In this document: piece by piece, positions 1 through 64,000 of the stretch
Position numbering within the stretch: position 1 is the first letter of the stretch
Layout of the letters: each line of letters starts with the position of its first letter
DNA from: Anaeromyxobacter sp. Fw109-5
GTDB taxonomy: Bacteria; Myxococcota; Myxococcia; Myxococcales; Anaeromyxobacteraceae
NCBI RefSeq assembly: GCF_000017505.1
Contig: NC_009675.1
Span: 4,592,501-4,656,500, forward strand
DNA length: 64,000 bases
Direction: 5' to 3'
Position numbers and translations under genes: made by a program
Notes under the pieces: model-generated
The model's input: the letters and a program-made list of their open reading frames with translations, nothing else
What the model was told of the DNA's origin: nothing
Database searches by the model: none

Positions 1-56
1 GAGCGGCCGAGCGCGACGGCCCTCCGGGTCCCCGGGCGCGGCGCCTCGGCTCGGCG

Positions 57-259
57 GCCGGGCGGCACCTCACCGTCGCCGCCGCCCCGCCTCCACGAAG
101 CTGTAGTAGCCCCCGGCCGCGACGATCACGTGATCGCGCGCGAGCACCCCGACCAGCTCCGCCCCGGCGCGCAGCCGCTCCGTGAGGTCGGCGTCGTCCG
201 GGCTGAGAAGGGTCGCCGCAATACGGAGAGCTACGCATCAGCGGCGTCATGCGGACCTC
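57..259. repeat. direct repeat, copy 1 (radC 3' end plus junction)
   Basis: This block is repeated in the same orientation at 1651-1858. Over the radC part (about 67-199) the two copies differ at only one base by eye. To the right they stay alignable but diverge, for example AGCGGCGTCATGCGGACCTC here against AGCGGCGTTATGCGGACCTC at 1835. The two copies flank the Rrf2-oxidoreductase gene pair, so recombination between them could delete or amplify that pair. The degenerate right side suggests this is the older copy. Confidence 0.8.
70..209 (-). pseudogene. radC 3' fragment (decayed)
   Basis: The minus strand encodes the last ~44 residues of a RadC protein, ending in SFVEAGRRRR and a TGA at 72-70. 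No RadC N-terminal part lies beside it. Relative to the intact genes there is a two-base loss just upstream of the DDADLT codons, which breaks the reading frame, so it cannot be expressed as RadC. It is almost identical to the fragment at 1664-1816 and is best read as a duplicated remnant of the same insertion junction. Confidence 0.8.
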
Positions 260-325
260 GCCGACGTGGCTCGGCTTGACGGGCACGCTGCTTCCGAGCT
301 ACATCTGCGACCTGTGAGGTGCTAG

Positions 326-928
326 ATGAAATCCTCTCTGTACGGAGCTGGTGCCGAGTACGCGCTGCACTCGCTGCTGATCCTCGCGGTCCGCTCGGAG
401 CCGGTCAGCGTGCGCGACCTCGCGCGCTTCCAGGACCTGCCGGAGCGCTTTCTCGCGAAGCTCTTCACGCGGCTCCAGAAGGCCGGGCTCGTCGAGGCGA
501 CGGAGGGCGTGCGAGGCGGGTTCGCGCTCGCCCGCCCGGCGGCGCGGATCGCGGTGCGCGACGTGCTCGAGGCCGTCGATCCCAACCGGACGCTGTTCGA
601 GTGCGCCGAGATCCGGCGCCATTGCGCGTTGTTCGGCGCGGAGCCGCCGGCCTGGAGCATCTCCGGGATGTGCCGCATCCACCTGTTCATGAAGGAGGCG
701 GAGGGCGCGCTCCAGGGCTTCCTGGCCTCGAAAACGCTCGCGGACCTGGGCCACGAGTTCGAGCGGAAGGCGCCGGAGCCGTTTCTCCGGGACGCCGAGG
801 CCTGGTTCCAGGAGCGCAGGGTCGGGCGGACAGCGGCAAGGAGCGGTGGGCGCCGTGGGAAGGCCCCGGCGGCCCTGAGCTCGAAGCACCCGGCAGTCAA
901 CGCAGGCAAAAGGAGAAGTCCTCGATGA
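326..928 (+). CDS. Rrf2-family transcriptional regulator
   Basis: A 200-residue protein whose N-terminal ~80 residues form the winged helix typical of Rrf2 regulators (YALHSLLILA, then RDLARFQDLPERFLAKLFT, then the wing GVRGGFALARP). Three cysteines at about residues 93, 100 and 116 (FEC, RHC, GMC) lie in the region where IscR, NsrR and RsrR bind an Fe-S cluster, so redox or NO sensing is plausible but not shown; the spacing is longer than in NsrR. The C-terminal tail after residue 165 is low complexity. The stop codon overlaps the start of the oxidoreductase gene (ATGA), so the two are translationally coupled. The pair sits between two direct repeats containing radC debris, which suggests it arrived as a passenger. 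Confidence 0.9.
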   Translation: MKSSLYGAGAEYALHSLLILAVRSEPVSVRDLARFQDLPERFLAKLFTRLQKAGLVEATEGVRGGFALARPAARIAVRDVLEAVDPNRTLFECAEIRRHCALFGAEPPAWSISGMCRIHLFMKEAEGALQGFLASKTLADLGHEFERKAPEPFLRDAEAWFQERRVGRTAARSGGRRGKAPAALSSKHPAVNAGKRRSPR

Positions 929-1650
929 ACAAGTGCATCTTCCTCGCGGGAGCGTCCGGCGCGATCGGCCGGCGCCTCGCTCCCCTCCTCGTGGCGGACG
1001 GCTGGCGCGTGGTCGGCACCACGCGATCCACCGACAAGGCGCCCCTCCTGCGCGCGATGGGCGTCGACCCGGTGGTCGTCGACGTCTTCGACGCCGCCGC
1101 GCTGCGGAGCATCGTGGCCGACGTCCGGCCCGAGGTCGTCATCCACCAGCTCACGGATCTGCCCTACGCGCTCGACGCGAGCCAGATGAGCGACGCCCTC
1201 GTGCGCAACGCGCGCCTGCGGGACGAGGGCACCCGCAACCTCGTCGCGGCGTCGGTACACGCCGGCGCCCGGCGGCTGATCGCCCAGAGCATCGGGTTCA
1301 TCTACGCGGAGGGCCGCACGCCCCACCGCGAGGAGGATCCGCTCCTGCCGGAGACGCACCCGACCTACGGCGGGACGGTGACCGGCGTCCTCAGCCTGGA
1401 GCGGCAGGTGCTGGAGGCGCCGCTCGAGGGCGTCGTCCTGCGCTACGGGCTGTTCTACGGGCCCGGGACGGGCTTCGACGCGCCCATCGGCCCTGGCTCC
1501 GTGCACGTGGACGCCGCCGCGAAGGCCGCGCAGCTCGCGATCACGGGAGCGCGGCCGGGCGTCTACAACGTCGCCGAGCGGGACGGCTCGGTGGACGTCG
1601 AGAAGGCCACCCGCGACCTCGGGTGGGACGCGGGCTTCAGGATCGCGTGA
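925..1650 (+). CDS. NAD(P)-dependent epimerase/dehydratase family protein
   Basis: A 241-residue Rossmann-fold protein. The N terminus carries the dinucleotide-binding loop GASGAIGRRLAPLL (residues 8-21), and the body resembles extended SDRs (NAD-dependent epimerase/dehydratase). A YxxxK catalytic pair is not obvious; the nearest candidate is the YGGTVTG segment. It is shorter than typical epimerases (300+), and a deletion before PIGPGSVHVDAA may have removed part of the substrate domain. The ATG overlaps the stop of the Rrf2 gene by four bases, preceded by AGGAGAAGTCCTCG as ribosome site. Together the pair recalls other Rrf2 regulators linked to NmrA/SDR-like oxidoreductases. The substrate cannot be named. 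Confidence 0.85.
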   Translation: MNKCIFLAGASGAIGRRLAPLLVADGWRVVGTTRSTDKAPLLRAMGVDPVVVDVFDAAALRSIVADVRPEVVIHQLTDLPYALDASQMSDALVRNARLRDEGTRNLVAASVHAGARRLIAQSIGFIYAEGRTPHREEDPLLPETHPTYGGTVTGVLSLERQVLEAPLEGVVLRYGLFYGPGTGFDAPIGPGSVHVDAAAKAAQLAITGARPGVYNVAERDGSVDVEKATRDLGWDAGFRIA

Positions 1651-1663
1651 GCCGGGCGGCGGC

Positions 1664-1816
1664 TCACCGTCGCCACCGCCCCGCCTCCACGAAGCTGTAG
1701 TAGCCCCCGGCCGCGACGATCACGTGATCGCGCGCGAGCACCCCGACCAGCTCCGCCCCGGCGCGCAGCCGCTCCGTGAGGTCGGCGTCGTCCGGGCTGG
1801 GGGAAGGATCGCCGCT
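1664..1816 (-). pseudogene. radC: 3' part of the split radC gene
   Basis: The minus strand encodes 50 residues starting SGDPSPSPDDADL and ending EAGRWRR plus TGA. It supplies the JAMM-motif Ser and Asp (S-x-x-D) and the C-terminal helix that the gene at 5052-5702 lacks. That gene runs to HNHPSG and then leaves radC homology exactly at AGCGGC (5168-5163); this piece begins at AGCGGC (1816-1811). Joining them over the shared six bases gives an uninterrupted RadC of about 228 residues with a canonical HPSGDPSPS segment. The two pieces are therefore halves of one gene split by 1817-5162. Confidence 0.88.
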
Positions 1817-1840
1817 TATGGAGAGCTCTCCATAAGCGGC
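1811..1840. repeat. 30-base perfect palindrome at the element's left edge
   Basis: GCCGCTTATGGAGAG is followed directly by its reverse complement with no spacer. The outer arm (1811-1816) belongs to the split radC gene; the inner arm ends in AGCGGC, which also begins the terminal inverted repeat. The copy near 215-246 is the same sequence decayed. It could be a cruciform target site, a footprint of an earlier insertion, or a bidirectional regulator site. Confidence 0.85.
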
Positions 1841-1863
1841 GTTATGCGGACCTCCGCGTTATG
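1835..1863 (+). repeat. left terminal inverted repeat
   Basis: Reads AGCGGCGTTATGCGGACC and eleven more bases. It is identical over 29 bases to the reverse complement of 5140-5168. It includes two copies of GCGTTATGCGG-like sequence and the short stem GCGGA-CC-TCCGC. It lies about 90 bases upstream of the GTG of the first intact radC, so it may also contain that gene's promoter or operator. Confidence 0.85.
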
Positions 1864-1953
1864 CGGAGCGCCCATCGGGATCGCGCGTGGGCGTGCGATT
1901 CGTGCGGTTCGCAGTCGGCATAATCGGGACGCAGCGGCAGTCGAGGTGCGGTC

Positions 1954-2622
1954 GTGAGCAAGCGATCCGCCGAGGCCGTCCATGAGCGCATGCAGCAGGT
2001 GGGACTGCGTGCGCTGTCGGACGCGGAGCTGCTCGCTATCCTGCTCGGGCCTACCGCAGGTGTGAGATCGATCCGCGACGCCGCCCAGCGGCTGCTCGAT
2101 GCGCTGCCGCTGTCCCAGATCGCCTGGGCCCCGCCGGAGGAGCTACAGCAGCAGCCCGGCATCGGCCCAGCGAGGGCGGCGGCAATCGCCGCCGCGTTCG
2201 AACTCGGCCGGCGCGGAGGATGGTCGCCGCCGAAGCGGGGCGAGCGGATTCTCGACCCTGCGCGGGTGTTCGAGCTGATGAGGCCCCTCGCGCACGCCGA
2301 GCGGGAGGAGTTCCACACCGTGCTACTCGACGTGCGCGGGCGGCTCATCAAGACAGTGAAGATCGCCGAGGGCTCGCTCACGCAGTGCCCGGTGTCGCCC
2401 CGAGACGCGCTGCGCGAGCCGGTCCGGAGCGGCGCGCACGGGGTGGTGTTTGTGCACAACCACCCGAGCGGCGGGGACCCGAGTCCGAGCGCGGACGACG
2501 CGGATCTCACAGAACGCCTGCGCGCCGCGGCCGAGCTTGTCGGCGTGCTCGCGCGGGATCACGTGATCGTGGCGGCGGGCGGCTACTATAGCTTCGTCGA
2601 GGCGGGGAGGTGGCGGCGTTGA
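1954..2622 (+). CDS. radC: RadC family protein (JAMM/MPN domain)
   Basis: A 222-residue RadC-type protein. The N-terminal half has the helix-hairpin-helix-like segment (PGIGPARAAAIAAAFELGRR, about residues 69-88). The C-terminal half is the MPN/JAMM domain with HNHPSGGDPSPSADD, which carries the HxH...SxxD metal ligands. Family members were once linked to DNA repair, but their function is unsettled and they are frequent on mobile elements. It starts with GTG at 1954, preceded by GAGGTG. It points inward from the left inverted repeat and is closely similar to the gene at 4387-5055, its mirror-image partner. All metal ligands are present, so it is likely active. Confidence 0.92.
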   Translation: MSKRSAEAVHERMQQVGLRALSDAELLAILLGPTAGVRSIRDAAQRLLDALPLSQIAWAPPEELQQQPGIGPARAAAIAAAFELGRRGGWSPPKRGERILDPARVFELMRPLAHAEREEFHTVLLDVRGRLIKTVKIAEGSLTQCPVSPRDALREPVRSGAHGVVFVHNHPSGGDPSPSADDADLTERLRAAAELVGVLARDHVIVAAGGYYSFVEAGRWRR

Positions 2623-2775
2623 ACGAGCTTCTCGGGCCCGCGACTGCGTCATTGCGCGCGCGGGCCCGAGCCGCGGCCCGTCCGTTAGGAGAATCCCGTC
2701 AGGGCCATCACGCCTGACCGACGCGGCCAGGCGTTCCTGAGGTGTCGACGTCAGCGGGCCTCGAGCCGTGACCGG

Positions 2776-3774
2776 TCACGGCGTGAAGCACTGGAGCAGC
2801 AGTTCGGAGCAGGTGTCGTCCGGCCCGGCTACGCACTGCCCGGACGGCCCCGACACGCCCGCCTGCGGCGGCTCACATGCGGTCGCTGAGTATCCGAGGA
2901 GGACGCACCCCGCGCACAGCGTAACGGTCGGGCACGAACGGTACGACCACCCGCAATCACCGCCCTCACCGCGCTTGCACGGGCCGGGGCCGCCGATGGT
3001 ACCGTCGGTGCACAGGTAGTTCGGCGCGCCCATGGCGGGACCGCAGGCATCGGGGGTGCACCCGTCCCAATACCTCGCACTCGCGTAGGCGGTGAAGTCT
3101 TGCCCGGTGACGTTCGCGCTCGTGATGCTGATGTCCGAGCTCGGCGGCGAGAACGCGTACGCACTGTCGCTCGGCGTCACCGTGTAGCTGCCATTCGCGA
3201 GACCACTGAAGCTGTAGTTCCCGTTTGCATCCGTAGTCGTGGAACGGGTCGCCGTCCCGGATAGCGAAATCGTGAAGCCCGCGCCTCCCCGCACTGTGCC
3301 CGAAATGCTGTACATCGCGCTTGCGTAGGCGGTGAAGTCTTGCCCGGTGACGTTCGCGCTCGTGATGCTGATGTCCGAGCTCGGCGGCGAGAACGCGTAC
3401 GCACTGTCGCTCGGCGTCACCGTGTAGCTGCCATTCGCGAGGCCACTGAAGCTGTAGTTCCCGTTTGCATCCGTAGTCGTGGAACGGGTCGCCGTCCCAG
3501 ATAGCGAAATCGTGAAGCCCGCGCCTCCCCGCACTGTGCCCGAAATGCTGTACATCGCTGCGGGACTCGGATCGGTCGCGTCGGCTCCGCAGCCCGTGAG
3601 GTCAAGAGAGCCCAGGCAAGCGAACAGTGCAGCGCACGCTCTGACATCCGCTCCGAAGATTCCGGTTAGGCGGGCCCGCGCACTCAAGAACGTTGGTTCC
3701 CGCGACGCGGCCGCCATGCTTCCCTGTGAAGAAGCGCGCGGCATGATCGTACCGTGAGAACCACTCATGGCCAC
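2776..3774 (-). CDS. repeat-containing putative lipoprotein
   Basis: Up to 332 residues. After a long basic N-terminal region comes a hydrophobic stretch (ACAALFACLGSLDLTGCG) with the lipobox LTGC near residue 63, so the mature protein is probably a lipoprotein and the true start may be one of the internal ATGs (such as the one before AAASREPTF). Two almost identical 80-residue repeats follow (SISGTVRGGAGFTISLSGTA ... VTGQDFTAYAS), each a carboxypeptidase-regulatory-like/SdrD-B-like beta sandwich. The C-terminal ~95 residues hold about ten cysteines (CTPDACG, CTDG, CKRGEGGDCG, CAGC) and are probably disulfide-bonded outside the cytoplasm. It is the only non-radC gene in the putative element. 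Confidence 0.75.
   Translation of the reverse strand: MAMSGSHGTIMPRASSQGSMAAASREPTFLSARARLTGIFGADVRACAALFACLGSLDLTGCGADATDPSPAAMYSISGTVRGGAGFTISLSGTATRSTTTDANGNYSFSGLANGSYTVTPSDSAYAFSPPSSDISITSANVTGQDFTAYASAMYSISGTVRGGAGFTISLSGTATRSTTTDANGNYSFSGLANGSYTVTPSDSAYAFSPPSSDISITSANVTGQDFTAYASARYWDGCTPDACGPAMGAPNYLCTDGTIGGPGPCKRGEGGDCGWSYRSCPTVTLCAGCVLLGYSATACEPPQAGVSGPSGQCVAGPDDTCSELLLQCFTP
3083..3558 (-). repeat. two 236-base tandem repeats (period 240)
   Basis: Units 3083-3318 and 3323-3558 differ at only about two positions by eye (for example GAGACC/GAGGCC and CCCGG/CCCAG). They encode the two 80-residue domains of the lipoprotein. Such near-identity at synonymous sites implies a recent duplication or gene conversion. 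Confidence 0.92.
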
Positions 3775-4386
3775 ATCCTCCGCTCTTCAGAGCACTGCGA
3801 TCATGACGAAAAGTGAATACGCATGTCAACGGGTGGGCGGCCGGCCTGCTCCGGCATACAGCGTCGACGGGGCCGCATCTCGATGTAGGGATGTGGTGCC
3901 GCTGATCCTGTATGAGTCATCCCCCCCCCGGCGGCCGCCGGGACAGCTATATTATGCCCCCTTCATCCACACTCACCTCCCTCGGCTTCCCACACGGTGA
4001 ATAGGCGCAGGAGATCGGGCGTGGGCGAGACGGTGGACCCACGCCTCGCGCTTCCAGCAGATACCGTGCGTTGCGCGCTCCTCATCGCATCCCATCCGTG
4101 CGGTGATGGCGCAGACTTCAGGCCGCCGCTGGTGCCGCTCATCACCGCAACGGTGCGGCGCGGCGAGGCAGCGCCCGCGGAAGGGGCCCCTCACCCCCCC
4201 GGCGTCCCTGTCGCTCCTCGTGGAGCGCGCCCGAGTCTCCACGCGAGGGAGCTCGGCGCTGGGATAAAGAGCGTGGGGCCGGTCGGCGACGTGGCGCCCC
4301 TTTCAGCGCGCCTCCGCGCACCTCCTCGACGGCAAGGGGATGCAGGCGATCAGATGACGCAGAAGCCACCATTGCCGCCTGCGATG
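3775..4386. other. intergenic stretch without a supported gene
   Basis: 612 bases between the divergent 5' end of the lipoprotein gene and the 3' end of the second radC. Short open frames occur on both strands but none has a convincing ribosome site or recognisable motif. Visible structure: CCCCCCCCGGCGGCCGCCGG near 3927 and a nine-base inverted pair GCGGTGATG / CATCACCGC around 4100-4148. The part next to 3775 must hold the lipoprotein promoter. Confidence 0.6.
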
Positions 4387-5055
4387 TCACCTCCTCCAGC
4401 GCCCCGCCTCGACGAAGCTGTAGTACCCGCTCGCCGCCACGATCACGTGGTCCCGCGCGAGCACGCCCACGAGGTCTGCGGCGGCCCGTAGCCGATCCGT
4501 GAGATCCGCGTCGTCTGCGCTCGGGCTCGGGTCCCCGCTGCTCGGGTGGTTGTGCACGAAGACGACGCCGTGGGCGCCGATCCGTACCGGCTCGCGCAGC
4601 GCGTCCCGCGGCGACACGGGGCACTGCGTGAGCGAGCCCTCGGCGATCTTTACGGTCTTGATGAGGCGCCCCCGGACGTCGAGCAGGACCGTGTGGAACT
4701 CCTCGCGCTCCGCGTGGGCGAGCGGCCGCATCAGCTCGTACACCCGCGCCGGATCGAGCACGCGCTCGCCGCGCTTCGGCGGAGCCCACGCCCCGCGGCG
4801 CCCGATCTCGAAGGCGGCGGCGATCGCGGCGGCGCGCGCCGGCCCGATGCCCGGATGCTGGCGGATCTCGTCCGCCGACGCCCAGGCGAGCTGCGACAGC
4901 GGGACCGCGTCGAGGAGCCGCTGCGCGGCGTCGCGTGTCGAGTTCACGCCTGCAGTCGGCCCGAGCAGGATCGTGAGCAGCTCCACGTCCGCGAGCGCGC
5001 GGACGCCGAGCTGCTCCATCCGCTCGTGGCACGCCAGGGCAGGTCGCCGGCTCAC
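4387..5055 (-). CDS. radC: RadC family protein (JAMM/MPN domain), second copy
   Basis: A 222-residue protein closely matching the one at 1954-2622 throughout. It has the HhH-like segment (PGIGPARAAAIAAAFEIGRR) and the metal motif HNHPSSGDPSPSADD, in which Ser replaces the usual Gly after PS. It starts with GTG at 5055, which overlaps the stop of the truncated radC (TGA 5054-5052), preceded by GAGGTGGCGTC. It reads inward from the right inverted repeat and so mirrors the first copy. The two leaders are also homologous. Confidence 0.92.
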   Translation of the reverse strand: MSRRPALACHERMEQLGVRALADVELLTILLGPTAGVNSTRDAAQRLLDAVPLSQLAWASADEIRQHPGIGPARAAAIAAAFEIGRRGAWAPPKRGERVLDPARVYELMRPLAHAEREEFHTVLLDVRGRLIKTVKIAEGSLTQCPVSPRDALREPVRIGAHGVVFVHNHPSSGDPSPSADDADLTDRLRAAADLVGVLARDHVIVAASGYYSFVEAGRWRR

Positions 5056-5702
5056 GACGCCACCTCGGCACCGGCGAGATTATGCGGACGATCCGACGCG
5101 GCGATCTCACGCCAGAGCGCGATCGCGGAGGCCGCTGCACATAACGCGGAGGTCCGCATAACGCCGCTCGGGTGGTTGTGCACGAACACGACGCCGTGCG
5201 CTCCCTCCCGCACCGCCGGCCGGAGCGCGTCGCGCGGCGAGACGGGGCACTGCGAGAGCGAGCCCTCCGCGACCTGGACGGCGCGCAGGAGGCGCCCGCG
5301 CACGTCGAGCAGCACGACGTGGAAGCCCTCGCGCTCCGCGTGGGCGGCGTGGCGGAGCAGCTCGGACACGCGGCGCGGGTCGAGGCAGCGCTCCCCGCGC
5401 CGCGGGGGCGACCACGCCGCGCGCCTGCCGAGCTCGAAGGCCGCCGCGATCGCGGCCGCCCGCGCGATCCCCACGCCCGGCGCGCTCGCGATCGCGTCGG
5501 GCGGCGCCCAGGCCAGCTCCGCCAGCGGGATCGCCTCGAGGAGCGCCAGCGCCGCCGCGCGCGGGGACAGGCGGGACGAGCCGGCGCCGAGCAGGAGCGC
5601 CACCAGGTCCGCGTCGGAGAGCGCCCGCGGTCCGTCGGAGAGGAGCCGCGCCCGCGGGCGGTCGTGGGCGGGAGCGGCCGTGTCGGAGACGATGGGCGGC
5701 AT
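5052..5702 (-). pseudogene. radC: 5' part of the split radC gene
   Basis: From the ATG at 5702 this encodes a normal RadC N-terminal half (LSDADLVALLLGAG, the HhH-like PGVGIARAAAIAAAFELGRR) and the MPN domain as far as HNHPSG. Then it runs into foreign sequence (VMRTSALCAAASAIALWREI...) up to a stop at 5052 that overlaps the next radC start. The metal-binding S-x-x-D and the last ~50 residues are missing, so the product should be inactive as a metalloprotein. The missing part is at 1664-1816. It is more diverged from the other two radC genes than they are from each other, which fits a host gene hit by a radC-carrying element. A TTG at 5720 is an alternative start. Confidence 0.85.
5140..5168 (-). 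repeat. right terminal inverted repeat
   Basis: The exact 29-base reverse complement of 1835-1863. Its outer six bases (GCCGCT on the plus strand) are the first bases of radC sequence in the split gene, so the repeat ends either at 5162 (with a six-base target duplication) or at 5168. Confidence 0.85.
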
Positions 5703-5964
5703 GCGGCGCCGCCTCAGCAACGGGTGTGCCTCCGCCAGATCCGAGCGGGGTGAGCAGGCGTTCAGGTGGAGGGGACGCGCCGCGACCTGGACCGGGCGCG
5801 TCGCGACCGCTCCTCGAGGTGGGGCGCGGATCCGGGCGTCCGGGCACGCTCCTCCTCACGCCCTCACCCGGGAGCCGGACGGAGAGCGGATTTGCGCTTA
5901 TAGTGCTGGCCTCGCTCGATGCCTGGCCGTTGGCGCGTCCACGGCCACGCCCGCAGAGGTGTTC

Positions 5965-7329
5965 ATGCCCGGTCCGCTCGCCCGAACCGCCCTCGTCGCG
6001 CTGGTCGCCTGCCTCGCTGCGCCGCTCGCGGCAGGCGCGGCGCCCGAGCGCGCGGGGCTGCGCCTGCAGGTGGAAGTCGTAGGGCTGCCCGGAGACGTGG
6101 GGGCGCGGGTGATCGTCACCGGTCCCCGGGACGTCCGCACCACGCTGACCGCGAGCGCCACGCTCGAGGTCCTCGCCCCCGGCGCGTACACGATCGCGGC
6201 CTCGCCCGTTCGGCTGGAAGGCGTCTTCGTGGACTCGCTCTACGAGCCGGAGCGCGGCTCGCTCCGCGCCGTGGTCGCGCCCGGGAAGCCCGCCACCGTC
6301 ACGGTCCGGTACCGCCTGCGCGGCGGCTCCGGGCTGCTCTGGATGGCGGCGGCGAACGACAAGGCGGTGGTGGGCTTCACGAGCTCGGAGCTCGGCGCCG
6401 GCGGCAAGGCGGCGGGGCGGAAGGTGTCCGACGGCGGCCGCACCACTCGAGGCCTCGCCTTCGACGCGAACGGCGACCTCTGGATCTCGGGCGACTGCAG
6501 CGGGACGCTGAGCCGCCTCCCGGCGGCGCAGCTCGCCGCGAGCGGCGCTCGCCAGGCGGCCGTGGTGCTGAAGCCGGCGGGGCCGGGACGGTGCCTGGAC
6601 GGCCTCGCGATCGGGCGCGACGGCCGGCTGTGGGCGGCGGACCGCGCCTCGGGACAGCTGCTCGGGTTCTCGCCCGCCCAGCTCGCGCGCTCGGGCGCGG
6701 TCGCGCCGGAGGTGGTGATCCAGTCGCCCGATCCGAAGCGTCCCAAGCTGCGGAACCCCTGCGGCCTCGCCTTCGACGCCCGCCAGAACCTGTGGGTCTC
6801 CAACACCGACGGCGGGGACAGCGTGGTCATGTACGCGCCCGCGCAGCTCGCCGCGTCCGGCAGCCCGGAGCCCACGGTCGTCCTCACGTCCTCTGGGAAC
6901 CGCACGCTCTCCAGCCCGCGCGGCCTCGCCTTCGACGCGAGCGGGAACCTGTGGGTCGCGAACCGCTACGGCCCCATCGCCAGGTTCACTCCCGAGCAGC
7001 TGAAGAGGAGCGGCTCGCCCGAGCCGGCCGCGGCGCTCGCCGTGGCGGGGATCGCCAGGCAGACGGAGCTCGTGGGCCTCGCGTTCGACGAGGACGGCAA
7101 CCTCTGGGTCTCGAACAGGGTGAACCCGGCGCGCCTGGCCATGTTCCGCGCCGCCGAGGTCGCGCGCACCGGGGCCGCGCCCGCGGCGTTCGTGGACGGC
7201 ACGTTCGCGGCGCCGGGGCACCTCGCGCTCTCGCTGCCACCCCGCGCGCTGCCAGTCGCCCCCGCGGAGGACGCGGACGCAGACGAGGCCCGGGCCGGGG
7301 CCGGCGGCCCCGCCGACGCTCCGAGGTGA
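5965..7329 (+). CDS. secreted NHL/SMP-30-like beta-propeller protein
   Basis: 454 residues. A signal peptide (MPGPLARTALVALVACLAAPLAAGAAP) is followed by a short beta domain (about 30-115) and then six-bladed-propeller-like repeats from about 120 to 420. Each blade carries GLAFDxxGxLWVSN or a close variant (GLAFDANGDLWISG, GLAIGRDGRLWAAD, GLAFDARQNLWVSN, GLAFDASGNLWVAN, GLAFDEDGNLWVSN). Such propellers bind ligands or act as lactonases outside the cytoplasm; no catalytic set can be assigned. Between blades recurs PAQLAxSG. A low-complexity acidic/alanine tail follows. Start at ATG 5965 with AGAGG upstream. It is transcribed alone; nothing nearby suggests a pathway. Confidence 0.8.
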   Translation: MPGPLARTALVALVACLAAPLAAGAAPERAGLRLQVEVVGLPGDVGARVIVTGPRDVRTTLTASATLEVLAPGAYTIAASPVRLEGVFVDSLYEPERGSLRAVVAPGKPATVTVRYRLRGGSGLLWMAAANDKAVVGFTSSELGAGGKAAGRKVSDGGRTTRGLAFDANGDLWISGDCSGTLSRLPAAQLAASGARQAAVVLKPAGPGRCLDGLAIGRDGRLWAADRASGQLLGFSPAQLARSGAVAPEVVIQSPDPKRPKLRNPCGLAFDARQNLWVSNTDGGDSVVMYAPAQLAASGSPEPTVVLTSSGNRTLSSPRGLAFDASGNLWVANRYGPIARFTPEQLKRSGSPEPAAALAVAGIARQTELVGLAFDEDGNLWVSNRVNPARLAMFRAAEVARTGAAPAAFVDGTFAAPGHLALSLPPRALPVAPAEDADADEARAGAGGPADAPR

Positions 7330-7493
7330 CCCGCCCGTCCCTCCGCTCACCGTGAGGCTGTCGAAGGTGAAGCGGGTGGTGGGCTCCAGCGGCGTGGCCC
7401 GCGCCGCCGTCACGCGAGCGCCCTCGACACACGAACGCCCCGGCCCGCGGCTGGTCGCGGACCGGGGCGCCCGTCGGGCCGCCGTCGCCCGAG

Positions 7494-8096
7494 CTAACCG
7501 GCGTCCATCGTCTGCGGGCCCTGCTTCACCAGCTCCGCCTCGATCTCGACCTTCACCTCGTCGCCGACCACCGGCCCGGCCTCGACCATCTTGTTCCAGT
7601 CGAGGCCGAAGTCCTTGCGGTTGAGCGTGGTCCGCGCGGCGATGCCGCGGCGGGAGTTGCCCTGCATGTCGACGATCGCCGGGGTCGGCCCCTCGACGTC
7701 GAGCACCACCGGCTTCGTCACGCCGTTCATGGTGAGGTCCCCCTTCACCTTGAGCTTCCCCCGGCCCGCCTTCTCGACCTTGGTGGACCTGAAGGTGATC
7801 TTCGGGTTTTTCTCGGCGTCGAAGAAGTCGGGCGAGCGCAGGTGGTCGTCGCGCTTCTGCTCGCGGGTGTTGACGCTGGCGGTCTCGATCACCGCCTCGA
7901 CGCTCGACCTCGTGGGGTCCTTCTCGTCGAGCTTCACCGTGCCGGCCGTCTTGCCGAACTCGCCGCGCACGCTCGAGATCACCATGTGCCGCACCGTGAA
8001 GCTCGCGTGCGTGTGGCTGGGATCGATGGTCCAGGTGCTCGCCTGCGCGAGCGCGAGGCCCGGCAGGAGCGCCAGGGAGAGGAGAAGCCGCTTCAT
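7494..8096 (-). CDS. YceI family periplasmic protein
   Basis: 200 residues with a clear signal peptide (MKRLLLSLALLPGLALAQA) followed by the YceI lipocalin-like barrel: STWTIDPSHTHASFTVRHM at the start of the mature chain, FFDAEKNPKITFRST in the middle, and the GIAARTTLNRKDFGLDWN strand near the end. YceI proteins bind isoprenoid or similar amphiphiles in the periplasm. The ATG at 8096 follows GGAGCACTCCTG; an upstream extension is rejected because the signal peptide starts exactly here. No operon partner is evident. Confidence 0.93.
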   Translation of the reverse strand: MKRLLLSLALLPGLALAQASTWTIDPSHTHASFTVRHMVISSVRGEFGKTAGTVKLDEKDPTRSSVEAVIETASVNTREQKRDDHLRSPDFFDAEKNPKITFRSTKVEKAGRGKLKVKGDLTMNGVTKPVVLDVEGPTPAIVDMQGNSRRGIAARTTLNRKDFGLDWNKMVEAGPVVGDEVKVEIEAELVKQGPQTMDAG

Positions 8097-8233
8097 CAGG
8101 AGTGCTCCTTTCGTGCTGCGGAACCGCCGAAGGCGATCGAGAGGAGGCGGCCGTGCTCGGCGGAGGCCTGGATGTAACGCCCGACTGACCCGGATCAAGC
8201 GCACGGGCGAGCCCGGATGGGGGGCAGGCGCGG

Positions 8234-8899
8234 CTACAGCTTCACGCCCAGGCCGGCGGAGAGCCGCAGGAGCTGGTCCTGCTCGAACGCGAGCTCGCCG
8301 GCGAGGAACATGGGGCCGAGGTCGAGCCGGAGTCCGAGCGCCACCTGGAACCAGAGGCGCCAGTCCACGTCCGGACGGCCGGCCCCGGCACCGAAGGTGA
8401 AGGCGGCCTCGAGCCCGCGCCGGGTCTGGAAGCGATTCGTGAGCCGGAGGAGCATGATGGGCGCCCAGTCCTGGCCGCCGTTGCGGATCTTGTAGCCGGA
8501 TCCCCAGAGCCCGAGGTCCCCGAACCCCAGCGAGTAGGACACCTCGCCGCCGAAGGCCGAGCCGTCGCCCGCGTCGCCGCTCCCGAGGTCGAACGCCTGG
8601 CCGCCCCAGGCGATGAGGAAGAGGCGCGGCTCCCGGTCCTCGTCCTCTTCCTCGCCCTCGCCCTCCCAGCCGTACTCGTCCTGCGCGTTCGTGCGATCGA
8701 GCGCGAGGCGGCCGGGAGAGAGCGAGCGGGTCGCGGTCCCGGGTACCCGCCCTTCCGCGGGCTCACCCTTCGACTGGCTCAGGGTGAGCGGCTCCGAGAA
8801 CTCTGGGCGCGCGAGGTCGGCGCCTGGGATCGCCGCGACGCCCCCTTCACCGACGGCGTCGGCGCTCGAGAGCGCGAGGGCGAGGGCCAGGGCGAGCAC
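8234..8899 (-). CDS. hypothetical exported protein, beta-barrel-like C-terminal part
   Basis: About 221 residues from a GTG at 8899. The N terminus is a signal-peptide-like LALALALALSSADA; then comes a low-complexity linker containing an in-frame palindromic repeat (EPLTLSQSKGEPAEG) and an acidic run (EGEGEEEDEDREPR). The last ~130 residues alternate polar and hydrophobic residues with aromatic girdles (FLIAWGGQAFDLG, VSYSLGFGDLGLWGSG, WRLWFQVALGLRLDLGP) and end in SAGLGVKL, as expected for outer-membrane strands. A small surface barrel is an inference; no family is recognised. Confidence 0.65.
   Translation of the reverse strand: MLALALALALSSADAVGEGGVAAIPGADLARPEFSEPLTLSQSKGEPAEGRVPGTATRSLSPGRLALDRTNAQDEYGWEGEGEEEDEDREPRLFLIAWGGQAFDLGSGDAGDGSAFGGEVSYSLGFGDLGLWGSGYKIRNGGQDWAPIMLLRLTNRFQTRRGLEAAFTFGAGAGRPDVDWRLWFQVALGLRLDLGPMFLAGELAFEQDQLLRLSAGLGVKL
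8761..8791. repeat. TGAGCC-type palindromic repeat, in-frame
   Basis: GCTCACCCTTCGACTGGCTC followed by AGGGTGAGCGG, an imperfect palindrome of the family found at about a dozen places in this window. It lies inside the reading frame of the exported protein, in the linker after the signal peptide. Confidence 0.85.
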
Positions 8900-8952
8900 G
8901 CCCGGGAATCATAGCGGTGTGTCGCGCGCGGTCCGAGTCCCGGGTGAGCCGT

Positions 8953-10038
8953 TCACTCGGCGGCGAGAAACCGCTCGTAGATCTCGTAGCCTCGCGCGAG
9001 CGCGGCGAGCTCGACCCACTCCCCGCGCTGGTGCGCCTGGCTCGTGGCGCCGGGGCCGAGGTTCGCCGCGGGGATGCCGTGCACCGCGAGCCGCGCCACG
9101 TCCGTCCAGGCCTGCTTCGGCTCCACGGCGATCCCGGTCCGCTCGAGCAGCCGCTTCACGATCGGGTGCTCCGCGTAGGCCGGGCAGGCCGGAGAGAGGT
9201 CCGTGAGCTCCGTCTCGGCGCCGTGGCGCGCGGCGATCGCGACGAGCTCCCTCGCGGCGGCGTCGAGGGAGCGATCCGGCGCGAAGCGGAAGTTGAGGTT
9301 CAGGGTGCAGCGGTCCGGGACCACGTTGCGCGCCCGCCCGCCCTCGATGCGCGTCGCGGAGAGCACCTCCCGGAAGCGGAGCCCGCCGCTCGTCGCCTCG
9401 CGCGCGGCGCGCGCGTGCAGCTCGGCGAGGAGCGCCCCGGCGCGGTGGACGGCGTTCTCGCCGTGCCACGGGCGGGCCGAGTGCGCGGCGCGGCCGTGGA
9501 AGGTGACCGTCGCGTGGATGGAGCCGACGCAGCCGAGCTGGAGCACGTTGTCGGTCGGCTCGAGGCAGAGCGCCAGGTCCACGCCGGCGAGGAGCCCCGG
9601 CGCGCGCAGCACGTCCTCGAGCTCGTTCTCGAGGTAGGGCCCCTCCTCGCGCGCGTAGAGCACGAGGACGAGATCGCAGAAGCGCGCCGCGCGCGGCAGC
9701 CGCTCGGCGAGCTCCATCGCGACCGCGACCCCGCCCTTCATGTCCGACGCGCCCGGCGCGACCAGCCGGCCGCCCTCGCGGCGGGGCGGGTGGCGGTCCT
9801 CGTCGTGCACGGGCACCGTGTCGAGGTGCCCGCACAGCGCCACCGTCGGCCGCCCGGGGCCGCCGTCGCCGTCCACCCGCACGACGAGCGAGTCCTTCAC
9901 CCGCTCGACGCGCGGGAAGCGCCCCCGCGCCCAGCTCTCCACGGCGTCGCAGAGCGCGCGCTCCTGCCCGATGGGCGAGAGCATCGCGCACAGGGCGGAG
10001 GTGCGCTGCGCCAGCGACTCGGCGAGGTCCGAGCTCAT
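8953..10038 (-). CDS. dapE: succinyl-diaminopimelate desuccinylase (M20 family)
   Basis: 361 residues of the M20 metallopeptidase fold. It cleaves N-succinyl-LL-diaminopimelate to LL-DAP and succinate in the lysine and peptidoglycan pathway. Di-zinc signature residues are visible: CGHLDTVPVHD (His, Asp) near residue 73, ASDMKGG near 100, REEGPY near 128 and the EPTDN segment near 155. The dimerisation domain follows from about 170. It is the last gene of the leftward dapC-dapD-dapE operon, with only four bases after dapD. Gene context makes DapE much more likely than another M20 amidohydrolase such as ArgE. Confidence 0.9.
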   Translation of the reverse strand: MSSDLAESLAQRTSALCAMLSPIGQERALCDAVESWARGRFPRVERVKDSLVVRVDGDGGPGRPTVALCGHLDTVPVHDEDRHPPRREGGRLVAPGASDMKGGVAVAMELAERLPRAARFCDLVLVLYAREEGPYLENELEDVLRAPGLLAGVDLALCLEPTDNVLQLGCVGSIHATVTFHGRAAHSARPWHGENAVHRAGALLAELHARAAREATSGGLRFREVLSATRIEGGRARNVVPDRCTLNLNFRFAPDRSLDAAARELVAIAARHGAETELTDLSPACPAYAEHPIVKRLLERTGIAVEPKQAWTDVARLAVHGIPAANLGPGATSQAHQRGEWVELAALARGYEIYERFLAAE

Positions 10039-10042
10039 GAGC

Positions 10043-10863
<821 letters not shown>

Positions 10864-10867
<4 letters not shown>

Positions 10868-12030
10868 TCCCTCACCCTTCGCCAGGCCTCGATGGCCTCC
10901 TCGCACTCCGCCAGCGTGGGCACGAGCGCCACGCGCACGTACCCCTCACCCGCGCCGAACGCCGTCCCCGGCGCGACCACGATCCCCTCGTCCAGCAGCC
11001 GCAGCGCGTAGGACGCCGCGCTCTGCCCGCCCGGCACCCGCACCCACAGGTAGAGCGTCGCCTCGGACGCGTCCGCCTGCAGCCCGTGCTCGGCGAAGAA
11101 CGCGAGGAAGCGATCCCGCTTCCGGCGGAAGATCTCCCGCCGCTCCGCCGGGTGCGCGTCGTCGGACCACGCCGCGGTCGCCGCCGCCGCCACGAACTCC
11201 GGCGAGGCCACGCCGGGGTGGCTCCGCAGCGAGCGCAGCACCGCGACGAGGTCCGGGTCGCCGGCGAGGAAGCCGGAGCGATAGCCGGTCATGCCGCTCC
11301 GCTTCGAGCAGGAGTGGACGGCGACGACGTTCTCCACCTGCTCCTCGAGCATCGAGGGCGGCGGCGCGCCGAAGTAGACGTCGGCGTAGCACTCGTCGGA
11401 GGCGACCACGAACCCGTGGCGGCGCGCGGCCTCCCCCACCCGGCGCAGGTAGTCGCGCGGGGCGACCGCGCCGGTCGGGTTGTGCGGGTACGAGATCCAG
11501 AAGATCGAGGTCTCGCGCAGCACCGCCTCGCCGACGTCCTCGGGCTCGAGCAGGAAGCGGCGGGCGGCGGTGAGCGGGACCATCACCGGCTCGAGCCCCG
11601 CGAAGCGCGCGCCCACCTCGTAGGTCGGGTAACCCGGGTCGGGCATCACCACCATGCGGCGCGCAGGATCGCCCGCGAACGCGAGGGGCAGGTGGAAGAT
11701 GGCCTCCTTCGCGCCGGCGCAGGCGAGCACCTGCGCCTCGGGATCCACCGTCACGCCGAAGCGGCGCGCGAGGTACCCGGCCACCGCGCGCCGGAGCGCG
11801 GGCGTCCCGAACGCGCTCGGGTACTGCGACACCTCGGGCACGGCGGCGCGGAGCGCCTCGCGCAGGAAGGGGGGCGTCGGCTCCCTGGGATCGCCGAGGC
11901 CGAAGTCGAACAGGCGCTTCCCGGCCCGGACGAGGGCGCGGCGCCGCTCGTCCAGCTCGACCATCAGGTTCTTGCGGACGGCGCCGAGGGCGGGGTTCTT
12001 CGGGGCGTTCTTCACGAGGACCGACGACAA
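10864..12030 (-). CDS. dapC: succinyldiaminopimelate aminotransferase (class I/II, PLP)
   Basis: 388 residues of fold-type I aminotransferase. PLP-binding landmarks: YPHNPTGAV near residue 180, SDECYADVYF near 212, and the Schiff-base lysine in HSCSKRSGMTGYRSGF near 243. The C-terminal VRVALVPTLAECEEAIEAW is typical. Context (directly upstream of dapD and dapE, with overlapping dapD start) supports N-succinyl-2-amino-6-ketopimelate as substrate. The start is TTG at 12030, supported by GGAG seven bases upstream; the next in-frame GTG (12015) has no ribosome site. Confidence 0.9.
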
Positions 12031-12069
12031 TATCGAACTCCGGCGGGCCGTGCATTATAAGCGACCCCC
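12031..12069. promoter_or_regulatory. divergent dapC / sthA control region
   Basis: Only 39 bases separate the two divergent genes. The minus strand shows TTATAATG (12059-12052), a good -10 match for dapC, and GGAG before its TTG. The plus strand has CATTATAAGCG just before sthA. Any regulator bound here would affect both genes. The -10 assignment is by sequence likeness only. Confidence 0.45.
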
Positions 12070-13515
12070 ATGCTCCACTACGACGTGGTGGTCATCGGCT
12101 CGGGCCCCGCCGGCGAGAACGGCGCCATCCAGGCGGCGTTCACCGGCAAGAAGGTCGCCCTCATCGAGAAGGAGGCCGTCCCCGGCGGCGCCTCCGCGAA
12201 CACCGGGACGATCCCCTCGAAGGCGCTCCGCGAGACCGCCCTCGCCATCCTGCAGGCGCGCAGCCGCGACGCGCACGGCATCGAGCTCCGCATCTCCGGG
12301 ACGGTCACCATCCCCGAGCTCATGGGGCGCAAGGGCCTCGTCACGGCGCGCGAGCACTCCCGCATCCGCGACGCGCTGAACCGCGCCGGCGTCGAGCAGT
12401 TCCGCGGGATCGCGAGCTTCGTCGATCCGCACACGATCCGGGTCTCGATCCCCGACGGCGGCGCGCAGGAGCTCCAGGCGGACATCATCCTGCTCGCCCC
12501 CGGGACGCGCCCGTTCCACCCGCCGCAGTACCCCATCGACAACGCCCACGTCTACGACTCGGACTCGATCCTCCTGCTCGACCGCGTGCCGCGCTCGCTC
12601 GCGGTGCTGGGCGGCGGGGTCGCGGGCTGCGAGTACGCCTCGCTCTTCGGCGCGCTCGGCGTGAACGTCAAGCTCGTCGACTCGAAGGACCGGCTCCTCA
12701 CCTGGCTCGACGCCGAGATGTCCCACGCGCTCGAGGACGTGTTCCGCTCGAGCGGCATCGACCTGCACCAGCGCAACCGGGCGGCGAGGCTCGATCCCGG
12801 CGACAAGGACGTGCTGGTGACGCTGGAGGACGGGGGCCGCATGGTCGCCCAGAAGGTGCTCGTCGCCTCGGGGCGCGTCGGCAACGTCGAGGCGCTCAAC
12901 CTGCCGGCCGCCGGGCTCGAGGCGACCGAGCGCGGCCTCCTCAAGGTGAACGCCCAGTTCCAGACGGCCGTGCCGCACATCTACGCGGCGGGCGACGTGG
13001 TCGGCTTCCCCGGGCTCGCCTCGGTGTCGATGGAGCAAGGGCGGGTGGCGATGAGCCACGCGTGCGGCGGCATCCTCAAGCAGCGCGTCTCGAGCATCCT
13101 GCCGATGGGCATCTACACCATCCCCGAGGTGTCCTCCGTCGGCGACACCGAGGAGACGCTCAAGGAGCAGGGGCGCGCCTACGTCGTGGGCCGCGCGAGC
13201 CTCACCGAGAACGCGCGCGCGAACCTCATCGGCGAGGCCGTCGGCTTCCTGAAGATCATCGCCGACGCGGAGAACGGCCGGATCCTGGGCGTGCACTGCA
13301 TCGGCCCGCACGCCTCCGAGCTCGTCCACACCGGCGCCGCGGTGATGGCCCACCAGGGCGACCTGCAGTACTTCATCGAGGCGGTGTTCAACTACCCGAC
13401 GCTCGGCGAGGCCTACAAGTACGCGGCGTACGACGCCCTCGACCGGATGCGCGAGCGACGCGAGGGGAACGTCTGGCCCTTCGAGCGACCGACGTCGCGC
13501 TCGAGGGTGCCGTAG
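12070..13515 (+). CDS. sthA: soluble (Si-specific) NAD(P)+ transhydrogenase
   Basis: 481 residues of the flavoprotein disulfide-reductase superfamily. FAD-binding GSGPAGENGAIQAAFTGKKV near residue 11, NAD(P)-binding GGGVAGCEYASLF near 178, second FAD motif YAAGDVVGFPG near 303, and the dimerisation domain from 350. In place of the CxxxxC redox disulfide of lipoamide dehydrogenase it has GGASANTGTIPSKALRE, as in the transhydrogenase subfamily, and it lacks even the single cysteine many members keep. It interconverts NADPH and NADH. It is divergent from the dap operon, which consumes NADPH. Confidence 0.9.
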   Translation: MLHYDVVVIGSGPAGENGAIQAAFTGKKVALIEKEAVPGGASANTGTIPSKALRETALAILQARSRDAHGIELRISGTVTIPELMGRKGLVTAREHSRIRDALNRAGVEQFRGIASFVDPHTIRVSIPDGGAQELQADIILLAPGTRPFHPPQYPIDNAHVYDSDSILLLDRVPRSLAVLGGGVAGCEYASLFGALGVNVKLVDSKDRLLTWLDAEMSHALEDVFRSSGIDLHQRNRAARLDPGDKDVLVTLEDGGRMVAQKVLVASGRVGNVEALNLPAAGLEATERGLLKVNAQFQTAVPHIYAAGDVVGFPGLASVSMEQGRVAMSHACGGILKQRVSSILPMGIYTIPEVSSVGDTEETLKEQGRAYVVGRASLTENARANLIGEAVGFLKIIADAENGRILGVHCIGPHASELVHTGAAVMAHQGDLQYFIEAVFNYPTLGEAYKYAAYDALDRMRERREGNVWPFERPTSRSRVP

Positions 13516-13519
13516 GGCG

Positions 13520-13723
13520 TCACCTGATCTGGTCGAGCGGCACGTCCAGCAGGCGCCCGTTGGGGAGCATGTTGGGCGGGACCGCGGCCCCCTCGGACGA
13601 CAGGCGGAAGCGCTCGCAGCGGTCGAAGTCGCCCTCGCAGTAGTACGACTGCCAGACGCGGAGCGACGACTTCATCGCGAAAGCCTTGTAGAGCGGACAT
13701 CCCGAAACGCGCGAACAGGCCAT
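13520..13723 (-). CDS. small Cys-containing conserved-type protein
   Basis: 67 residues. Four cysteines in two pairs (CSRVSGC at 3-9, CEGDFDRC at 29-36) and a C-terminal PPNMLPNGRLLDVPLD segment. The spacing would suit a small zinc or iron-sulfur site; no known family name can be given. The ATG at 13723 follows GAGAAGAG. It faces sthA tail to tail, with a four-base gap. The composition is unlike a random shadow frame, and the strong start supports a real gene. Confidence 0.75.
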   Translation of the reverse strand: MACSRVSGCPLYKAFAMKSSLRVWQSYYCEGDFDRCERFRLSSEGAAVPPNMLPNGRLLDVPLDQIR

Positions 13724-13965
13724 CTCTTCTCACCCCCGAAGCTCGGGAGCGCGCAGCCCACGCGGCTCCGTCGAGCAGGGTGGATTCTACCCACCGCACG
13801 CGCGGATTTCGCCTGGACGACGCGCGGCATGAGGTCGCGCGCCGGGACACCGCTCGCCGCACCCTCAGTGAACCAAACCCGCTCCACCCGGGGGCAGGCG
13901 GATCTCGGCGGGCGTGACACCCGGGCGCCGCGGCGCCCACCTCGCCCGACGCCGCGCAGCTCGGC

Positions 13966-15090
13966 TCAGCCCAGCCGCGCCCGCGCCTGCGCGAGGGCCG
14001 CGTGGACCTGCTCGAGCGCGCGCTTCGCGGAGGCGAGCTCGTCGCGCTCGCGGCGGAGGCGATCCAGCTCGCCGGCCAGCTGGTCGCGATCGCGCGCCAG
14101 CTCGCCGATGGCGGTGCGCAGCCGCGCGCTCTCGGTGGAGCCGGCGCGCAGCTCCTCGGAGAGCCGCTCGACCTCCTCCTCGCGCTCGGCCCGCAGCCGC
14201 GCCTCCTCGTCCGCCTTGCGCGTGACCTCCTCCAGCAGCCTGGCGCGCTCCTCGTCGAGGGCGGCCATCGCCTGCGCGCGCCGCAGCGCCTCGTCCCGCT
14301 CCTCCTCGAGGGTGGTCATCTCGCCGAGGAGCTCGGTGAGGACGCCCCGCTTCTCGACGAGCTCCGCGTCGGCGGAGACGAGCCGCTCGGCCGAGGCGCG
14401 TGCCTCGCCCGCGGTGCGCGCCAGCTCCGTGCGCGCCTGGTCGAGGTCGGCCCGGAGCGCGTCCTCGCGCTCGCGGGCTCGCACGAGCTCCACCTCGAGA
14501 TCGCGGACGAGGCCGAGCACGCTCTCGGCCGCCCGGGCGGGATCGCCGGGGACCGGCTCGACGCGCGGCGCGGGGCGCGCGGCCTCGGCGACCCGGCGCT
14601 TGATCTTCTCCAGGCGATCGCGCCGGGAGAGGACGTCGTTCTGGGGCTGAGCCTCCTCCGCGGGCGCTCCGACGGGCTCGGCGCGAGCGGCTGCGCGGGT
14701 CGGGGTCGCTCGCCCTTCGCCCGAGCCTGCCGACGGGTCAGGGCGAACGGAGCGATCTCCAGACCGCTCGTGGTGAGCCTGTCGAACCACGAGCGGGACC
14801 GGGTCGAGGTCGGGCGGGTTCGTCTCCGTCGATCGCCCTTCGACTCGCTCACCCTTCGACAGGCTCAGGGTGAGCGGTGTCTCCGAGCTGTCGTGATCGG
14901 CGTTCGTCCCGGGCGGGGGAGCAGCGACCTCCTCCTGCGCCTGGATCGCCGCGCTCACCTCGGCGGCCTCCTCGCCCTTCGACAGGCTCAGGGCGAGCGG
15001 ATCCTCGCTCGTCGCTCGCGCCTCGGGCGCGGCGCCGGCCTTGAGGCGGGGCCGGAGCTTGGGGACGTTCGCGTCGAAGGCCTTGCGCAT
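13966..15090 (-). CDS. coiled-coil protein downstream of ParA
   Basis: 374 residues. Residues 1-40 are basic (MRKAFDANVPKLRPRLKAG). About 40-150 are low complexity and contain in-frame palindromic repeats (ALSLSKGEE, TLSLSKGERV, VVRQAHHERSG, DPSAGSGEG). A short basic helix DRLEKIKRRVAEAA follows, and residues 190-374 form one long Glu/Arg/Leu coiled coil with heptads throughout. It begins two bases after the parA stop, so it is the third gene of the HEAT-ParA-coiled-coil unit. A partner or adaptor of the ParA ATPase is a reasonable inference from position. Confidence 0.75.
   Translation of the reverse strand: MRKAFDANVPKLRPRLKAGAAPEARATSEDPLALSLSKGEEAAEVSAAIQAQEEVAAPPPGTNADHDSSETPLTLSLSKGERVEGRSTETNPPDLDPVPLVVRQAHHERSGDRSVRPDPSAGSGEGRATPTRAAARAEPVGAPAEEAQPQNDVLSRRDRLEKIKRRVAEAARPAPRVEPVPGDPARAAESVLGLVRDLEVELVRAREREDALRADLDQARTELARTAGEARASAERLVSADAELVEKRGVLTELLGEMTTLEEERDEALRRAQAMAALDEERARLLEEVTRKADEEARLRAEREEEVERLSEELRAGSTESARLRTAIGELARDRDQLAGELDRLRRERDELASAKRALEQVHAALAQARARLG
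14707..14877. repeat. three palindromic repeats inside the coiled-coil gene
   Basis: Copies at about 14707-14750 (CGAGCCTGCCGACGGGTCAG core), 14764-14797 (CCGCTCGTGGTGAGCCTGTC core) and 14846-14877 (CTCACCCTTCGACAGGCTCA core). They lie in different orientations and frames, yet all keep the gene open. Confidence 0.85.
14971..15000. repeat. palindromic repeat inside the coiled-coil gene
   Basis: CTCGCCCTTCGACAGGCTCA followed by GGGCGAGCGG. Fourth copy in this gene; it encodes PLALSLSKGEE. Confidence 0.85.
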
Positions 15091-15092
15091 GT

Positions 15093-16043
15093 CTACGCTC
15101 CCGCCGCGCCCGCCTCGGCGCAGGCCGCGCGGATGCGCCCGAGGATCTCGTTCTGGACCGCCTCGATGTCGGTCGCGCCCTTGGAGTCGGGGTCGTACCC
15201 GAAGATCGGGCAGCCCTCCGACGACGCCTGGGCGAACTTGGTGCACTGGCGGACCACGGAGTCGAGCAGGTAGTCCGCGTAGTGCTCGCGCAGCGCGCCG
15301 AGCGCCTCGCGGGCGATCTTGAAGGTCTGGTTGTAGGCGTTCACGACGATGAAGATGTTCTCGAGCTGGTGCGACAGGTCCTGCTCGAGCCCCTGGATCG
15401 TCTCGAAGAGGAGGCGCAGCCCGTCGTAGGAGAGGAAGTCGGCGAGCACCGGGATGACGAGATCCGAGGCCGCCATGAGGGCGTTCAGGTTGAGCAGCCC
15501 GAACGACGGCGGCGCGTCGAGCACCACGAAGTCGTACTTGCCCTGCACGCCCTGGAGCGCGTTGCGGAGCCGGAACTCCCGGCCGGCGAGCGGCATCAGC
15601 GCGAGGTCGATGGTGCTCATCGACAGGTTCGCCGGCACGAGCGAGAGGTTCGGCATGCCGGTCGGGACCGTGACCTCGTCGAGCGGGCGCCGGCGGATGA
15701 TCACGTCCTGGAGGGTCTGGGTGAAGCTGCCGCCCTCCTTGCCGAGGCACTTCGTGGCGTGACCCTGGCTGTCGAGATCGATCATGAGCACGCGGTAGCC
15801 ACGCTCCGCGAGCCGGTAGGCGTACGAGGACGAGAGGCTCGTCTTGCCGGTGCCGCCCTTGAAGTTGAGGAAGAGCTGGACGCGCGGCGCGAACGGCTCG
15901 GGTGGGCGGCGCAGCTTCGCGCGCAGCACGGGCAGGTCGTCGGGGACGAACCCGTCCCTCTTCCCGAGCGCGCCCTCGATCTGCTTCGACGTGACGCCGA
16001 AGATCTCGGCGAGGCGCTTCGCGGTGTAGCGGACGTTCTCCAT
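15093..16043 (-). CDS. ParA/MinD-family ATPase
   Basis: 316 residues. A short N-terminal DNA-binding-like region (RYTAKRLAEIFGVTSKQIEG, MerR/HTH-like) precedes the ATPase. The deviant Walker A KGGTGKTS lies at 62-69, the DLDSQG switch near 94, and VVLDAPPSFG near 172. Such ATPases position plasmids, chromosomes, chemosensory arrays or other cargo by dimerising on DNA. No parB-like gene or parS is next to it. It follows the HEAT-repeat gene by eight bases and precedes the coiled-coil gene by two, so an orphan ParA acting with these two proteins on cargo other than the origin is the likeliest reading. Confidence 0.88.
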   Translation of the reverse strand: MENVRYTAKRLAEIFGVTSKQIEGALGKRDGFVPDDLPVLRAKLRRPPEPFAPRVQLFLNFKGGTGKTSLSSSYAYRLAERGYRVLMIDLDSQGHATKCLGKEGGSFTQTLQDVIIRRRPLDEVTVPTGMPNLSLVPANLSMSTIDLALMPLAGREFRLRNALQGVQGKYDFVVLDAPPSFGLLNLNALMAASDLVIPVLADFLSYDGLRLLFETIQGLEQDLSHQLENIFIVVNAYNQTFKIAREALGALREHYADYLLDSVVRQCTKFAQASSEGCPIFGYDPDSKGATDIEAVQNEILGRIRAACAEAGAAGA

Positions 16044-16051
16044 TCGTTCCC

Positions 16052-17743
16052 CTAGGCCATGAACCAGCGCGCGCCGCGCTGGACGAGGGTGCCGCGCCCG
16101 GCGAGCGCGGCGAGGGCGGCATCGACGCGGCCCGGCTCGGCGCCGAGCACGTTCGAGAGGTCGGCGGCGGTGCAGCCGCGGAGGGCGGCGCGGACCTCGA
16201 AGACGATCCCGGCCGAGAGATCCTCGCCGGGCGCCGGCGCGACCTCGACGACCGCCACGGCCGCGCGGGAGAGGAGCGCGGCGGGTGACGCGGTCGCGAT
16301 CGCTCGCCCTTTCCCCGAGCCTGCCGAGGGGTCAGGGCGAGCGGACTCTCTCGGCCGCTCGTGGTGAGCCTGTCGAACCACGAGCGGGGTCGCGGGCGCT
16401 CCTGGCGCCGCCGCGAGGACCGCGGCGCGGATCTCCTCCCCTCCCATCGCGGCGAGCTTCTCGGCGATGCGCCGCGAGGCGGCCCGGCGGGCGGAGGCGG
16501 GCGCGTCGGAGTCCACGGTCTCGCCGGCGAGCCGGCCGAGGGCGGTCGCCGCGGAGCGTCGGACCGAGGCGTCCGGGTGCTCGAGCCCGCGGGCGAGGGC
16601 GCCCTGCGCGCGCGCGGTCGGGCGGCCGGAGAGCGCCGCGGCGGCGGCGCGGGCGACGCCGCGATCCGGGTCCGCCAGCGCGGCCGCCAGCGCCTCCTCT
16701 GCCCGGTCGCCGGTGGCGAAGCCGAGGAGCAGGGCCGCGCGGCGGCGGACGAGGGGGCTCGGGTCGCGCAGCGCCGCCGAGAGCCGCTCCTGGGCCGACC
16801 CGGACGCGACCGCCACGATGGCCTCGAGCGCCGCCACCCGCACCGCCGGGCGCCCGTCCTCGAGGGCGCGCACGGCGAGCTCGGCGGCGAACGGCTCCTT
16901 GAACCGGGCCAGGGCGCCGAGCAGCGCGGCCTTCACCTCGGCCTCCGGCTCGCGGCCGAGGGCGGCGGCGAGCAGCGGCGCGGCGGCCTTCGAGCCGAGG
17001 GCCTCGAGCGCGCGCACCGCGCGCAGGCGCCGGCCCGCGTCGGGCGCGGAGAGGTCGTCCATCGAGCGCTCGTAGAGGGCACGATCGGCGCGCGTCGCGA
17101 GCAGCGCCTTCATGTGGTCGTTGTCCCGCGCGGTGAGGCCGACCCGGCCGTCGGAGGCGAACCGGTCCGCGACCATCGCCACCGACTCGGGGCCCGCGCC
17201 GGCGTCGTGCCCGTGCCGCTGCGAGGACGGCCGCTCGGCGCGGACGCCTCCGTGCGCCGGCGCCTCGGCGGAGCGCGCCGGATCGCCGAGGCCCGCGGCC
17301 TCGGCGGCGACCTTCCACGCGCGGAGCGACTCGATCTCGGCGCGCAGCTCGGCGATGAAGCCGGCCAGGTCCGCGCCGCCCTCCTCCGGGCCCGGCGCGC
17401 CGTCGCAGCCGGTCGCCCCGGAGAGCCGGGCGCGCTCGACGAGCCCGCCGAGGAGCCGCTCGCGCTCGGCCTGGAGCAGGCGCACGCGCTCCTCCACCTC
17501 GTCGACGCGCGCCTCGGCGTCGCCGCGCTGGCCGCGCTCGGCCGCCAGGGCCTGCTCGAGCTCGACCTCGCGCCGGCGCGCCTGGGCCGCGTCGCCGCGC
17601 GCGCGCTCGGCGGTGGTTCGCGCCGCGGCGAGCTCGGCCTCGAGCTGCGAGACGCGGCACTCGAAGAACACGATCTTCTCGAGCGCGCTGCGGAGGAACT
17701 CCTCCGGCTCGACGATGGTCCTCGCCCCTTCCACCCCGTCCAT
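16052..17743 (-). CDS. coiled-coil / HEAT-repeat protein with C-terminal winged-helix-like end
   Basis: 563 residues from the ATG at 17743; an ATG at 17761 would add six residues but has no ribosome site. Residues ~15-110 are coiled coil (KIVFFECRVSQLEAELAAAR...). Residues ~200-400 are PBS/HEAT-type helical repeats (RLRAVRALEALGSKAAAPLL; AVRVAALEAIVAVASG; DPDRGVARAAAAALSG; DASVRRSAATALGRLAG). After a linker built from two in-frame palindromic repeats (PLVVRQAHHERPRE, DPSAGSGKG), the last ~75 residues (VRAALRGCTAADLSNVLGAE) look like a small winged-helix domain. First gene of the ParA unit; a scaffold for the ATPase is inferred. Confidence 0.75.
   Translation of the reverse strand: MDGVEGARTIVEPEEFLRSALEKIVFFECRVSQLEAELAAARTTAERARGDAAQARRREVELEQALAAERGQRGDAEARVDEVEERVRLLQAERERLLGGLVERARLSGATGCDGAPGPEEGGADLAGFIAELRAEIESLRAWKVAAEAAGLGDPARSAEAPAHGGVRAERPSSQRHGHDAGAGPESVAMVADRFASDGRVGLTARDNDHMKALLATRADRALYERSMDDLSAPDAGRRLRAVRALEALGSKAAAPLLAAALGREPEAEVKAALLGALARFKEPFAAELAVRALEDGRPAVRVAALEAIVAVASGSAQERLSAALRDPSPLVRRRAALLLGFATGDRAEEALAAALADPDRGVARAAAAALSGRPTARAQGALARGLEHPDASVRRSAATALGRLAGETVDSDAPASARRAASRRIAEKLAAMGGEEIRAAVLAAAPGAPATPLVVRQAHHERPRESARPDPSAGSGKGRAIATASPAALLSRAAVAVVEVAPAPGEDLSAGIVFEVRAALRGCTAADLSNVLGAEPGRVDAALAALAGRGTLVQRGARWFMA
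16301..16387. repeat. two palindromic repeats inside the HEAT-repeat gene
   Basis: Copies at 16301-16344 (CGAGCCTGCCGAGGGGTCAG core) and 16355-16387 (CCGCTCGTGGTGAGCCTGTC core). They form the linker between the HEAT repeats and the C-terminal domain. Confidence 0.85.
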
Positions 17744-17877
17744 TCGCCCGCCCTGCCCCATCGCCGTCGAAGATCCCGTCCTGATCCCAGGATCTTGCGG
17801 AGATATCGCAGCTTACGAGATCGCGATCCGCCAGGCAAATTAGTTGACGGCCGGAGCTTCCCGGTGATCCGGGGCGT

Positions 17878-19188
17878 TCACGCCGCGTGTCGCCCGGCGC
17901 GCGCCTCGAGGCCGTGCGCGCCGGGGCCGCGCTCCTCGCGCCACAGGAGGAAGGAGAAGACGAAGCCGGCCGTGGCGAGCCCTGCGAGCATCCACATCGC
18001 GGGCAGCCAGCCCGCGGGGTGCTGCGCCGAGGCGCCCGCCGCGTCGTTCACCGCGCCGATCCCCCAGCTCATCAGCGCCCACGCCGCCTGCTGGCAGAAG
18101 GTCATGAGCGCGTACGCGGAGCCGAGGCGAGCCTCCGGCACGAGGTAGGTGACGGCGGGCCACAGCACCGCGGGGACGAGCGCGAACGAGAGGCCGAGCA
18201 TCGCCATCGAGAGCTCGAGCGGCAGGTCCGTGTAGGCCATGAGCAGGAACGGCGGCACGAGCAGCGCCGAGCCCACGGTCATGAGCAGGGCGCGCTTCCC
18301 GATCAGGTCCGCGAGCAGCCCGAAGATGGGCATGCCGATCATCGACAGCAGCGGCAGCCAGCTCTTGAGGGCGCCGGCGGTCTCGGGCGCGACCCCGTGG
18401 GCCTGGATGAAGAAGAGGTTCGCGAAGGTGCGGAAGGGAAAGATCGTCGCGTAGAACGCCACGCACAGCCCGACCACCCACCAGTACCCGCGGCTGAAGC
18501 GCACGAGGTCCCCGAGGACGAGCTTGTCGGTCTGCACCGCGCGCCCGACGCCGTACCGGCGGCCCGCGTAGGTCTCGAGCGCCGCGTACACGACGGCGAA
18601 CACCAGCCAGAGGACGCCGAAGGACGCCGCGAGGAGGAGCGGCGGCTGCCAGCCGCCGAACAGCTCCTTCGCGAGATCGGGCGAACGGTCCGCCACCCAT
18701 GAGCCGAACCGCGCGATGAGGAGCTGCACCGCGAGGGCGGACGAGATCTCCTTCCCCTTGAACCAGCGGCCCACGACCGTCGTGGCCGCGACGATGAAGA
18801 GCTCGGAGCCCACCCCGAGGACGAACCGTCCCGCGGCCATCGAGAGCGCCGGCGCGCCGGGCACGGCCGCCGGCAGGAAGGCGATGAGCGCGCTCCCCGC
18901 CGCCCCGACCGCTCCGAAGAGCACCGCGGCGCGCGCCGTGCCGAGGCGGTCGATGAGCACGCCGCCCGCGATGAGCGTCAGCAGCGCCGCGACGTTGTAG
19001 GCGGTGTCGAGCAGCCCGATCTGCTGGTCCGTGAACCCGAGCTGCTCCTGCAGGAGGGGGGTGACCGGGTAGAGCGCGTCGAAGACGTAGTAGTTCCCGA
19101 ACATCGCGACGCTGCACGCGAGGAGCACGAGCCAGCGGAAGCGCCACGAGGGCTGCGGGGGGGCGAGACCCGGATCGGGGGCGGTCAT
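17878..19188 (-). CDS. major facilitator superfamily transporter
   Basis: 436 residues with about twelve hydrophobic segments. The N-terminal half shows the MFS loop pattern (LLDTAYNVAALLTLIAGGVLIDRLG: the D-R-x-G loop between helices 2 and 3). FGLLADLIGKRALL marks the equivalent loop in the second half. The start is placed at the ATG before TAPDPGLAPP (19188), since the upstream extension is arginine-rich and has no ribosome site. The substrate cannot be inferred from sequence or neighbours. Confidence 0.88.
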   Translation of the reverse strand: MTAPDPGLAPPQPSWRFRWLVLLACSVAMFGNYYVFDALYPVTPLLQEQLGFTDQQIGLLDTAYNVAALLTLIAGGVLIDRLGTARAAVLFGAVGAAGSALIAFLPAAVPGAPALSMAAGRFVLGVGSELFIVAATTVVGRWFKGKEISSALAVQLLIARFGSWVADRSPDLAKELFGGWQPPLLLAASFGVLWLVFAVVYAALETYAGRRYGVGRAVQTDKLVLGDLVRFSRGYWWVVGLCVAFYATIFPFRTFANLFFIQAHGVAPETAGALKSWLPLLSMIGMPIFGLLADLIGKRALLMTVGSALLVPPFLLMAYTDLPLELSMAMLGLSFALVPAVLWPAVTYLVPEARLGSAYALMTFCQQAAWALMSWGIGAVNDAAGASAQHPAGWLPAMWMLAGLATAGFVFSFLLWREERGPGAHGLEARAGRHAA

Positions 19189-19266
19189 GGCCGCGCAAGA
19201 TAGCGCGGAGCGCCAGGGCCGACCACGGCGGTGGCTGCCCGACGCCTTCAAGCCCGCAGGCGTGAA

Positions 19267-19755
19267 CTAATGGTGGGTGGCGGGGGCCTGCGTGCTCTGG
19301 CCGCGCTGCTGGGCGTAGCGACGCTCCTCGGAGGTCGCCGGCTCACCCGCCGGCCGCTCCCAGATGAGCGACTCGGCGGGAGCGGGACCCGGCGAAGGGT
19401 TGCTCGTGGGCTGCGGCGCGGGCAGGCGCGCCGACGCCACCTCCGCGAAGACCGCGCGGGCCTCCGCGGGGGCCGCCGCCGTCGGGAAGCCGGAGGGCGC
19501 CGGAATGCGCCAGGAGGCCGGCAGCTCGCCGCGGGCGAGCTGGAAGAGGTCCCTCTCCCCGCGCGCCACCACCAGCGCGCCGTCGCGCGTCCCGCGGACC
19601 TCGTCGTAGCGGAAGACGAAGTCCTTCCGGAACAGGATGGGAAAGCCGCGCTGGACCGCGAAGCCCTCGTCGAAGAGCTCCACGACTCGCCCGACCGACT
19701 TCCCGTCCACGCTCCTCACGCGCTGCCCCACCCGAACCCCGTTCCGTTCCTTCAT
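19267..19755 (-). CDS. hypothetical protein with PRC-barrel-like N-terminal part
   Basis: 162 residues. The first ~60 residues (VRVGQRVRSVDGKSVGRVVELFDEGFAVQ...LFRKDFVFRYDEV) have the small beta-barrel look of PRC-barrel/DUF2171 proteins. The rest is Pro/Ala-rich and ends in QAPATHH, without a recognisable fold. ATG at 19755. It lies between the transporter and the CBS-domain gene, all leftward, with gaps of 78 and 137 bases, so it may be its own unit. Confidence 0.65.
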   Translation of the reverse strand: MKERNGVRVGQRVRSVDGKSVGRVVELFDEGFAVQRGFPILFRKDFVFRYDEVRGTRDGALVVARGERDLFQLARGELPASWRIPAPSGFPTAAAPAEARAVFAEVASARLPAPQPTSNPSPGPAPAESLIWERPAGEPATSEERRYAQQRGQSTQAPATHH

Positions 19756-19892
19756 GAGTGACAGGTAGGGACGGCGCGCCCGCCCGGCCACTCGCGAGCG
19801 GGGCGCGCGCTCCGGGGGAACTCCTCCCCGGCGAGCTTCGGGAGCGCACGCCGGGGGGCACGGCGTGCGAGCCCTCGCCGCGCGCTCGACCT

Positions 19893-21164
19893 TCAGGCGC
19901 GCTTCACGCGCGCGGCGCGGACCTTGGTCACCTTGCGCGAGTCGCCGTCGGCGACGGTGAACACCCAGCCGCGCCAGAAGAACCGGTCGCCCTTCGCGGG
20001 GATGGCGCCGGCGAGCGAGTTGAGGAAGCCGGCCATGGTCTCGACCCCCTGGTCCTCCGGGATCGCGGCGGCCGCCGACGCGTTGAACTCGGCGATGGCC
20101 GTGGCCCCGAGGACGGTGAACGAGCCGTCGCCGTGGGCCTCCACCGACCTGCCCTCGGCCTGATCGAACTCGTCGCCGATGTCCCCGACGATCTGCTCGA
20201 GGACGTCCTCGAGGGTGCACACGCCCATCACGCCGCCGTACTCGTCCACCACGAGCGCCATGTGCAGCTGGCGGCGCTGCATCTCGCGCAGGAGCTGGTC
20301 GATCGGCTTGGACCAGGGGACGAAGTGGGCGGGCCGCAGGATGTCCCGCAGCACGATGAGCTCCGGGTGCGCGAGCATCGGGACGAGGTCGCGCGCGTGG
20401 AGGACACCGAGGATGTGATCGAGGCTCCCGCGGTAGATCGGCATCCGCGAGTGCCCCTCCTCGGCCATGAGCCGCAGGATCTCGTGCACCGGCGTGTCCA
20501 CGTCGAGCGCCACCACCTCGGTGCGCGGCACCATCACGTCGCGGGCGATCTTGTCGCGGAACTCGAAGACCGCGTGGATGAGCTCGCTCGTGGTGGCCCC
20601 ACCGCCGGCGACGCCGTGGACGCGGGCGTACTCCGAGAGGGCGCGCTCCATCTCGTCGAGCGGCGGCGGCGGGTTGGAGAAGCGGGCGCGCTTCCCGGCG
20701 AGGAGGCCCACCACCGCCGCGAACGGGCGGGCGATCCGGCGCAGCAGCCGGAACGGCGGCGCCAGGGCGAGCGCCACCGTCTCGCCGTGGGCGGCGCCCA
20801 GGCCGCGCGCGCCGGCGGCGAGCGGCAGCGAGAGGAGCACCGCGCCGGCCGCGATCCCGACGCCCGCGAGCCACGGCGAGCCGGGGGCGATGGCCGCGCC
20901 GGCGGCGGCGGCGAGCACCCCCGCGAAGACGGTCGCGAACGTCACCGTCGCGCGCAGGGTGAAGGCGGTGATCTCCGGCTCGGCGAGCAGCGAGGCGAGC
21001 GCCCGCGCCTGGGGCCCCGCCGACGGATCCGCCGCGAGCTCCTGCGCGCGGGGAGTGCCCACGGCGACGAGCGCCGCCTCCAGGGCGGCCACCAGGGCCC
21101 GCACCGCGAGGAGCGCCGCGGCGGAGGCTGCGAGCACGAGGAAGTGACGGATCGAAGGGTCCAT
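19893..21164 (-). CDS. hemolysin C/CorC-type CNNM-CBS membrane protein
   Basis: 423 residues. An N-terminal CNNM-type membrane domain with about four hydrophobic segments (to ~140), then tandem CBS domains (about 200-320: VMVPRTEVVALDVDTPVHEI, GHSRMPIYRG, HMALVVDEYGGVMGVCTLED) and a C-terminal CorC_HlyC/transporter-associated domain (VLGATAIAEFNASAAAAIP). Family members are linked to magnesium or cobalt efflux. The start is the ATG before DPSIRHF (21164). Confidence 0.88.
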   Translation of the reverse strand: MDPSIRHFLVLAASAAALLAVRALVAALEAALVAVGTPRAQELAADPSAGPQARALASLLAEPEITAFTLRATVTFATVFAGVLAAAAGAAIAPGSPWLAGVGIAAGAVLLSLPLAAGARGLGAAHGETVALALAPPFRLLRRIARPFAAVVGLLAGKRARFSNPPPPLDEMERALSEYARVHGVAGGGATTSELIHAVFEFRDKIARDVMVPRTEVVALDVDTPVHEILRLMAEEGHSRMPIYRGSLDHILGVLHARDLVPMLAHPELIVLRDILRPAHFVPWSKPIDQLLREMQRRQLHMALVVDEYGGVMGVCTLEDVLEQIVGDIGDEFDQAEGRSVEAHGDGSFTVLGATAIAEFNASAAAAIPEDQGVETMAGFLNSLAGAIPAKGDRFFWRGWVFTVADGDSRKVTKVRAARVKRA

Positions 21165-21229
21165 CAGCGCTCGCCACCCTAGCAAAAGGCCGGGATCGTG
21201 GCGGGGGCGGATCTGTTATAAAGCCGCGC

Positions 21230-21475
21230 ATGGCGAAGAAGGCGCGGGTGTACGTCACGCTCAAGCGGGGGGTCCTGGATCCCCAGGGCTCCGCCGTGAA
21301 CCGGGCGCTCCACGCGATGGGCTACGGCGAGGTCTCGGACGTCCGCCTCGGGAAGTTCATCGAGGTGACGATCGACGAGCGCGCGCCCGAGGCGGAGGAG
21401 CGCAAGCGGCTCGAGGAGATGTGCAGGAAGCTCCTCGCGAACACGGTCATCGAGGATTTCCGGATCGAGCTGTGA
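21230..21475 (+). CDS. purS: phosphoribosylformylglycinamidine synthase, PurS subunit
   Basis: 81 residues with the PurS signature ([20 protein letters not shown] near the start; [20 protein letters not shown] near the end). PurS bridges PurQ and PurL in the three-subunit enzyme that makes FGAM in purine synthesis. The length is normal for the family. It stands upstream of purQ; the 118-base gap contains a palindromic repeat. Confidence 0.95.
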
Positions 21476-21532
21476 TCCTCTCGGGCTTCGCGTCCGTGAG
21501 GCTCACCCGTCGACGGGCGCACCCGTCGATAG

Positions 21533-21563
21533 GCTCACCCTTCGACACGCTCAGGGTGAGCGG
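21533..21563. repeat. palindromic repeat between purS and purQ
   Basis: GCTCACCCTTCGACACGCTC followed by AGGGTGAGCGG, preceded by two partial copies (GGCTCACCCGTCGACGGGCG and CACCCGTCGATAGG, 21500-21532). Its position inside the purS-purQ transcript could affect mRNA stability or relative expression. Confidence 0.8.
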
Positions 21564-21593
21564 ACCCGTTATGGCGAGAGCGGCGAGATCAGC

Positions 21594-22250
<657 letters not shown>

Positions 22251-22290
22251 GCCGGCGGCCGCTCGCCCGCGAGCGATCGGGGAGTGGGAC

Positions 22291-22953
22291 ATGTACCTCG
22301 ACATCCAGGGTCCCGCGGGACGGCTCGAGGCCATCGTCGAGGAGCCGCTGGGCGAGCACCGGGCGACGCCCCGGTTCGCGGCGCTGGTGTGCCACCCCCA
22401 CCCGCGCTTCGGCGGCACGATGCACACGCACGCCGCTCACCGGCTCGCGAAGGCGGTGCGCGCGTCCGGCGGCGTCGCGCTCCGGTTCAACTTCCGCGGC
22501 GTGGGCCGCAGCGCCGGGACCTACGACGGCGGGCGGGGCGAGGCGGACGACGCGCGGGCGGCGCTCGCCTGGCTCGCGCGCGAGCGGCCGGAGCTGCCTC
22601 GGCTCCTGGGCGGCTTCTCGTTCGGTGCGTGGATCGCGCTCGGGGTGGGCGGCGACGATCCGGCGGTGCGAGGGCTCCTCCTCGCAGGCCTCGCCCTGCG
22701 CTCCGCGGACCTCGACGTGAGCCGGGACGCCGCCAGGGTGGCCGAGGTGGAGAAGCCGATCGCCATCGTCCAGGCGGCGAGCGACGAGTTCGGCTCGCCG
22801 GCGGAGGTCGAGCTCGCCCTCGCAGGCTCGCGCGGCCCGCGGCGGCTCGCGCCCGTGCCGGGCGCGACGCACCTCTTCACGGAGGACCTGGAGGCGCTAC
22901 AGCGCGAGGCGGAGGCGTCGCTCGCCTGGATCCTCGCAGAGACAGGGCTGTAG
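22291..22953 (+). CDS. alpha/beta hydrolase (COG2945-like)
   Basis: 220 residues. CHPHPRFGGTMHTHAAH near residue 36 and FRGVGRSAGTYDGGRGE near 68 are typical of this small hydrolase group. The nucleophile serine is in GGFSFGAW near 111, and the histidine in PGATHLF near 191. Substrate unknown. It lies 40 bases downstream of purQ, in the same direction, with GGGGAGTGGGAC as ribosome site, so it may share the purine transcript. Confidence 0.85.
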   Translation: MYLDIQGPAGRLEAIVEEPLGEHRATPRFAALVCHPHPRFGGTMHTHAAHRLAKAVRASGGVALRFNFRGVGRSAGTYDGGRGEADDARAALAWLARERPELPRLLGGFSFGAWIALGVGGDDPAVRGLLLAGLALRSADLDVSRDAARVAEVEKPIAIVQAASDEFGSPAEVELALAGSRGPRRLAPVPGATHLFTEDLEALQREAEASLAWILAETGL

Positions 22954-22961
22954 GGCTCGCC

Positions 22962-23348
22962 TCACATCGGCGCGTGCGGACCGTCCACTCGCCCGCCGAC
23001 GTGACCGTCGGCGTACTGGCGGACCGCGTCGAGGAGCTCGTCGAGATCGAACGGCTTCTGGATGAAGCGCGCCGCGTCCATGCCGGCCACGCGCCCGAGC
23101 GCCGAGAGCACGACCACCGGGATGTCCGAGAGCTCCGGATCGCCCTTCTGCGCGGCGCGGAACTCCCAGCCGTTCATGCCCGGCATCATCAGGTCGAGGA
23201 GCACGATGTTCGGGTGGACGGCGCGCGCCTTGCGCAGCGCCTCGGCGCCGTCGCCGGCCCCGTGAACCACGTAGCCCTCGTCCGCAAGCACCTCCGACAC
23301 CGCCTCGCGGATGTCACTCTCGTCGTCCACCACAAGTACGGAGACCAT
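22962..23348 (-). CDS. single-domain response regulator (CheY-like)
   Basis: 128 residues of receiver domain only: acidic pocket D8-D9, phospho-acceptor D52 in VLLDLMMPGMNG, switch S82 in VVLSALG, and K98 in IQKPFD. No output domain and no adjacent kinase, so it serves a sensor elsewhere. It converges on the hydrolase gene with an eight-base gap. Confidence 0.92.
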   Translation of the reverse strand: MVSVLVVDDESDIREAVSEVLADEGYVVHGAGDGAEALRKARAVHPNIVLLDLMMPGMNGWEFRAAQKGDPELSDIPVVVLSALGRVAGMDAARFIQKPFDLDELLDAVRQYADGHVGGRVDGPHAPM

Positions 23349-23586
23349 TCTGGATAAGAATTGCGGATGGTTGCCGCGATCGGCAAATCCCCGACCTCGG
23401 ATGCTGGGGTGTGCCCCAAACGGCTCATGGATCTCCGAGCGGGCGCCTCGGGAGGGACCGACCAGGCACGCGCCGGGCGCGATCGAGCGCGCCGATCGCT
23501 CGTCACCGGGCCCAGTCGCCGCGCCGAGGCGCGCCAGTCCCTCGACTCCGGGTCCGCATCCGGCAGCCGCGACCCTCCGTACGTGT

Positions 23587-24909
23587 TCACGTACCGGCGA
23601 ACTGGACCCCCTCGAACACCAGCGTGGGCGTGCGCATCGAGGAGTACGGGTACGGGTCGTTGCCCACGGCGACCAGGCGATTCCAGAGCTCGACGTGGTT
23701 GCCGGAGACGTTCATCTCCCCGACCGGCTCTGCCAGCCGGCCGCCGCGGATCCGGAAGCCGCGCACACCCAGCGAGAAGTCACCGGTCGTGCCGTTCGAG
23801 TTGCCGCCCAGGAAGCCGGTCACCAGCACGCCCTCCCCGAGGTCGGCGAGGAGCTGCTCCGGCGAGCGCTCGCCGAGCGACCAGGCGAGGTTGGAGCTGC
23901 GCGAGGTGGTGGGCGGGATGCCGAGCTTCCGGCCGTAGTACGTGTCGACGTAGTAGCTCCGGAGCACGCCGCGATCGAACACCGGGAACGGCCGCGCCGC
24001 GATGCCCTCGCCGTCGTACAGCCGGGAGCCGAGGCCCCGCGGCACGAACGGATCGTCCCGCACGTCGAGGAGTGCGCTGCCGACCGTGGCGCCGAGCTTC
24101 CCCTCCATGAAGGAGCGCTTCTGCTGGATGGGGGCCGCGGCCAGCGGGCCGAAGAGCGCGCCGACGATCCGGCCGGAGGCCCGGTTGTCGACGGCCATCG
24201 TCAGCACCGCGGACTCGCCCTTCTTCGTGCCGATGCGCGCGATCGCCCGCTCCGCCGCGCGCCGGCCCATCACCTCCGGCGCCTCCATCGCGCTGCGGAA
24301 GCGCCCTCCGCTCGCCGCGTACTCCTCGGGCCGGCGGCCGTCGGGATCCTGCACCGTCACCTCGGCGCCGATCCAGAAGTCGGTCCCCCGGCGCTCGCCC
24401 TCGAAGCCGTTCGTGTGGACGAGCGCGCTCTCGGCGCGCGTGTCCGAGACGCTCGTCGACACCGACAGGATCGCCTCCGCGCCGCGGACCTCGCGCGCGG
24501 CCGCCTCGACCGCGCCGGCCTCCTGCCGCCGCTGCGCGGCGGTGACGCCGGCGTAGCTCGGGTCCTCGAGCTCGAGGTCCACGTTCGCCTGCCCGCGGTA
24601 GAGCTCCGGCTCCGGCAGCCGACGGTACGGGTCGGGCGCGAGCGTGCGCGCGAGCGCGACGGAGTCCTCGATGAAGCGGTCGAGCGCGTCGGGGCGCAGG
24701 TCGCTCGTGGACACCGAGGCGTAGCGGCCGTCCACGTACAGGTCGAGGCCGATCCCGCGGGTGGTGGCCTCCGACACCTTCTCCACCTTGCCGTCGCGCC
24801 AGGCGACCTCGACGTGGCGGGCGCGATAGGCGCCGACGGCGGCCTCGCTCGCGCCCTTCTTCAGCGCGAGCTCGGCGGCGCGGCGGGTGATCTCGAGGAG
24901 GTCGGACAT
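23587..24909 (-). CDS. pmbA: TldE/PmbA-family protein
   Basis: 440 residues resembling TldE/PmbA (peptidase U62 family): N-terminal GASEAAVGAYRARHVEVAWR and the C-terminal domain with GVLVTGFLGGNSNGTTGDFS. It lacks the HExxxH of TldD, as expected for the inactive partner; TldD and TldE form a heterodimeric metalloprotease that opens unfolded peptides through a narrow channel. It follows tldD on the same strand with 127 bases between them that hold two palindromic repeats. ATG at 24909 after GTGGCTCC... without a strong ribosome site. Confidence 0.9.
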   Translation of the reverse strand: MSDLLEITRRAAELALKKGASEAAVGAYRARHVEVAWRDGKVEKVSEATTRGIGLDLYVDGRYASVSTSDLRPDALDRFIEDSVALARTLAPDPYRRLPEPELYRGQANVDLELEDPSYAGVTAAQRRQEAGAVEAAAREVRGAEAILSVSTSVSDTRAESALVHTNGFEGERRGTDFWIGAEVTVQDPDGRRPEEYAASGGRFRSAMEAPEVMGRRAAERAIARIGTKKGESAVLTMAVDNRASGRIVGALFGPLAAAPIQQKRSFMEGKLGATVGSALLDVRDDPFVPRGLGSRLYDGEGIAARPFPVFDRGVLRSYYVDTYYGRKLGIPPTTSRSSNLAWSLGERSPEQLLADLGEGVLVTGFLGGNSNGTTGDFSLGVRGFRIRGGRLAEPVGEMNVSGNHVELWNRLVAVGNDPYPYSSMRTPTLVFEGVQFAGT

Positions 24910-24933
24910 GGTCGTGTGGCTCCGATCCGTTCT

Positions 24934-25026
24934 CCGCTCGTGCTTCGACGAGCTCAGCACGAGCGGCCTAGCGCATGGATCCGCTCGCCCTGCCCCCCTC
25001 GACAGGCTCGGGGAAAGGGCGAGCGG
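24934..25026. repeat. two palindromic repeats between tldD and pmbA
   Basis: 24934-24966 (CCGCTCGTGCTTCGACGAGC core, a variant with GACGAGCTC instead of GACAGGCTC) and 24981-25026 (arms CCGCTCGCCCT / AGGGCGAGCGG around a CTCGACAGGCTCGG centre). Each can form a long hairpin in the tldD-pmbA mRNA. Confidence 0.85.
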
Positions 25027-25036
25027 TGAGTCTTGA

Positions 25037-26506
25037 TCACGAGCCGCGGCCGCCGACGGTCATGGAGGAGACGCGCACGGTGGGGAGGCCCTGCGAGACG
25101 GGCACGCTCTGCCCGTCCTTCCCGCAGGTCCAGCCGCCCTCGTCGATGGCGAGGTCGTCCGAGACCATGTCCACGCGCTCGAGGGCCTGCGGGCCGTTGC
25201 CGATGATGTTCACGTCCTTCACCGGGCGCGTGAGCTTGCCGTCCTCGATGAGGTAGCCGTTCTTCACGTAGAAGGTGAAGTCGCCCGCGCCGATGTTGAC
25301 CTGGCCGTTCGAGAAGTTCATGCAGTAGATGCCCTTCTTCACGGAGCGGATGATCTCCTCGGTGCGGTGCGGCCCGGGCAGCATGTACGTGGAGCGCATG
25401 CGCGGCAGCGGCGCGTGCCGGTAGCTCTCGCGCCGGCCGTTGCCGGTGGGGCGCACGCCGAAGTGGCGCGCCGAGATGGCGTCGTGGAGGTAGGTGGTGA
25501 GCACGCCGTCCTGCACGAGGTGGGTCGTGCCGGCGTCGTTGCCCTCGTCGTCCACGTTGATCGCGCCGCGCGCGCCGGCGTTGGCGGCGTCGTCGACGAT
25601 CTGCACGAACGGCTGCGCGATGCGCTTGCCGATCTTGTCGGCGTAGATGGAGACGCCCTTGCGGTTGAAGTCCGCCTCCATGCCGTGACCGATCGCCTCG
25701 TGGAGGAGGATGCCCGAGGACCCGGCGGCGAGCACCACCGGCAGCTCGCCGGCGGGCGGCGTCACCGCCTCGAAGAGCACCGTGGTCCGGCTCACCGCCT
25801 CGCGCACCACGCGCTCGAGCCGCTCCGGCGAGTAGAAGTCGAAGCCCGCCCGGCCGGCGACGTTGTAGCCGTTCTGCTCGCGCCGGCCGTTCGACTCGGC
25901 CAGGACCGAGAGGTAGAGGAGCGTCATCGGCTGACGGTCCTCCACGATGCGGCCCGAGGAGTCGGCGACGAGGATCGCGCCGGACTCGTCGCGCAGGAAG
26001 AGGTTCACCTTCTTCACGCGCGCGTCGGACGAGAACGCTTGCTCGTTCAGGGCGGCGAGGATCGGCAGCTTCTCCTGGGGGCGGACGTCCTCCCAGGGGC
26101 GGATCAGCGGGTAGCGATCGGGGAGGCCGGCGCGCACGTGGAACCGCTCCGGGACCGCGCGCGACGGCCCCTCGGCGATGGTCGCCGCCGTGCGAGCGCA
26201 CTCGAGGAGCGCCGGCAGGGAGAGGTCCTCGGTGTAGCCGTAGCCCGTCTGGTCGCCCTTCACGACCCGGACCCCGACCCCCAGCTCGACCGTGGCGTGG
26301 GCGCGGTTCACCGCGCCGTCCTCGAGCCCCACGTCCGACCCGACACGGTGCTGGAAGAAGACGTCCGCGTGCTCCCCGCCCCGCGCCAGCGCGGTCGCGA
26401 GCGTCTGCGCGATCATCCGCTCCGTCACGCCGAAGCGCGCGAAGTAGCCGATCCCCTCGCTCGGGCCCACCTGGGGCGGGCGAGCGCCCGTATCCTGGTT
26501 CAGCAT
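25037..26506 (-). CDS. tldD: TldD-family metalloprotease
   Basis: 489 residues. The zinc-binding HEAIGHGMEADF lies near residue 268 (HExxxH). Other landmarks: GVRVVKGDQTGYGYTEDLS near 78, the NFSNGQVNIGAGDFTFYVKN segment near 397, and the C-terminal WTCGKDGQSVPVSQGLP. Active subunit of the TldD/TldE protease. The start is the ATG at 26506 after GGAACGAG; a shorter start is possible since the first ~17 residues are not conserved-looking. Confidence 0.93.
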   Translation of the reverse strand: MLNQDTGARPPQVGPSEGIGYFARFGVTERMIAQTLATALARGGEHADVFFQHRVGSDVGLEDGAVNRAHATVELGVGVRVVKGDQTGYGYTEDLSLPALLECARTAATIAEGPSRAVPERFHVRAGLPDRYPLIRPWEDVRPQEKLPILAALNEQAFSSDARVKKVNLFLRDESGAILVADSSGRIVEDRQPMTLLYLSVLAESNGRREQNGYNVAGRAGFDFYSPERLERVVREAVSRTTVLFEAVTPPAGELPVVLAAGSSGILLHEAIGHGMEADFNRKGVSIYADKIGKRIAQPFVQIVDDAANAGARGAINVDDEGNDAGTTHLVQDGVLTTYLHDAISARHFGVRPTGNGRRESYRHAPLPRMRSTYMLPGPHRTEEIIRSVKKGIYCMNFSNGQVNIGAGDFTFYVKNGYLIEDGKLTRPVKDVNIIGNGPQALERVDMVSDDLAIDEGGWTCGKDGQSVPVSQGLPTVRVSSMTVGGRGS

Positions 26507-26709
26507 CTCGTTCCTTGCCCCGTCGCCGGTCGCGACGGCGGCTCATTCATAACCGGCCCGCGGCGGCTTGCCCGCTTCGCGGCGTTCCCCGGGCTCGCCA
26601 CGCCCAGTACCGCCCTTCCTCGCCGGCGTCATTCGGTCACCGTTCGTCCCGAGCGTAGCCCGGCCGCGAGGCCGGGCGGAGTCGAGGGGCGAGCACGGGC
26701 GAACTCTCC

Positions 26710-26742
26710 CCGCTCGGGCTGAGCCTGTCGAAGCCCGAGCGG
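26710..26742. repeat. palindromic repeat upstream of a hydrolase gene
   Basis: CCGCTCGGGCTGAGCCTGTC followed by GAAGCCCGAGCGG. Just upstream (26650-26690) is a different dyad, GTAGCCCGGCCGCGAGGCCG, of another repeat family. Confidence 0.8.
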
Positions 26743-26835
26743 TCGGGCGTTCCGCTCCGCACCCCGCCCGCCTGCCCCCTCGGGGATCACCCGCTCCACC
26801 CCGCACGTCCGACGAATCGGGATAAACCTTCCGTC

Positions 26836-27630
26836 ATGCCCATCGCACACGTGAACGGCACCGACCTGCACTACCGCGACGCCGGCACCGCCCACAAGGA
26901 CGTGCTGCTCCTCCTGCACGCGTTCCCGCTCCACTCGGGCATGTGGCTGCGGCAGATCGCGGCGCTCGAGGGCCGGTGGCGCATCGTCGCCCCGGACTAC
27001 CGCGGGCTCGGCCAGTCCGCGCCGCGCGGCGAGGCCTCGACCATGCAGGTGCTCGCCGAGGACGTCCGCGCGCTGCTGCAGCACCTGCGCATCGAGCGTG
27101 CCGCCGTCGCCGGCCTGTCGATGGGCGGGTACCTCTCGCTCGAGCTCTACCGCCAGATCCCCGGGTTCTTCCGTGGCCTCGCGCTCTGCGACACGCGCGC
27201 CGGGGCGGACACCGACGAGGGGAAGGCCGGGCGGGAGAAGTTCGCGCAGACCGCGATCGAGCGCGGGCTCGAGTGGGTCGCGGACGAGATGATCCCGAAG
27301 CTGCTGCGGCCCGAGCCGGATCCGGCGGTGGCGAAGGAGGTCCGCGACCTGATCCGCCGTGGCACCCCCGCGGGCGTGGCCGCCGCGCAGCGCGGGATGG
27401 CCCAGCGGCCCGACTCGACCGAGACGCTCGCGAAGATCACCTGCCCGACGCTCGTCCTCGTGGGCGCGGAGGACACGCTCACGCCCCCCGCCGAGTCCGA
27501 GAAGATGGCGAAGGCGATCAAGGGCGCGAAGCTCGTGAAGGTGAAGAAGGCGGGGCACCTCGCGAACCTGGAGGCGACCGCGGCCTTCAACGCCGCGCTG
27601 CAGGAGTTTCTGGACGGGCTCCCCGCGTAG
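26836..27630 (+). CDS. alpha/beta hydrolase
   Basis: 264 residues. Oxyanion-region LLLHAFPLHSGMW near residue 24, nucleophile Ser in VAGLSMGGYLS near 97, acid Asp in VGAEDTLTPP near 217, and His in KKAGHLANLE near 240: a complete triad. The family includes esterases, epoxide hydrolases and haloperoxidase-like enzymes; the substrate is undetermined. Its last 44 bases overlap the 3' end of the convergent membrane-protein gene. Confidence 0.9.
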   Translation: MPIAHVNGTDLHYRDAGTAHKDVLLLLHAFPLHSGMWLRQIAALEGRWRIVAPDYRGLGQSAPRGEASTMQVLAEDVRALLQHLRIERAAVAGLSMGGYLSLELYRQIPGFFRGLALCDTRAGADTDEGKAGREKFAQTAIERGLEWVADEMIPKLLRPEPDPAVAKEVRDLIRRGTPAGVAAAQRGMAQRPDSTETLAKITCPTLVLVGAEDTLTPPAESEKMAKAIKGAKLVKVKKAGHLANLEATAAFNAALQEFLDGLPA

Positions 27631-29209
27631 GGACGAGCGTCGGGCTCGCCGAGCCGACCTCGTTCCCTGGCCGGCGATAGAGCGATCCGGCGGCGGACGT
27701 CGCCGCCAGCCTCCAGGTGCCGTCGCGCTCCAGATGGCGCTCCAGGCGTGAGCCATGCTGCACGAGCGCAACCCTCACGCCGAACCGATCGATCCAGGCA
27801 TCCAGCCAGGCGGGATCGGCCCGGATGTAGCCGAGCATGAAGTCGTCGCCGTAGAGCTCCCAGCGATCGTCCACGAACACGCGGAGGCCGGGGGCCGTAT
27901 AGGCGACGAACCCGCCGAACGGCATGTCGTTGAGGATGGGGGCGCCCTCTACCTCGCGCTCCGCCGCGCGGAGCGCCGGTACGAGCTCGACCGGCCAGCG
28001 GCGGGGGTCGAGGCGCGCCAGCGCCGGCGCGCGATCCGGCGCGTACGCGGCGAACGTCGCGACCGCGACCAGCGCGATGGCCAAGGCGCCGATCGTGCCG
28101 GCGGCGAAGCGCACTCCAGGGAGCGTGCCCGGAGCGCCCCGGACGCGAAATCCGCGGCGCGCGAGCGCTTCCGTCCAGCGGGCGGCGGGCAGCAGCTCCG
28201 CGAGCGCGAGGGCCGCGGCGACGGCGAAGAACGGCGCGTGGCGGATGCGCCCGAACGCGAGGAGGAGCCACACGAGCGGCACGAGCGTGGCCGCCCGCAG
28301 CGCAACGCGAGGCGCGCTCAGCAGGGTGGCGAGGTAGACCGCCACGAGGGCGAGCACCTGCCACGAGCCCGTCCTCACGAGGGACGCGTGCTCCACGACG
28401 AACCGGGGCAGCGCCGGCGAGGAGAGGATCGCGAACCACGCGCGCGCGGTGTCGAGGCCGTAGGGGGTGATCGGGACCGTCGCCACGCTCGCCGCGACGA
28501 GCGCGTACACCACCGCGGCGTCTCGTCGGCTCCGGACGGGCGACGTCCATCCCGCTCGCCACGCGCCGAGCCACGAGAGCGCGAACAGCCCCAGCGTCGC
28601 CAGCCCGCCCACCACCGCGCCGTGCGCGTTCACCCAGGCGAGGAACACGAGCGGAGCGGGCCAGAGCGCGGAGAGCCCGCGCCGGCCGGCGTCGACGTCC
28701 GCGAGCCGGCCGTAGAGCCACGCGAAGGCGAAGATCGAGAGGAGGTGCGGGCGGACGTGGAAGTGGTGCGAGCTCGCCGCCACCGTCAGCGCCACGACGA
28801 GACCCGCCCAGAGCGCGCTCACCCCCGCCGCCACGAGCCGCGCGTACAGCCAGGCGAGGAGCAGGGCGATGCCGCCCGCGGTGGCCACCACGAGCGCATC
28901 GAGGCCGCCCAGCCGGTGGAGCGCCGCCATGAGGCACTCGGCGAGCCACTGGTGCGCGATCCAGGGTCGCCCGTCGAAGGTGAAGCTGAGCCAGTCTCCG
29001 CGCGGAAAGCCCGCGGCGAAGATCCGGTGGCCCGTGACGGTGTGCCAGAGCGTCCCGGGATCCTGCAGGAGCTTCGATCCTCCTGCGAAGACGAGCAGGA
29101 GCCAGCTGAGGACGAAGACGACGAGCGCGAGGGCCGTCGTGGAGCGGCTCGTGCCGGGAGCGTCCTCCGACGCGGGGCGCGCGCTCCTCGCAGCGCGCGT
29201 CACGGCCAT
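27587..29209 (-). CDS. polytopic membrane protein (GT-C glycosyltransferase-like), end of tad operon
   Basis: 540 residues with about ten to twelve hydrophobic segments between 25 and 385, then a soluble C-terminal domain. The first loop holds LWHTVTGHRIFAAGFPRGDW, and the soluble part has VFVDDRWELYGDDFMLGYIR, the arrangement of bacterial GT-C (PMT/ArnT-like) membrane proteins. A DxD-type acidic pair in the first loop is not clear. It starts inside the stop of the second pilin gene (ATGGCCGTGA), so it is coupled to the tad operon. Pilin glycosylation or another surface-sugar role is inference from position. Confidence 0.75.
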   Translation of the reverse strand: MAVTRAARSARPASEDAPGTSRSTTALALVVFVLSWLLLVFAGGSKLLQDPGTLWHTVTGHRIFAAGFPRGDWLSFTFDGRPWIAHQWLAECLMAALHRLGGLDALVVATAGGIALLLAWLYARLVAAGVSALWAGLVVALTVAASSHHFHVRPHLLSIFAFAWLYGRLADVDAGRRGLSALWPAPLVFLAWVNAHGAVVGGLATLGLFALSWLGAWRAGWTSPVRSRRDAAVVYALVAASVATVPITPYGLDTARAWFAILSSPALPRFVVEHASLVRTGSWQVLALVAVYLATLLSAPRVALRAATLVPLVWLLLAFGRIRHAPFFAVAAALALAELLPAARWTEALARRGFRVRGAPGTLPGVRFAAGTIGALAIALVAVATFAAYAPDRAPALARLDPRRWPVELVPALRAAEREVEGAPILNDMPFGGFVAYTAPGLRVFVDDRWELYGDDFMLGYIRADPAWLDAWIDRFGVRVALVQHGSRLERHLERDGTWRLAATSAAGSLYRRPGNEVGSASPTLVPTRGARPETPAARR

Positions 29210-29379
29210 CGCGCGACGACCTCCTCGAACAGGCCGTTCACCGCCGTTCCCAGGCTGACCACGGCCGCGAAGATCACGACGGCGACCGCGGCCAGCAGGA
29301 TCGCGTACTCGGCCGCCGCGGGCGCCGTCTCGTCCTCCCACAGCGGCCTGAGTGAGCTTCGGAAGTCGCTGCGGACCAA
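29200..29379 (-). CDS. second Flp/Fap-type pilin (TTG start)
   Basis: 59 residues, easily missed because it starts with TTG at 29379. GGAGG seven bases before the TTG makes the start convincing. The sequence has the Flp pattern: a basic leader, then WEDETAPAAAEYAILLAAVA, with the E-Y pair after the hydrophilic leader as in Flp pilins and a ~22-residue hydrophobic helix. The usual Gly before the cleavage point is Ala-rich here (TAPAAAEY), so TadV processing is uncertain. It follows tadG by 13 bases and overlaps the membrane-protein start. Confidence 0.75.
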   Translation of the reverse strand: MVRSDFRSSLRPLWEDETAPAAAEYAILLAAVAVVIFAAVVSLGTAVNGLFEEVVARWP

Positions 29380-29392
29380 GTGGCGCCTCCGA

Positions 29393-30538
29393 TCAGTGGA
29401 CGAGCCTCGGCGGCGGGAGCAGGCCGAAGCACTGGCATCCGGCGGTGGCCGTGGACGGCTCCCCGCACTCCACGTTGATGATCATGAGCTTCGTGCTCTC
29501 CGGGTAGCAGTCGCTCTCCGGCGGTGCCATCCCGTCGTTGAGGAGCCGGTACTGCGCGATCGTACCCGCGAACTTGATCATCACGCTCGCGAACCCGATC
29601 AACGCACCGGTCTTGACCATCTTCGCGCTCGTGTCGGTGCCCCGGTACTTGATGCACTTGCCGGTGACGGGATCCTTGAACGCCGACGCGGGCGACTCGG
29701 AGCACGCGAGGTCGAGGATGGCGACGGGGTAAGGGCCCTTCCCGGCGAGCGCCTGGAACTTGTCGATGTTGGGGTTCAGGTTCGCGCCGTTCGCGACCTC
29801 GATGAAGTTGCTCGGGTCGGCGACCGCCGGTGCGCCGCACGTGGGGGGGTCGCTCATGAACCCATCGAGCATCAGACCGATCGTTTCGGTGTTCACGTCC
29901 TCGTACTGATTGAGCACGGTGAACGCGATGTTGTCGGCCGGATCGCTGTGGAAGAAGATCCTGTGGTCCTCGCCACACTTGAACCCGGCCCCGTCGAGGA
30001 TCTGACACTTTGCGAACGCGATCGGCAGGGCGCACTCCTCGGTGCACGGACCGCCGCGGACCGCGATGGCCCCTGCGCCGACGTTCGCCGTGTTGTTGCC
30101 ACCGAGGAAGACGGGGAAGAACACCGGCGCCGCGTTGGCGTCGACCCTCGTCGACCGAACGCGGACCGCGTTCGTGAGCGACACGAGCTCCGGATTCGAG
30201 CCCGGGTCGGAGATCGGCCAGAACCGCTCCTTGTCGACGCTCCAGTAGCCGGTCTCGACCATCGTGTCGCTCGGCAACAGCGGCTGATAGTCCGTCGAGT
30301 GGCGCGTGGCGTAGTCGAGCGCCGCGACGCGCGCCTTCGCGATCCCATCGACCGTGCAGTCCAGATCCCACGCGCCGCCGAGCGCGCCCGCGTCGCTCGC
30401 GTTCTGCAGCTCGCCACGGACGGACAGCAGGTGCCCGACGTTGAGGGACAACGCCATGAAGCCGCCGAGCACGAGCAGTACGATCGCCACGATGACGGCG
30501 ACCGCGCCCCGCTCCCTTCTCTTTCCGCGCGCGGGCAT
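29393..30538 (-). CDS. tadG: TadG-like Flp pilus protein
   Basis: 381 residues. An N-terminal basic stretch and one transmembrane helix (ERGAVAVIVAIVLLVLGGFMALSLNVG), the TadG/TadE-like pseudopilin segment, then a long periplasmic domain with many cysteines (LDCTVDG, GPCTEECALP, KCGEDH, CYPES, GCQCFG). No von Willebrand MIDAS motif (DxSxS) is visible, unlike many TadG proteins. Located in the distal part of the tad operon, after the small lipoprotein gene (12-base gap). Confidence 0.85.
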   Translation of the reverse strand: MPARGKRRERGAVAVIVAIVLLVLGGFMALSLNVGHLLSVRGELQNASDAGALGGAWDLDCTVDGIAKARVAALDYATRHSTDYQPLLPSDTMVETGYWSVDKERFWPISDPGSNPELVSLTNAVRVRSTRVDANAAPVFFPVFLGGNNTANVGAGAIAVRGGPCTEECALPIAFAKCQILDGAGFKCGEDHRIFFHSDPADNIAFTVLNQYEDVNTETIGLMLDGFMSDPPTCGAPAVADPSNFIEVANGANLNPNIDKFQALAGKGPYPVAILDLACSESPASAFKDPVTGKCIKYRGTDTSAKMVKTGALIGFASVMIKFAGTIAQYRLLNDGMAPPESDCYPESTKLMIINVECGEPSTATAGCQCFGLLPPPRLVH

Positions 30539-30550
30539 GTCTCGTCCTCG

Positions 30551-30874
30551 CTATCTCGACGGCGGCACCGACGGCGGAAGCGCCTGCGGTCGCTGGCGAG
30601 TCGACTGGGGCGGCGCGATCAGCAGCACCTCGGGCTCCTCGACCGCCGTCCCCTCGGGAGCGAGGCTCTTCCGATACGTCTCCGCGATGATGGTCGCCTC
30701 CTGCGAATCCAGACCGGTCAGCGCCTTGGGCGGAGGCCCGCGCCGCGGCGCATCGGGGTTCGCCCGCTGCACCGCGAACGACTCGCGCATGGACTTGCCG
30801 TGCGTCTCGGTGAGGTGCTCCCTCGCGCATCCGGCGGCCAGCACCACGAGAGCCGCGACTACGACGGTCTTCAT
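30551..30874 (-). CDS. small putative lipoprotein of the tad operon
   Basis: 107 residues. Lipoprotein signal MKTVVVAALVVLAAGCAREH with lipobox LAAGC and Cys16; +2 Ala favours outer-membrane sorting. The rest is hydrophilic and proline-rich at the end (APPQSTRQRPQALPPSVPPS). The start overlaps the tadD stop (ATGA). Family unknown; its position suggests an accessory part of the Flp pilus envelope machinery. Confidence 0.78.
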   Translation of the reverse strand: MKTVVVAALVVLAAGCAREHLTETHGKSMRESFAVQRANPDAPRRGPPPKALTGLDSQEATIIAETYRKSLAPEGTAVEEPEVLLIAPPQSTRQRPQALPPSVPPSR

Positions 30875-31665
30875 TGCATCCTCCCCGAGGGAACCTTCTC
30901 CGGACGCGCCCCCTCCGGCGGCGGCGAGCGGTTGAGCTTACGGGCGACCTCTTCCAGGTTTGCGCGCGCGCGGGAGAACCCGGGGGCGAGCCGCACCGCC
31001 TCCGAGTACGCCTCGAACGCCTGCGGCAGGTTGCCGGCGAGCTCGTACGCGTAGCCCAGGTTGTTCTTCGCCTCGGCGGGTGCGCCGCCGACCGCGAACC
31101 GCTGCGCCGCTCGCGTGAAATCCCCCGCGCGCGCATACGCGAACCCGAGGTTGTTGTGGTAGCGCGGCGGCAGCGGATCGAGCCGGATCGCCGCCTGCAG
31201 GCGCGCGAGCGCGTCCTGCGTGCGGCCCTGGAGATGGAGCGCCCACCCCCAGTCGCTCAGGTAGGAAGCATTCGTCGGGTCGAGCGCCGTCGCCCGGCGG
31301 TGGTGCTCCTCGCCGTCGGCCCAGCGCTTCGCCTCGTCGTGAAGGACCGCGATCGCCGCGTGCGCAGGCGCGTGGTCCCGGTCGAGGCGCAGCGCCTCGC
31401 GCAGGTCCTCCTCGGCGTCGGCGGTGAGACCCTGCCCCCGGTACGCGAAAGACCGCAGCGTCAGCGTCTGGGCCGATCGGCCATCGGTCTCGTGGATCGC
31501 CTGGATGGCTGCGAGCGCATCGCCGTACTGGCGACGATCCACGAGATCGCGCGCGACCGCCAGGCGGACGCCTGAGATCCCCTGGGGGCCGGCACGCCGG
31601 GCAGTCGCGCACGCGGACAGGACGAGGACCGCGGAGACCACGGCGACCGAGCGTGCCGGGTTCAT
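30871..31665 (-). CDS. tadD: TadD-like TPR lipoprotein
   Basis: 264 residues. Lipobox LSAC (MNPARSVAVVSAVLVLSACA), then five or so TPR units (AEEDLREALRLDRDHAPAHA, HHRRATALDPTNASYLSDWG, ALARLQAAIRLDPLPPRYHN, AFEAYSEAVRLAPGFSRARA). TadD proteins are thought to be pilotins or assembly factors for the RcpA secretin. The start is the ATG at 31665, overlapping the tadC stop by four bases. Confidence 0.88.
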   Translation of the reverse strand: MNPARSVAVVSAVLVLSACATARRAGPQGISGVRLAVARDLVDRRQYGDALAAIQAIHETDGRSAQTLTLRSFAYRGQGLTADAEEDLREALRLDRDHAPAHAAIAVLHDEAKRWADGEEHHRRATALDPTNASYLSDWGWALHLQGRTQDALARLQAAIRLDPLPPRYHNNLGFAYARAGDFTRAAQRFAVGGAPAEAKNNLGYAYELAGNLPQAFEAYSEAVRLAPGFSRARANLEEVARKLNRSPPPEGARPEKVPSGRMQ

Positions 31666-32606
31666 CGCTGCCCTCCGAGCATGGGCATGAGGGTCTTCAT
31701 GATGTTGATGGCGGCAGGGCCGATGATCACCGCGAACAGCGAAGGGAGGATGCAGAGGATGAGCGGGAGGGTCATCTTCACCGCGACGTAAGCCGCCCGC
31801 TCCTCCGCGCGCTGCATGCGGCGGATACGGATTCCCTCCGCCTGGACGCGGAGCGCGGAGGCGATGCTCGTGCCGAAGAGCTCCGTCTGCGTGAGGGTCG
31901 CCGCGAGGGCGCGCAGCTCGGGGGATCCGGTGCGCGCTGCGAGCCGGCGGAAGCCGTCCATGCGAGGGATGCCAGCCCTCACCTCGAGGAACGTGAGCCG
32001 CAGCTCGCTCGAGAGGAGCGGCCACGCGAGCGCGATCTCCCCCGAGACCCGCTGCAGCGCGGCGTCGAGCCCGAGACCGGCCTCCACGCACGTGACGAGC
32101 AGGTCGAGCGCGTCGGGGAGGGCGCGGTCGATCTGCCGCAGCCGGTTCGCGATCCGCGACGACAGCCACAGGTTGGGCAGGAAGAAGCCGGCGCCCGCCA
32201 GCCAGACCGCGATCCCCAGCGCGAAGGGCACCGGCTCCGCTCGCGCCGCGTTCACGGCGAGGAATCCGAGCAGCAGCCCGAACGACAGCACCGCCTTCGC
32301 CCCCACGAACAGCTTGGGCGCCCGCATCGAGCGGAATCCCGCCCACACGAGCTGCCGGCGCAGGCGCGACTCGGCGTCCTCGTCCGTCGTCGCGGCGCCC
32401 CGGCGGGACGCCTCGTGCGTCGCGGCCTCCAGCCGCTCGCCCGCGACGACCGCCGCGAGCGGGACCGAGTGCGGATCCGAGCCCTCGCGGAGGCGCCTCA
32501 CCGCGGGATCTGCCGCCGCTCGGAACGAACGCGCCGCCGCGCCGATCGAAGCGACGGCGAGGACGACGAGGCCACCCATCGCGAGCGTGAGAGCGTCGAG
32601 CGGCAT
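31662..32606 (-). CDS. tadC: TadC inner-membrane platform protein
   Basis: 314 residues of type II secretion F family. A large cytoplasmic loop with the F-domain (LPDALDLLVTCVEAGLGLDA and REVRAGIPRMDGFRRLA-like region, about 140-230) is framed by transmembrane helices at about 90-135 and 260-300. It pairs with TadB to form the Flp pilus platform. Four-base overlap with tadD, three-base gap from tadB. Confidence 0.92.
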   Translation of the reverse strand: MPLDALTLAMGGLVVLAVASIGAAARSFRAAADPAVRRLREGSDPHSVPLAAVVAGERLEAATHEASRRGAATTDEDAESRLRRQLVWAGFRSMRAPKLFVGAKAVLSFGLLLGFLAVNAARAEPVPFALGIAVWLAGAGFFLPNLWLSSRIANRLRQIDRALPDALDLLVTCVEAGLGLDAALQRVSGEIALAWPLLSSELRLTFLEVRAGIPRMDGFRRLAARTGSPELRALAATLTQTELFGTSIASALRVQAEGIRIRRMQRAEERAAYVAVKMTLPLILCILPSLFAVIIGPAAINIMKTLMPMLGGQR

Positions 32607-32609
32607 GGG

Positions 32610-33572
32610 CTAGATCTCCAGCTGCGTGAGTCGCCGAAGCCACACGATCCCGACGGCCCAGCTCACGATCGCGTAGCCGACGATCCAGTGTCCGGACGGG
32701 TTCTCGGCGAGGGTCCGGAGGTATCCCGGGTTCATCACCGACACCGCCAGCGCCACGATGAACGGGAGGAGCCCGAGCACCCAGGCCGAGGCGCGACCCT
32801 CGCCGGTCAGCGCGCGGAGCTTGCCGTAGAATCGATACCGCTGCCGGATCGTGTCGGAGATCTTCTCGAGGATCTCGGCGAGGTTGCCGCCCGTTTCTCG
32901 CTGGATCACCGCTGAAACCGCGAAGATCTTCACGTCCGAGTTTCCGGGGCACCGCTCCGCCATGTGCAGCACCGCCTGCTCGAGCGAGAGGCCCAGCCGC
33001 TGCTCGTCGTACGAGCGCGCGAACTCGACGCACACCGGCTCGGGCATCTCGCCGGCGACCACCTGGAACGCCGAGGTGAGCGCGTGTCCGGCGCGGAGCG
33101 ATCGGGCCATCATCTCCAGCGCCTCGGGGAGCTGCTCGGAGATCTTCTGGCTGCGGCGGCTCCGGGCCGAGAGCACCGACAGGAACGGTGCGGCGCCGAC
33201 CATGAGCCCGAGCAGGATCGTGATCGGCAGCCCCAGCCGGAGGACCAGGCCGAGCAGGAGCCCGCTTCCGGCTGCCGCGGAGGAGAACGCGAAGAGCTGC
33301 GCCACCGTCCACCGCGAGTCTGCCTGCTCTAGGAGCTGCTCGAGCGACTTCGCCCACGGCAGCGGCGCGACCAGCCCCTGCGCCCACTCCCGGCGCGCGA
33401 TGCGACCGCGGCGCAGGAGCTCGGCGTCGAGGGCGCCCGCCTTCCCGATGGCCCGCAGGCGCCGGCGCAGCTCGGCCCGGCGGCGATCGCCGACGAACTG
33501 GGCGCCGTAGTAGATCGCCTCGACGGCCGCGAAGATGCCGAGCGCGAGGCCGGCGATGAGGAGCTCGCGCAT
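32610..33572 (-). CDS. tadB: TadB inner-membrane platform protein
   Basis: 320 residues. N-terminal helix (LLIAGLALGIFAAVEAIYYG), two central helices around 95-135, the T2SS F domain (QLPEALEMMARSLRAGHALT ... VIQRETGGNLAEILEKISDT) and C-terminal helices. The start is the ATG at 33572, sharing one base with the tadA stop (TGATG), which indicates translational coupling. Confidence 0.93.
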   Translation of the reverse strand: MRELLIAGLALGIFAAVEAIYYGAQFVGDRRRAELRRRLRAIGKAGALDAELLRRGRIARREWAQGLVAPLPWAKSLEQLLEQADSRWTVAQLFAFSSAAAGSGLLLGLVLRLGLPITILLGLMVGAAPFLSVLSARSRRSQKISEQLPEALEMMARSLRAGHALTSAFQVVAGEMPEPVCVEFARSYDEQRLGLSLEQAVLHMAERCPGNSDVKIFAVSAVIQRETGGNLAEILEKISDTIRQRYRFYGKLRALTGEGRASAWVLGLLPFIVALAVSVMNPGYLRTLAENPSGHWIVGYAIVSWAVGIVWLRRLTQLEI

Positions 33573-34921
33573 CAGCGGTCCTCCAGCACGCGCGCGGCGA
33601 TCGCTGCAGGGTCGGCCCCGAACTGCGCGATGCGCGTCATCGCGCGAGCGCGGATGCCGGTCGGGATGAACTCTCCGATGACCTTGCCGGTGGAGTCCAC
33701 CCCGCGCTGCTCGAACCGGTAGATCTCCTGCATGGTGATCGCGGCGCCCTCGGTGCCGGTGATCTCGGCGATCGACATGATGCGCCGGCGGCCATCGGTG
33801 CCACGGTTCAGCTGCGCGATGATGTTGAGCGCGCGCGAGATCGTCGCGCGCGTGGCCCCCTCGCTCAGGGGCACGCCGCTCATGCCGATCATCGCCTCGA
33901 TGCGGGAGAGCGCGTCGCGCGGCGTGTTCGCGTGAACGGTGGTCATCGAGCCCTCGTGGCCCGTGTTCATCGCCTGCAGCATGTCGAGCACCTCGCCGCC
34001 GCGCACCTCGCCGACGACGATCCGGTCCGGCCGCATGCGCAGGGCGTTCTTCACCAGATCGCGCGCGATGATCTCGCCCTTCCCCTCGATGTTCGCCGGC
34101 CGCGTCTCGAGCCGAACGACGTGCCGCTGCTGGAGCTGGAGCTCGGCCGAGTCCTCGATGGTGACGATGCGCTCGGTGTCCGGGATGAACGAAGAGAGCG
34201 CGTTGAGGAGCGTGGTTTTGCCGGCGCCGGTCCCGCCGCTGATGAGGACGTTCAGCTTCGCCTTGACGCACGCGCCCAGGAACCCGACCGCCTCCGGGGT
34301 GAGCGCGCCGTTCGTCACGAGGTCCCGGACCTTGAGGGGGGACACGCCGAAGCGGCGGATCGAGAGGATGGGGCCGTCGATCGCGAGCGGAGGGATGATC
34401 GCGTTCACGCGGGAACCGTCGGCGAGGCGCGCGTCCACCATCGGCGACGTCTCGTCCACGCGGCGCCCCACCTGCGCCACGATGCGGTTGATGATCTGCT
34501 GGAGGTGGCCGTTCGAGCCGAACCGCACCGCCGTGAGCTCGAGCTTGCCGCGGCGCTCGACGTAGACCGTCGAGTAGGTGTTGACGAGGATGTCCGAGAT
34601 GGTCGAGTCGGCGAGGAGCGGCTCCAGCGGCCCGAGCCCGGTGAGCTCGTCCAGGAGCTCCCCGATCATGCGCTCGCGCTCGAGCTGGTTGAGCGGCAGC
34701 TCCGAGCGGCCGATCTCGCCCGACAGCACCGCCCGCAGCTCGTCGCGGCGGCGCTCGGGCGCGAGGCGATCGAAGGCCTGCAGATCGAGCTTGTCGATGA
34801 TGCGGCGGTGCAGCTCGCTCTTGAGGTCGTGGAAGACCTCGGGCGCAGATTCCGGGACCAGCGCCGCCGCCGCGGGGCTCGCCGCGCTCGCGCGCTGCCG
34901 CAGCCGCTCACCGAGACCCAT
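33572..34921 (-). CDS. tadA: TadA/CpaF pilus assembly ATPase
   Basis: 449 residues of the type II/IV secretion ATPase family. N-terminal helical domain to ~130, Walker [16 protein letters not shown] near 228-242, Asp box ([13 protein letters not shown]), Walker [16 protein letters not shown] near 297, and His box [15 protein letters not shown] near 318. It powers Flp pilus assembly and likely retraction. The start is set at the ATG before GLGERLRQ (34921), just after GGAGGCGCAC; a longer frame has no support. It overlaps the tadZ 3' end by 14 bases. Confidence 0.95.
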
Positions 34922-36056
34922 GTGCGCCTCCCAGGAGCCGCCGCCACCACGACCGGCGCGTCGCACCCGAGTCGTCCTCCGCGCCGAGCAGGCTCGCGAG
35001 CGCCTCGACGTCGCGCGTGATCGCGGCGCGCGGGCCGACCTCGGCGAGGGTGGCGCCACGTCCGACCGCGTTCGCGAGCAGCGGGAAGTCGTTCGCGACG
35101 GTCGCCGCCACGGGCAATCCGACGGTCTCGGTGATCACCTCGCGCGTCACGTTGGAGCGGGGTTGATAGCGGTTCAGCACGAGGAGCAGCTTCGAGTCCT
35201 CGTACCCGAGCTTCCGAAAGATCCCGACCGCGCGCTGGGCGTTGCGCACCGCAGGGACCTCCTGCGTCACGAGCAGCACCACGCGGTCGGCCGCGTCGAG
35301 GGCGGCGAGCGACAGCTCGTCGAACCCGTGGAGGCCATCGAGGAGGACGTGCCCGTAGTGCTGGCGGAGGAATCCGACGAGCTGGCCGATCGCGGCAGCG
35401 TCGATCTTGTCGGCCTCGTCGAGCCGCTCGCCCTGGGCGAGCACGCTCATCCCTGCGCGGTGCTTCGCGACGGAGCTGTCGAGCAGCTCGCGGTCGAGCC
35501 GCCGGAGGTTCGCGAGCACGTCCGAGACGGTGTAGGCGCTCTGGAGATCGAGCAGCGACAGCGCGTCACCCAGCTGCAGCTCGAGATCGACGAGGCACGC
35601 CCGCGCGCCCCGCGCCGCGGCCGCAGCTGCGGCGTTGGCGGCGATCGTCGTCGCGCCCATGCCGCCCTTCGCGGGGAAGAAGGCCGTGACCGTGCTCGTC
35701 GTCCTCGCCATCCCTGGACGCACGAGCGCGCGCACCGCCACCTCCAGCCGCTCGGGCTCGCCGGCGACGACGAACTCGCGCGCGCCGCTGCGCATCGCGC
35801 GGAGGATGAGATCCGCATCCTTCGAGTCGCCGACCACCGCCACGCGCACGCCGCCCGCGGCGAGCCCGGTGACGGAGCGAAACGCCGCCTCCGGATCGCC
35901 GTTCAGCCCCACGACCGCGATCGCGGGCTTGCCGGGCTCGGCGAGCGCGCGCGGCTCGGCGTCCACCTTGTGGATGGGGAGATCGTCGAGCGCGGAGAGG
36001 AGCTGCCCTTCGGCTTCCGCCGCGAGGCCCGTGACGTAGAGCGGGATCTGGTCCAT
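34908..36056 (-). CDS. tadZ: TadZ/CpaE polar localisation ATPase
   Basis: 382 residues. An N-terminal receiver-like domain (about 1-110: [20 protein letters not shown] ... [16 protein letters not shown]) without a full phosphorylation pocket, then a ParA/MinD-like ATPase with a deviant Walker A KGGMGATT at 130-137, where Ala replaces the second Lys. Such TadZ proteins mark the cell site where the Tad machine assembles. It follows rcpA with an 11-base gap and overlaps tadA. Confidence 0.9.
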
Positions 36057-36067
36057 GGTCGTTCCTT

Positions 36068-37540
36068 TCACCGGGTGAACCCGCTCTGTCCGCTCGGGCC
36101 GCGCTCCGGGCTCGCCGGCTGCCGCTTCTCCGCGATCTGCGCGCTCTTGCCCTGGCTTCCGAGAAGATAGAACGGCAGGTCGCCCGGGTCGTTCATCTCG
36201 TACTCGGTAGGAAGCGGCGGGAGCTCGTGCGGCGCGACGGGCTTCACGAGGTGCGCCGTCACGACCACGATGAGCTCGCTCTCGTCCCGCTGGAACGCCT
36301 GCGAGCGGAACAGCGCGCCCAGGATCGGGATCGAGCCGATGAACGGGACCTTGGCCACCTGAGAGCGGATCCGATCGGAGACGAGCCCCGCGATCGCGAA
36401 GCTCTGGCCATCGGCGAGCCGGATGCTCGTCTCGCTCTGCCGGGACGTGAGGCCCGGGACGCTCGTCCCGGCGATGGTCACCGCGAGGCTCGGATCGATG
36501 TCGCTGACCTCCGTCTTCATCGTGAGGTGGATCGCGTCGCCGATCACGGTGGGCGTGAACTCGAGCTGGATCCCGAAGCGCTTCCACTCCACGGAGGTCT
36601 GCCCGAACGAGGACGCGAGCGGGATCGGCAGCTCGCCGCCCGCGAGGAACCGCGCGCCCTGCCCGGAGAGCGCGACGAGGGTCGGTTCCGCGAGCGACTT
36701 GGCGAGGTTGTTCTGCTCCAGCAGGCTCAGCATGACGCTGAAGGGAAAGTCGTCCATGCGCGAGAGGAACACCGAGAAGGCGTTCTGGAACGCTGGCGCT
36801 GGCACGTCCGGCGGGAAGCCGTTGCCGGCGAGGCCGCGTGGCCCGGTGCCGGGGATCGAGGGGTTCTGGTTGGTGTTCAGGAACTCGCCGGGCAGGGTGC
36901 GGTTGCTGAAGAGGCCCCCCACCGTCCGGAAGTCGTCCGACTTGTGGAAGAGGTTGACGCCGAGCTCACGCAGCCCACCGCGCGCCACCTCCGCGAACCG
37001 GACCTGCAGCTGCACCTGCTGAACCCCGGAGACCTGGATGAGGTTCGCGACCTTCTCGGCGTGCAGGCGCGCGACCTCTGCGACGCGCTCCGGCAGGCGG
37101 ACGTCGGTGACCTCCCCAGAGAGCACCACCAGGTCCCCGCTCGCCGTGATCTTCACGTTCTCGCCGGGGAAGAGCTGCTTCACCTGCGTCCGCAGCGCCT
37201 CGAGGTTGCGCCCCACCTGCAGCGCGATGACGAGCGGCTGGTTGTCGCGGTTCCAGAGGGTCAGGTCGGTGGTGCCCACGCCCTTGGCCGTGAGCAGCAC
37301 CTGCGTCGGCGTGACGACCTTCAGGTCGGCGACGTCCGGGTTCGCCACCGCGATCCGGGCGATCTGCTCGGAGATGATGAGCAGGCGGTTCTGCCCCGCC
37401 TCCAGGGACATCTCGCGCGCGGCGCCCATCTCGCGATCGATGCGCAAGGCCGGAGTGGCCTGCGCCTGCTCCTGGGCGACAGCGGGTCCCGCGGCGACGA
37501 GGAGCGTGACGAGCAGGGCGCGGGCGCGGTGCGGGATCAT
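36068..37540 (-). CDS. rcpA: RcpA/CpaC outer-membrane secretin
   Basis: 490 residues. Signal peptide (MIPHRARALLVTLLVAAGPAVAQ), N-terminal pilus-assembly domain (~40-110: GQNRLLIISEQIARIAVANP), BON-like segment (VKITASGDLVVLSGEV) near 130-190, and the secretin core from ~250 to 440 with the conserved VPFIGSIPILGALFRS near 415. It forms the outer-membrane channel of the Flp pilus. The start at 37540 overlaps the rcpC stop by four bases. Confidence 0.94.
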   Translation of the reverse strand: MIPHRARALLVTLLVAAGPAVAQEQAQATPALRIDREMGAAREMSLEAGQNRLLIISEQIARIAVANPDVADLKVVTPTQVLLTAKGVGTTDLTLWNRDNQPLVIALQVGRNLEALRTQVKQLFPGENVKITASGDLVVLSGEVTDVRLPERVAEVARLHAEKVANLIQVSGVQQVQLQVRFAEVARGGLRELGVNLFHKSDDFRTVGGLFSNRTLPGEFLNTNQNPSIPGTGPRGLAGNGFPPDVPAPAFQNAFSVFLSRMDDFPFSVMLSLLEQNNLAKSLAEPTLVALSGQGARFLAGGELPIPLASSFGQTSVEWKRFGIQLEFTPTVIGDAIHLTMKTEVSDIDPSLAVTIAGTSVPGLTSRQSETSIRLADGQSFAIAGLVSDRIRSQVAKVPFIGSIPILGALFRSQAFQRDESELIVVVTAHLVKPVAPHELPPLPTEYEMNDPGDLPFYLLGSQGKSAQIAEKRQPASPERGPSGQSGFTR

Positions 37541-38505
37541 GGGCGAGCTTCCTTCTCGAAGTCGCGGCGCTCGAACACGTCGCCGCGGAGGATCTCGACC
37601 GTCTGCTTGTTGGCGACCGCGGGCTTCGCCTCGACGACCTCGGGGCGCGCGCGCAGCCGGCGAGCGGACTTCTGCGCCGGCGTGGAGGAGGGCTTGGGTG
37701 CGGGCTGCTCCGGCTCGCGGCCGCTGGCGAGCAGCACGGGCGGAGTGATGCCGGGCGTCGCCAGCATCTCCTCGTCCGCGCCGCTGCGCAGGCTGAGGAG
37801 GATCTGCCCCTTCGTCGCTGCGAGCGCGAGCTTCTCGGATTGCTCGCTGTCGACCATCAGCGTGGCGACCGTCGCCGGGATGGCCTTGTCGAAGGCCCGG
37901 TCCGCGCGCTCCACCTCCTTGCCCACCGCGAGCACGCGCACGTTCTGGAGGATGATCTTCGACATCGGGGCCTGCCCTCCGCCCCCGGACGGCGACATCG
38001 TCACGATGACGTCCACTGCGTCTCCGGGATGCAGGAACCCCGCGACGCCGACGACGTCGTTCACCCGGACCGCCACGGCCCGCATGCCAGCGGGCAACAC
38101 CGCCGCGAGACCGGCGGCCGTGCCAGGAGCGGCGAGCCGGCTCTCCAGGATCGGCTCGCCCTTGGAGACCGCCGACGTGACGACGCGCTCCACGAGCGTG
38201 GCCGGATCCGCGAACGTCCCCTGCGGCGTCGAGGCTGACGGCCAATCGATGACCGAGAGCGACTCCGTCCGAAGCATGGTGGCGGACGGGATGTCCACGG
38301 AAGCGACCACGACCTTGGTCGTCGGGACCTTCGCCGCGGACGCCTTCGCCTCGAGGTATCGCGTGAACAGCAGCGCGGTGGCGATGGCCGCGATCGCGGC
38401 GATCCCCAGGAAGAGCGCCGCGCGGAGCCCGGTGCGCCGCGAGCCTTTCTCCGCTGCGCGTCGCAGGTTGCTGCTGCCTCGATCCCCTCCGCCCGAGCCC
38501 GTCAT
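37537..38505 (-). CDS. rcpC: RcpC/CpaB Flp pilus periplasmic protein
   Basis: 322 residues. One N-terminal transmembrane helix (ALFLGIAAIAAIATALLFTR), a SAF domain (about 60-125: VVVASVDIPSATMLRTESLS ... GEPILESRLAAPG), and the RcpC/CpaB domain (GMRAVAVRVNDVVGVAGFLH, near 140). The C-terminal 70 residues are Pro/Lys-rich linker. It associates with the RcpA secretin. It starts 18 bases after tadE. Confidence 0.92.
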   Translation of the reverse strand: MTGSGGGDRGSSNLRRAAEKGSRRTGLRAALFLGIAAIAAIATALLFTRYLEAKASAAKVPTTKVVVASVDIPSATMLRTESLSVIDWPSASTPQGTFADPATLVERVVTSAVSKGEPILESRLAAPGTAAGLAAVLPAGMRAVAVRVNDVVGVAGFLHPGDAVDVIVTMSPSGGGGQAPMSKIILQNVRVLAVGKEVERADRAFDKAIPATVATLMVDSEQSEKLALAATKGQILLSLRSGADEEMLATPGITPPVLLASGREPEQPAPKPSSTPAQKSARRLRARPEVVEAKPAVANKQTVEILRGDVFERRDFEKEARP

Positions 38506-38523
38506 CCTGGATTCTCCCTGCGC

Positions 38524-38928
38524 TCAGCGGCGCATCTCGGCCGTCGCGACGATCCGCTCCGGCATGAAATCTTTGAAGAGAAGCGTGAAAGAGCCGCCGG
38601 TGCAGTCGATCGACACGCGAATCGCAGGCGTGGGCGGCGACCCGGTGTTCGTGAGCGTCGGGGCCACGTCGCAGGTGGTCCCATCGAGACCTGCCACCCC
38701 GAGATACGCGAGCGCGCGATCCTCGGCGACCGTCTCCGCGTCCGCGTCGGCGATGCTCCCCGCGCGTGCCCCCTCGCGGGCGGCGTTCACGATGATCTCG
38801 CGCTGGAAGAAGTGGAACCCCCACTCGATCGCGCCGAGGCAAAGGAGCATCAGCACGGGGAGCACGAGCGCGAACTCGACCGCGGCCGCGCCTCGTGCGT
38901 GCCTCACCATGGACTCGCGAGCGATCAC
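38524..38928 (-). CDS. tadE: TadE-like minor pseudopilin
   Basis: 134 residues. RHARGAAAVEFALVLPVLML at the start is the TadE N-terminal motif with the Glu used in pseudopilin alignment, followed by a single hydrophobic helix and a short periplasmic domain (two Cys, TTCDVAP and SIDCTGG). The GTG at 38928 overlaps the tadV stop (GTGA) and follows GGGGGGACGCC; an ATG at 38910 is the alternative. Confidence 0.88.
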   Translation of the reverse strand: MIARESMVRHARGAAAVEFALVLPVLMLLCLGAIEWGFHFFQREIIVNAAREGARAGSIADADAETVAEDRALAYLGVAGLDGTTCDVAPTLTNTGSPPTPAIRVSIDCTGGSFTLLFKDFMPERIVATAEMRR

Positions 38929-39446
38929 GGCGTCCCCCCGAACAAGATCGTGAAGAGCGCGCCGAGCGCGAAGGCGGCGCCTGCCGGGACCACCGCGCGC
39001 CCCGGCACGGGCTGGAGCGGGAGGTCGGCGCTGCCGCTGCCGAGCGCGAGCGCGACGAGGTTCCGCCGCATCGCCGAGCGCGCACCGAGCGTCGAGGCTG
39101 AGTAGGCAACGACGGCGAGCATCCCCGCCGCCAGCGCGCTCGCGACGAAGTACACGGGGACTCCCGCCAGCGCAATCCAGCCGGCGGACGCAGCGGCGAG
39201 CTTCAGGTCTCCGCCTCCCACCATGCGCCGCTTCCACGCCGGCCACAGGACGCCGGCCGTGATCCCGGCGGCCGCGAGACCGCTGGCGGCGTTCCCCATC
39301 CCGTGGACCACCGCCTGTGAGGCGATCCCCGCGGCCGCAACCGCAACCACCACGACGTTCGGGATCCGACGCAGCGCTACGTCCGACGCTGCGGCGATCG
39401 CGAGCAACGCGCTCAGGAGCGCAAAGTGCGAGGACGGGTAGTCCAT
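38925..39446 (-). CDS. tadV: TadV/CpaA prepilin peptidase (A24)
   Basis: 173 residues with six hydrophobic segments. The aspartyl protease pair is visible: D22 in SDVALRRIPN and the second Asp in VGGGDLKLAAA near 79, the GxGD form. It processes Flp and pseudopilins. It lacks the N-terminal methylase domain of PilD, as is usual for TadV. Second gene of the operon, after flp. Confidence 0.93.
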   Translation of the reverse strand: MDYPSSHFALLSALLAIAAASDVALRRIPNVVVVAVAAAGIASQAVVHGMGNAASGLAAAGITAGVLWPAWKRRMVGGGDLKLAAASAGWIALAGVPVYFVASALAAGMLAVVAYSASTLGARSAMRRNLVALALGSGSADLPLQPVPGRAVVPAGAAFALGALFTILFGGTP

Positions 39447-39506
39447 GGGGAGTCGCTCGCGCCGGCCGGGGAAGTCGCCCGGGCCGGCGCGCCGATCGTC
39501 GAGGAC

Positions 39507-39683
39507 CTACCCAGCCGCGGGGAGGATCTGGGTGGCGACGTCGTTGAAGGTGGTGCTCAGGTTCTGGCCGAGCAGGATCACGGCGGCGATGATGACCACC
39601 GCGATCAGCGCAACCATCACGCCGTACTCGACCGCCGTCGGGCCTTCCTCGTCCTTCCACAGCTTCATCAGCATCTGCGTCAT
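39507..39683 (-). CDS. flp: Flp major pilin
   Basis: 58 residues. A short leader ends in WKDEEGPTAVEYGVMVALIA; G in DEEG followed shortly by TAVEYG is the Flp processing site, with the E-Y pair of mature pilin, then a hydrophobic helix and the polar tail NLSTTFNDVATQILPAAG. ATG at 39683 preceded by AAGGGAGCGAAGCC. First gene of the leftward tad operon. Confidence 0.96.
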   Translation of the reverse strand: MTQMLMKLWKDEEGPTAVEYGVMVALIAVVIIAAVILLGQNLSTTFNDVATQILPAAG

Positions 39684-40351
39684 GGCTTCGCTCCCTTCAC
39701 TGCACGCGAACGGCCCCCGCCGTGTCGCGGCTGGATGGCAGGTGCTCGCGCACGTCCCCAGCCGGACGTGCGGAGGTCGTCCCGTGCGCGTCACTCCGGC
39801 GCGCACAGGTAGGTCTGTCCGAGATGCCGGGCGTCCAGGCGAGTGACGGTCCAGTTGCTCGCCTTCCCTGGCATCGCTTGCTCTACCGCTCTCCCAGCCT
39901 TCTTCCGATCGCTCTCCCGAGGTGCGGACGAGCAGCCTGCCGGTGTAGTCCGGTTTTCGCGGTACACCCGAGTCCGTGCCCCATCGGCGGAGCACGCTGC
40001 GGAGTGAGTCCGCGGCGCTCGCCCCGGCTGGCTTCCCACCGTGATGTCCGCGATCACTGCCACGCGTCCCCCGCACGAACGCCTCCCCGGCAGTCGGTGT
40101 GGCCACCGAGACAGGGTTCGCTTCCGGTACGTGCGAAGCTGTGTCGCAGGCGAGCGAGGGACTACTCCCGCGACCGCGGGGCAAGCGGAGGTTCACTCCC
40201 CTGCCGGGCGGCCGGGGGCCTGCTCGCTCATGGCAAAGCCGCGGATCGTGGTGCGCCGCACCCGCGCGGGAATCGCGCGGGAAATACGGGTCGCAATGAC
40301 GAAGCTCGAGCGTCGACTGCCTGGCGGCCGCTCGTGGCCGCGTTCAGGTGC
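39684..40351. other. intergenic region upstream of flp
   Basis: 668 bases between the flp start and the 3' end of a leftward hypothetical gene. It must hold the tad promoter; no clear -24/-12 or -35/-10 pair was found. Small open frames (for example 39791-40063 minus and 40099-40299 plus) lack ribosome sites and family resemblance. Base composition is slightly less GC-skewed than the neighbours, so degraded coding sequence is possible. Confidence 0.55.
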
Positions 40352-41164
40352 TCAGGACGGCTCGCTTACAGCCCCTTCGAGCGCCCCCGCGATGGTCGCG
40401 AGCGCGCGCTCCACCTGGGCGCGGGCCTCCGGGGTGAACTCCGGGTCCTCGTCGGCGAGCACGTCGAGCTGCTCCGACACGTACGCGGCCAGGGCGGGCT
40501 GCGACGACTCGAGCGCCGCGGGCTCCTGCTCGAGGGTGCGCAGCTCGCGGAAGTCGACCGCCGCGAGCCGATCGCCGAAGGCCTGGTCGAACATGGCCCA
40601 TGTCTCGAAGGCGAGGTCCTGCACGGCCACCGCGCCGGACTCGGGGATGGGGGCGGCGTCGAGCCAGGCGACGATGTCGGCCTGGACGTTCATGTAGCGA
40701 TCGCGCCTGCGCTGCACCTCGCGAGCCGGCAGCGCGTCGAGGTGGCGCCACACCGTCTCGACAAGCTCGGGGGCGAGCTCGGTGCCGGTCTGGGAGCCGC
40801 GATCGGGCAGCTCGGGCAGCGGCTCCTCGGCGGCTACCACGTTCTCCGGCGGCGCCGCCTCCTCCTCGGGCCCGCCGCCCGCCGCGACGCGCGCCCACAG
40901 CCCGAACAGGTTCGCGTAGAGGCGCCGCGCCTCGTCCGGGGACGCGAAGTGCGGCTCGCCGGAGAAGACGCCCGGGATGACCGCCGAGCGCGACTCGCCC
41001 GCGGCCTGCGCGCGCCGGAACGCCTCGGCGACCTCGCTCGCGGAGTAGCGCGAGCCCGCGCGGGAGAGCAGCGCGGTCAGCACCTCGGCGCCCTCGTAGG
41101 CGGGCGCGATGCCGGGCGCGGCGTCGCGATCGCGATCGCGGTCCTTCGGGGAACGGCGGCTCAT
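40352..41164 (-). CDS. hypothetical protein paired with an SDR
   Basis: 270 residues, mostly acidic, soluble, no signal peptide. The N terminus is basic (MSRRSPKDRDRDRDAAPG). The body has alternating helical segments (EVAEAFRRAQAAGE, ELVETVWRHLDALPAREVQR, FETWAMFDQAFGDRLAAVDF). No known family is recognised. Its ATG overlaps the stop of the SDR gene by four bases, so they are co-translated; a role linked to the SDR reaction is possible. Confidence 0.68.
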   Translation of the reverse strand: MSRRSPKDRDRDRDAAPGIAPAYEGAEVLTALLSRAGSRYSASEVAEAFRRAQAAGESRSAVIPGVFSGEPHFASPDEARRLYANLFGLWARVAAGGGPEEEAAPPENVVAAEEPLPELPDRGSQTGTELAPELVETVWRHLDALPAREVQRRRDRYMNVQADIVAWLDAAPIPESGAVAVQDLAFETWAMFDQAFGDRLAAVDFRELRTLEQEPAALESSQPALAAYVSEQLDVLADEDPEFTPEARAQVERALATIAGALEGAVSEPS

Positions 41165-41955
41165 TTCTCCTCCCGGTGCGCGAAGGCGGCGATGCGGCGG
41201 ACGACCGACCGGGGCATGAAGCGGACGGCGGTCGCGGTGAGGCGGTAGACGACGGTGGGGACGTGGACGACGGCGCGCCGATCGATCTGCGCGAGCGCCT
41301 CGCGTGCGGCGTCCTCGGCGGAGAGGACCGCGGGAACGCGCTCGAAGCGGCCCGCGGCGCCGGCGACCTCGCCGAACTCGGTCGCGACCGGGCCCGGGCA
41401 GTAGGCGCCGACATAGACGCCCGCAGCGCGCTGCTCCTCGGAGAGCCCCTCGGAGAACGACAGCACGAACGCCTTGGTCGCGCCGTACAGGCTCATGTAC
41501 GGCGTCGCCTGGAAGGCGGCGGCGGAGGCGACGTTGAGGAGGACGCCGTCGCCCGCGGCGCGCAGGTCGGGCAGCAGCGCATGCGAGAGCAGGACGAGCG
41601 CCTCGCAGTTGAGCCGGATCATCTCGCGCACCCGCGCCGGCTCGAGCCGCTCGAACTGACCGTAGGCGCCGAAGCCGGCGTTGTTCACGAGCCAGGCGGC
41701 GCCGCCGTGCTCCCGCGCCGCGGCCGCGACCTTCCCGGGCGCGTCCTCGTGGGTCAGGTCCACCGCGAGCGGGATGATCTCCGCGTGGCCGAGCGCGCGC
41801 GCCTCGGCGGCGAGGGACTGGAGCCGCTCGACGCGGCGGGCGATCGCCAGCACGGGTCGACCTCGGCGGGAGATCTCCCGGGCGAGCATGGCGCCGATGC
41901 CGGCGGAGGCGCCGGTGACGACGGCGAGCGTTGGGCGGGTGGTGGTCGGGGGCAT
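41161..41955 (-). CDS. short-chain dehydrogenase/reductase
   Basis: 264 residues of classical SDR. Cofactor loop VTGASAGIGAMLAREI near 13, NNAGFGAYG near 91, catalytic Ser in NVASAAAFQ near 141 and YGATKAF (Tyr-x-x-x-Lys) near 155-161. R-R after the second strand (IARRVERL) suggests NADP preference. Substrate unknown. It is followed by, and overlaps, the hypothetical gene. Confidence 0.92.
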   Translation of the reverse strand: MPPTTTRPTLAVVTGASAGIGAMLAREISRRGRPVLAIARRVERLQSLAAEARALGHAEIIPLAVDLTHEDAPGKVAAAAREHGGAAWLVNNAGFGAYGQFERLEPARVREMIRLNCEALVLLSHALLPDLRAAGDGVLLNVASAAAFQATPYMSLYGATKAFVLSFSEGLSEEQRAAGVYVGAYCPGPVATEFGEVAGAAGRFERVPAVLSAEDAAREALAQIDRRAVVHVPTVVYRLTATAVRFMPRSVVRRIAAFAHREEK

Positions 41956-42253
41956 GCGCGCCGGAAGGATAATGGCTATCCGGCGCCAGGGCGCGAGTGA
42001 GACCGGAGGGGGTGGTCGGATTTTGCGGATCGCGCCCCGCCGCCGCAGCCGGCCCGGGGTCCGATCGCGTCGATTTCGCTCGGGCTGGGAAGCGCGAGCG
42101 GGGTCCTCCCACTACCGCCGCCGCGGCTTCGCCCTACCCGCCGCCAGCTCGGGACGAACGGGCCCTGGATCCCGCTCGTCCCGAGCGATGGCGACGGCGC
42201 CCGAGGCGAGCCGGCGCTGGTACCGGCTCTTCGCGGGCGCACACCTTAGACCG

Positions 42254-42967
42254 CTACTCCTCGTCTCCGTCCGGCTGGTTCATCGGGCAGTCCGGGTTCG
42301 GGCACATGCCGCCGGCGCCCATCCCCATCCCGCCGCCCATCGGGCCCATCCCCATCCCCATGCCCATGCCGCCGCCGTGCATGTGGCCGCGCATCCCGCC
42401 GCGACCGCCCATCATGCCCGGGCCGCCCTGGCCCGGCCCGAAGCGCCGCTGGAAGCGCTCGAGGAAGAGCACCGCGCGGGCGCGCTTGTCGGGGGTGAGG
42501 TCCTTCACGAGCGCCTGGGTCGCGTCGCGATCGATGGCCTCGAGCTGGCCGCGCGCGGCGAACATCCGCTGGACCGCCTGATCGACCTCGGCGGCGGTGA
42601 CCTTCTCGCCCGAGGCCGCGCGGCGCAGCGTCTGCTTCGACTCGGCGAGCTGCTTGTGGATGGCGAGCCGCTTCTCGTCGGACTTCTCGAGCTGGGCAGA
42701 GAGCTTCACCGCCTCGGCCGGCTCGAGGTCGAGCGCCTCGGCGAGGCCGAGCGTGCGCGCGACGCGCATGCGCCGCTCCATCTGCTCAGGATCGCCGCGT
42801 CCCATGCCCGGACCGGGACCCGGCCCGCGCATCGGCCCGGCGCCCGGACCCGGCGGCTGCCCCTGCTGCGCGCCCGGCTTGGGCGGCGGCTGCTGCTTCT
42901 GCGGCTGTCCCGCCTGCGCGAAGGCGGCGAGCGGGAACACGAGTGCCGCGATGAGGATCTTCCTCAT
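42254..42967 (-). CDS. Spy/CpxP-like periplasmic protein with metal-binding tail
   Basis: 237 residues. Signal peptide (MRKILIAALVFPLAAFAQAG), a Pro/Gly/Gln-rich linker, then a helical LTXXQ-like domain (about 75-175: ARTLGLAEALDLEPAEAVKL ... LVKDLTPDKRARAVLFLERF) as in Spy, CpxP and ZraP chaperones/sensors. The tail is Gly/Met/His-rich (GMRGHMHGGGMGMGMGMGP...) and ends in MCPNPDCPMNQPDGDEE, a plausible site for copper or other soft metals. It lies 49 bases downstream of the anti-sigma gene, on the same strand, so it is probably part of that regulon. Confidence 0.8.
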   Translation of the reverse strand: MRKILIAALVFPLAAFAQAGQPQKQQPPPKPGAQQGQPPGPGAGPMRGPGPGPGMGRGDPEQMERRMRVARTLGLAEALDLEPAEAVKLSAQLEKSDEKRLAIHKQLAESKQTLRRAASGEKVTAAEVDQAVQRMFAARGQLEAIDRDATQALVKDLTPDKRARAVLFLERFQRRFGPGQGGPGMMGGRGGMRGHMHGGGMGMGMGMGPMGGGMGMGAGGMCPNPDCPMNQPDGDEE

Positions 42968-43016
42968 GGTCTCCTCCTTGGTTGTCGATCGGGGCGCGAC
43001 CGAGCTCTTTCGCGCC

Positions 43017-43699
43017 TCACTGCACCGCGGCTTCCGCCGCGAAGGCCATCTCCTCGAGCTCGCCGAGGGCCTGGAGGACCGAGCTGTCCTCCCAGAGCTG
43101 ATCCGGATCCGGCTCCTCCCAGGACGCCGCCTGCACCGGGAGCTGCGGCGAGGCGGAGGCGAGCTGCGGGTGACCGCCACCCGAGCTCTCCCGCACGCGC
43201 CGCGCGGCGCGCGGATCGACGAGCGCGTCCGGCTCGCCTGCCGCGTCGAGCGTCTCGGAGGCGCCGCTCGCCGTGAGCCCTCCCGACCGTCCGCTGGTGG
43301 TGAGCCCTCTCGACCTACCGCTCGTGGTGAGCCTGTCGAACCACGAGCCGGGATCCCCCACCTCGGGCGGCGCGTCCCTCATCACCAGCGGCACGAGCGA
43401 GAGGGCCGCGACCGCCCCCATCGCGAGCGCGATCCGCCGGACCACGCCGCGCCGGCGCTCGCCCTGGCGCACCGCCTCGACGGTGCGCTCCGGCAGGCTC
43501 GAGAAGACGCGCCGCTCCACCGGCGTCGGCGCCGGCAGCCGCGTGAGGCGGAGCAGCTCGGCCGTCTCCTCGAGCGCGCCGCGGCACTCCGGGCAGCGCG
43601 CGAGGTGCGCCTCGAGGCGGTCGCGGTCGTCGCCGCGCAGCGCGTTCGCCGCGTGGAGCGAGAGGAGCAGATCGTAGTCGCTGCAGGCGCTCGCGGGGG

Positions 43700-43703
<4 letters not shown>
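43017..43703 (-). CDS. zinc-finger anti-sigma factor
   Basis: 228 residues. N-terminal zf-HC2 motif (H17, H33, C37, C40 in EAHLARCPEC), one transmembrane helix near 88-108 (RRIALAMGAVAALSLVPLVM), and a periplasmic part that begins with peptides from palindromic repeats (FDRLTTSGRSRG, LTTSGRSGG, LTASGASE). It ends in an acidic region (EEPDPDQLWED). The start overlaps the ECF sigma stop (ATGA), the usual arrangement for a sigma/anti-sigma pair; it should hold the sigma factor at the membrane until an envelope signal arrives. Confidence 0.88.
43318..43350. repeat. palindromic repeat inside the anti-sigma gene
   Basis: CCGCTCGTGGTGAGCCTGTC plus GAACCACGAGC. Two decayed copies (CCGCTGGTGGTGAGCCCTCT near 43291, CCGCTCGCCGTGAGCCCTCC near 43264) stand beside it, giving three tandem units in frame. 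Confidence 0.8.
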
Positions 43704-45756
<2,053 letters not shown>

Positions 45757-45787
45757 CCCCCCGAGGCCCCTCTCCCTCGGCCTGTTC

Positions 45788-47203
45788 TCAGAGGTTACCG
45801 ACGGCCAGCTCAGGCCCGAGGCTCGGGTCGAACCAGGTCGCGCTCCCCTTGGCGTCGTCCGCGGTGAACCACTCCCCATCCGGCCCCGCGGCGCGGTACC
45901 AGATTTCGCTCTCGACGCCCCCGTTCCGCGCGTAGCTCAGCTCCCGGTACGAGTAGACGTAGTCGTCCGTCGTGAAGCACGTGGCGTCGTCGCCGGCGCG
46001 GTACCACGCGAACCGCGTCGGACGGAGGTTGGCGCCGTACGAGACCCGCTGGCAGGAGTCGGGGACGTCGTCATCGGTGAGCCAGACCGCGTCCGGTCCC
46101 GCGGCGCCCATTGCGATCGTCGTGTCGTGGACGCCCGCGGCGTCGTACTGGAACTCGTAGTAGTAGTCCGGGACGTCATCGGGCGTGAGCCACTTACCGT
46201 CGGCGCCGGGGTTCGACACGGTGGTGAGGCGCATCAGCCGTCCTCCGGGCGCGTCGTAGGCGAACGCGTCGTACGCGTACGTCGGGTCGTCCGCCGTGAA
46301 CCACGTCCCGTCCGCGCCCGGGTACTGGTGGAACTTCTCGGCGACCACGTCGCCCGCCGCCGAGCGAACGATCTCGGACCAGCTCGACGGCACGTCGTCG
46401 GCCGTGAACGGCAGCCCATCGAGACCCGCTTCGCCGTACCCCACGCTCCGCAGGACGCGACCCACCTCGTCGAACACGGCGCCACGGAAGTCCGAGACCG
46501 GATCGTCGGGGGTGAACCAGGCGAGATCCGCGCCGGCCTCCCACGCAGCCCAGCTCGTCCAGTTCCCCGCGGCGTCGTACGCGCTCGTCCAGACCGAGCC
46601 CACCGGGTCGTCGGCGGTGAGCCACTCGCCGTCGCCGCCCGGCTGATAGGACGAGACGCCCTGGATGACGTTCCCGGCCGCGTCGTGGGCGAAGGTCTGC
46701 GCTAGCGAGATCGCGCCCGCCGCGTCGTAGGAGACGCGCCGGGTCATCGGGTTCGCGACGGTGCGGAACGAGACGGACGCCGCCACCTCACGGCCGGCGC
46801 CGTCCCGCAGCCCGCCAGTCTGGAGCACGCAGTTCCGCCTCGCCGCCAGCGGCGCCCGCGGCGCCACGGTGATCGTGCGCGAGGCCGCGGCGTACGAGAC
46901 CTCGACGGGCACGACGGTGGGGAAGGTCAGCGCCTCCGACACGTCCCAGTACGGCTCTCCCGTATACGTGCCGGTGCAGCGCAGCGACACGGACGAGGCG
47001 CTCACGCTCGCCTCGGCGAGCGCGCCAGAGAACGTGAGCGTCACCTGCGCGCTGGTCGCCACGCCGAGCGCGCCGTCCGCGGGCGAGCTGCCGGCGAGGA
47101 CGACGGGAGGGAGCTCCTCCCGCTGGTCGCCGTCACCGCCCGAGCACGCCTGCAGGACGACCGAGAGGAACCCCACCAGAGCCACCGCCGAAGTCCGCGC
47201 CAT
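45788..47203 (-). CDS. lipoprotein with Ig-like domain and eight TADD repeats
   Basis: 471 residues. Lipobox LQAC (MARTSAVALVGFLSVVLQAC, Cys20). Residues ~30-145 are a bacterial Ig-like (SbsA/Big_5) domain (SSPADGALGVATSAQVTLTF). From ~150 come eight ~35-residue repeats, each with G-x-D-x-x-[WPC]-[LF]-T-x-D-D (DGEWLTADDP, DLAWFTPDDP, DGLPFTADDV, DGTWFTADDP, DGKWLTPDDV, DAVWLTDDDV, DATCFTTDDY, DGEWFTADDA) followed by a Tyr/Trp-rich strand. The acidic loops could bind calcium. A cell-surface adhesin or structural protein is the cautious reading. ATG at 47203 after GGAGATCGG. Confidence 0.8.
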   Translation of the reverse strand: MARTSAVALVGFLSVVLQACSGGDGDQREELPPVVLAGSSPADGALGVATSAQVTLTFSGALAEASVSASSVSLRCTGTYTGEPYWDVSEALTFPTVVPVEVSYAAASRTITVAPRAPLAARRNCVLQTGGLRDGAGREVAASVSFRTVANPMTRRVSYDAAGAISLAQTFAHDAAGNVIQGVSSYQPGGDGEWLTADDPVGSVWTSAYDAAGNWTSWAAWEAGADLAWFTPDDPVSDFRGAVFDEVGRVLRSVGYGEAGLDGLPFTADDVPSSWSEIVRSAAGDVVAEKFHQYPGADGTWFTADDPTYAYDAFAYDAPGGRLMRLTTVSNPGADGKWLTPDDVPDYYYEFQYDAAGVHDTTIAMGAAGPDAVWLTDDDVPDSCQRVSYGANLRPTRFAWYRAGDDATCFTTDDYVYSYRELSYARNGGVESEIWYRAAGPDGEWFTADDAKGSATWFDPSLGPELAVGNL

Positions 47204-47540
47204 CCGATCTCCTCTCCCAGTGAGGGAGCGAGCGTGCAGGGGTGCGGCAGGGTGTGTCAACCCCGAGGAGGGAGGCGGGGGCGAGTTCGCGGAGACGTAT
47301 AGACCACGTTCCAGAGGAACCGCCCACCTACCCCGCTCACCCTGAGCCTGTCGAAGGGTGGGCGGAGCGGGTCCTGTCCCTCCTCCCCAGCGCCGGCGCA
47401 GCGGCCCACGGCGGCGCGAGCTCGGCGATCCGTCCCTCTGCTTCTCCCCTTGATCCCCGCCCGCCGCTCACGTATATGGGCCGTCCGCTCGCGCGCGCCT
47501 GAGGCGCCCGCGGGCAAGGTTTCGGAACGAGGACGGATTC
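47204..47540. other. intergenic region between the TADD-repeat lipoprotein and tRNA-Ser
   Basis: 337 bases with no supported gene. It contains one palindromic repeat (47333-47365) and must contain the tRNA promoter; TATATGGGCC near 47475 is a weak -10 candidate. Confidence 0.6.
47333..47365. repeat. palindromic repeat, last copy before the island
   Basis: CCGCTCACCCTGAGCCTGTC followed by GAAGGGTGGGCGG. This is the rightmost family member seen; none was found from 47.4 kb to the right edge. Confidence 0.8.
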
Positions 47541-47630
47541 GGAGGAGTGGCCGAGCGGTTTAAGGCGGCGGTCTTGAAAACCGCAGAGGGTTCACGCCCT
47601 CCGAAGGTTCGAATCCTTCCTCCTCCGCCA
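47541..47630 (+). tRNA. tRNA-Ser (anticodon UGA)
   Basis: Acceptor GGAGGAG pairs with CTCCTCC, anticodon loop CTTGAAA with TGA, a long variable arm typical of class II tRNA, T arm GAAGGTTCGAATCCTTC, and an encoded CCA end. Confidence 0.97.
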
Positions 47631-47651
47631 GGTGAAGGAGAACGAGGGTTC

Positions 47652-47741
47652 GGAAAGGTGGCCGAGAGGCCGAAGGCGCTGGTTTGCTAAACCAGTATAC
47701 GGGTAACCGTATCCAGGGTTCGAATCCCTGCCTTTCCGCCA
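47652..47741 (+). tRNA. tRNA-Ser (anticodon GCU)
   Basis: Acceptor GGAAAGG / CCTTTCC, anticodon loop TTGCTAA with GCT, a long variable arm (TATACGGGTAACCGTAT), T arm CAGGGTTCGAATCCCTG, and an encoded CCA end. It lies 21 bases after tRNA-Ser(UGA); probably one transcript. Confidence 0.97.
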
Positions 47742-47799
47742 GTCAGTCGTGCAGCAACCCGGCCCAGCGCATCGCGGCCGGCACAGTCGAATAGGTTTT

Positions 47800-47873
47800 G
47801 GGCCCTTAGCTCAGTTGGATAGAGCGTCGGACTACGAATCCGAAGGCCAGAGGTTCAAATCCTCTAGGGCCCG
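47800..47873 (+). tRNA. tRNA-Arg (anticodon ACG), island attachment site
   Basis: Acceptor GGGCCCT / AGGGCCC, anticodon loop CTACGAA with ACG (read as ICG after deamination), T arm AGAGGTTCAAATCCTCT. Unlike the two tRNA-Ser genes next to it, the gene is followed by CTA instead of an encoded CCA. With an integrase gene starting just downstream, this indicates that the 3' end of the gene is the attachment site and that the sequence after it comes from the island. Confidence 0.95.
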
Positions 47874-47884
47874 CTAGTAAATCC

Positions 47885-47925
47885 GAGGCCTTGCGTGCTC
47901 AACCGCGCAAGGCCTCGTGCTTTTT
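47885..47925 (+). terminator. intrinsic terminator after tRNA-Arg
   Basis: GAGGCCTTGCG pairs with CGCAAGGCCTC (11 bp, ten-base loop), followed by GTGC and TTTTT. It would end the tRNA transcript and, read from the other strand, could also act on the leftward integrase gene. Confidence 0.85.
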
Positions 47926-47993
47926 CGGCGCTTCTTACAGCCTTTCGCCGCACTGCGTTGACCCCTTCGACTGGCTTCGTGGCCAGCTCTCGT

Positions 47994-49091
47994 CTAGTCC
48001 GTCCGGGTGGAAAATTCGCCTCGAAAGGTGGGGGCGGCACCCTCCCGGCGCGCCGCGTCGATGCGCTCCACCGCGGCCTTGAGGTCCCCCTCGTCGATGA
48101 TGTTGTAGCGGTCGAAGACGCTCCGGGTCTTGTGGCCCGAGAGCTTCATCACGACCGATTCCGGCACGCCGCTCCGGCGCGCGTTCGTGACGAACGAACG
48201 GCGGAGGTCGTGGAACCAGATGCCCGCGTAGCCGGCGCGCTCGCAGGCGCGGCGGAGCATCTTGTTGTGCTCGCTCCAGGGCCGGCCGGTGTCCGGGTTC
48301 ACGAATACGTACGGCGAGTGGAGCTGGCGCGGGGTCGCGCGGAGGATCTCGAGCGCGCGGCTCGTGAGGTAGACGACGCGCGCCTCGTTCGTCTTCGTCT
48401 CCTTCGCCGAGAGGCGGATGCACCCGAGCCCGAGGTCCACCTGCTCCCAGCGCAGGAAGCGGAGCTCGGTCTTGCGGAGCCCGGTCTCGTAGTCGAACTC
48501 GATCACCGGCGCGAAGGTGGGCGGCGCCGCCTTCAGGATCCGCTCGAGCATGACCGGCTTCAGCACCATGTCGCGGGTGTTCGGCTCGTTGAGGAGCGGC
48601 ACCGCGGCGATGGGGTTCCGCACGAGCGTCCCGCACTCGATCGCGAAGTTGATGCAGCGCTTGAGCAGCGCGATCTCGCGGTCGATGGTGCCGGGCGCGG
48701 GAGGGCCACCGCGGCGGGTGGTCTCCTCGAAGCGCTTCTCCCGGTACTCCTCGACGTCCTTGCGCGTGAGCTTCGCGGCGCGCCGGCTGCCGAGGTGCTC
48801 GACGAGGTGGCGCGCCCGATCGACGTCGGACCGCCAGCTGTCGTTGTCGCGCCGGGTGATCGGCTCCCACGCCTTCCAGCAGTCCTCGACCGTCGTCTTC
48901 GCCTCGAGCTGCCGGTCGAACCAGCGGCCCTCGAACGCGTCGATCTCGAGCTTGGCGAGGAGCATCTTCGCGTGCTTCTGGCTCGGGATCTTCTTCACCC
49001 GGACCCGCTTCAGCTGCCCGCTGGGCAGCTTTATCCATGCATCGAGGCCGAACAGGGTCCGGCCGTCCTTCTCGTACTGGTAGACGCCCAT
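47994..49091 (-). CDS. tyrosine recombinase / integrase
   Basis: 365 residues. N-terminal AP2-like arm-binding region (MGVYQYEKDGRTLFGLDAWI), a core-binding SAM-like domain (~65-165), and a catalytic domain with Arg in YETGLRKTELRFLRW near 207, HDLRRSF near 298 (H-x-x-R), GHKTRSVFDRYN near 322 (His and the Tyr nucleophile): the complete RHRHY set. It integrates the island at the adjacent tRNA-Arg. ATG at 49091 after AAGGAGAAGCTC. Confidence 0.95.
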   Translation of the reverse strand: MGVYQYEKDGRTLFGLDAWIKLPSGQLKRVRVKKIPSQKHAKMLLAKLEIDAFEGRWFDRQLEAKTTVEDCWKAWEPITRRDNDSWRSDVDRARHLVEHLGSRRAAKLTRKDVEEYREKRFEETTRRGGPPAPGTIDREIALLKRCINFAIECGTLVRNPIAAVPLLNEPNTRDMVLKPVMLERILKAAPPTFAPVIEFDYETGLRKTELRFLRWEQVDLGLGCIRLSAKETKTNEARVVYLTSRALEILRATPRQLHSPYVFVNPDTGRPWSEHNKMLRRACERAGYAGIWFHDLRRSFVTNARRSGVPESVVMKLSGHKTRSVFDRYNIIDEGDLKAAVERIDAARREGAAPTFRGEFSTRTD

Positions 49092-49177
49092 GAGCTTCTC
49101 CTTGGCAGGCGGGCGTCGGAGGCGATTCTAGCGCGGGTCGCCGGGCCCGTGCTGCGCCCGGCGACCCGCACGAGCCG

Positions 49178-49582
49178 CTACCGAAGCGCGAGGACCGCGT
49201 CGAGCTCCGCCCGGTGGAACCGCATCCGCCGCGGGCCGAAGCGGTGGACGGGGACCTGGCCGCGGCGGACCGCCTGGTACAGTGCGCGGACCGAGGGGAG
49301 ACGCAGGTACGCGGCCGCCTCCTGCGGCGTCAGGGTCTCGCCGGTGCCCTCGCCGCCGGCGGAGCGCCGCGCCGCCCTGCCCTCCCCGTGGAGCGCCGCG
49401 ACCTCCTGGCGGAGGGCGCGGAGCTCGATGCGCAGCAGCGCGCAGGGGTTCGCGACCTGGCCGCAGCTCGCGCACCTCGCCTCGGCCGAGGGCGGCTCCC
49501 GGTACTCGGCGTTGGCCTCGAACGAGCAGGGCACGCAGATCCACGCCCGAGGCGGCGCCGCCGCGAGGCTAGTCCCGGTCAC
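49178..49582 (-). CDS. zinc-ribbon plus excisionase-type HTH protein
   Basis: 134 residues from a GTG at 49582 that has GGAGG six bases upstream. The N-terminal half has two cysteine pairs (CVPC near 17, CASCGQ near 38), a likely zinc ribbon. After a helix (LRIELRALRQEVAALHGEG) the C-terminal half is an HTH_17/excisionase-like DNA-binding domain (LTPQEAAAYLRLPSVRALYQ ... RRGQVPVHRFGPRRMRFHRA). It sits directly upstream of the integrase gene in the same direction, as expected for a recombination directionality factor or a regulator of the integrase. The zinc ribbon is not usual for excisionases. Confidence 0.78.
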   Translation of the reverse strand: MTGTSLAAAPPRAWICVPCSFEANAEYREPPSAEARCASCGQVANPCALLRIELRALRQEVAALHGEGRAARRSAGGEGTGETLTPQEAAAYLRLPSVRALYQAVRRGQVPVHRFGPRRMRFHRAELDAVLALR

Positions 49583-49967
49583 CGGAGGCCTCCACCCCCG
49601 CGTCAACGCCGTGCACCGGCCTGGCCGTGCCGTCGCGCGGCGCCACAGCCACGCCGGCGTGGGTGGGCTTCCGCTCGGGCGCGGGCGTCGCGTCGGCGCG
49701 GGTGCTCGCCGTCTTGGCGGCGTGGAGCTTCGCCACGTCGGCCGCCTTGCTGGCGACGGCGGACACCGTCGCGTCGATCGCGCCGTCGCCGAGCGCCTGC
49801 GACAGGGCCGGCGCGTTGTCGATGAGAGCGGCCGCGACGTCGAGGACGGCGCAGCCGAGGCCGCCCTTGTTCACGCGGCAGGCCTTCGCCGCGCGCCGCA
49901 GGTGCTTCGCGCTCTTGTTGAAGATGACATCGGGGTCAGCGGGGGTCTTTCCGCGAGTCTCGTTCAC
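49569..49967 (-). CDS. small hypothetical island protein
   Basis: 132 residues from GTG at 49967, with AAGGAG eight bases upstream. The N-terminal part is basic with two Cys (KSAKHLRRAAKACRVNKGGL GCAV region); the middle is an Ala-rich helix (ALSQALGDGAIDATVSAVAS); the tail is Thr/Pro-rich. The 3' end overlaps the zinc-ribbon gene by 14 bases. No family is recognised. First gene of the integrase-side transcript. Confidence 0.65.
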   Translation of the reverse strand: MNETRGKTPADPDVIFNKSAKHLRRAAKACRVNKGGLGCAVLDVAAALIDNAPALSQALGDGAIDATVSAVASKAADVAKLHAAKTASTRADATPAPERKPTHAGVAVAPRDGTARPVHGVDAGVEASGDRD

Positions 49968-50639
49968 TGGTCTTCTCCTTGAGTGTGGTGGCGGGGCACA
50001 TTGCCCACCTTCCCCATCTCGAAACCAGGAGCGGGTTTGAAGTCAAGTAGGGTCACGTACAATTTTGGCTCAATATTTGGCCGCCCGAATCGCACGGGTG
50101 AGCTCGCGCACCTGAGCGCGAGCTCACCCACGTCGCCGCCGGCGGGCAGGCGACAGCCGACGGCCGCGGAGCACACGGCCGCGAGTCCGAGGGGATGTTC
50201 GACGAAGATCCCCACAAGCTGCGTGAACGTTCCCCTGGACCACGGATACGAGTTCCCCATGGTGACAGGCGCAGGGGATCCCTTGCCAAAGTTGCTGATT
50301 CTCCGTGGGGAACACTTGGAGACGTCGGGCGGGGATCTCGACGCGTGTTCCCCCACCTGCGTCCGCCCTCACGGGCAGCGGGCGTACACGGACTCGCTGG
50401 TCCGGAGAATGCGGGGATCCGGGCACGGAGCTGCACAAGAGTGCTAGCGCCGTTCGCACCGCGAGGGCTTCAGGCGCGACCACGAGGGGATCCTGACGCT
50501 GGATCGACGGGAACGTCAGAATTGCGCGGGGAAGGTGGCGTTCCCCGGAACCGCGTGTTCATCGCGCATTGCGCACTATTGCGCAACCGGATGATTCTCC
50601 GCCCGAAAAGCCGGCGCACGGCAGATCCCAGCCGTCGGG
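49968..50639. other. island intergenic region, no supported gene
   Basis: 672 bases between the small hypothetical gene and the EVE-HNH gene. Short open frames occur but none has a start context or recognisable motif. TTGCGCACTATTGCGCAA at 50569-50586 contains two copies of the self-complementary TGCGCA three bases apart and may be an operator. The region likely holds the promoter for the leftward integrase-side genes. Confidence 0.55.
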
Positions 50640-51611
50640 CTACCTCACGGTCGCGCTTCGGAAGATCTCCGTCCGGTGGAACTCGAGGTAACGCTCCTGA
50701 TCCCGCGAGAACTTGCCGATGATCGGGGGCCGGTCCGGGTCGACACCAAGCTTCACCAGGGTCCTCTCGTCCGCTACGGGAGAAACGAGCAGCTGCCCGT
50801 CAGCGAATGAGATGAACCCCCGATCGAACAGGAAGTCAGCGTGCGGGGCGAGCAGGAGGCCGTTGTGCGCGCTCAACCGCTCGTCGTTCGTGGCGTGCCG
50901 CCACGGCTTGATGTGGCTCGCGATCAGGTACGCCGGGTTGGACACCTTCGTGATTCGGCACTCCGGTTCGATGCGAGCGACATTCGCGCGGAAGAGCCCC
51001 TGGCCGATACGTGCCTTCACGAGCGCCTCGCGCTCGGTCGAGTCGAGACGTGCTCGCTGAAGCTCCTCGAGCTCATGCCGCTCCCATACCTCGCGCTCCG
51101 GCTCCTCGGCGGACGCGACGAGCGTTGCTCTCGCGTCGCGCGCCTGGAGCGGGTTCCCGGCGGCAACGACGAGCGACCAGACCAGGTTCCCGAGATCGGA
51201 CGGCAGCGCTGCGAGGTAGACGGATTGCAGCCCCTTCCCGTTCGCCGCGTTGAGGGGCGAGTACTTCTCAGGGAGCAGCGGGCGGATTCGCTCCCACGCG
51301 CTACGGGGCGCAACAGGTGCCGTCAGCCGGACGTACTCGACATCGACGCGATAGCCGATCTGGCTCCAGTTGCGGCCGACCGCCCCGAACTCGTCCGGTT
51401 TCGGCGCGTCGTACCCGAAAGAACGAATCGTGCCGTACGCTCGAATCGCTCCTTCCCAGTACGAGAACACCAGGTCGCCGGGAGCGACGACCTTCATGTT
51501 CTCGTAGAACTGGTTTCGGCTGAGATCTGCGCGGCGCTTCGGGGACCAGAGATACCCGCCGCCGATCTCGTGGCGGTACGTCTGCTTCTGGTTCACCCAC
51601 CAGTACTGCAT
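50640..51611 (-). CDS. EVE-HNH endonuclease (type IV-like)
   Basis: 323 residues. The N-terminal ~140 residues look like an EVE domain (YWWVNQKQTYRHEIGGGYLW ... APGDLVFSYWEGAIRAYGTI), a PUA-like pocket that reads modified bases. The C-terminal part is an HNH_2 nuclease (about 215-275: ECRITKVSNPAYLIASHIKP, then LSAHNGLLLAPHADFLFDRG). EVE fused to HNH is a known arrangement of modification-dependent restriction enzymes that cut phage DNA with altered bases. It stands 61 bases after the helicase gene on the same strand. The catalytic histidines of SHIKPW and the metal-binding LLLAPHADFLFD are intact. Confidence 0.88.
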   Translation of the reverse strand: MQYWWVNQKQTYRHEIGGGYLWSPKRRADLSRNQFYENMKVVAPGDLVFSYWEGAIRAYGTIRSFGYDAPKPDEFGAVGRNWSQIGYRVDVEYVRLTAPVAPRSAWERIRPLLPEKYSPLNAANGKGLQSVYLAALPSDLGNLVWSLVVAAGNPLQARDARATLVASAEEPEREVWERHELEELQRARLDSTEREALVKARIGQGLFRANVARIEPECRITKVSNPAYLIASHIKPWRHATNDERLSAHNGLLLAPHADFLFDRGFISFADGQLLVSPVADERTLVKLGVDPDRPPIIGKFSRDQERYLEFHRTEIFRSATVR

Positions 51612-51672
51612 CGCGACACGAGTCTACTCGAGCCCCGGATCCGGGTCTCGTTCTCCTCGGCGGCCACGACGC

Positions 51673-54600
51673 TCAGGCTGAGGCCACAGCCGCGGCGATG
51701 ACCAGCGCCCAACGTGTATCGATCCACCGCGTCGCTTCCTTCGGCGTCCCCTCGAGATAGCGGGCCAGGTTCACGCGCGCCTCGTCCAGCACGCCGCCCT
51801 TCGCCTCGACGTCGTCCCTCGCGACGAGCACCCAGGCCAAGTCGACGAGCGACACCGTCCGCTCGCGGAACCCGTCAGGGCCGCCGTCGATGCGGACGCC
51901 GCCCCGCTCCGCAAGGCCGACAACCCGGCACCGCTTTCCGTCCCGCTCGATCCAGTTCCCGCCGAACCGCTCGACGGCCGCGGTCGCCAGTGCTCGGGCG
52001 CGCTCGAGCTGGGGCTCGGGCAGGCGTCGCGACGCGGTCCGCCCCACCCCGAGGTGCTTCCAGGTACCGTAATCGACCTCGGGGATCACCCACGCTCGCT
52101 CGTCGTCGTTCCACCGCCCGACGCCGCAGTACCTCCAGGTCGTCCCCTCGCCGCGGGCGAATACGAACGCGGTCTCGCCAGGCCGGCGCGCCGGCACCGG
52201 ACGCGTAACCCGGTCCGGCGCGGACAGAACACCCCGCCCGTCCACCATCACGAACAGGTGTCCGCCGACGCGCAGCCCGTCGCGCGGGTCGGCGTCGAGC
52301 CCGAAGGCCTTCCCGACCTCCCCGTCCTCGACGTGCGCGCCGACCTCCGGGGCGAGCGCCTCAGGTGACACGTGTTCCGCCAGGATCGCGACGGGGACGG
52401 TGCGCTCCTGCGCCGCGAACGGCGCGATCCCGGGATTGTCCGACGCGAGGAGCCAGCGTCCATCGCGCCGCACGATCCGCTTCACCTGGTAGGCGCCGTC
52501 GCCGCTCCCGTCGCTGACCTGGACGAGCGCCACCCGGCCCTCGACGGCGCCGAGCCCGGCGCCACGGGCGTACCGGAAGAGGAGCCAGTCGCCGTCGCGG
52601 ATGGGATCCCCGCCGCCCGCCATCGAGTTGCCCGCAGCACGGACCGCGAAGAGCTCGGCCCCGCGACTCGGGACCGGAAGCACGACCTCCTCCGCCTCGG
52701 GTGCGCCCGCCGTCGGGGCACCCGCGGCGCCGGCTGCCGCGCGAAGCGTTGGGAACGCCACCACGCGCCCGCGCGAAGGCAGATCGATCATCTGCCCGAG
52801 CGGCTCCACGTTCCACCCGTCGGGCGACCGGAAGAAGCGAATACGGAAGGCGGTCCCCGCCCTGCCGACCGCCGGCCCGAACCAAGCGCGCAGGATGTCG
52901 GGGAGCAGGTTCTTCGTCGAGCCGACCGGGTGCGCCACGTTGCAGGCGATCTTCACGAAGCGGAAGCGCCACCAAGCTCCGGTGGGCGAACCGGCGCCAG
53001 AGTGCGCGAGCCGGACGTCGGTGTCGCCGGTCGGCAGGTCGGGCCGGGACATCCGCGGCGGGAGCATCAGGATCGGATCGCGCTCGTTCGAGATGACCTT
53101 GCAGACGAAGGCATCGCCCTGGACCTCCGGCTCAAACCGACGGCGATACTGCGCGAGCCGATAGTCCACCAGCTCCCGCGTCATCTCGACGACCGTCTCC
53201 TCAAGCCCGGTCGGGATCGGCAGCTTCGGCAAGAACCGATCGCCTTCGACCGCGAACCACCGCTTCGGCTCAGCAGGCGTCCCGGCCCACGCCTTCACCG
53301 GGTTCTTCCGCCAGTACGCGAGCCACGCCCGCTCGGCGGGTACACGCGGGTCCGGCAGCTCGTTTACGCCGTTGAGGTCGCGGAACAGCTCGGGGGAGCG
53401 GACGAGGATCTGGTGGCTACGCCGCGCGAGCACGTCGAGATTGACGCCCGTTCCGAGCGCCTCGAGCTCGATGACTGCCTCGAGCAGCACCAGCTTGAAC
53501 GACTTCTCGAGGACGGTCGTCTCGAGCTCGCGGTACCAATCGCGCCCGGCTTCGAGAACGCGCTCCTCATCCGCGGTGAGGTGGCCTTCCGAGCGGACGA
53601 ACTCGAACCAGCTACCGTGCACCTGACGCAGCACGGAGGGCGAGTAGCCGGAGCGGTACAGCTCGCCAATCGTGGGGCGCTCGCCTCGCGCCACCTGAAG
53701 CTCCCGATACGCGCGCTCGACCGCGTTTGCGCCCGAAGGAAGAAGCCGTCGGAGCAGATCGATCGCATCGAGCTGAACATCAATGGAGCACCCGGGAGGC
53801 AGCTCGGCCTCCCCGCCCTCAAGGAATGCGCGGAGGTCCGGCCGCGCATCGCCAAGCGAGAGCAGCGTCCGCACGCGGTCCAGGAAGACGCGGTGGTTTC
53901 CGACGAAGTCTATGACCGTGAGCCGCTCCTTGCCCTCGGCGATGCGGAGCCCGCGCCCGAGCTGCTGCAGGAACACCACCGGCGACTCTGTCGGCCGGAG
54001 CATCACGACCCGATCGACGAGGGGAACGTCGACCCCCTCGTTGAACAGGTCGACCGCGCATACCGCGTCGATGCGACCCGCGGCGAGGTCGGCGAGTGCG
54101 CGGCTGCGGTCGTCCGAGCCGGGGTCGGAGTGCACCGCCCGCACGCGCACGCCGCGCCCCTCGAGCCACCTCTTCGCGAACTCGGCATGCGGGATCGAAC
54201 AGCAGAATACGAGCGTCCGCATCCCGCCGTGCTCACCGAGCGCGCTCCAGAGCCGCTCCATCCGCTCCTGCGTCTGAACGGCTTCCTCGAGCCGCTTCGG
54301 GTCGAACCGGCGATTCCGCCACGGAATGTTGTCGTGCGAGTAGTCGACCGTGTCCTTCAGGCCGAAGTAGGCGAACGGAACGAGCCGCTTCGCCTCGATG
54401 CCGACGCCGAGGTCGGCACGGAACGGCAGGTTGTCATCGAAGAGGCCGAGGACGTCTCCCTCATCGGCGCGATCCGGCGTGGCCGTGAGGCCGAGCAGGA
54501 ATCCCGGATCGATGCGCGAGAGGATGCGCCGGTAGCTCGGCGCCTCGGCGTGATGGACCTCATCGACGACCACGTAGTCGAACCGCTCCGCCGCGAGCCG

Positions 54601-55929
54601 CTCGAGGTTCTCGGGCCGGGAAAGCTTCTGGACCGACGCGACGACGATGTCCGCCTCCAGCTCGGACCGGTCCTCGGCGAACCAGCCCACCCGCAGGTCG
54701 GGCATGGCACCGCGGAGGACGCGCCGGAAAGTCGTCGCGGCCTGGACGAGCAGCTCGCGCCGGTGCGCGATGAAGAGGACGCGGATCGGGTGATCGAGCG
54801 TGCTGCGGAAGGCATCCGCATCGTATGCGGCGAGGAGTGTCTTGCCGAGGCCGGTCGCCATCACGACGAGGGCGCGCTTCTCGCCGTCCGCACGCGTCGC
54901 GGCGAGCGCGTCGAGCGCATCGCGCTGGATCTCGTGCGGATCCGGCGCCGCCGTGAGCGGCTCCGCCTCCGTCTCGCCGGGCGGCAGCGCGACTGGTGCG
55001 ACCCGCGCGCGGGCGGCATAGGCGGTGACCCACTCCAGCGTGAGCGGTGTCGCGCCCGCCCAGACGGCCTCGAACGCCTCCTTGACGCTCGCGTATGCGA
55101 TCGGATCACGCGAGCGGTCCGTCCGGAGGTTCCACTCAACTCCCGTCCAGAGCGCGGAGGCGGAGACGTTCGAGCTGCCGACGAACGCGACGCCCAGGCC
55201 CTCCCCCTCGAACCGCCATGACTTCGGATGAAACGAACGGCTACCCGCGAGCCGCGCCGTCTCGACGATCCGCGCCTCGAAGCGCGGGGGCGCGCCGGCG
55301 GGCGCGAGCGCGCCCTGCCAGTCAAGCATCCGCTTCAGCGCCTCGGCCTGCGTTATGTCGAGATAGTCGCCGGTGATGAGCCGGATGCGGGCTCCCCGAT
55401 CCGCAGCCGAGAAGACTGGGTCCTGGAGCAGCTCGAGCCCGCTGTCCTGGACGAAGGCCGCGACGATCGCGATCTCGCGGGCGCCCGCGAACAGCGGCCG
55501 GATGTGCGCAAGGAAAGGGTCCGCCGTCCCGCCTACGACCAGCGGCTCCGCGGCGAGGCGCCTGTAGTTCCCCTTCCACGGGATGACGTGCCGCACGCCA
55601 CCCGCCGGGTCGTCCATGTCGCCCTCGTAGCGGGGGATGACGTGGACGTGGAGGTGCATGACCGTCTGGCCGGCATGCACGCCGACGTTGAAACCGACGT
55701 TGTAGCCAGCGGGCTGGTGCTCCGCATCGAGCTGCAGTTTCACAACCTCGACGAGGTCGAGCATTGCGCGCTGCTCGTCACGCGTGGCGTCGAACCAATC
55801 ACGCACTTGGCGGCGCGCTATGATGAGCGTGTGGCCGTCGGTGACGGGAAACGTATCTCGGATCGCGAACGCCAGCTCGTTGGAGACGAGCCACTCGCGC
55901 TCGGGGATATCCAGGAAAATTGAGCGCAT
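51673..55929 (-). CDS. HIT-PLD-SF2 helicase-S24-like multidomain protein
   Basis: 1418 residues. Domain order: HIT-type hydrolase/transferase (1-125, HLHVH at 92-96); phospholipase-D-like nuclease (about 135-290, H234-x-K236 ... GSSN 251-254); SF2 helicase (about 330-690: Walker A ATGLGKT 358-364, DEVH 456-459, TATP 482-485, motif VI QQLGRGLR 655-662); a long middle region; and an S24/LexA-like part (about 1085-1175: GNSMAGG with S1102, YQVKR with K1150, forming a Ser-Lys dyad). The rest (1180-1418) has no recognised fold. PLD-helicases occur with DUF499 and DUF1156 proteins in defence islands; here the gene follows the DUF499 gene. The start is the ATG at 55929; upstream in-frame sequence lacks HIT homology. 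Confidence 0.85.
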   Translation of the reverse strand: MRSIFLDIPEREWLVSNELAFAIRDTFPVTDGHTLIIARRQVRDWFDATRDEQRAMLDLVEVVKLQLDAEHQPAGYNVGFNVGVHAGQTVMHLHVHVIPRYEGDMDDPAGGVRHVIPWKGNYRRLAAEPLVVGGTADPFLAHIRPLFAGAREIAIVAAFVQDSGLELLQDPVFSAADRGARIRLITGDYLDITQAEALKRMLDWQGALAPAGAPPRFEARIVETARLAGSRSFHPKSWRFEGEGLGVAFVGSSNVSASALWTGVEWNLRTDRSRDPIAYASVKEAFEAVWAGATPLTLEWVTAYAARARVAPVALPPGETEAEPLTAAPDPHEIQRDALDALAATRADGEKRALVVMATGLGKTLLAAYDADAFRSTLDHPIRVLFIAHRRELLVQAATTFRRVLRGAMPDLRVGWFAEDRSELEADIVVASVQKLSRPENLERLAAERFDYVVVDEVHHAEAPSYRRILSRIDPGFLLGLTATPDRADEGDVLGLFDDNLPFRADLGVGIEAKRLVPFAYFGLKDTVDYSHDNIPWRNRRFDPKRLEEAVQTQERMERLWSALGEHGGMRTLVFCCSIPHAEFAKRWLEGRGVRVRAVHSDPGSDDRSRALADLAAGRIDAVCAVDLFNEGVDVPLVDRVVMLRPTESPVVFLQQLGRGLRIAEGKERLTVIDFVGNHRVFLDRVRTLLSLGDARPDLRAFLEGGEAELPPGCSIDVQLDAIDLLRRLLPSGANAVERAYRELQVARGERPTIGELYRSGYSPSVLRQVHGSWFEFVRSEGHLTADEERVLEAGRDWYRELETTVLEKSFKLVLLEAVIELEALGTGVNLDVLARRSHQILVRSPELFRDLNGVNELPDPRVPAERAWLAYWRKNPVKAWAGTPAEPKRWFAVEGDRFLPKLPIPTGLEETVVEMTRELVDYRLAQYRRRFEPEVQGDAFVCKVISNERDPILMLPPRMSRPDLPTGDTDVRLAHSGAGSPTGAWWRFRFVKIACNVAHPVGSTKNLLPDILRAWFGPAVGRAGTAFRIRFFRSPDGWNVEPLGQMIDLPSRGRVVAFPTLRAAAGAAGAPTAGAPEAEEVVLPVPSRGAELFAVRAAGNSMAGGGDPIRDGDWLLFRYARGAGLGAVEGRVALVQVSDGSGDGAYQVKRIVRRDGRWLLASDNPGIAPFAAQERTVPVAILAEHVSPEALAPEVGAHVEDGEVGKAFGLDADPRDGLRVGGHLFVMVDGRGVLSAPDRVTRPVPARRPGETAFVFARGEGTTWRYCGVGRWNDDERAWVIPEVDYGTWKHLGVGRTASRRLPEPQLERARALATAAVERFGGNWIERDGKRCRVVGLAERGGVRIDGGPDGFRERTVSLVDLAWVLVARDDVEAKGGVLDEARVNLARYLEGTPKEATRWIDTRWALVIAAAVASA

Positions 55930-55990
55930 TAGCGTGCGTCGCTGTACGAGGCGGGTGGCAGCCGTCGCGGGGGGGACCCGCGAGACGGGC

Positions 55991-58789
55991 TCACGCACTC
56001 TTTGTGGTGATGTCCTCCGAAAGCCCCAGCTCGCGAAGTGCCACCTTCGTCTCCTCGATCTTCGCCGACGTCGTTCCGCCCGGCGGAGCGACGTCCACCG
56101 CGACGGTCAGCTTGAGGCCGCCGCCCGTCGCGAACCGCGACAGCACCTTGGTGTAGAAGTTCATCCACTTCTGGGGAGAGACATCGCCGGTCCACTGGAA
56201 CCCGGCGATCGGAGGCGTGGGCGCCGGGCCCCCGCCTCCGGAGCCACCCGTACCCGGCGCGGACCCGCCGCCGCCCGGACCAGGACCGCCGCCTGGCACC
56301 CCGCCGCCCGCGCCCGGCTGCGCGCCTCCCCCACCGCCACCACCTCCGGGGATGGGCGGCTGGGGCGGGGGCTTTCGGGCGACGTATTCCTCTGCACGCT
56401 CCTTCGCGATGAGGAAGACGTCTTCTGCGATCTCGACGTCCGCCGCCGCGAGCGAGCGCTTGTAGACGAACGGATCGTACCCTCCAGCCTTCTTGCCGAC
56501 GTACGCGACGATTCCTGCGTCGAGGCCCTTCGAGATCGTGTCCTTGACCGCGTCGGCCCTGAGGAGGCGGGGAAACTTGGGCGATGCGTAGAACGCGTCG
56601 CGCACCGATTTCGTGCTCCACTCCGGAAGCGCCGGTGGCCAGTAACGCGTCAGGAAGTTCGGGCTGACGCCCTCGACGACGATGTCCTCCTGCTTCAGAC
56701 GGGACAAGATCAGCTCGACGAGCGAGTTCGCAGCGCTCGAGTGCACCAGGCCGAGGTCGATCTTCCGGAGCGAGTTGTCCTCGGCGAGGAGAAAGACGTT
56801 CTTGTACGCCCTCCACACCGATTCCCTGAGGTCCCGCTCGGCCCGCTTGGCGTTCTCGGCGAGCTGACGCTGCTTCGCCTCGTCGAGCTTGAGCTCCTCC
56901 GCGTCGGCCTCGATGTCCCTCCACGCGAGGAGCTTGCGCGCCTCCTCCATGAGCGGCGCGGAGTCCTCCGGCGCGACCCAGATGAGCGCGCTCTTGAAGG
57001 TCCTGGACGACGAACCGCTCTCGGTCGTGATCGACGTCATCAAGGTCTTCGTCGCGGCGTCGCCCGCGGGGTTGTCCGGCGCCAGCACCAGCATCGTCAG
57101 CACCGGGCGATCCGGTACCTCGCCGCTCTTCTTCGGGAAGAAGAGCCGCTCGATGCCGCTTCCGGCCGCGAAGACCTTCTGGATCTCCTTCCGGACCACC
57201 TCGTCGATTGCGGCGCCCGTGACGCTTGCCCGCCGATCGGCGAGGAGCTTGTTCAGGTTGGGTTGGAAGCTGAACCGGTAGCGGTTCTTCTCGGCTGCCA
57301 GGAAGTAGCAGGCGTCGGTAAGCGCCTCCAGGCACTGCTCTACGTTCCCGATGTCGAGCCCTGGCTCCGCGACGGCGAGGCGAACCTCCGGCAACGTCGC
57401 GTCCCCGCGCTGCTGCCCCCCGTTCGACTCGAAGAGGATGGTCGTGGCGACCTTCCGATGGAGACGCGCCTTCTTGATCTCGGCCGTTGCCTCGGCGTCG
57501 AGCCGGAGCGCGTGCGCGTGATCCGTCCCCGCGATGTCGGTCGTCACGGCGGGCTCGAGCCGCGCTTCACCCAGCTGCTCGAACACCGCCGCTCGGAACA
57601 GCGGGTCCTCCAGGGGCGCCGTACCGAGCGAGACGAGAGGATCCTTGTGCGCGCCCTTGTATCCCTCGCTGTACGCCTTCGACACCCACAGCGCGAGGAG
57701 CCTCAGGACGCCGCGCGTCTGCTGGAACCGCGGGAGGCCCTGCCATTTCCGCTCGAAAACGGACAACAGCGACGGATGGAAGGGGTAGGACGCCTTCAGC
57801 GCCTCGCGCGCGTTCTCGACGGGGAACCAGCTCGGGATCTGCTGCTTATTCGCGAGCAGCCACTGCTCGTACTCATCGACCGTGGCGATCGCGTCCTTCG
57901 GCAGCCCACTCCACTCGAAGAGCCGCCGGCGGATGATCTCGGACGTTTCCGCCTCCGCCGACATGATCACAGCCTTGCCGACCCGGTCGAGGAGCTTCTT
58001 GAAGCGTTCGAAGTCGGACTGGTCCTCCGCCGTCATCTCGAGCTCCGAGGCGGGAATCGAGACGGCGAGGACGATGTTGTCGCGCCCGCGCGCGACCTCC
58101 GAGAGATTGTGCAGGAACGTGTAGAGCTGACCGGCGAGCCCGCTCTTGCGGCTCCGGCTGACGTAGTTCATCACCTCGTCGAACAGGATGAGCGCCGGCT
58201 TGCCGCTCGGCAGTATGCGCTCGATCACGTCGCCGCCTGGCGCGGTGAGCGCCTTCTCGTGCTCCTCGACGAGCTTGAAACCCTCCGCCCCGCCGAGCTG
58301 GAACGCGATCTCGCCCCAGGGCGTCTTTCGGACCGGTGTGCCGCCGGTACCGCCCCGACCCGTGATCGAGTCGAACTCGGTCCCGACGAAGATCGCGGTC
58401 GCCGCGCGAGGCACCGTCGTGAGTCCCGCGTTGTCCAGAATTCCGCTGACGCCCTTCCACGACTTCGCGGCGTCGCCGTTCTGCGCCAAGTGGTAGAGCA
58501 GCGTGAGCGAGTGCGTCTTGCCGCCGCCGAACTGCGTCGAGAGGTTGAAGATGGCAGACGTCTCGACCTTCACGCCCGACAGGCGCCGGACGACCTGCGC
58601 CGTGAGCTCGCGCAGGTTCTTCGTCAGGAACGTCCGCGCGAAGAACTGGGCGGGGTCCTGGTACACGGCAGGCGCGCGCCCATCGCGTACGTGGTCGAGG
58701 TGAACGGCGAACTCGGACGCATCGAGGGGCTTCCCTTCTCGAAGGTCCTCGCGCGGCGTGACGATCTTGTACCAGGGCTTCAGGGCCAT
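55991..58789 (-). CDS. DUF499-type P-loop ATPase
   Basis: 932 residues. Walker A FGGGKTHS (87-94), Walker B ALILFDEVMNYV (199-210), then the long helical body of DUF499 AAA proteins (YPFHPSLLSVFERKWQGLPR near 345). Around 805-857 comes a Gly/Pro linker (PPIPGGGGGGGGAQPGAGGG...) leading to an ~70-residue C-terminal domain (FQWTGDVSPQKWMNFYTKVL). It is probably the ATP-driven sensor or loader of the system. It lies between the small protein gene and the helicase gene with 13- and 61-base gaps, all on one strand. Confidence 0.9.
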   Translation of the reverse strand: MALKPWYKIVTPREDLREGKPLDASEFAVHLDHVRDGRAPAVYQDPAQFFARTFLTKNLRELTAQVVRRLSGVKVETSAIFNLSTQFGGGKTHSLTLLYHLAQNGDAAKSWKGVSGILDNAGLTTVPRAATAIFVGTEFDSITGRGGTGGTPVRKTPWGEIAFQLGGAEGFKLVEEHEKALTAPGGDVIERILPSGKPALILFDEVMNYVSRSRKSGLAGQLYTFLHNLSEVARGRDNIVLAVSIPASELEMTAEDQSDFERFKKLLDRVGKAVIMSAEAETSEIIRRRLFEWSGLPKDAIATVDEYEQWLLANKQQIPSWFPVENAREALKASYPFHPSLLSVFERKWQGLPRFQQTRGVLRLLALWVSKAYSEGYKGAHKDPLVSLGTAPLEDPLFRAAVFEQLGEARLEPAVTTDIAGTDHAHALRLDAEATAEIKKARLHRKVATTILFESNGGQQRGDATLPEVRLAVAEPGLDIGNVEQCLEALTDACYFLAAEKNRYRFSFQPNLNKLLADRRASVTGAAIDEVVRKEIQKVFAAGSGIERLFFPKKSGEVPDRPVLTMLVLAPDNPAGDAATKTLMTSITTESGSSSRTFKSALIWVAPEDSAPLMEEARKLLAWRDIEADAEELKLDEAKQRQLAENAKRAERDLRESVWRAYKNVFLLAEDNSLRKIDLGLVHSSAANSLVELILSRLKQEDIVVEGVSPNFLTRYWPPALPEWSTKSVRDAFYASPKFPRLLRADAVKDTISKGLDAGIVAYVGKKAGGYDPFVYKRSLAAADVEIAEDVFLIAKERAEEYVARKPPPQPPIPGGGGGGGGAQPGAGGGVPGGGPGPGGGGSAPGTGGSGGGGPAPTPPIAGFQWTGDVSPQKWMNFYTKVLSRFATGGGLKLTVAVDVAPPGGTTSAKIEETKVALRELGLSEDITTKSA

Positions 58790-58802
58790 GCTGTTGTCAC
58801 CT

Positions 58803-59396
58803 TCACCGTCGCGCGAACCGCTCGAAGCGTCCGGTGTTCGAGTTGAGCTTCCACATCTGAAAGAAGCCGTAAGGGAACGTGCTGGCCTCGTTTCTCGAGC
58901 CTACGACGACCAGCGTGTCACCGACGAGTGCGACGCGGTCGGCGATTTCCATCGCCTCCACGACGCGTGCGCCGAGCGCGGAGACAAACCCGGGGCCGTC
59001 CGATGCGTCGGGCCGGTAGCAGAACACGACGCGGAGCCCGCATCGGACGCAGAGCACTTTCCAGAGCGAGTACGCGACGAGGTCCGCGTCGGCCGAGTTC
59101 TCGAGCTCGCACGCGGCCACAGGGAACTGCCACCCGGTTCCGGCCTTGCGAAACGCTGTCACGTCGAGGGACAGGTACTCGTTTCGCCGAACCGGCAACA
59201 CGGAGCATCTGTGGCCCCTGCCCGCTGCCGCCAAGCCGAGCCGAGTGAACGAAGCCACGACGACGCCGGTGAGAGCTGACGTCCACGCGGCGAGGTCCGA
59301 GCGCAACGAGGCGTCGCGGAGCGCGTCTGCGGCAGAGCGTTCCTCCTCAATGGCGCCGTAGAACTCGGACGCCCATGTGGTGGCGAAGGGGGTCAT
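58803..59396 (-). CDS. small protein of the methylase/ATPase operon (nuclease-fold-like)
   Basis: 197 residues. Its position between the DUF1156 methylase and DUF499 genes is where DUF3780 proteins occur in related systems, but identity to that family cannot be checked here. The centre, YLSLDVTAFRKAG ... FPVAACELENSADADLVAYS followed by LWKVLCVRCGLRVVF, resembles a PD-(D/E)xK core (Asp, then Glu-x-Glu after a strand). The Lys of E-x-K is replaced by Asn (ELEN), which some inactive or divergent members show. ATG at 59396 overlaps the methylase stop (ATGA). Confidence 0.7.
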   Translation of the reverse strand: MTPFATTWASEFYGAIEEERSAADALRDASLRSDLAAWTSALTGVVVASFTRLGLAAAGRGHRCSVLPVRRNEYLSLDVTAFRKAGTGWQFPVAACELENSADADLVAYSLWKVLCVRCGLRVVFCYRPDASDGPGFVSALGARVVEAMEIADRVALVGDTLVVVGSRNEASTFPYGFFQMWKLNSNTGRFERFARR

Positions 59397-62296
59397 CCGA
59401 AGCCGAGCCCCTTCTTGCGCCCGAGCACTCCGTCCACCCACCGCTTCTCCTCCGATCCGGTTGGGTAGAGGGCGGATAGGGACTGCGCGAGGGTCCAGAA
59501 CTGGCCCTGGTTTCCGACGCCCTCCGCGACGAGGAAGCGTTTCAGCCCTTCGCCGCGACCCGATGCGAACAGGAGCATGGCCTGGTGTACTCGGTCCAAG
59601 GTGGTCGCGGCGGCCTTCGGCGCGCCGCGCTCGCCCCAGCCCTGCGCTTTCGCGGCTTCCTGCAGCTCGGCGAACAACCCCATCTGCTTCTTCGAGGCCC
59701 GCTTCGCCGGCACGACTCCTTCGTCGCCTGCGAACAGGTGCTTGGTTCGCTCTGCGACCGACAGCAACCGCGCCTGGTTCGCTTTGACCACCACGACATG
59801 GGGGAGCTGCTCGAGACGGGCGCCCAGCCCCTGGGCGATCTTTCGCGCGGCGTCGTACTCGAGGCTGAAACCATCCGCTCCGTCTGCGTCCAATTCGGCG
59901 TCGTCGCTCGCCGGCGCATCCCCGCCGCCGTCGTCCGCGGCCGAGGCTCGAGCTCGGTCTGATGCAAGCGTCCACAGCCACATGGCCGTGATCCTCGCGT
60001 CCTCCTCGAGGCGAGCCGACTCGGCTTCGTCGAAGATCATCGCCAGCGCCTCGCGCGAGACAGCCGCCCATACGTGCTCGAGGTACTCCTCGAGCGGCAC
60101 GACCTCGCCCGAAACTTTCTCGACGCGCGCATACCGAGAGAAGAGTTCGAGGGCCGGGCCGAGGCACGCGAAGATCGCGTCGGCGCCCACGACGCCCTCG
60201 CGAGCGAGCCGCGGCATCCACTCCGCGATTCGCTTGGGAAGCGCCGCGAGCACGTCCCGCCAATCACCCACCGTATCCGTGATGAGCCGCCCATCTGGAT
60301 ACTCGCGCGGCCGGCACACGAGATGAACCGACGAGGCGAGCACGGCCGAGTTGCGCGCGCGCAGCCGGCCGGCGTTCTCCGTGTCGATCGGCCACGACGC
60401 CGTGACGACCCATCCCGCGTCGAGCATCGCAGCTAGCAGGTCCTCCCAGCCGCTCGTCGACTTGTGCGCGAAGATGACGACGCCGATGCCATCCGGCCGG
60501 GTGACACGCCTCGCCTCGGTGAGGGCGGCGGTCATGACGCGGCGGTAGTAGGCCCGGTCCTTCCCCGTGGCCGGGTTGACGATGCACTCGTCGTCCCGAG
60601 GCACCAGAGGCGTCTTGAAGAGCTCGGGATGATCGGGACCGAGCACGCGCCGGAGCCAGACGTAGAAGAAGTCGGAGAGGTCCGCGTACGGTATCGCGTC
60701 GTAGTAAGGCGGATCCGTCACGAGGAGATGCGCGCAGTCGGACGGCAACGGGTGATGGCTCGCAGACGCCATGCCCACGTCCGCCGCCCCGGTGCTCACG
60801 TGCGCGTTCCTCAACCCACGGAGCACGTGCTCGACGGCGCCCGCCCACGACCCGGAGGACGATGCGAGCGGATTCGCCTCGCCGAAGTCCCAGATGATCG
60901 GGAGGGCCTGGCGGGTGAAGAGGTGCGGCAACGCCGAGCCGCTTGGATTCCAGGAGCAACCCGTGTTCTGGTAATCGCATAGACGGTCGACGGCGAGCGC
61001 GAGACAGGCTCGTACCGCCACACCGAGCCCGTGCGCCGCCCGATCCTCGGCCATCACGCCTTGAACCAGGCGCACCAGCGTCGTGATCGTGACGAGCTGC
61101 CGCGGCGTATAGATGTCGCGCCACCGGAGCATGCCGTACCGCTGCACGCGGAATCCGAGTGTTCCCACCGGAGGCAGCGGCTCGTCGGGGAGCTCTGGCA
61201 GGCCCAAGTCGCCTCTCCGCCGGAGGAGCGCCACCTTCTTCTTCGCAGCGGCAATCGCATTCAGGTCGGCCTTCGCCGGACGCCTGAACGTTCGCTCGCC
61301 CGACTCTTCTCCTACCGCGACCGCGACGAGAAGCGCGTCGTCTGCACCGCCGCCCCGCTCCGAGAGCTGAGCGCGAATGCGCTCGACCGGCGTCGTGTAC
61401 CCGCACTTCAGGCAAGTTGCTGCCCCCCGCCGAACGGTGGGGTCCGGAAACGAGCCGAGGGGGCCTTCCGCGATGCTGAAGCGGGGCGTGGGCCCCTCCC
61501 ATCCGTCCAGCCGGAGCCCGACAGACCGGTCACCGCGCCGCGTCAGGTGGAACTTGCTCGTGAGAGGGACGTCCGCGCCGCACTTCGGGCCCTCGCACCG
61601 GATGCGCCTGAACGAGATGGACGCGATCGGCTGCTGCCCCTGCACAACGGGATAGAACGCGTTCAGCTCTCCCCGCGCCTCCTCGCCGACTCGCGCGCCC
61701 CAGCGCTCGACCTCCTCGAACAGCTTTTCGCCGAACCGCTGGACGTACTCGAGCGTGACCTTGCTGATGAGAGTCGCGACCGGATTCAAGTCGGACGCAT
61801 ACGCCGACATTCCGAGCCGCAGCCCCTCGAGCGGAATGGATCCGCCACCACAGAACGGGTCCGCGAGGAACGCGCCTCCGTTTTTCCCGAAGAGCGCCTG
61901 GTGCGCGGACGCGACAAGCTCGCGAGCCGCGTCTCGATACGTTGGATCGGTCGCCCTGTCCCAAGACGCGAAGTCCGAGACGAGCCGGAGCAGCCCGCGT
62001 CGCAGTTCCTCTGCTTCGAGCTGCGCGCTGTCTGGTCCCCGGTAGATACGGCTGAGTACCACACGCGCCTTGTCCCTGAACTCCTGCGGGCAAGCGGAGT
62101 CCGCGGGGTCGAGCAAGGCGGCAGCAAGGGCCGCGGCACGACACGAGGGCAGAGGCTTGCGCGCCCACCAGATGTGGATCGCCGTGATGTGGCCGTGGTG
62201 TGCCGAGCGGCCATCGCGCGCGGACTCCGAGATCTGGCCGATCGGAAGATCGACCTCGATGAGGCGCCGCGGAAATGTCCCCGCGGATGCGCTCAT
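59393..62296 (-). CDS. DUF1156-type DNA methyltransferase (downstream copy)
   Basis: 967 residues. It opens with the DUF1156 region (FPRRLIEVDLPIGQISESAR ... HIWWARKPLP). SAM motif I is DPFCGGGSIPLEGLRLG (146-162), and the catalytic DPPYYDAIPYADLSDFFYVW is near 528, so the target base is an exocyclic amino group (m6A or m4C). Two Cys pairs (CEGPKCG, CLKCG, about 240-315) may bind zinc. A Lys/Ala-rich C-terminal part ends in EEKRWVDGVLGRKKGLGFG. The start overlaps the upstream paralogue's stop (ATGA). It either protects host DNA or uses methylation as part of phage sensing. Confidence 0.9.
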   Translation of the reverse strand: MSASAGTFPRRLIEVDLPIGQISESARDGRSAHHGHITAIHIWWARKPLPSCRAAALAAALLDPADSACPQEFRDKARVVLSRIYRGPDSAQLEAEELRRGLLRLVSDFASWDRATDPTYRDAARELVASAHQALFGKNGGAFLADPFCGGGSIPLEGLRLGMSAYASDLNPVATLISKVTLEYVQRFGEKLFEEVERWGARVGEEARGELNAFYPVVQGQQPIASISFRRIRCEGPKCGADVPLTSKFHLTRRGDRSVGLRLDGWEGPTPRFSIAEGPLGSFPDPTVRRGAATCLKCGYTTPVERIRAQLSERGGGADDALLVAVAVGEESGERTFRRPAKADLNAIAAAKKKVALLRRRGDLGLPELPDEPLPPVGTLGFRVQRYGMLRWRDIYTPRQLVTITTLVRLVQGVMAEDRAAHGLGVAVRACLALAVDRLCDYQNTGCSWNPSGSALPHLFTRQALPIIWDFGEANPLASSSGSWAGAVEHVLRGLRNAHVSTGAADVGMASASHHPLPSDCAHLLVTDPPYYDAIPYADLSDFFYVWLRRVLGPDHPELFKTPLVPRDDECIVNPATGKDRAYYRRVMTAALTEARRVTRPDGIGVVIFAHKSTSGWEDLLAAMLDAGWVVTASWPIDTENAGRLRARNSAVLASSVHLVCRPREYPDGRLITDTVGDWRDVLAALPKRIAEWMPRLAREGVVGADAIFACLGPALELFSRYARVEKVSGEVVPLEEYLEHVWAAVSREALAMIFDEAESARLEEDARITAMWLWTLASDRARASAADDGGGDAPASDDAELDADGADGFSLEYDAARKIAQGLGARLEQLPHVVVVKANQARLLSVAERTKHLFAGDEGVVPAKRASKKQMGLFAELQEAAKAQGWGERGAPKAAATTLDRVHQAMLLFASGRGEGLKRFLVAEGVGNQGQFWTLAQSLSALYPTGSEEKRWVDGVLGRKKGLGFG

Positions 62297-64000
62297 CCGA
62301 AGCCAAGTCCCTTCTTTCGAGCAAGGACGCCGTCGACCCACCGCTTTTCGTCGGAACCGCTCGGATAAAGAGCCGACAGCGACTGCGCTAGCTTCCAGAA
62401 TTGCGCCTGCATGCCGATGCGATCTTCCACAAGGAAGCGCTTCAGCGCATCACTGCGCCCGCCCCCAAAAAGAAGCATCGCTTGATGCACGCGGTCGAGA
62501 GTCGTCGTTCCAGCCTTTGGCGCGCCGCCCTCTCCCCACGCCTCCTCGCCGGCAGGTCGCTCGAGGTCCGTGAATAGCACCGCCTGTTTCTTGGCGGCCG
62601 CCTTCTTGCCGGCAGGCACGCCTTCGTGCCTGCCGAACAAGTATTTCGCGCGTTCGGCTACTGCAATAAGGCGAGCCTTGTCCTTCTTGATTTCGACTAC
62701 TTGCTGAAGTTCATCGAATCGGACACCGAGTCCCTGCGCGATCTTCCTCGCGGTGTCGAACGGAAGAACCGCACCCCCAGATCCGCCCCTGTCCCCCTGA
62801 TCGTCATCCTCATCCTCGTCGGGCACCTGATCCTGCTCATCGCCCGAGTCACCGCTCGGCTCGGGTCCAGCAAGAGTCCACAGCCACATCGCAGTCAGGC
62901 GCGCATCTGCCTCGAGGCCGGCAGTGTCCGCGTCTCGAAAGATCGACGCGAGCGCCTCGCGAGCTACTGCTGCCCAGACGTGCTCCAGGTACTCGCGAAG
63001 CGGCACCGCCTCGCCGTTCACCTTCTCGACACGCGAGTAGCGAGAGAAGATCTCCAATGCTGGCCCGAGACACGCGAAAATCGCATCTGCACCCACAACT
63101 CCCTCGTGAGCTAGGCGCGGAAGCCATTGGTGGATACGCTCAGGGAGCTCAGCTAGGACGACCTTCCATTCACCGACGTGTGCTTGATCAACTCCCCTGG
63201 GCCTGCACACGATGTGAACAGAAGACGCCAGCGATGCGGTCCCCATCGCATTGACCCGGCTTCCCATCTCCGTATCGATCGGCCAAGAGGCCGTCGCGAC
63301 CCAACCTGCGCGGATCAGCGAGCCGAGAATTGCCTCCCATCCCTCCGTGCTCTTGTGCGCGAACACCACGACCCCGATGCCATCGGGGGCCGTAACGCGC
63401 CTTGCCTCCGCGAGGCACCGATACATCTGCTCCTCATAAAAGGCCTGATCCTTCTGACGTCCGGTCGGCCCGTACTTGCGAGTCGGGTTCCAAATCGCTT
63501 CCTCGTCCTTCGGCGTTGTCCGGGAACTGAAGAGGTCAGGGGCGTCGTCGAAGAGGACACGCCGCAGCCAGACATAGAAGAAGTCAGAAAGATCGGCGTA
63601 CGGGACAGCGTCGTAGTAAGGAGGGTCCGTAACAAGCGCAGCCGCGGCGTCATCCGGCAGCGGGTGTTCAGCCGCCGAAGCCGATTGCACTGTCGCTTTT
63701 CCAGGCGCCTCGAACGAGCACTGCCGAAGTGCGTATGCGGTTCGCTCGAACATGCTTCGCCAGGACCCACTCGCATCGGACAGCGAAACCGTTTCCGCAA
63801 AATCCCACACGATCGGGATGGCTTGCCGCGCAAACAGGTTAACGGGGCATTCCGCATCCGGCTTCCATCGAGTGCACGAATTCCCTAGATCTGTCGCCTT
63901 CGAGAGAGACAACGCCAGACAAAGGCGGACCGCCTTCCTCATTTCAGGCGAGCCGATGTCCGCACCCGCTTCGCGGCACAAACGCACGAACGTCGTATGA
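62293..64000 (-). CDS. DUF1156-type DNA methyltransferase (upstream copy), cut by window edge
   Basis: At least 569 residues; the gene continues beyond 64000, so its N-terminal DUF1156 region and SAM motif I are not visible. Visible: IPIVWDFAETVSLSDASGSW, the catalytic VTDPPYYDAVPYADLSDFFY, and the same end as its neighbour (SDEKRWVDGVLARKKGLGFG). It is a paralogue of the downstream gene, with the insert RTTPKDEEAIWNPTRKYG after the catalytic motif, absent from the other copy, which may alter specificity. The overlap with the next start (ATGA) makes it the first visible gene of the operon. Confidence 0.9.
   Translation of the reverse strand, partial: HTTFVRLCREAGADIGSPEMRKAVRLCLALSLSKATDLGNSCTRWKPDAECPVNLFARQAIPIVWDFAETVSLSDASGSWRSMFERTAYALRQCSFEAPGKATVQSASAAEHPLPDDAAAALVTDPPYYDAVPYADLSDFFYVWLRRVLFDDAPDLFSSRTTPKDEEAIWNPTRKYGPTGRQKDQAFYEEQMYRCLAEARRVTAPDGIGVVVFAHKSTEGWEAILGSLIRAGWVATASWPIDTEMGSRVNAMGTASLASSVHIVCRPRGVDQAHVGEWKVVLAELPERIHQWLPRLAHEGVVGADAIFACLGPALEIFSRYSRVEKVNGEAVPLREYLEHVWAAVAREALASIFRDADTAGLEADARLTAMWLWTLAGPEPSGDSGDEQDQVPDEDEDDDQGDRGGSGGAVLPFDTARKIAQGLGVRFDELQQVVEIKKDKARLIAVAERAKYLFGRHEGVPAGKKAAAKKQAVLFTDLERPAGEEAWGEGGAPKAGTTTLDRVHQAMLLFGGGRSDALKRFLVEDRIGMQAQFWKLAQSLSALYPSGSDEKRWVDGVLARKKGLGFG

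Follow-up and report, generated by a model that had tools for sequence, protein, structure and literature searches.

A radC-carrying element within radC of Anaeromyxobacter sp. Fw109-5, probably a non-autonomous derivative of a RIT with coupled replacement copies of its target gene

The window considered here is a 64,000-nucleotide stretch of the chromosome of Anaeromyxobacter sp. Fw109-5 (genome G000), and all coordinates below are positions within it. It contains a discrete 3.3-kb element (1817–5162) inside a chromosomal radC gene, at the codon HNHPSG/ (a slash marks the breakpoint throughout). The element is flanked by the hexamer GCCGCT, present twice, and bears a 29-bp perfect inverted repeat, AGCGGCGTTATGCGGACCTCCGCGTTATG (1835–1863 and 5140–5168), whose similarity extends to 65 bp at 85%. 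Inward of these ends lie inverted radC arms of 681 bp (1942–2622 and 4387–5067, 83% identity), belonging to two intact genes, radC1 and radC2, that each encode 222 aa with Pfam RadC and UPF0758_N domains. A single predicted protein gene is situated between them. The features of the locus, including the remains of a second radC copy at 57–259, are as follows.

57–205, minus strand: relic, 3′ end of the first tandem copy of the host gene radC-A; 98% identical to 1651–1799
206–259, minus strand: relic of a core palindrome plus element end, now decayed, GCCGCAATACGGAGAGCTACGCATCAGCGGCGTCATGCGGACC; 84% repeat match
1664–1816, minus strand: 3′ half of the split host radC-A; intact radC-A is syntenic in relatives
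1811–1816: crossover hexamer GCCGCT, C side, defined by comparison with empty sites and other junctions
1817–1834: palindromic core TATGGAGAGCTCTCCATA, 18 bp, present on this side only; equivalent cores stand at all C-side junctions of relatives
1835–1953, plus strand: X end, with hexamer AGCGGC, GTTATGCGG, a second GTTATGCGG 17 bp on and an inverted CATAAT at 1919, as in the RIT-type ends of loci L080, L083 and L107; it includes an open frame of 38 codons whose TGA lies over the radC1 start
1954–2622, plus strand: radC1, element-borne, GTG start overlapping the TGA (GTGA); dN/dS 0.056 against radC1 of genome G006
2776–3774, minus strand: cargo gene with two CarboxypepD_reg/SdrD_B-like repeats
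4387–5055, minus strand: radC2, element-borne, GTG start over the stop of the read-through ORF; dN/dS 0.114 against radC2 of G006
5056–5162, minus strand: Y end, built like X; the frame of the broken host radC continues through it for 36 codons to a TGA over the radC2 start
5163–5168: crossover hexamer GCCGCT (AGCGGC in the radC sense), N side, host
5163–5720, minus strand: 5′ half of the split host radC-A, its ORF continuing to 5052 through the Y end

Within the cargo gene, a 240-bp direct repeat (3071–3550, 98% identity) corresponds to two carboxypeptidase-regulatory-like domains. A preliminary description of this DNA had recognized a radC-bearing unit with inverted ends that had entered a radC at the HPSG codons, and much of it is borne out: its borders are exact to the base, the homology of the 29-base ends does run on into a mirror-image radC pair, and the element contains neither the transposase that was reported missing nor any recombinase gene. 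The joined RadC of about 228 residues that it proposed is likewise intact and in frame (...HNHPSG/DPSPSPDD...), but its join from 5163 to 1816 counts the hexamer GCCGCT twice, the correct fusion counting it once. The one-sided palindromic core and the degenerate second radC 3′ end with its element end (57–259) were absent from that account.

Both halves of the split gene derive from one host radC-A. This follows from three observations: against radC1, the split gene and the intact host-type radCs of relatives show the same identities (~68% in the N half and 88–94% in the C half); the split gene clusters with host radC-A genes in an N-half tree (97/97); and the window locus is syntenic with an intact radC-A in 12 relatives. 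A chimaera of two parental radCs is rejected, as the intact host radC-A genes display the same two-half pattern of identity. The preliminary description had held that an insertion would be cast into doubt if all relatives were split with no empty site, or if the halves came from different parental radCs, and neither situation is encountered. The element-borne radCs fall outside the host radC-A group of the N-half tree, in a set supported 98/96 that also includes some radCs from another genomic context. Four radCs of the element clade (L035, L065, L063 and L039, of genomes G001, G005, G010 and G011, respectively) stand in another, shared and conserved context; no RIT ends were found near them, and the group possibly belongs to a different mobile element.

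In the relic at 57–259 the repeated radC 3′ end borders on what is left of a core and X end. Because a relative (G003, L059) possesses two radC-A copies either side of the same epimerase gene, this tract is best explained by an older insertion that hit a tandem radC copy at the same codon and left a scar. A further decayed radC fragment, with an internal deletion, lies elsewhere in the genome (G000:C1:3841040; L070, ~8041–8196).

Related genomes were searched with radC1. In several of them N-halves end at residue 173 and C-halves start at 172–174, and the same radC codon is occupied in A. soli SG29 (G006), A. oryzisoli SG63 (G004) and a groundwater MAG (G009) by elements that are all larger than the window copy (~8.3, ~5.4 and ~21 kb, respectively). 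Each of these three elements harbours three adjacent tyrosine recombinase genes with Phage_integrase domains (L054, L053 and L052, respectively), whose products span 316–433 aa (430, 316 and ~339 aa in L054) and include no large TnpB. In comparisons with plasmid RITs (e.g. pMLa, MAFF303099), identity is 36–40% for RitB and 45–48% for RitC, whilst RitA is ~31–33% identical to known RITs. The ends share one signature with these plasmid trios, in which TTATG is repeated after 17 bp and an inverted CATAAT lies deeper inside; the layout is found in L080, L083 and L107. The 29-bp perfect inverted repeat and 18-bp core of the window element also agree with the terminal inverted repeats of ~28–34 bp with a palindrome that characterize RITs. 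Three adjacent, overlapping ritA-ritB-ritC genes are found neither in the window element nor in its complete genome, where a search for RitB relatives gave no close match and no trio; recombinase homology is thus a property of the sister trios and is not applicable to the window copy. Since the window element lacks the trio and none is left in the genome, it is classed, on its sequence, as a non-autonomous RIT derivative and not as a full RIT, and it is probably stranded. The 21-kb element of G009 (L051/L052) is a radC-inserted RIT with defence-island cargo, comprising type I R-M genes and dGTPase-like, PDC-S26 family, SIR2-like (ThsA-like) and DUF6791-ThiF genes.

The manner of insertion is most clearly seen at radC-B, a second host paralogue. 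The best empty site is the intact radC-B of G003 (L060), whose flanks are 99.78% identical to those of the G006 insertion over 6.0 kb on each side. The empty gene reads CACCCA-AGTTCC-GACCC, whereas the occupied gene reads CACCCA-AGTTCC/GTTATGCGG(Y) on the N side and (X)CCGCATAAC-GCCGCT-TATGCGTAGCTACGCGTA-ACTGGA/GACCC on the C side. Insertion is therefore precise, and without target duplication; the N side keeps the host hexamer and the C side gains the core plus a foreign hexamer, an exchange of 6 bp in radC of the kind that characterizes Tn554. The preliminary description had called for empty sites, for copies of the 29-base end elsewhere and for a target duplication to be defined from the ends. 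Intact sites are indeed found in relatives and the junction is precise at GCCGCT; a whole-genome search returned no exact copies of the end in the remainder of its own genome, and no duplication is formed. A scan of the genome collection with the junction pattern CAYAAYCAYCC-N7-GTTATGCG gave seven matches, four of which lie in the known Anaeromyxobacteraceae; the other three are chance matches outside radC.

The radC-A junction of G006 reads (Y)-TCCAGT-TACGCGTAGCTACGCATA-ACCGGC/GACCC, with AGCGGC on the N side. When reversed, the core at radC-B of the same genome reads TCCAGT-TACGCGTAGCTACGCATA-AGCGGC, which matches the radC-A core joined to the hexamer from the N side of radC-A. This is the pattern expected for a radC-B copy derived from the radC-A copy. 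It may be inferred that the former arose from the latter via a circle which took the N-side hexamer. Both orientations of insertion occur: in G006, X adjoins one N-half (L055) and Y a second (L057), the contigs of this draft genome being paired by synteny, whilst the N-half in the window is fused to Y. Flank synteny indicates that the window and G006 insertions in radC-A are opposite. Contig C65 of G006 (L054, 8281 bp) extends from one element border to the other, as would be seen if the assembler had merged two near-identical copies. The 12 kb around radC-B (L060 versus L056/L057) is 99.8% identical between G003 and G006, compared with 91% for the radC-A flank, which is read here as a recent between-species exchange at the locus.

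These junctions also bear on the proposal, contained in the preliminary description, of a homology-driven insertion, in which recombination between homologous radC sequences brought in a radC-bearing fragment. Although element and target do have radC homology in common, the probability of such an origin is negligible: the junctions that already contradict it are site-specific, the same hexamer being used in two radC paralogues and in four genomes, the breakpoints carry sequence that is not radC (core and ends), and an empty site exists with 99.8% identical flanks.

The last base of the hexamer closes a codon, so that the broken radC is always read into the element in a single frame (VMRTSALC...). 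At Y this frame stays open for 36 codons and at X for 38, up to a TGA within GTGA, whose GTG is the start of radC2 (Y) or radC1 (X); GAGG stands just upstream of both starts. Both ends thus display the sequence pattern of translational coupling, by which a replacement copy would be supplied in either orientation. The ends of G006 differ by 10 and 15 substitutions, and length, frame and overlap are unchanged. By our own estimate from base composition, an open frame with overlap would arise by chance with a probability of ~0.15 per end, the two ends being homologous and hence not independent.

G006 has a separate orthologue of radC1 and of radC2, and the mirror pair is shared by the window and G006 elements despite their different cargo and opposite orientation. 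Across the mirror-type element radCs and a copy in genome G016, dN/dS is 0.056–0.129, and the element-borne radCs are under purifying selection. In the complete window genome the two element-borne copies are the only intact radCs, the host gene being split, the tandem copy a relic and a third piece a decayed fragment; in G006, too, intact radCs occur only on the element. In G016 (L062, 7822–8600), an element-type radC occupies the native locus, after a 39-codon host radC remnant ending in ATGA, and neither element ends nor a trio were found nearby. This locus looks like a finished takeover of the host radC. The replacement copies of these elements, being intact and under selection, may provide RadC function. 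Coupling is not general in the family, because the G004 and G009 elements do not place their radC behind the N-half; coupled mirror pairs therefore characterize one subtype of the radC-carrying elements.

Such uncoupled copies could suggest an ordinary RIT in which radC is an accidental passenger, captured through element–target recombination for which a radC target offers frequent chances, and in which the coupling is coincidental. This explanation is unlikely, since both radCs have been kept (dN/dS 0.06–0.13) though the trio is lost, the mirror pair persists in two elements that differ in cargo and orientation, the overlaps are present at both ends and, in two genomes, the only intact radCs are those of the element. 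A different role, that of an accessory recombination factor in element mobility, is in line with the presence of radC in all three trio-bearing elements, which form one RitB clade (support 100/100), and resembles the undescribed class, with RadC taking part in mobility, that was suggested in the preliminary description. That suggestion is left without support by the intact relatives, which have a RIT trio of tyrosine recombinases. RIT matches occur in 16 of 195 Myxococcota genomes, and in the other RIT loci fetched from this phylum no radC was present in the flanks examined, several contigs being short; nor was one found in the fetched flanks of plasmid RITs. Moreover, the surroundings of the domesticated G016 copy, which occupies the native locus, revealed neither ends nor a trio, and RIT and Tn554 elements that enter radC elsewhere are described with no mention of a carried radC (PMC2864759, PMC3788773). 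A role for RadC in mobility is accordingly considered very improbable.

Every radC carried by these elements is longer by one codon, located precisely at the attachment hexamer (HNHPSSGDPSPS or HNHPSGGDPSPS), and the same holds for the copy in G016. Their motif is H-x-H-x8-S-x2-D, whereas the remaining RadCs that were compared, like 2QLC, a RadC homologue of solved structure, have x7; their half-sites are spaced by 9 bp versus 6 bp. In genomes with element remains, six of seven x7 copies had been hit versus none of nine x8 copies (Fisher p = 0.0009), although the genomes were chosen for having hits and the copies are not independent, a single inherited change probably accounting for the extra codon. 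The additional codon probably makes the element-borne radCs poor targets, and it can be hypothesized that they are immune to further insertion; the x8 spacing of the JAMM motif might also alter RadC activity. The radC-B of G009 (L041) is an unoccupied host radC with an extra codon at the attachment hexamer, the sole host x8 copy, which could be an excision scar.

Taken together, the preferred reading, to which a probability of about 80% is assigned, is that the insert descends from a RIT that targets radC, is itself non-autonomous and has replacement radCs coupled in either orientation. The recombinase trio, formerly supplied by the element itself or in trans, would act on a circular form, recombining it with the hexamer (6 bp) that lies within the HNHPSG codons of a host radC and leaving the palindromic core and donor hexamer on the C side and the host hexamer on the N side. 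The broken radC would then be read into the element end, which stays open for 36–38 codons up to a TGA overlapping the GTG of an element radC with its own GAGG, such that, whichever way the element lies, a replacement RadC would be made through host transcription and translational coupling. With their added codon at the site of the hexamer, the element-borne radCs would probably be poor targets. More tentatively, and with slightly less than even odds, the element may render its insertion harmless either way through its mirror coupled copies and a one-codon change giving immunity, and its replacement gene may later become the host's only copy, as in G016.

Some integrative elements are known to rebuild their target gene, such as SXT in prfC and islands in tRNA genes, and restore one gene end through the att overlap. 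As in those cases, insertion into a useful gene would be tolerable here through restored function, but the window element supplies a whole second gene, from both ends. RIT insertion in radC is already known and is described as disrupting the gene (PMC2864759, PMC3414803). Examples of RITs are ritA2B2C2 of Cupriavidus metallidurans CH34, in radC of CMGI-2, that of GI3 of Bordetella petrii and that of pMLa of MAFF303099, a Mesorhizobium strain listed with RITs (PMC3414803). The window relatives share with RITs the order, size and overlap of the trio genes, the 28–34 bp inverted ends with a palindrome and the radC insertion (PMC3414803, PMC2864759, PMC10214605). However, published RITs are said to inactivate radC, a carried radC being unmentioned, whereas one or two copies are carried here, and the window copy differs further in having no trio. 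Transposition has not been demonstrated for any RIT, nor integration so far reproduced in the laboratory (PMC10214605); the present family offers empty sites and two near-identical copies in G006. Members of the Tn554 family (Tn554, Tn558, Tn6188), whose insertion at a conserved radC site is also described as disruptive (PMC3788773), likewise use tyrosine recombinases and form 6-bp junction sequences without target duplication (PMC3788773, PMC10214605). They differ in encoding TnpA, a large TnpB and TnpC, a set not found in the sister elements with their three recombinases of similar size, and in being Firmicutes elements with resistance cargo and no mention of a carried radC. Hexamer exchange is on record for Tn554 and also for GInts and strand-biased circularizing elements (SE) (PMC10214605, PMC5385486). 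The latter two similarly employ several tyrosine recombinases and a 6-nt staggered exchange that leaves the donor hexamer at one junction (PMC5385486, PMC10214605), but have GinABCD or IntA/Tfp/IntB/Srap gene sets and other targets, with no replacement gene mentioned in the parts of these sources consulted. A RIT with a carried radC, mirror replacement copies or an altered carried att site was not found in the open-access literature, which does not include Ricker et al. 2013, and the radC replacement, mirror pairing and possible immunity appear to be new.

RITs and Tn554-like transposons repeatedly strike radC, and the family described here points to takeover of the target instead of its destruction, with an element radC that would be able to displace the host's own gene over evolution. 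Its junctions also provide a base-level prediction for RIT integration, a 6-bp exchange in which the donor hexamer is carried along, and define a short att site that is directly testable.

What the first reader, a model, noticed from the sequence alone, without database searches (positions are those of the whole stretch)
50640..51611. Modification-dependent EVE-HNH nuclease next to a methylase system
An enzyme that reads modified bases lies beside an operon making its own modified bases with two methylases. The EVE pocket must ignore the host's m6A/m4C or else be held off, so together they could discriminate phage DNA both by missing host marks and by foreign marks.
Basis: inference. Interest (0 to 1): 0.6.

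Follow-up and report, generated by a model that had tools for sequence, protein, structure and literature searches.

The report
Stand-alone modified-cytosine-cutting defence nuclease
A soil-type bacterium carries, on a mobile block of anti-phage genes, an ordinary enzyme that cuts DNA with chemically modified cytosine; it happens to lie beside a separate DNA-methylating defence operon, and nothing found here shows that the two work together.

Summary
The ORF at 50640-51611 (-) is a full-length homologue of the solved EVE-HNH enzyme VcaM4I (6yex, E 6e-75), with the base-flipping-pocket and catalytic residues conserved. The neighbouring operon is an Hma (DUF499-centred, BREX-related) system with two tandem DUF1156 methylases. 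The pocket reads flipped C5-modified cytosine, and the genome has no PF00145 cytosine methylase, so the nuclease need not be 'held off'; it simply should not see the predicted adenine marks. The claimed partnership is not supported for this gene. None of 23 relative loci carries Hma; of 195 phylum genomes 5 have full-length EVE-HNH, 19 have HmaC and only this one has both (chance expectation 0.49). The gene has its own promoter-like TANNNT element, seen at the same place in 5 of 5 closest loci whose upstream DNA is otherwise unrelated. It is cargo of a 46.7-kb element in tRNA-Arg, beside other defence systems. The dual-discrimination idea is already printed for archaeal stand-alone EVE proteins beside the same operon type. 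Verdict: a new member of a known kind, low interest. Side lead: a NudG-like hydrolase abuts EVE-HNH in 5 of 23 relative loci.

The parts
50640..51611 (-). EVE-HNH modification-dependent nuclease, VcaM4I homologue (323 aa)
51162..51611 (-). EVE (PUA-superfamily) sensor half, residues 1 to about 150; pocket Q10 T11 E15 W22 S23 P24 W82 Q129 Y132
   Evidence: alignment to VcaM4I; residue roles from PMC7897488 section 19
50652..51044 (-). HNH nuclease half, residues about 190-320; H233 N250 D259 D263
   Evidence: PF13391
51621..51626 (-). TAGACT, promoter -10-like TANNNT element 9 nt before the ATG (leaderless arrangement inferred)
   Evidence: present 9-12 nt before the start in 5 of 5 closest loci, upstream DNA 27-42% identical; the sigma-70 scan found nothing
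51673..55929 (-). HIT - PLD - ResIII helicase - S24-like fusion; stands alone elsewhere; not part of Hma in relatives
55991..58789 (-). HmaC (DUF499 ATPase)
   Evidence: PDLC00662 E 1.2e-127
58803..59396 (-). 197-aa protein of unknown family, conserved (71-75%) beside the closest HmaC relatives
   Evidence: no Pfam/PADLOC/NCBIfam match; L109, L117
59393..62296 (-). HmaB1, DUF1156 methylase with TDPPYYD (start inferred from the overlap)
62293..64000 (-). HmaB2, DUF1156 methylase, runs beyond the window (L002:4794-7742); HmaA follows at L002:7735-11208
47994..49091 (-). tyrosine integrase of the element
   Evidence: PF00589 E 2.9e-21
49178..49606 (-). HTH_17 (excisionase-like) protein
47832..47859 (+). 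attL core, 28 bases inside tRNA-Arg; identical copy (attR) at G000:C1:4687023-4687050, 46.7 kb to the right, outside the window

Best explanation
The gene encodes a stand-alone type IV (modification-dependent) restriction enzyme of the VcaM4I kind. Its EVE domain flips out a C5-modified cytosine (5-hydroxymethyl or 5-methyl) from incoming DNA, which releases the HNH nuclease to cut. It needs no partner and is not triggered by the host's own marks: the host has no PF00145 cytosine methylase, and the neighbouring Hma operon is predicted to methylate adenine, which the cytosine-shaped pocket does not fit. It is separately transcribed cargo of a tRNA-Arg-integrated defence element; any cooperation with Hma is additive (one attacks unmarked DNA, the other DNA with foreign cytosine marks), not mechanistic. 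Shown here: homology, residue conservation, genomic context, the promoter-like motif, element ends. Inferred: substrate, adenine specificity of the methylases, separate transcription, activity in this host.
For: Full-length homology to 6yex and fold match. All nine pocket/wedge positions checked (Q10, T11, E15, W22, S23, P24, W82, Q128, Y130) are identical here, as are the HNH positions H224, N241, D250, D254; F132 and H251 differ (roles). No PF00145 match in the own genome, while 10 of 14 control genomes ring. HmaB proteins carry DPPY and match PADLOC 'DNA-adenine methylase' models; PMC12839542 section 29 calls this family N6-MTases. No Hma gene in 23 of 23 relative loci; no EVE-HNH in 18 of 18 HmaC stretches of other genomes. 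Co-occurrence 1 of 195 genomes, expected 0.49, P about 0.40. TANNNT 9-12 nt before the start in 5 of 5 closest loci. Plasmid copies, one on an 8.5-kb mobilizable plasmid.
Against: The nuclease is on the same strand, 61 bases downstream of the helicase gene, so read-through transcription is possible, and no terminator-like site was found between them. No sigma-70-type promoter was found either, and the hexamer pattern was chosen after looking. Payne et al. describe HmaB as an m5C methyltransferase (PMC8565338); were that right, the nuclease would attack host DNA. Absence of PF00145 does not exclude every cytosine-C5 methylase. Stand-alone EVE genes do recur beside this operon type in archaea (PMC7641849), and modification-sensing HNH fusions (SAD/SRA-linked) are listed among auxiliary effectors of BREX and BREX-related systems (PMC12839542). 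In two relative loci a methylase does lie near the nuclease: a DNA cytosine methyltransferase 3.1 kb away in L154 and an HsdM-like ORF about 1 kb away in L159.
Confidence: 0.85

Rival explanations
1. The nuclease is a recruited auxiliary effector of the Hma operon: Hma marks and scans DNA, and the EVE-HNH finishes off phages that escape by carrying modified cytosine, transcribed as the last gene of the operon.
For: Same strand, 61-base gap. Stand-alone EVE genes recur beside COG1743-DUF499-helicase operons in archaea (PMC7641849); HNH nucleases, including SAD/SRA-linked ones, recur beside BREX and BREX-related systems (PMC12839542).
Against: The intervening HIT-helicase is itself not linked to Hma in relatives. 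The two closest Hma relatives (HmaC 85-88% identical, L109 and L117) have the small protein but neither HIT-helicase nor EVE-HNH in the stretches read. No PF01878 match lies near HmaC in the 19 Hma-bearing genomes (that model misses this protein's own EVE domain). Own promoter-like element.
Confidence: 0.1
2. The protein is an EVE-HNH whose pocket has shifted to another mark (for example m4C or a phage hypermodification), so that the neighbouring methylases matter for self-protection.
For: Divergence at F132 (A134 here) near the pocket, though 8 of the 9 other relatives aligned share the A; PF01878 does not recognise the domain.
Against: All residues contacting the cytosine edge are unchanged; [quoted passage not shown]
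Confidence: 0.04
3. The gene is a non-functional relic carried along by the element.
For: Loci L023 and L025 among relatives look broken or frame-split, so loss happens.
Against: The ORF here is intact with all catalytic residues.
Confidence: 0.01

Closest known systems
VcaM4I (EVE-HNH, PDB 6yex/6yjb/6ykf/6ymg; PMC7897488)
   Same: Length, domain order, all checked pocket and active-site residues except F132 and H251.
   Different: Under 40% identical over the fold-search alignment; F132 to A, H251 to F; substrate untested.
Hma system (HmaA helicase, HmaB methylase, HmaC ATPase; PMC8565338), renamed Type-1 BREX-related system in PMC12839542
   Same: The neighbouring operon matches all three PADLOC Hma components.
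   Different: Two tandem HmaB genes and an extra 197-aa protein; the EVE-HNH and HIT-helicase are not part of it in its closest relatives.
COG1743-DUF499-SWI2/SNF2-nuclease-EVE loci of archaea (PMC7641849)
   Same: An EVE protein beside the same operon type, and the same proposed division of labour.
   Different: There the EVE is a stand-alone protein in a recurrent partnership; here it is an EVE-HNH fusion with no recurrence found.
TspA15I and other EVE-HNH enzymes (named in PMC7897488)
   Same: EVE-HNH enzymes; 5hmC preference reported for TspA15I (passage).
   Different: No sequence comparison with TspA15I made here.

Membership tests
VcaM4I-type EVE-HNH modification-dependent endonuclease | Full-length sequence homology with EVE then HNH | tested here: met
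   residues 1-318, E 6.2e-75; HNH_2; fold match
VcaM4I-type EVE-HNH modification-dependent endonuclease | Flipped-base pocket residues P24, W82, Y130 plus Q10, T11, E15, W22, Q128 | tested here: met
   all identical
VcaM4I-type EVE-HNH modification-dependent endonuclease | Active site H224, N241, D250, D254 | tested here: met
   H233, N250, D259, D263 here
VcaM4I-type EVE-HNH modification-dependent endonuclease | Pfam EVE model PF01878 matches | tested here: not met
   no match at E 0.1. Not treated as disqualifying, because PMC7641849 section 9 says many defence EVE domains are found only by sensitive methods; whether PF01878 detects VcaM4I itself was not tested.
VcaM4I-type EVE-HNH modification-dependent endonuclease | Cleaves 5hmC/5mC DNA in preference to unmodified DNA | not testable with these tools
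   needs purified protein
Hma / Type-1 BREX-related operon (the neighbour) | HmaA, HmaB and HmaC in one operon | tested here: met
   PDLC00659 E 1.3e-191, PDLC00660/00661 E 6e-101 (HmaB1) and 3e-128 (HmaB2), PDLC00662 E 1.2e-127
EVE-HNH as a component of Hma | Recurrent adjacency in related genomes | tested here: not met
   0 of 23 nuclease loci; 0 of 18 HmaC stretches of other genomes
Stand-alone EVE + COG1743-DUF499 partnership (Bell 2020) | Canonical EVE gene beside DUF499 operon | tested here: not met
   no PF01878 match near HmaC in 19 Hma-bearing genomes

The most novel reading that the evidence does not exclude
The EVE-HNH has been newly recruited, in this one lineage, as a downstream effector of an Hma (BREX-related) operon, giving a two-mark immunity in which absence of adenine marks and presence of cytosine marks are both read as foreign within one transcription unit.
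Probability: 0.08. Interest if true: 0.45.

Novelty: new member of a known kind. Interest (0 to 1): 0.2.

Why it matters
It adds a well-conserved myxobacterial-type member to the EVE-HNH enzymes and shows how a modified-cytosine nuclease can live beside a methylase operon without conflict: the two are predicted to use different bases. It also cautions against reading function into adjacency inside a mobile defence element, where separately mobile genes pile up. The NudG-like hydrolase found touching EVE-HNH genes elsewhere hints at a different self-protection route (keeping modified dCTP out of host DNA) that could be tested.

Tried and rejected
Rejected: (1) that the EVE pocket must be 'held off' from host marks. 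The pocket is cytosine-specific by homology and no PF00145 methylase was found. (2) That HmaB makes m5C, as written in PMC8565338: both copies carry DPPY and neither rang on the m5C pattern of the scan (the meaning of these motifs is recalled), and PMC12839542 calls them N6-MTases. (3) That the HIT-PLD-helicase ties the nuclease to Hma: it occurs without Hma in the 20 fetched stretches L065-L084 (20 chosen from the 59 of 195 genomes matching at 1e-80; one, L083, has only a weak HmaA-like hit, 85 bits).

Led nowhere: the fold of the 197-aa protein (mean pLDDT 47), so no claim is made on it; the sigma-70 and terminator scan; phage records, where only the HNH half matches, in 2 records; paper searches for a TIR/QueC/OGG system. 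The methylase motif scans are insensitive: one search missed the annotated cytosine methyltransferase of L154, and the stricter pattern missed the L159 ORF that one search found. So they are not used as evidence that methylases are absent.

Rows set aside: partial HNH-only hits (11 of the 16 genomes have only residues from about 168 onwards matched; G081 also has one such second hit) are counted as other HNH proteins, not EVE-HNH. L028 is the same contig as L020 and is counted once. L026 and L031 (partial) and plasmid hit H8 were not examined for neighbours. The 4 further genomes are in the 23 loci. A test of Hma co-occurrence over the 369 genomes was not made.

Full report
What is there. The ORF at 50640-51611 (-) is intact and 323 aa long. 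It matches the solved EVE-HNH endonuclease VcaM4I over its whole length (6yex, residues 1-318 against 1-307, E 6.2e-75). Pfam sees only HNH_2 and not EVE, but an AlphaFold model built on four sequences finds 6yex first (E 5.6e-15), then PH1033, YTH and MJECL36 structures at E 0.02-0.04. The sensor half of the model is usable (block pLDDT 57-81 from about residue 20 to 156); the HNH half is poor.

Residues. VcaM4I flips the modified cytosine into a pocket of P24, W82 and Y130; Q10 and T11 contact O2 and N3, W22 and E15 take hydrogen bonds from N4, and Q128 fills the gap in the helix (PMC7897488, sections 19 and 21 and passages read). All of these are identical in the window protein, as are the HNH residues H224, N241, D250 and D254. 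F132 and H251 differ. The prediction is therefore a reader of C5-modified cytosine. Adenine marks should not fit, and N4-methylation would disturb a hydrogen bond (inference).

The neighbour. Upstream on the same strand lie a HIT-PLD-helicase-S24 gene, HmaC, a 197-aa protein, two tandem HmaB methylases and, beyond the window end, HmaA. This is an Hma operon (PMC8565338, passages read), renamed a Type-1 BREX-related system in PMC12839542 (passages and section 29 read). Both HmaB proteins carry TDPPYYD. Payne et al. write 'm5c methyltransferase' for HmaB, whereas the PADLOC models are named DNA-adenine methylase and PMC12839542 calls the family N6-MTases. The sequence favours adenine. The own genome has no PF00145 match (the same search rings in 10 of 14 control genomes). 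So no conflict with self marks is expected and no 'holding off' is needed.

Are they partners? Tests for linkage were negative. (a) In 195 genomes of the phylum, full-length EVE-HNH occurs in 5 (counting only matches that start at residue 1), HmaC in 19, both in 1 (this genome); 0.49 is expected by chance, P about 0.40. (b) Of 23 loci holding EVE-HNH relatives, with flanks of 0.8-12 kb, 0 contain a HmaA, HmaB or HmaC homologue. (c) Of 18 stretches around HmaC from other genomes, 0 contain EVE-HNH, and no PF01878 match lies near HmaC in the 19 genomes (that model does not see this protein's own EVE domain, so the test covers canonical EVE only). (d) The closest Hma relatives (HmaC 85-88% identical) keep the 197-aa protein but show neither HIT-helicase nor EVE-HNH in the stretches read (L109, L117). 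(e) The gene is found on 11 plasmid records, one of them an 8.5-kb mobilizable plasmid. (f) A TANNNT hexamer sits 9-12 nt before the start codon in 5 of 5 closest loci (this one included), and is the only one in each 160-nt upstream stretch, although those stretches are only 27-42% identical over 60 nt; shuffles give 1-3% per locus. The pattern was chosen after looking, and two further loci have it 34-35 nt upstream.

Against this: the nuclease is 61 bases downstream of the helicase gene with no terminator-like site between; stand-alone EVE genes recur beside COG1743-DUF499-helicase operons in archaea (PMC7641849 section 9); modification-sensing HNH fusions are listed as auxiliary effectors of BREX-type systems; and two relative loci have a methylase nearby (L154, cytosine methyltransferase; L159, HsdM-like). 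PMC7641849 section 19 already proposes that the methylase makes a mark the EVE domain does not recognise and that the system handles both unmodified and modified DNA.

The setting. A 28-base piece of tRNA-Arg (47832-47859) recurs exactly at G000:C1:4687023-4687050, 46.7 kb away, with an integrase and HTH_17 gene beside the tRNA. Another genome of the genus has an 85% identical integrase and a HIT-helicase at the same tRNA (L083) and shares the right-end junction sequence (91.8% over 49 bases). The element carries Hma, ZacABC, two HIT-helicases, several TIR genes and a QueC/OGG/TIR-TGT group. It is a defence element in which the EVE-HNH is one cargo item.

Conclusion. Observation confirmed; partnership not supported; a new member of a known kind. 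The most useful by-product is the NudG-like hydrolase that touches EVE-HNH genes in 5 of 23 relative loci (3 lineages), since E. coli NudG is listed with high activity on 5-methyl-dCTP (PMC5158307 passage): a possible pool-cleaning route to self-protection. PMC7641849 mentions MutT homologues beside SauUSI homologues, and a search for EVE + HNH + Nudix + type IV restriction listed one paper, on polyvalent proteins, not opened.

Noticed in passing
L024:2153-2536; L155:9570-9980; L163:9331-9717; L164:9330-9716; L165:9331-9717: A NUDIX hydrolase directly neighbours the EVE-HNH gene in 5 of 23 relative loci (Bacteroidota, Alphaproteobacteria, Bacillota); the three tested (L155, L163, L024) score higher on the NCBIfam NudG-type model (pyrimidine dNTP diphosphatase) than on MutT models, below its cut-off. 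Possible removal of modified dCTP as self-protection.
   Followed up: partly
G000:C1, L032:4854-8114 (-), outside the window: A ThsB-like TIR gene, QueC, Ogg-HhH and a TIR-TGT fusion in a row: the QueC/TGT/OGG set that I recall from type IV CBASS. No cyclase was called in that row; none was searched for specifically.
   Followed up: partly
51673-55929 and L032:116-4253: HIT-PLD-helicase-S24 fusion, two copies (67% identical) in one element, the second with a stop codon in the matched stretch; 59 of 195 phylum genomes match at 1e-80, many only over the PLD-helicase core. No Pfam/PADLOC/NCBIfam model listed covers the whole architecture.
   Followed up: partly
58803-59396: 197-aa protein between HmaB1 and HmaC with no family match, 71-75% conserved in two other Hma loci (L109, L117); the ELENS stretch might be nuclease-like, untested.
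   Followed up: partly
L154:10034-11420 and 14070-15875: Rhizobium phaseoli plasmid: EVE-HNH followed 4 bases later by a Vsr endonuclease, with a DNA cytosine methyltransferase 3.1 kb away: a place where a self-conflict could be real.
   Followed up: no
47832-47859: The tRNA-Arg looks like an integration hot spot in the genus: partial tRNA repeats downstream also in G031, G036 and G033.
   Followed up: partly
57539-57626: ARAGORN calls a tRNA-Arg(ccg) inside the HmaC coding sequence; probably a false hit.
   Followed up: no
59393-62296 (HmaB1) and 62293 to window end (HmaB2): HmaB is called an m5C methyltransferase in the text of PMC8565338 but DNA-adenine methylase in the PADLOC models; the DPPY motif fits the latter.
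   Followed up: yes

Follow-up and report, generated by a model that had tools for sequence, protein, structure and literature searches.

We identified a gene for a SauUSI-class type IV restriction enzyme that carries an N-terminal HIT domain and, between its cutting half and an SRA-like reader, a module of the LexA/lambda-CI self-cleaving type. The reading that we propose, with a probability of about one half, is that this module serves as an off-switch triggered by RecA. The gene lies in a 64,000-nucleotide window of the Anaeromyxobacter sp. Fw109-5 genome, and its parts are listed in Table 1.

Table 1. Features of the fusion gene (positions are those of the window).
Feature	Residues and motifs	Position	Strand	Basis
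Whole fusion gene	1418 aa	51673..55929	(-)	ATG at 55929, one uninterrupted frame
HIT domain	1-125; HLHVH 92-96, conserved GGVRHVIP tail	55555..55929	(-)	Pfam HIT 3e-22
PLD nuclease half-site	126-320 (H234, K236, N254)	54970..55554	(-)	PLDc_2; SauUSI 7clg
SF2 helicase/translocase	330-700	53830..54942	(-)	ResIII, Helicase_C; PADLOC mREase_IV
Helical coupler	701-931	53137..53829	(-)	First part matches SauUSI; model mostly helical
B3-like DNA-binding domain	938-1048	52786..53118	(-)	Fold comparison, moderate confidence
Putative self-cleavage bond	Ala1066-Gly1067	52729..52734	(-)	A/C-G before the catalytic Ser in 33/33 relatives
S24 (LexA/CI-type) domain	1068-1190; Ser1102, Lys1150	52360..52728	(-)	Pfam S24 and fold match
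SRA-like modified-base reader	1191-1296	52042..52359	(-)	SauUSI SRA 7clg, Z 8.4
C-terminal alpha/beta domain	1300-1418	51676..52032	(-)	Absent in about half of the family

Gene, reading frame and family

The ATG start is consistent with the aligned N-termini of relatives. The fusion is a family rather than a single oddity. The architecture, with its parts in identical order, recurs in about 25 full-length relatives (54-68% identity) that belong to Myxococcota and to a few further phyla. One of them is a paralog in the same genome, 67% identical to the window protein over residues 59-1411. This paralog and the full-length relatives rule out an assembly or frameshift artefact or a chance joining.

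An earlier note on this DNA had described an uninterrupted 1418-residue chain with HIT, PLD, SF2 helicase and S24 parts, which the reading frame and the Pfam matches bear out, and the residues that it named (H94, H234, K363, S1102 and K1150) are all where it placed them. The parts that it listed are present, but its count of five was too low: we recognize HIT, PLD, SF2, coupler, B3-like, S24, SRA-like and C-terminal domains. It had allowed that the S24-like region might not fold as S24, or that a frameshift or assembly error had joined separate genes; the fold is confirmed and the joining artefact excluded. It had also called the full combination unusual, and none of the papers that we found describes HIT-PLD-SF2-S24-SRA, although a family of relatives shares it. 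Scans of viral contigs with the window protein and with a Pseudoalteromonas homolog (L086) recovered no relatives, and phage records gave partial PLD-helicase matches only.

Signs of decay are seen in some copies. The same-genome paralog is frameshifted in the HIT part and the A. oryzae copy has two frameshifts. Three other relatives are broken at the HIT/PLD junction, and in one copy an apparent transposase gene breaks the sequence at the S24 part. Clustering of neighbours over all open reading frames was dominated by antisense frames of the GC-rich DNA. The 3' end of the tRNA-Arg, searched against the genome for an att-site duplicate, occurs in a single copy only.

The cutting half and the reader

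The PLD motif consists of H234-x-K236 and GSSN at 251-254, and H234, K236 and GSSN254 are kept in the relatives that cover the region without a frameshift. The Pfam PLDc_2 match (1e-4) is below Pfam's own cut-off, and the region is also covered by the match to SauUSI (7clg, E 8e-76, residues 130-778). The PLD domains of relatives match Pfam RE_NgoFVII. The motor, matched in the window protein by ResIII (4e-34) and Helicase_C (1e-13), has the motifs GLGKT at 360-364 (including K363) and DEVHH at 456, which are conserved among relatives. The SauUSI match identifies it as an SF2 ATPase of the SauUSI kind, and PADLOC scores the fusion as mREase_IV (2e-92), not as HmaA.

Residues 938-1048 form, with moderate confidence, a B3-like DNA-binding domain, as the fold resembles that of the R.NgoAVII B3 domain (4rdm, Z 7.1) and of several plant B3 domains (Z 4.6-6.5). 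The top fold match of the C-terminal part is the SRA domain of SauUSI (7clg residues 803-953, rmsd 2.7, 102 aligned), and the best 13 fold rows for the SRA-like region consist entirely of restriction readers of the SRA or SRA-like type. At a moderate Z, residues 1191-1296 are thus a predicted SRA reader. Pfam DUF3427 is unmatched in the window protein, yet it is matched in three relatives (L038, L039 and L040). The last 120 residues gave weak Tudor-like fold rows only. The earlier note had left the middle of the chain as unknown, but it is the coupler of SauUSI followed by the B3-like domain. Together with the SauUSI-type SRA at the C-terminus, this places the protein among the ATP-dependent, modification-dependent restriction enzymes instead of leaving it as an unclassified fusion.

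The S24 module and the putative cleavage bond

Pfam Peptidase_S24 (3e-7) marks the module, in which the dyad residues lie in GNSM at 1100-1103 (S1102) and V1149-K1150-R1151. Its fold matches, which include the cleavage region, are to a hyper-cleavable lambda CI fragment (2hnf, Z 13.9) and to LexA (3k2z, Z 13.0), followed by UmuD (8gmt, Z 10.9); LexA, CI and UmuD from RecA complexes match at Z 10.9-12.9.

In all 33 relatives that have the catalytic Ser, an Ala-Gly (Cys-Gly in two) is found 34-37 residues upstream of it. The spacing from bond to Ser, counted by hand, is 35 both in the window protein and in the LexA of the same genome. Across the 33 sequences P1060, A1065 and G1067 are invariant and position 1066 is A or C only, in a stretch with a mean modal frequency of 0.62; the linker beyond the A/C-G is far more variable. 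The dyad Lys is kept in 31 of 32 evaluable relatives (with L039 counted after a one-residue alignment shift), and Arg replaces it in L049. The earlier suggestion that the S24 part implies self-cleavage is strongly supported by the LexA/CI fold with its cleavage region (Z 13-14), the near-universal Ser-Lys dyad and the A/C-G at LexA spacing.

One relative has the order HIT-PLD-SF2-S24-DUF3427 (L039) and another HIT-PLD-SF2-DUF3427 without S24 (L038). Thus, S24 is a module placed immediately before the reader. In a separate second lineage (Pseudoalteromonas L086 and Acidobacteria L049) the order is PLD-SF2-coupler-S24, with Cys-Gly at 36. S24 is C-terminal in these proteins and no SRA was detected in them, so separation of cutter from reader is not universal.

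The genome encodes two full-length RecA-family matches and one separate LexA. No HTH family was matched by Pfam in the window protein, in which HIT-PLD-SF2 takes the position of the N-terminal operator-binding winged helix of LexA. We found no LexA box upstream of the fusion genes of relatives in a search with an M. xanthus motif.

Proposed mechanism and alternatives

Enzymes of the SauUSI type cut only DNA that contains 5mC or 5hmC. In the intact protein, the SRA domain, with the B3-like domain, would locate foreign modified DNA, and by analogy with SauUSI biochemistry the motor would translocate and the paired PLD domains cut. RecA-ssDNA filaments, accumulating when host DNA is damaged or when the enzyme itself makes breaks, would stimulate S24 to hydrolyse Ala1066-Gly1067 by means of Ser1102 and Lys1150. 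The nuclease, motor and B3-like domain would thereby be parted from the SRA reader, and specific restriction would be turned off. Restriction enzymes must spare a host with damaged DNA. In the type I systems of E. coli an outside protease, ClpXP, prevents destruction of host DNA after damage (PMC11109961), and self-cleavage would be the one-chain counterpart of this restriction alleviation. The proposed built-in switch is probably an off-switch. The enzyme apparently has a LexA-type damage sensor of its own, sited where a cut parts reader from cutter, and this would, if true, directly link the SOS signal to the activity of a restriction enzyme.

Type IV enzymes normally spare undamaged host DNA. 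This makes an off-switch less necessary than it is for type I enzymes; alternatively, self-cleavage might arm the nuclease. RecA-stimulated loss of S24 and SRA would then release PLD-helicase-B3 from inhibition, or remove its dependence on modified bases, so that it degrades DNA during infection or acts as an abortive effector. We regard this as unlikely, if worth serious consideration: the nuclease part would retain the B3-like domain, which by itself could guide it, and where S24 is terminal (L086/L049) cleavage removes S24 only. However, the SRA of SauUSI triggers, and is needed for, ATPase activation on target DNA (PMC7913695), and its removal is expected to inactivate the enzyme. A freed nuclease would also be dangerous for a host with damaged DNA. 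It is doubtful that the self-cut induced by RecA filaments converts an SRA-guided enzyme to a B3-guided or unguided nuclease while HIT strips AMP from DNA ends, blocking resealing by phage ligase. Aprataxin removes AMP from DNA ends. Domains with the LexA fold can be retained for dimerisation, and S24, without cleaving in the cell, may have been kept to dimerise the protein or to space B3 from SRA. LexA/CI C-terminal domains dimerise, SauUSI acts as a dimer (PMC7913695), and SauUSI relatives without S24 exist (L038 and L040). Such a scaffold would not require Ser in 33/33 relatives, Lys in 31/32 and A/C-G at LexA spacing amid a far more variable linker, and we consider it rather improbable.

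The fusion gene follows the DUF499 gene of an Hma/BREX-related operon on the same strand, 61 bases downstream, and an HKD-helicase fusion is used in Type-2 BR systems (PMC12839542). It is nonetheless very unlikely to be the nuclease-helicase subunit of the neighbouring Hma/BREX-related system, working only with it. The operon is complete without the fusion gene and already encodes an HmaA helicase bearing a NOV_C domain; the fusion motor is of SauUSI type, and the fusion lacks the Swi2/Snf2 helicase with HKD nuclease that marks the helicase slot of Hma and Type-2 BR. No DUF499 or DUF1156 homologs were found at the other loci that carry the fusion, Hma is absent in other sampled Anaeromyxobacter, and the operon is not conserved beside the fusion gene. 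A role as the HmaA of the neighbouring system is largely refuted by the separate HmaA, intact upstream (E 1e-191), and by the relatives without Hma. Least credible is that the gene is a decaying, horizontally spread relic without working regulation. The frameshifts, HIT/PLD breaks and apparent transposase gene of other copies point that way, but the copy in the window is itself intact, and a comparison of intact copies shows roughly the same level of conservation in every domain, S24 among them.

Comparison with known systems

The order of PLD nuclease, SF2 motor, helical coupler and C-terminal SRA is that of SauUSI, the type IV enzyme of Staphylococcus aureus (PDB 7clg; PMC7913695), to which the fusion adds the N-terminal HIT, the B3-like domain, the LexA-type S24 with its cleavage site before the SRA, and the extra C-terminal domain. 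The S24 part has the C-terminal fold, Ser-Lys dyad and Ala/Cys-Gly 34-37 residues upstream that are seen in LexA, lambda CI and UmuD. Unlike these, the fusion has no HTH that we found, and its S24 is joined to a nuclease-translocase and SRA rather than to a repressor or polymerase partner. BfiI and R.NgoAVII also pair a PLD nuclease with a B3-type DNA-binding domain, but the fusion has a SauUSI-type helicase between the two, as well as HIT, S24 and SRA. A PLD (HKD) domain joined to an SF2 helicase recalls the HKD-helicase of the Hma/DUF499-centred BREX-related Type-2 BR systems. However, in Type-2 BR the HmaA slot is taken by a Swi2/Snf2 helicase, together with DUF3780, whereas here HmaA is a gene of its own and the fusion is of SauUSI type.

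The HIT domain

The H-phi-H-phi-H-phi-phi motif is present as HLHVHVI at 92-98 and is kept in relatives that cover the region. Structural matches include PDB 2eo4, an Ap4A phosphorylase (3wo5) and FHIT. In Hymenobacter, a SauUSI homolog has near it, on the same strand, genes for a MutT-type hydrolase and for a HIT protein that shares the GGVRH tail. In lactobacilli and in Streptococcus (PMC7641849), MutT-type hydrolases are encoded immediately upstream of SauUSI homologs. Because HIT and MutT-type hydrolases adjoin SauUSI homologs elsewhere, the HIT domain probably has an end- or nucleotide-cleaning activity, acting for example on AMP at DNA ends or on unusual nucleotides. The earlier note had suggested nucleotide signalling or an AMP-removal step, either of which may be its role. 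This offers a hint as to why such hydrolases accompany SauUSI-like enzymes. The idea that standalone HIT genes in other Myxococcota are split partners found no support, with no SauUSI, S24 or Hma homolog near them (L071-L074 and L084). In phage defence, the HIT family is also represented by ThsC of Thoeris type II (PMC8565338), but ThsC is encoded by a separate gene beside the Thoeris genes, unfused to a restriction enzyme.

Domain architecture of the fusion

The fusion is encoded by an uninterrupted frame of 1418 residues, with an ATG start that is consistent with the N-termini of relatives. Pfam identifies HIT (3e-22), ResIII (4e-34), Helicase_C (1e-13) and S24 (3e-7) domains, and PLDc_2 at 1e-4, under Pfam's own cut-off. 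All residues named in the earlier note were found where it placed them and its observation is confirmed as a whole; its interpretation (an unlabeled middle, suspected self-cleavage) is supported in part and is now more specific.

Residues 130-778 match SauUSI, the Staphylococcus aureus type IV restriction enzyme (PDB 7clg; E 8e-76), and the PADLOC mREase_IV score on the fusion is 2e-92. Residues 700-1418 were modelled with AlphaFold (mean pLDDT 81), and a VIA-align fold search with this model identified a domain at 938-1048 like the B3 domain of R.NgoAVII (Z 7.1, rmsd 2.8, 95 aligned), which several plant B3 domains also match (Z 4.6-6.5). Given these moderate Z scores, the B3 label is less certain than the other domain labels. 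For a second model (residues 1185-1418, pLDDT 91) the best match is SauUSI's own SRA domain (Z 8.4, rmsd 2.7, 102 aligned), and SRA or SRA-like modification readers fill the top thirteen rows. The reader region of SauUSI is the C-terminal part of DUF3427 (PMC3874153; PMC7913695). Homolog L039 has the order HIT-PLD-SF2-S24-DUF3427, compared with HIT-PLD-SF2-DUF3427 with no S24 match in L038 and PLD-SF2-DUF3427 with HIT in another frame in L040. Thus, S24 directly precedes the reader.

The S24 module and a possible switch

Residues 1048-1193 of the first model match a lambda repressor fragment that includes the cleavage region (Z 13.9, rmsd 3.0, 120 aligned), LexA (Z 13.0), and the RecA-complex structures of UmuD, CI and LexA (Z 10.9-12.9). 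At the putative cleavage bond, A1066-G1067, Gly occurs in 33/33 relatives covering the catalytic Ser, preceded by Ala in 31 and Cys in two, within variable surroundings (mean modal frequency 0.62 over 1045-1098). The Gly-to-Ser distance is 34-37 among relatives and 35, counted by hand, in the source genome's own LexA. This resembles E. coli LexA (A84-G85, S119, spacing 34) and UmuD (C24-G25, S60, spacing 35). The dyad Lys is present in 31/32 evaluable relatives (L039 counted after a one-residue alignment shift; L034, which runs off its contig, outside the count); L049 has Arg. This conservation of cleavage site and dyad at LexA spacing, evidence new since the earlier note, is our main reason for believing in self-cleavage.

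SauUSI functions as a dimer, and its SRA domain switches on the ATPase at methylated target DNA (PMC7913695). Cutting at 1066/1067 would yield a HIT-PLD-SF2-coupler-B3 piece and an S24-SRA-C-terminal domain piece. The simplest expectation is that modified-DNA-directed cutting would then be lost, so that self-cleavage would be an off-switch responding to RecA filaments and would serve a purpose like that of ClpXP in the restriction alleviation of EcoKI (PMC11109961). It may instead act in the opposite direction and arm the enzyme. In addition to the two fusions, the source genome contains one LexA and two RecA-family matches of full length. A literature search covering few subscription journals found no description of HIT or S24 on SauUSI-type enzymes. 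The interest of the fusion is that the question is decidable with a single purified protein.

Relatives

Chance does not account for the fusion, and neither does a frameshift or assembly error joining separate genes, which the earlier note considered. A second copy, 20 kb upstream, is 67% identical over residues 59-1411, its sole break being a frameshift within HIT's N-terminal half. We identified about 25 full-length relatives (54-68% identity), plus partial or frameshifted ones, by surveying 195 genomes of the phylum and scanning genome contigs. Hosts include Anaeromyxobacter oryzae, Minicystis rosea, other Polyangiaceae and MAGs (one assigned to Planctomycetota). Frameshifts recur (L046, L044, L045, L040), often at the HIT/PLD junction, and may reflect decay or phase variation.

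A tree built on the PLD-SF2 part places Pseudoalteromonas L086 and Acidobacteria L049 in a lineage of their own (support 98/91), with PLD-SF2-coupler-S24 and Cys-Gly at 36; neither HIT nor SRA was found in its proteins. Thus, S24-bearing SauUSI-like enzymes are a broader, sparse class, and the window's fusion is one of two forms. A methyltransferase gene lies directly upstream of the L086 enzyme.

The fusion's HIT part is similar to Ap4A-phosphorylase/FHIT-type and other HIT proteins. In Hymenobacter canadensis, a HIT protein sharing its GGVRH tail is followed on the same strand by a MutT-type hydrolase and a SauUSI homolog; an IS630 transposase gene lies in between. In Hymenobacter (L085), Lactiplantibacillus and Latilactobacillus (L088, L093), the gene immediately upstream of the SauUSI homolog encodes a MutT-type dNTP pyrophosphohydrolase, and MutT-type hydrolases have also been reported next to the homologs of Streptococcus (PMC7641849). 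The association, seen in 3/10 annotated plasmid loci examined, is recurrent, not universal, and possibly pairs nucleotide-pool cleaning with modification-dependent restriction. Therefore, our working guess for HIT is nucleotide or end cleaning.

Genomic context

Coordinates of features (window, unless a locus is named; L009 and L010, source-genome stretches; G000, source genome)
Feature	Location	Strand	Remark
tRNA-Ser, tRNA-Ser, tRNA-Arg, integrase, HTH_17 gene	47541-49606
HNH_2 nuclease	50640-51611	-
Fusion	51673-55929	-
~195-residue product	58803-59390	-	between HmaB and DUF499
DUF1156 methyltransferase	59393-62341	-
DUF1156 methyltransferase	62293-65241	-	extends beyond window end
HmaA	L009:1734-5207
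ZacABC operon	L009:5607-12083	+	complete; PADLOC
Second fusion copy	L009:12098-16168; G000:C1:4668095-4672250	-
Defence gene row	L009:16854-20000; L010:188-4508	-
A. oryzae integrase	L046:17746-18834
S24-bearing enzyme	L086:3953-6904		Pseudoalteromonas plasmid

Upstream of the fusion is a complete Hma system (PMC8565338), assigned to 'BREX-related' systems (PMC12839542): HmaA, two DUF1156 methyltransferases, the ~195-residue product (no family match in three libraries) and DUF499. The published layout has a single DUF1156 methyltransferase, whereas here two, 53% identical to each other, are in tandem. The fusion comes 61 bases downstream of DUF499; no DUF499 or DUF1156 homologs were found adjoining the fusion in any other locus, so we conclude that it is an independent module that came to lie next to Hma.

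The HNH_2 nuclease following the fusion has an N-terminus (YWWVNQKQTYRHE...) that looks like an EVE-type reader, and is probably another modification-dependent nuclease. The integrase adjoins tRNA-Arg at 47800. An integrase 84% identical to it, with different cargo, is encoded near the fusion copy of A. oryzae. ZacABC lies between the Hma operon and the second fusion copy. The defence gene row, a further part of the island, encodes a ThsB-type TIR protein, an 8-oxoguanine glycosylase-like protein, a TIR-TGT fusion, a trypsin-TIR-TPR protein and a metallophosphatase.
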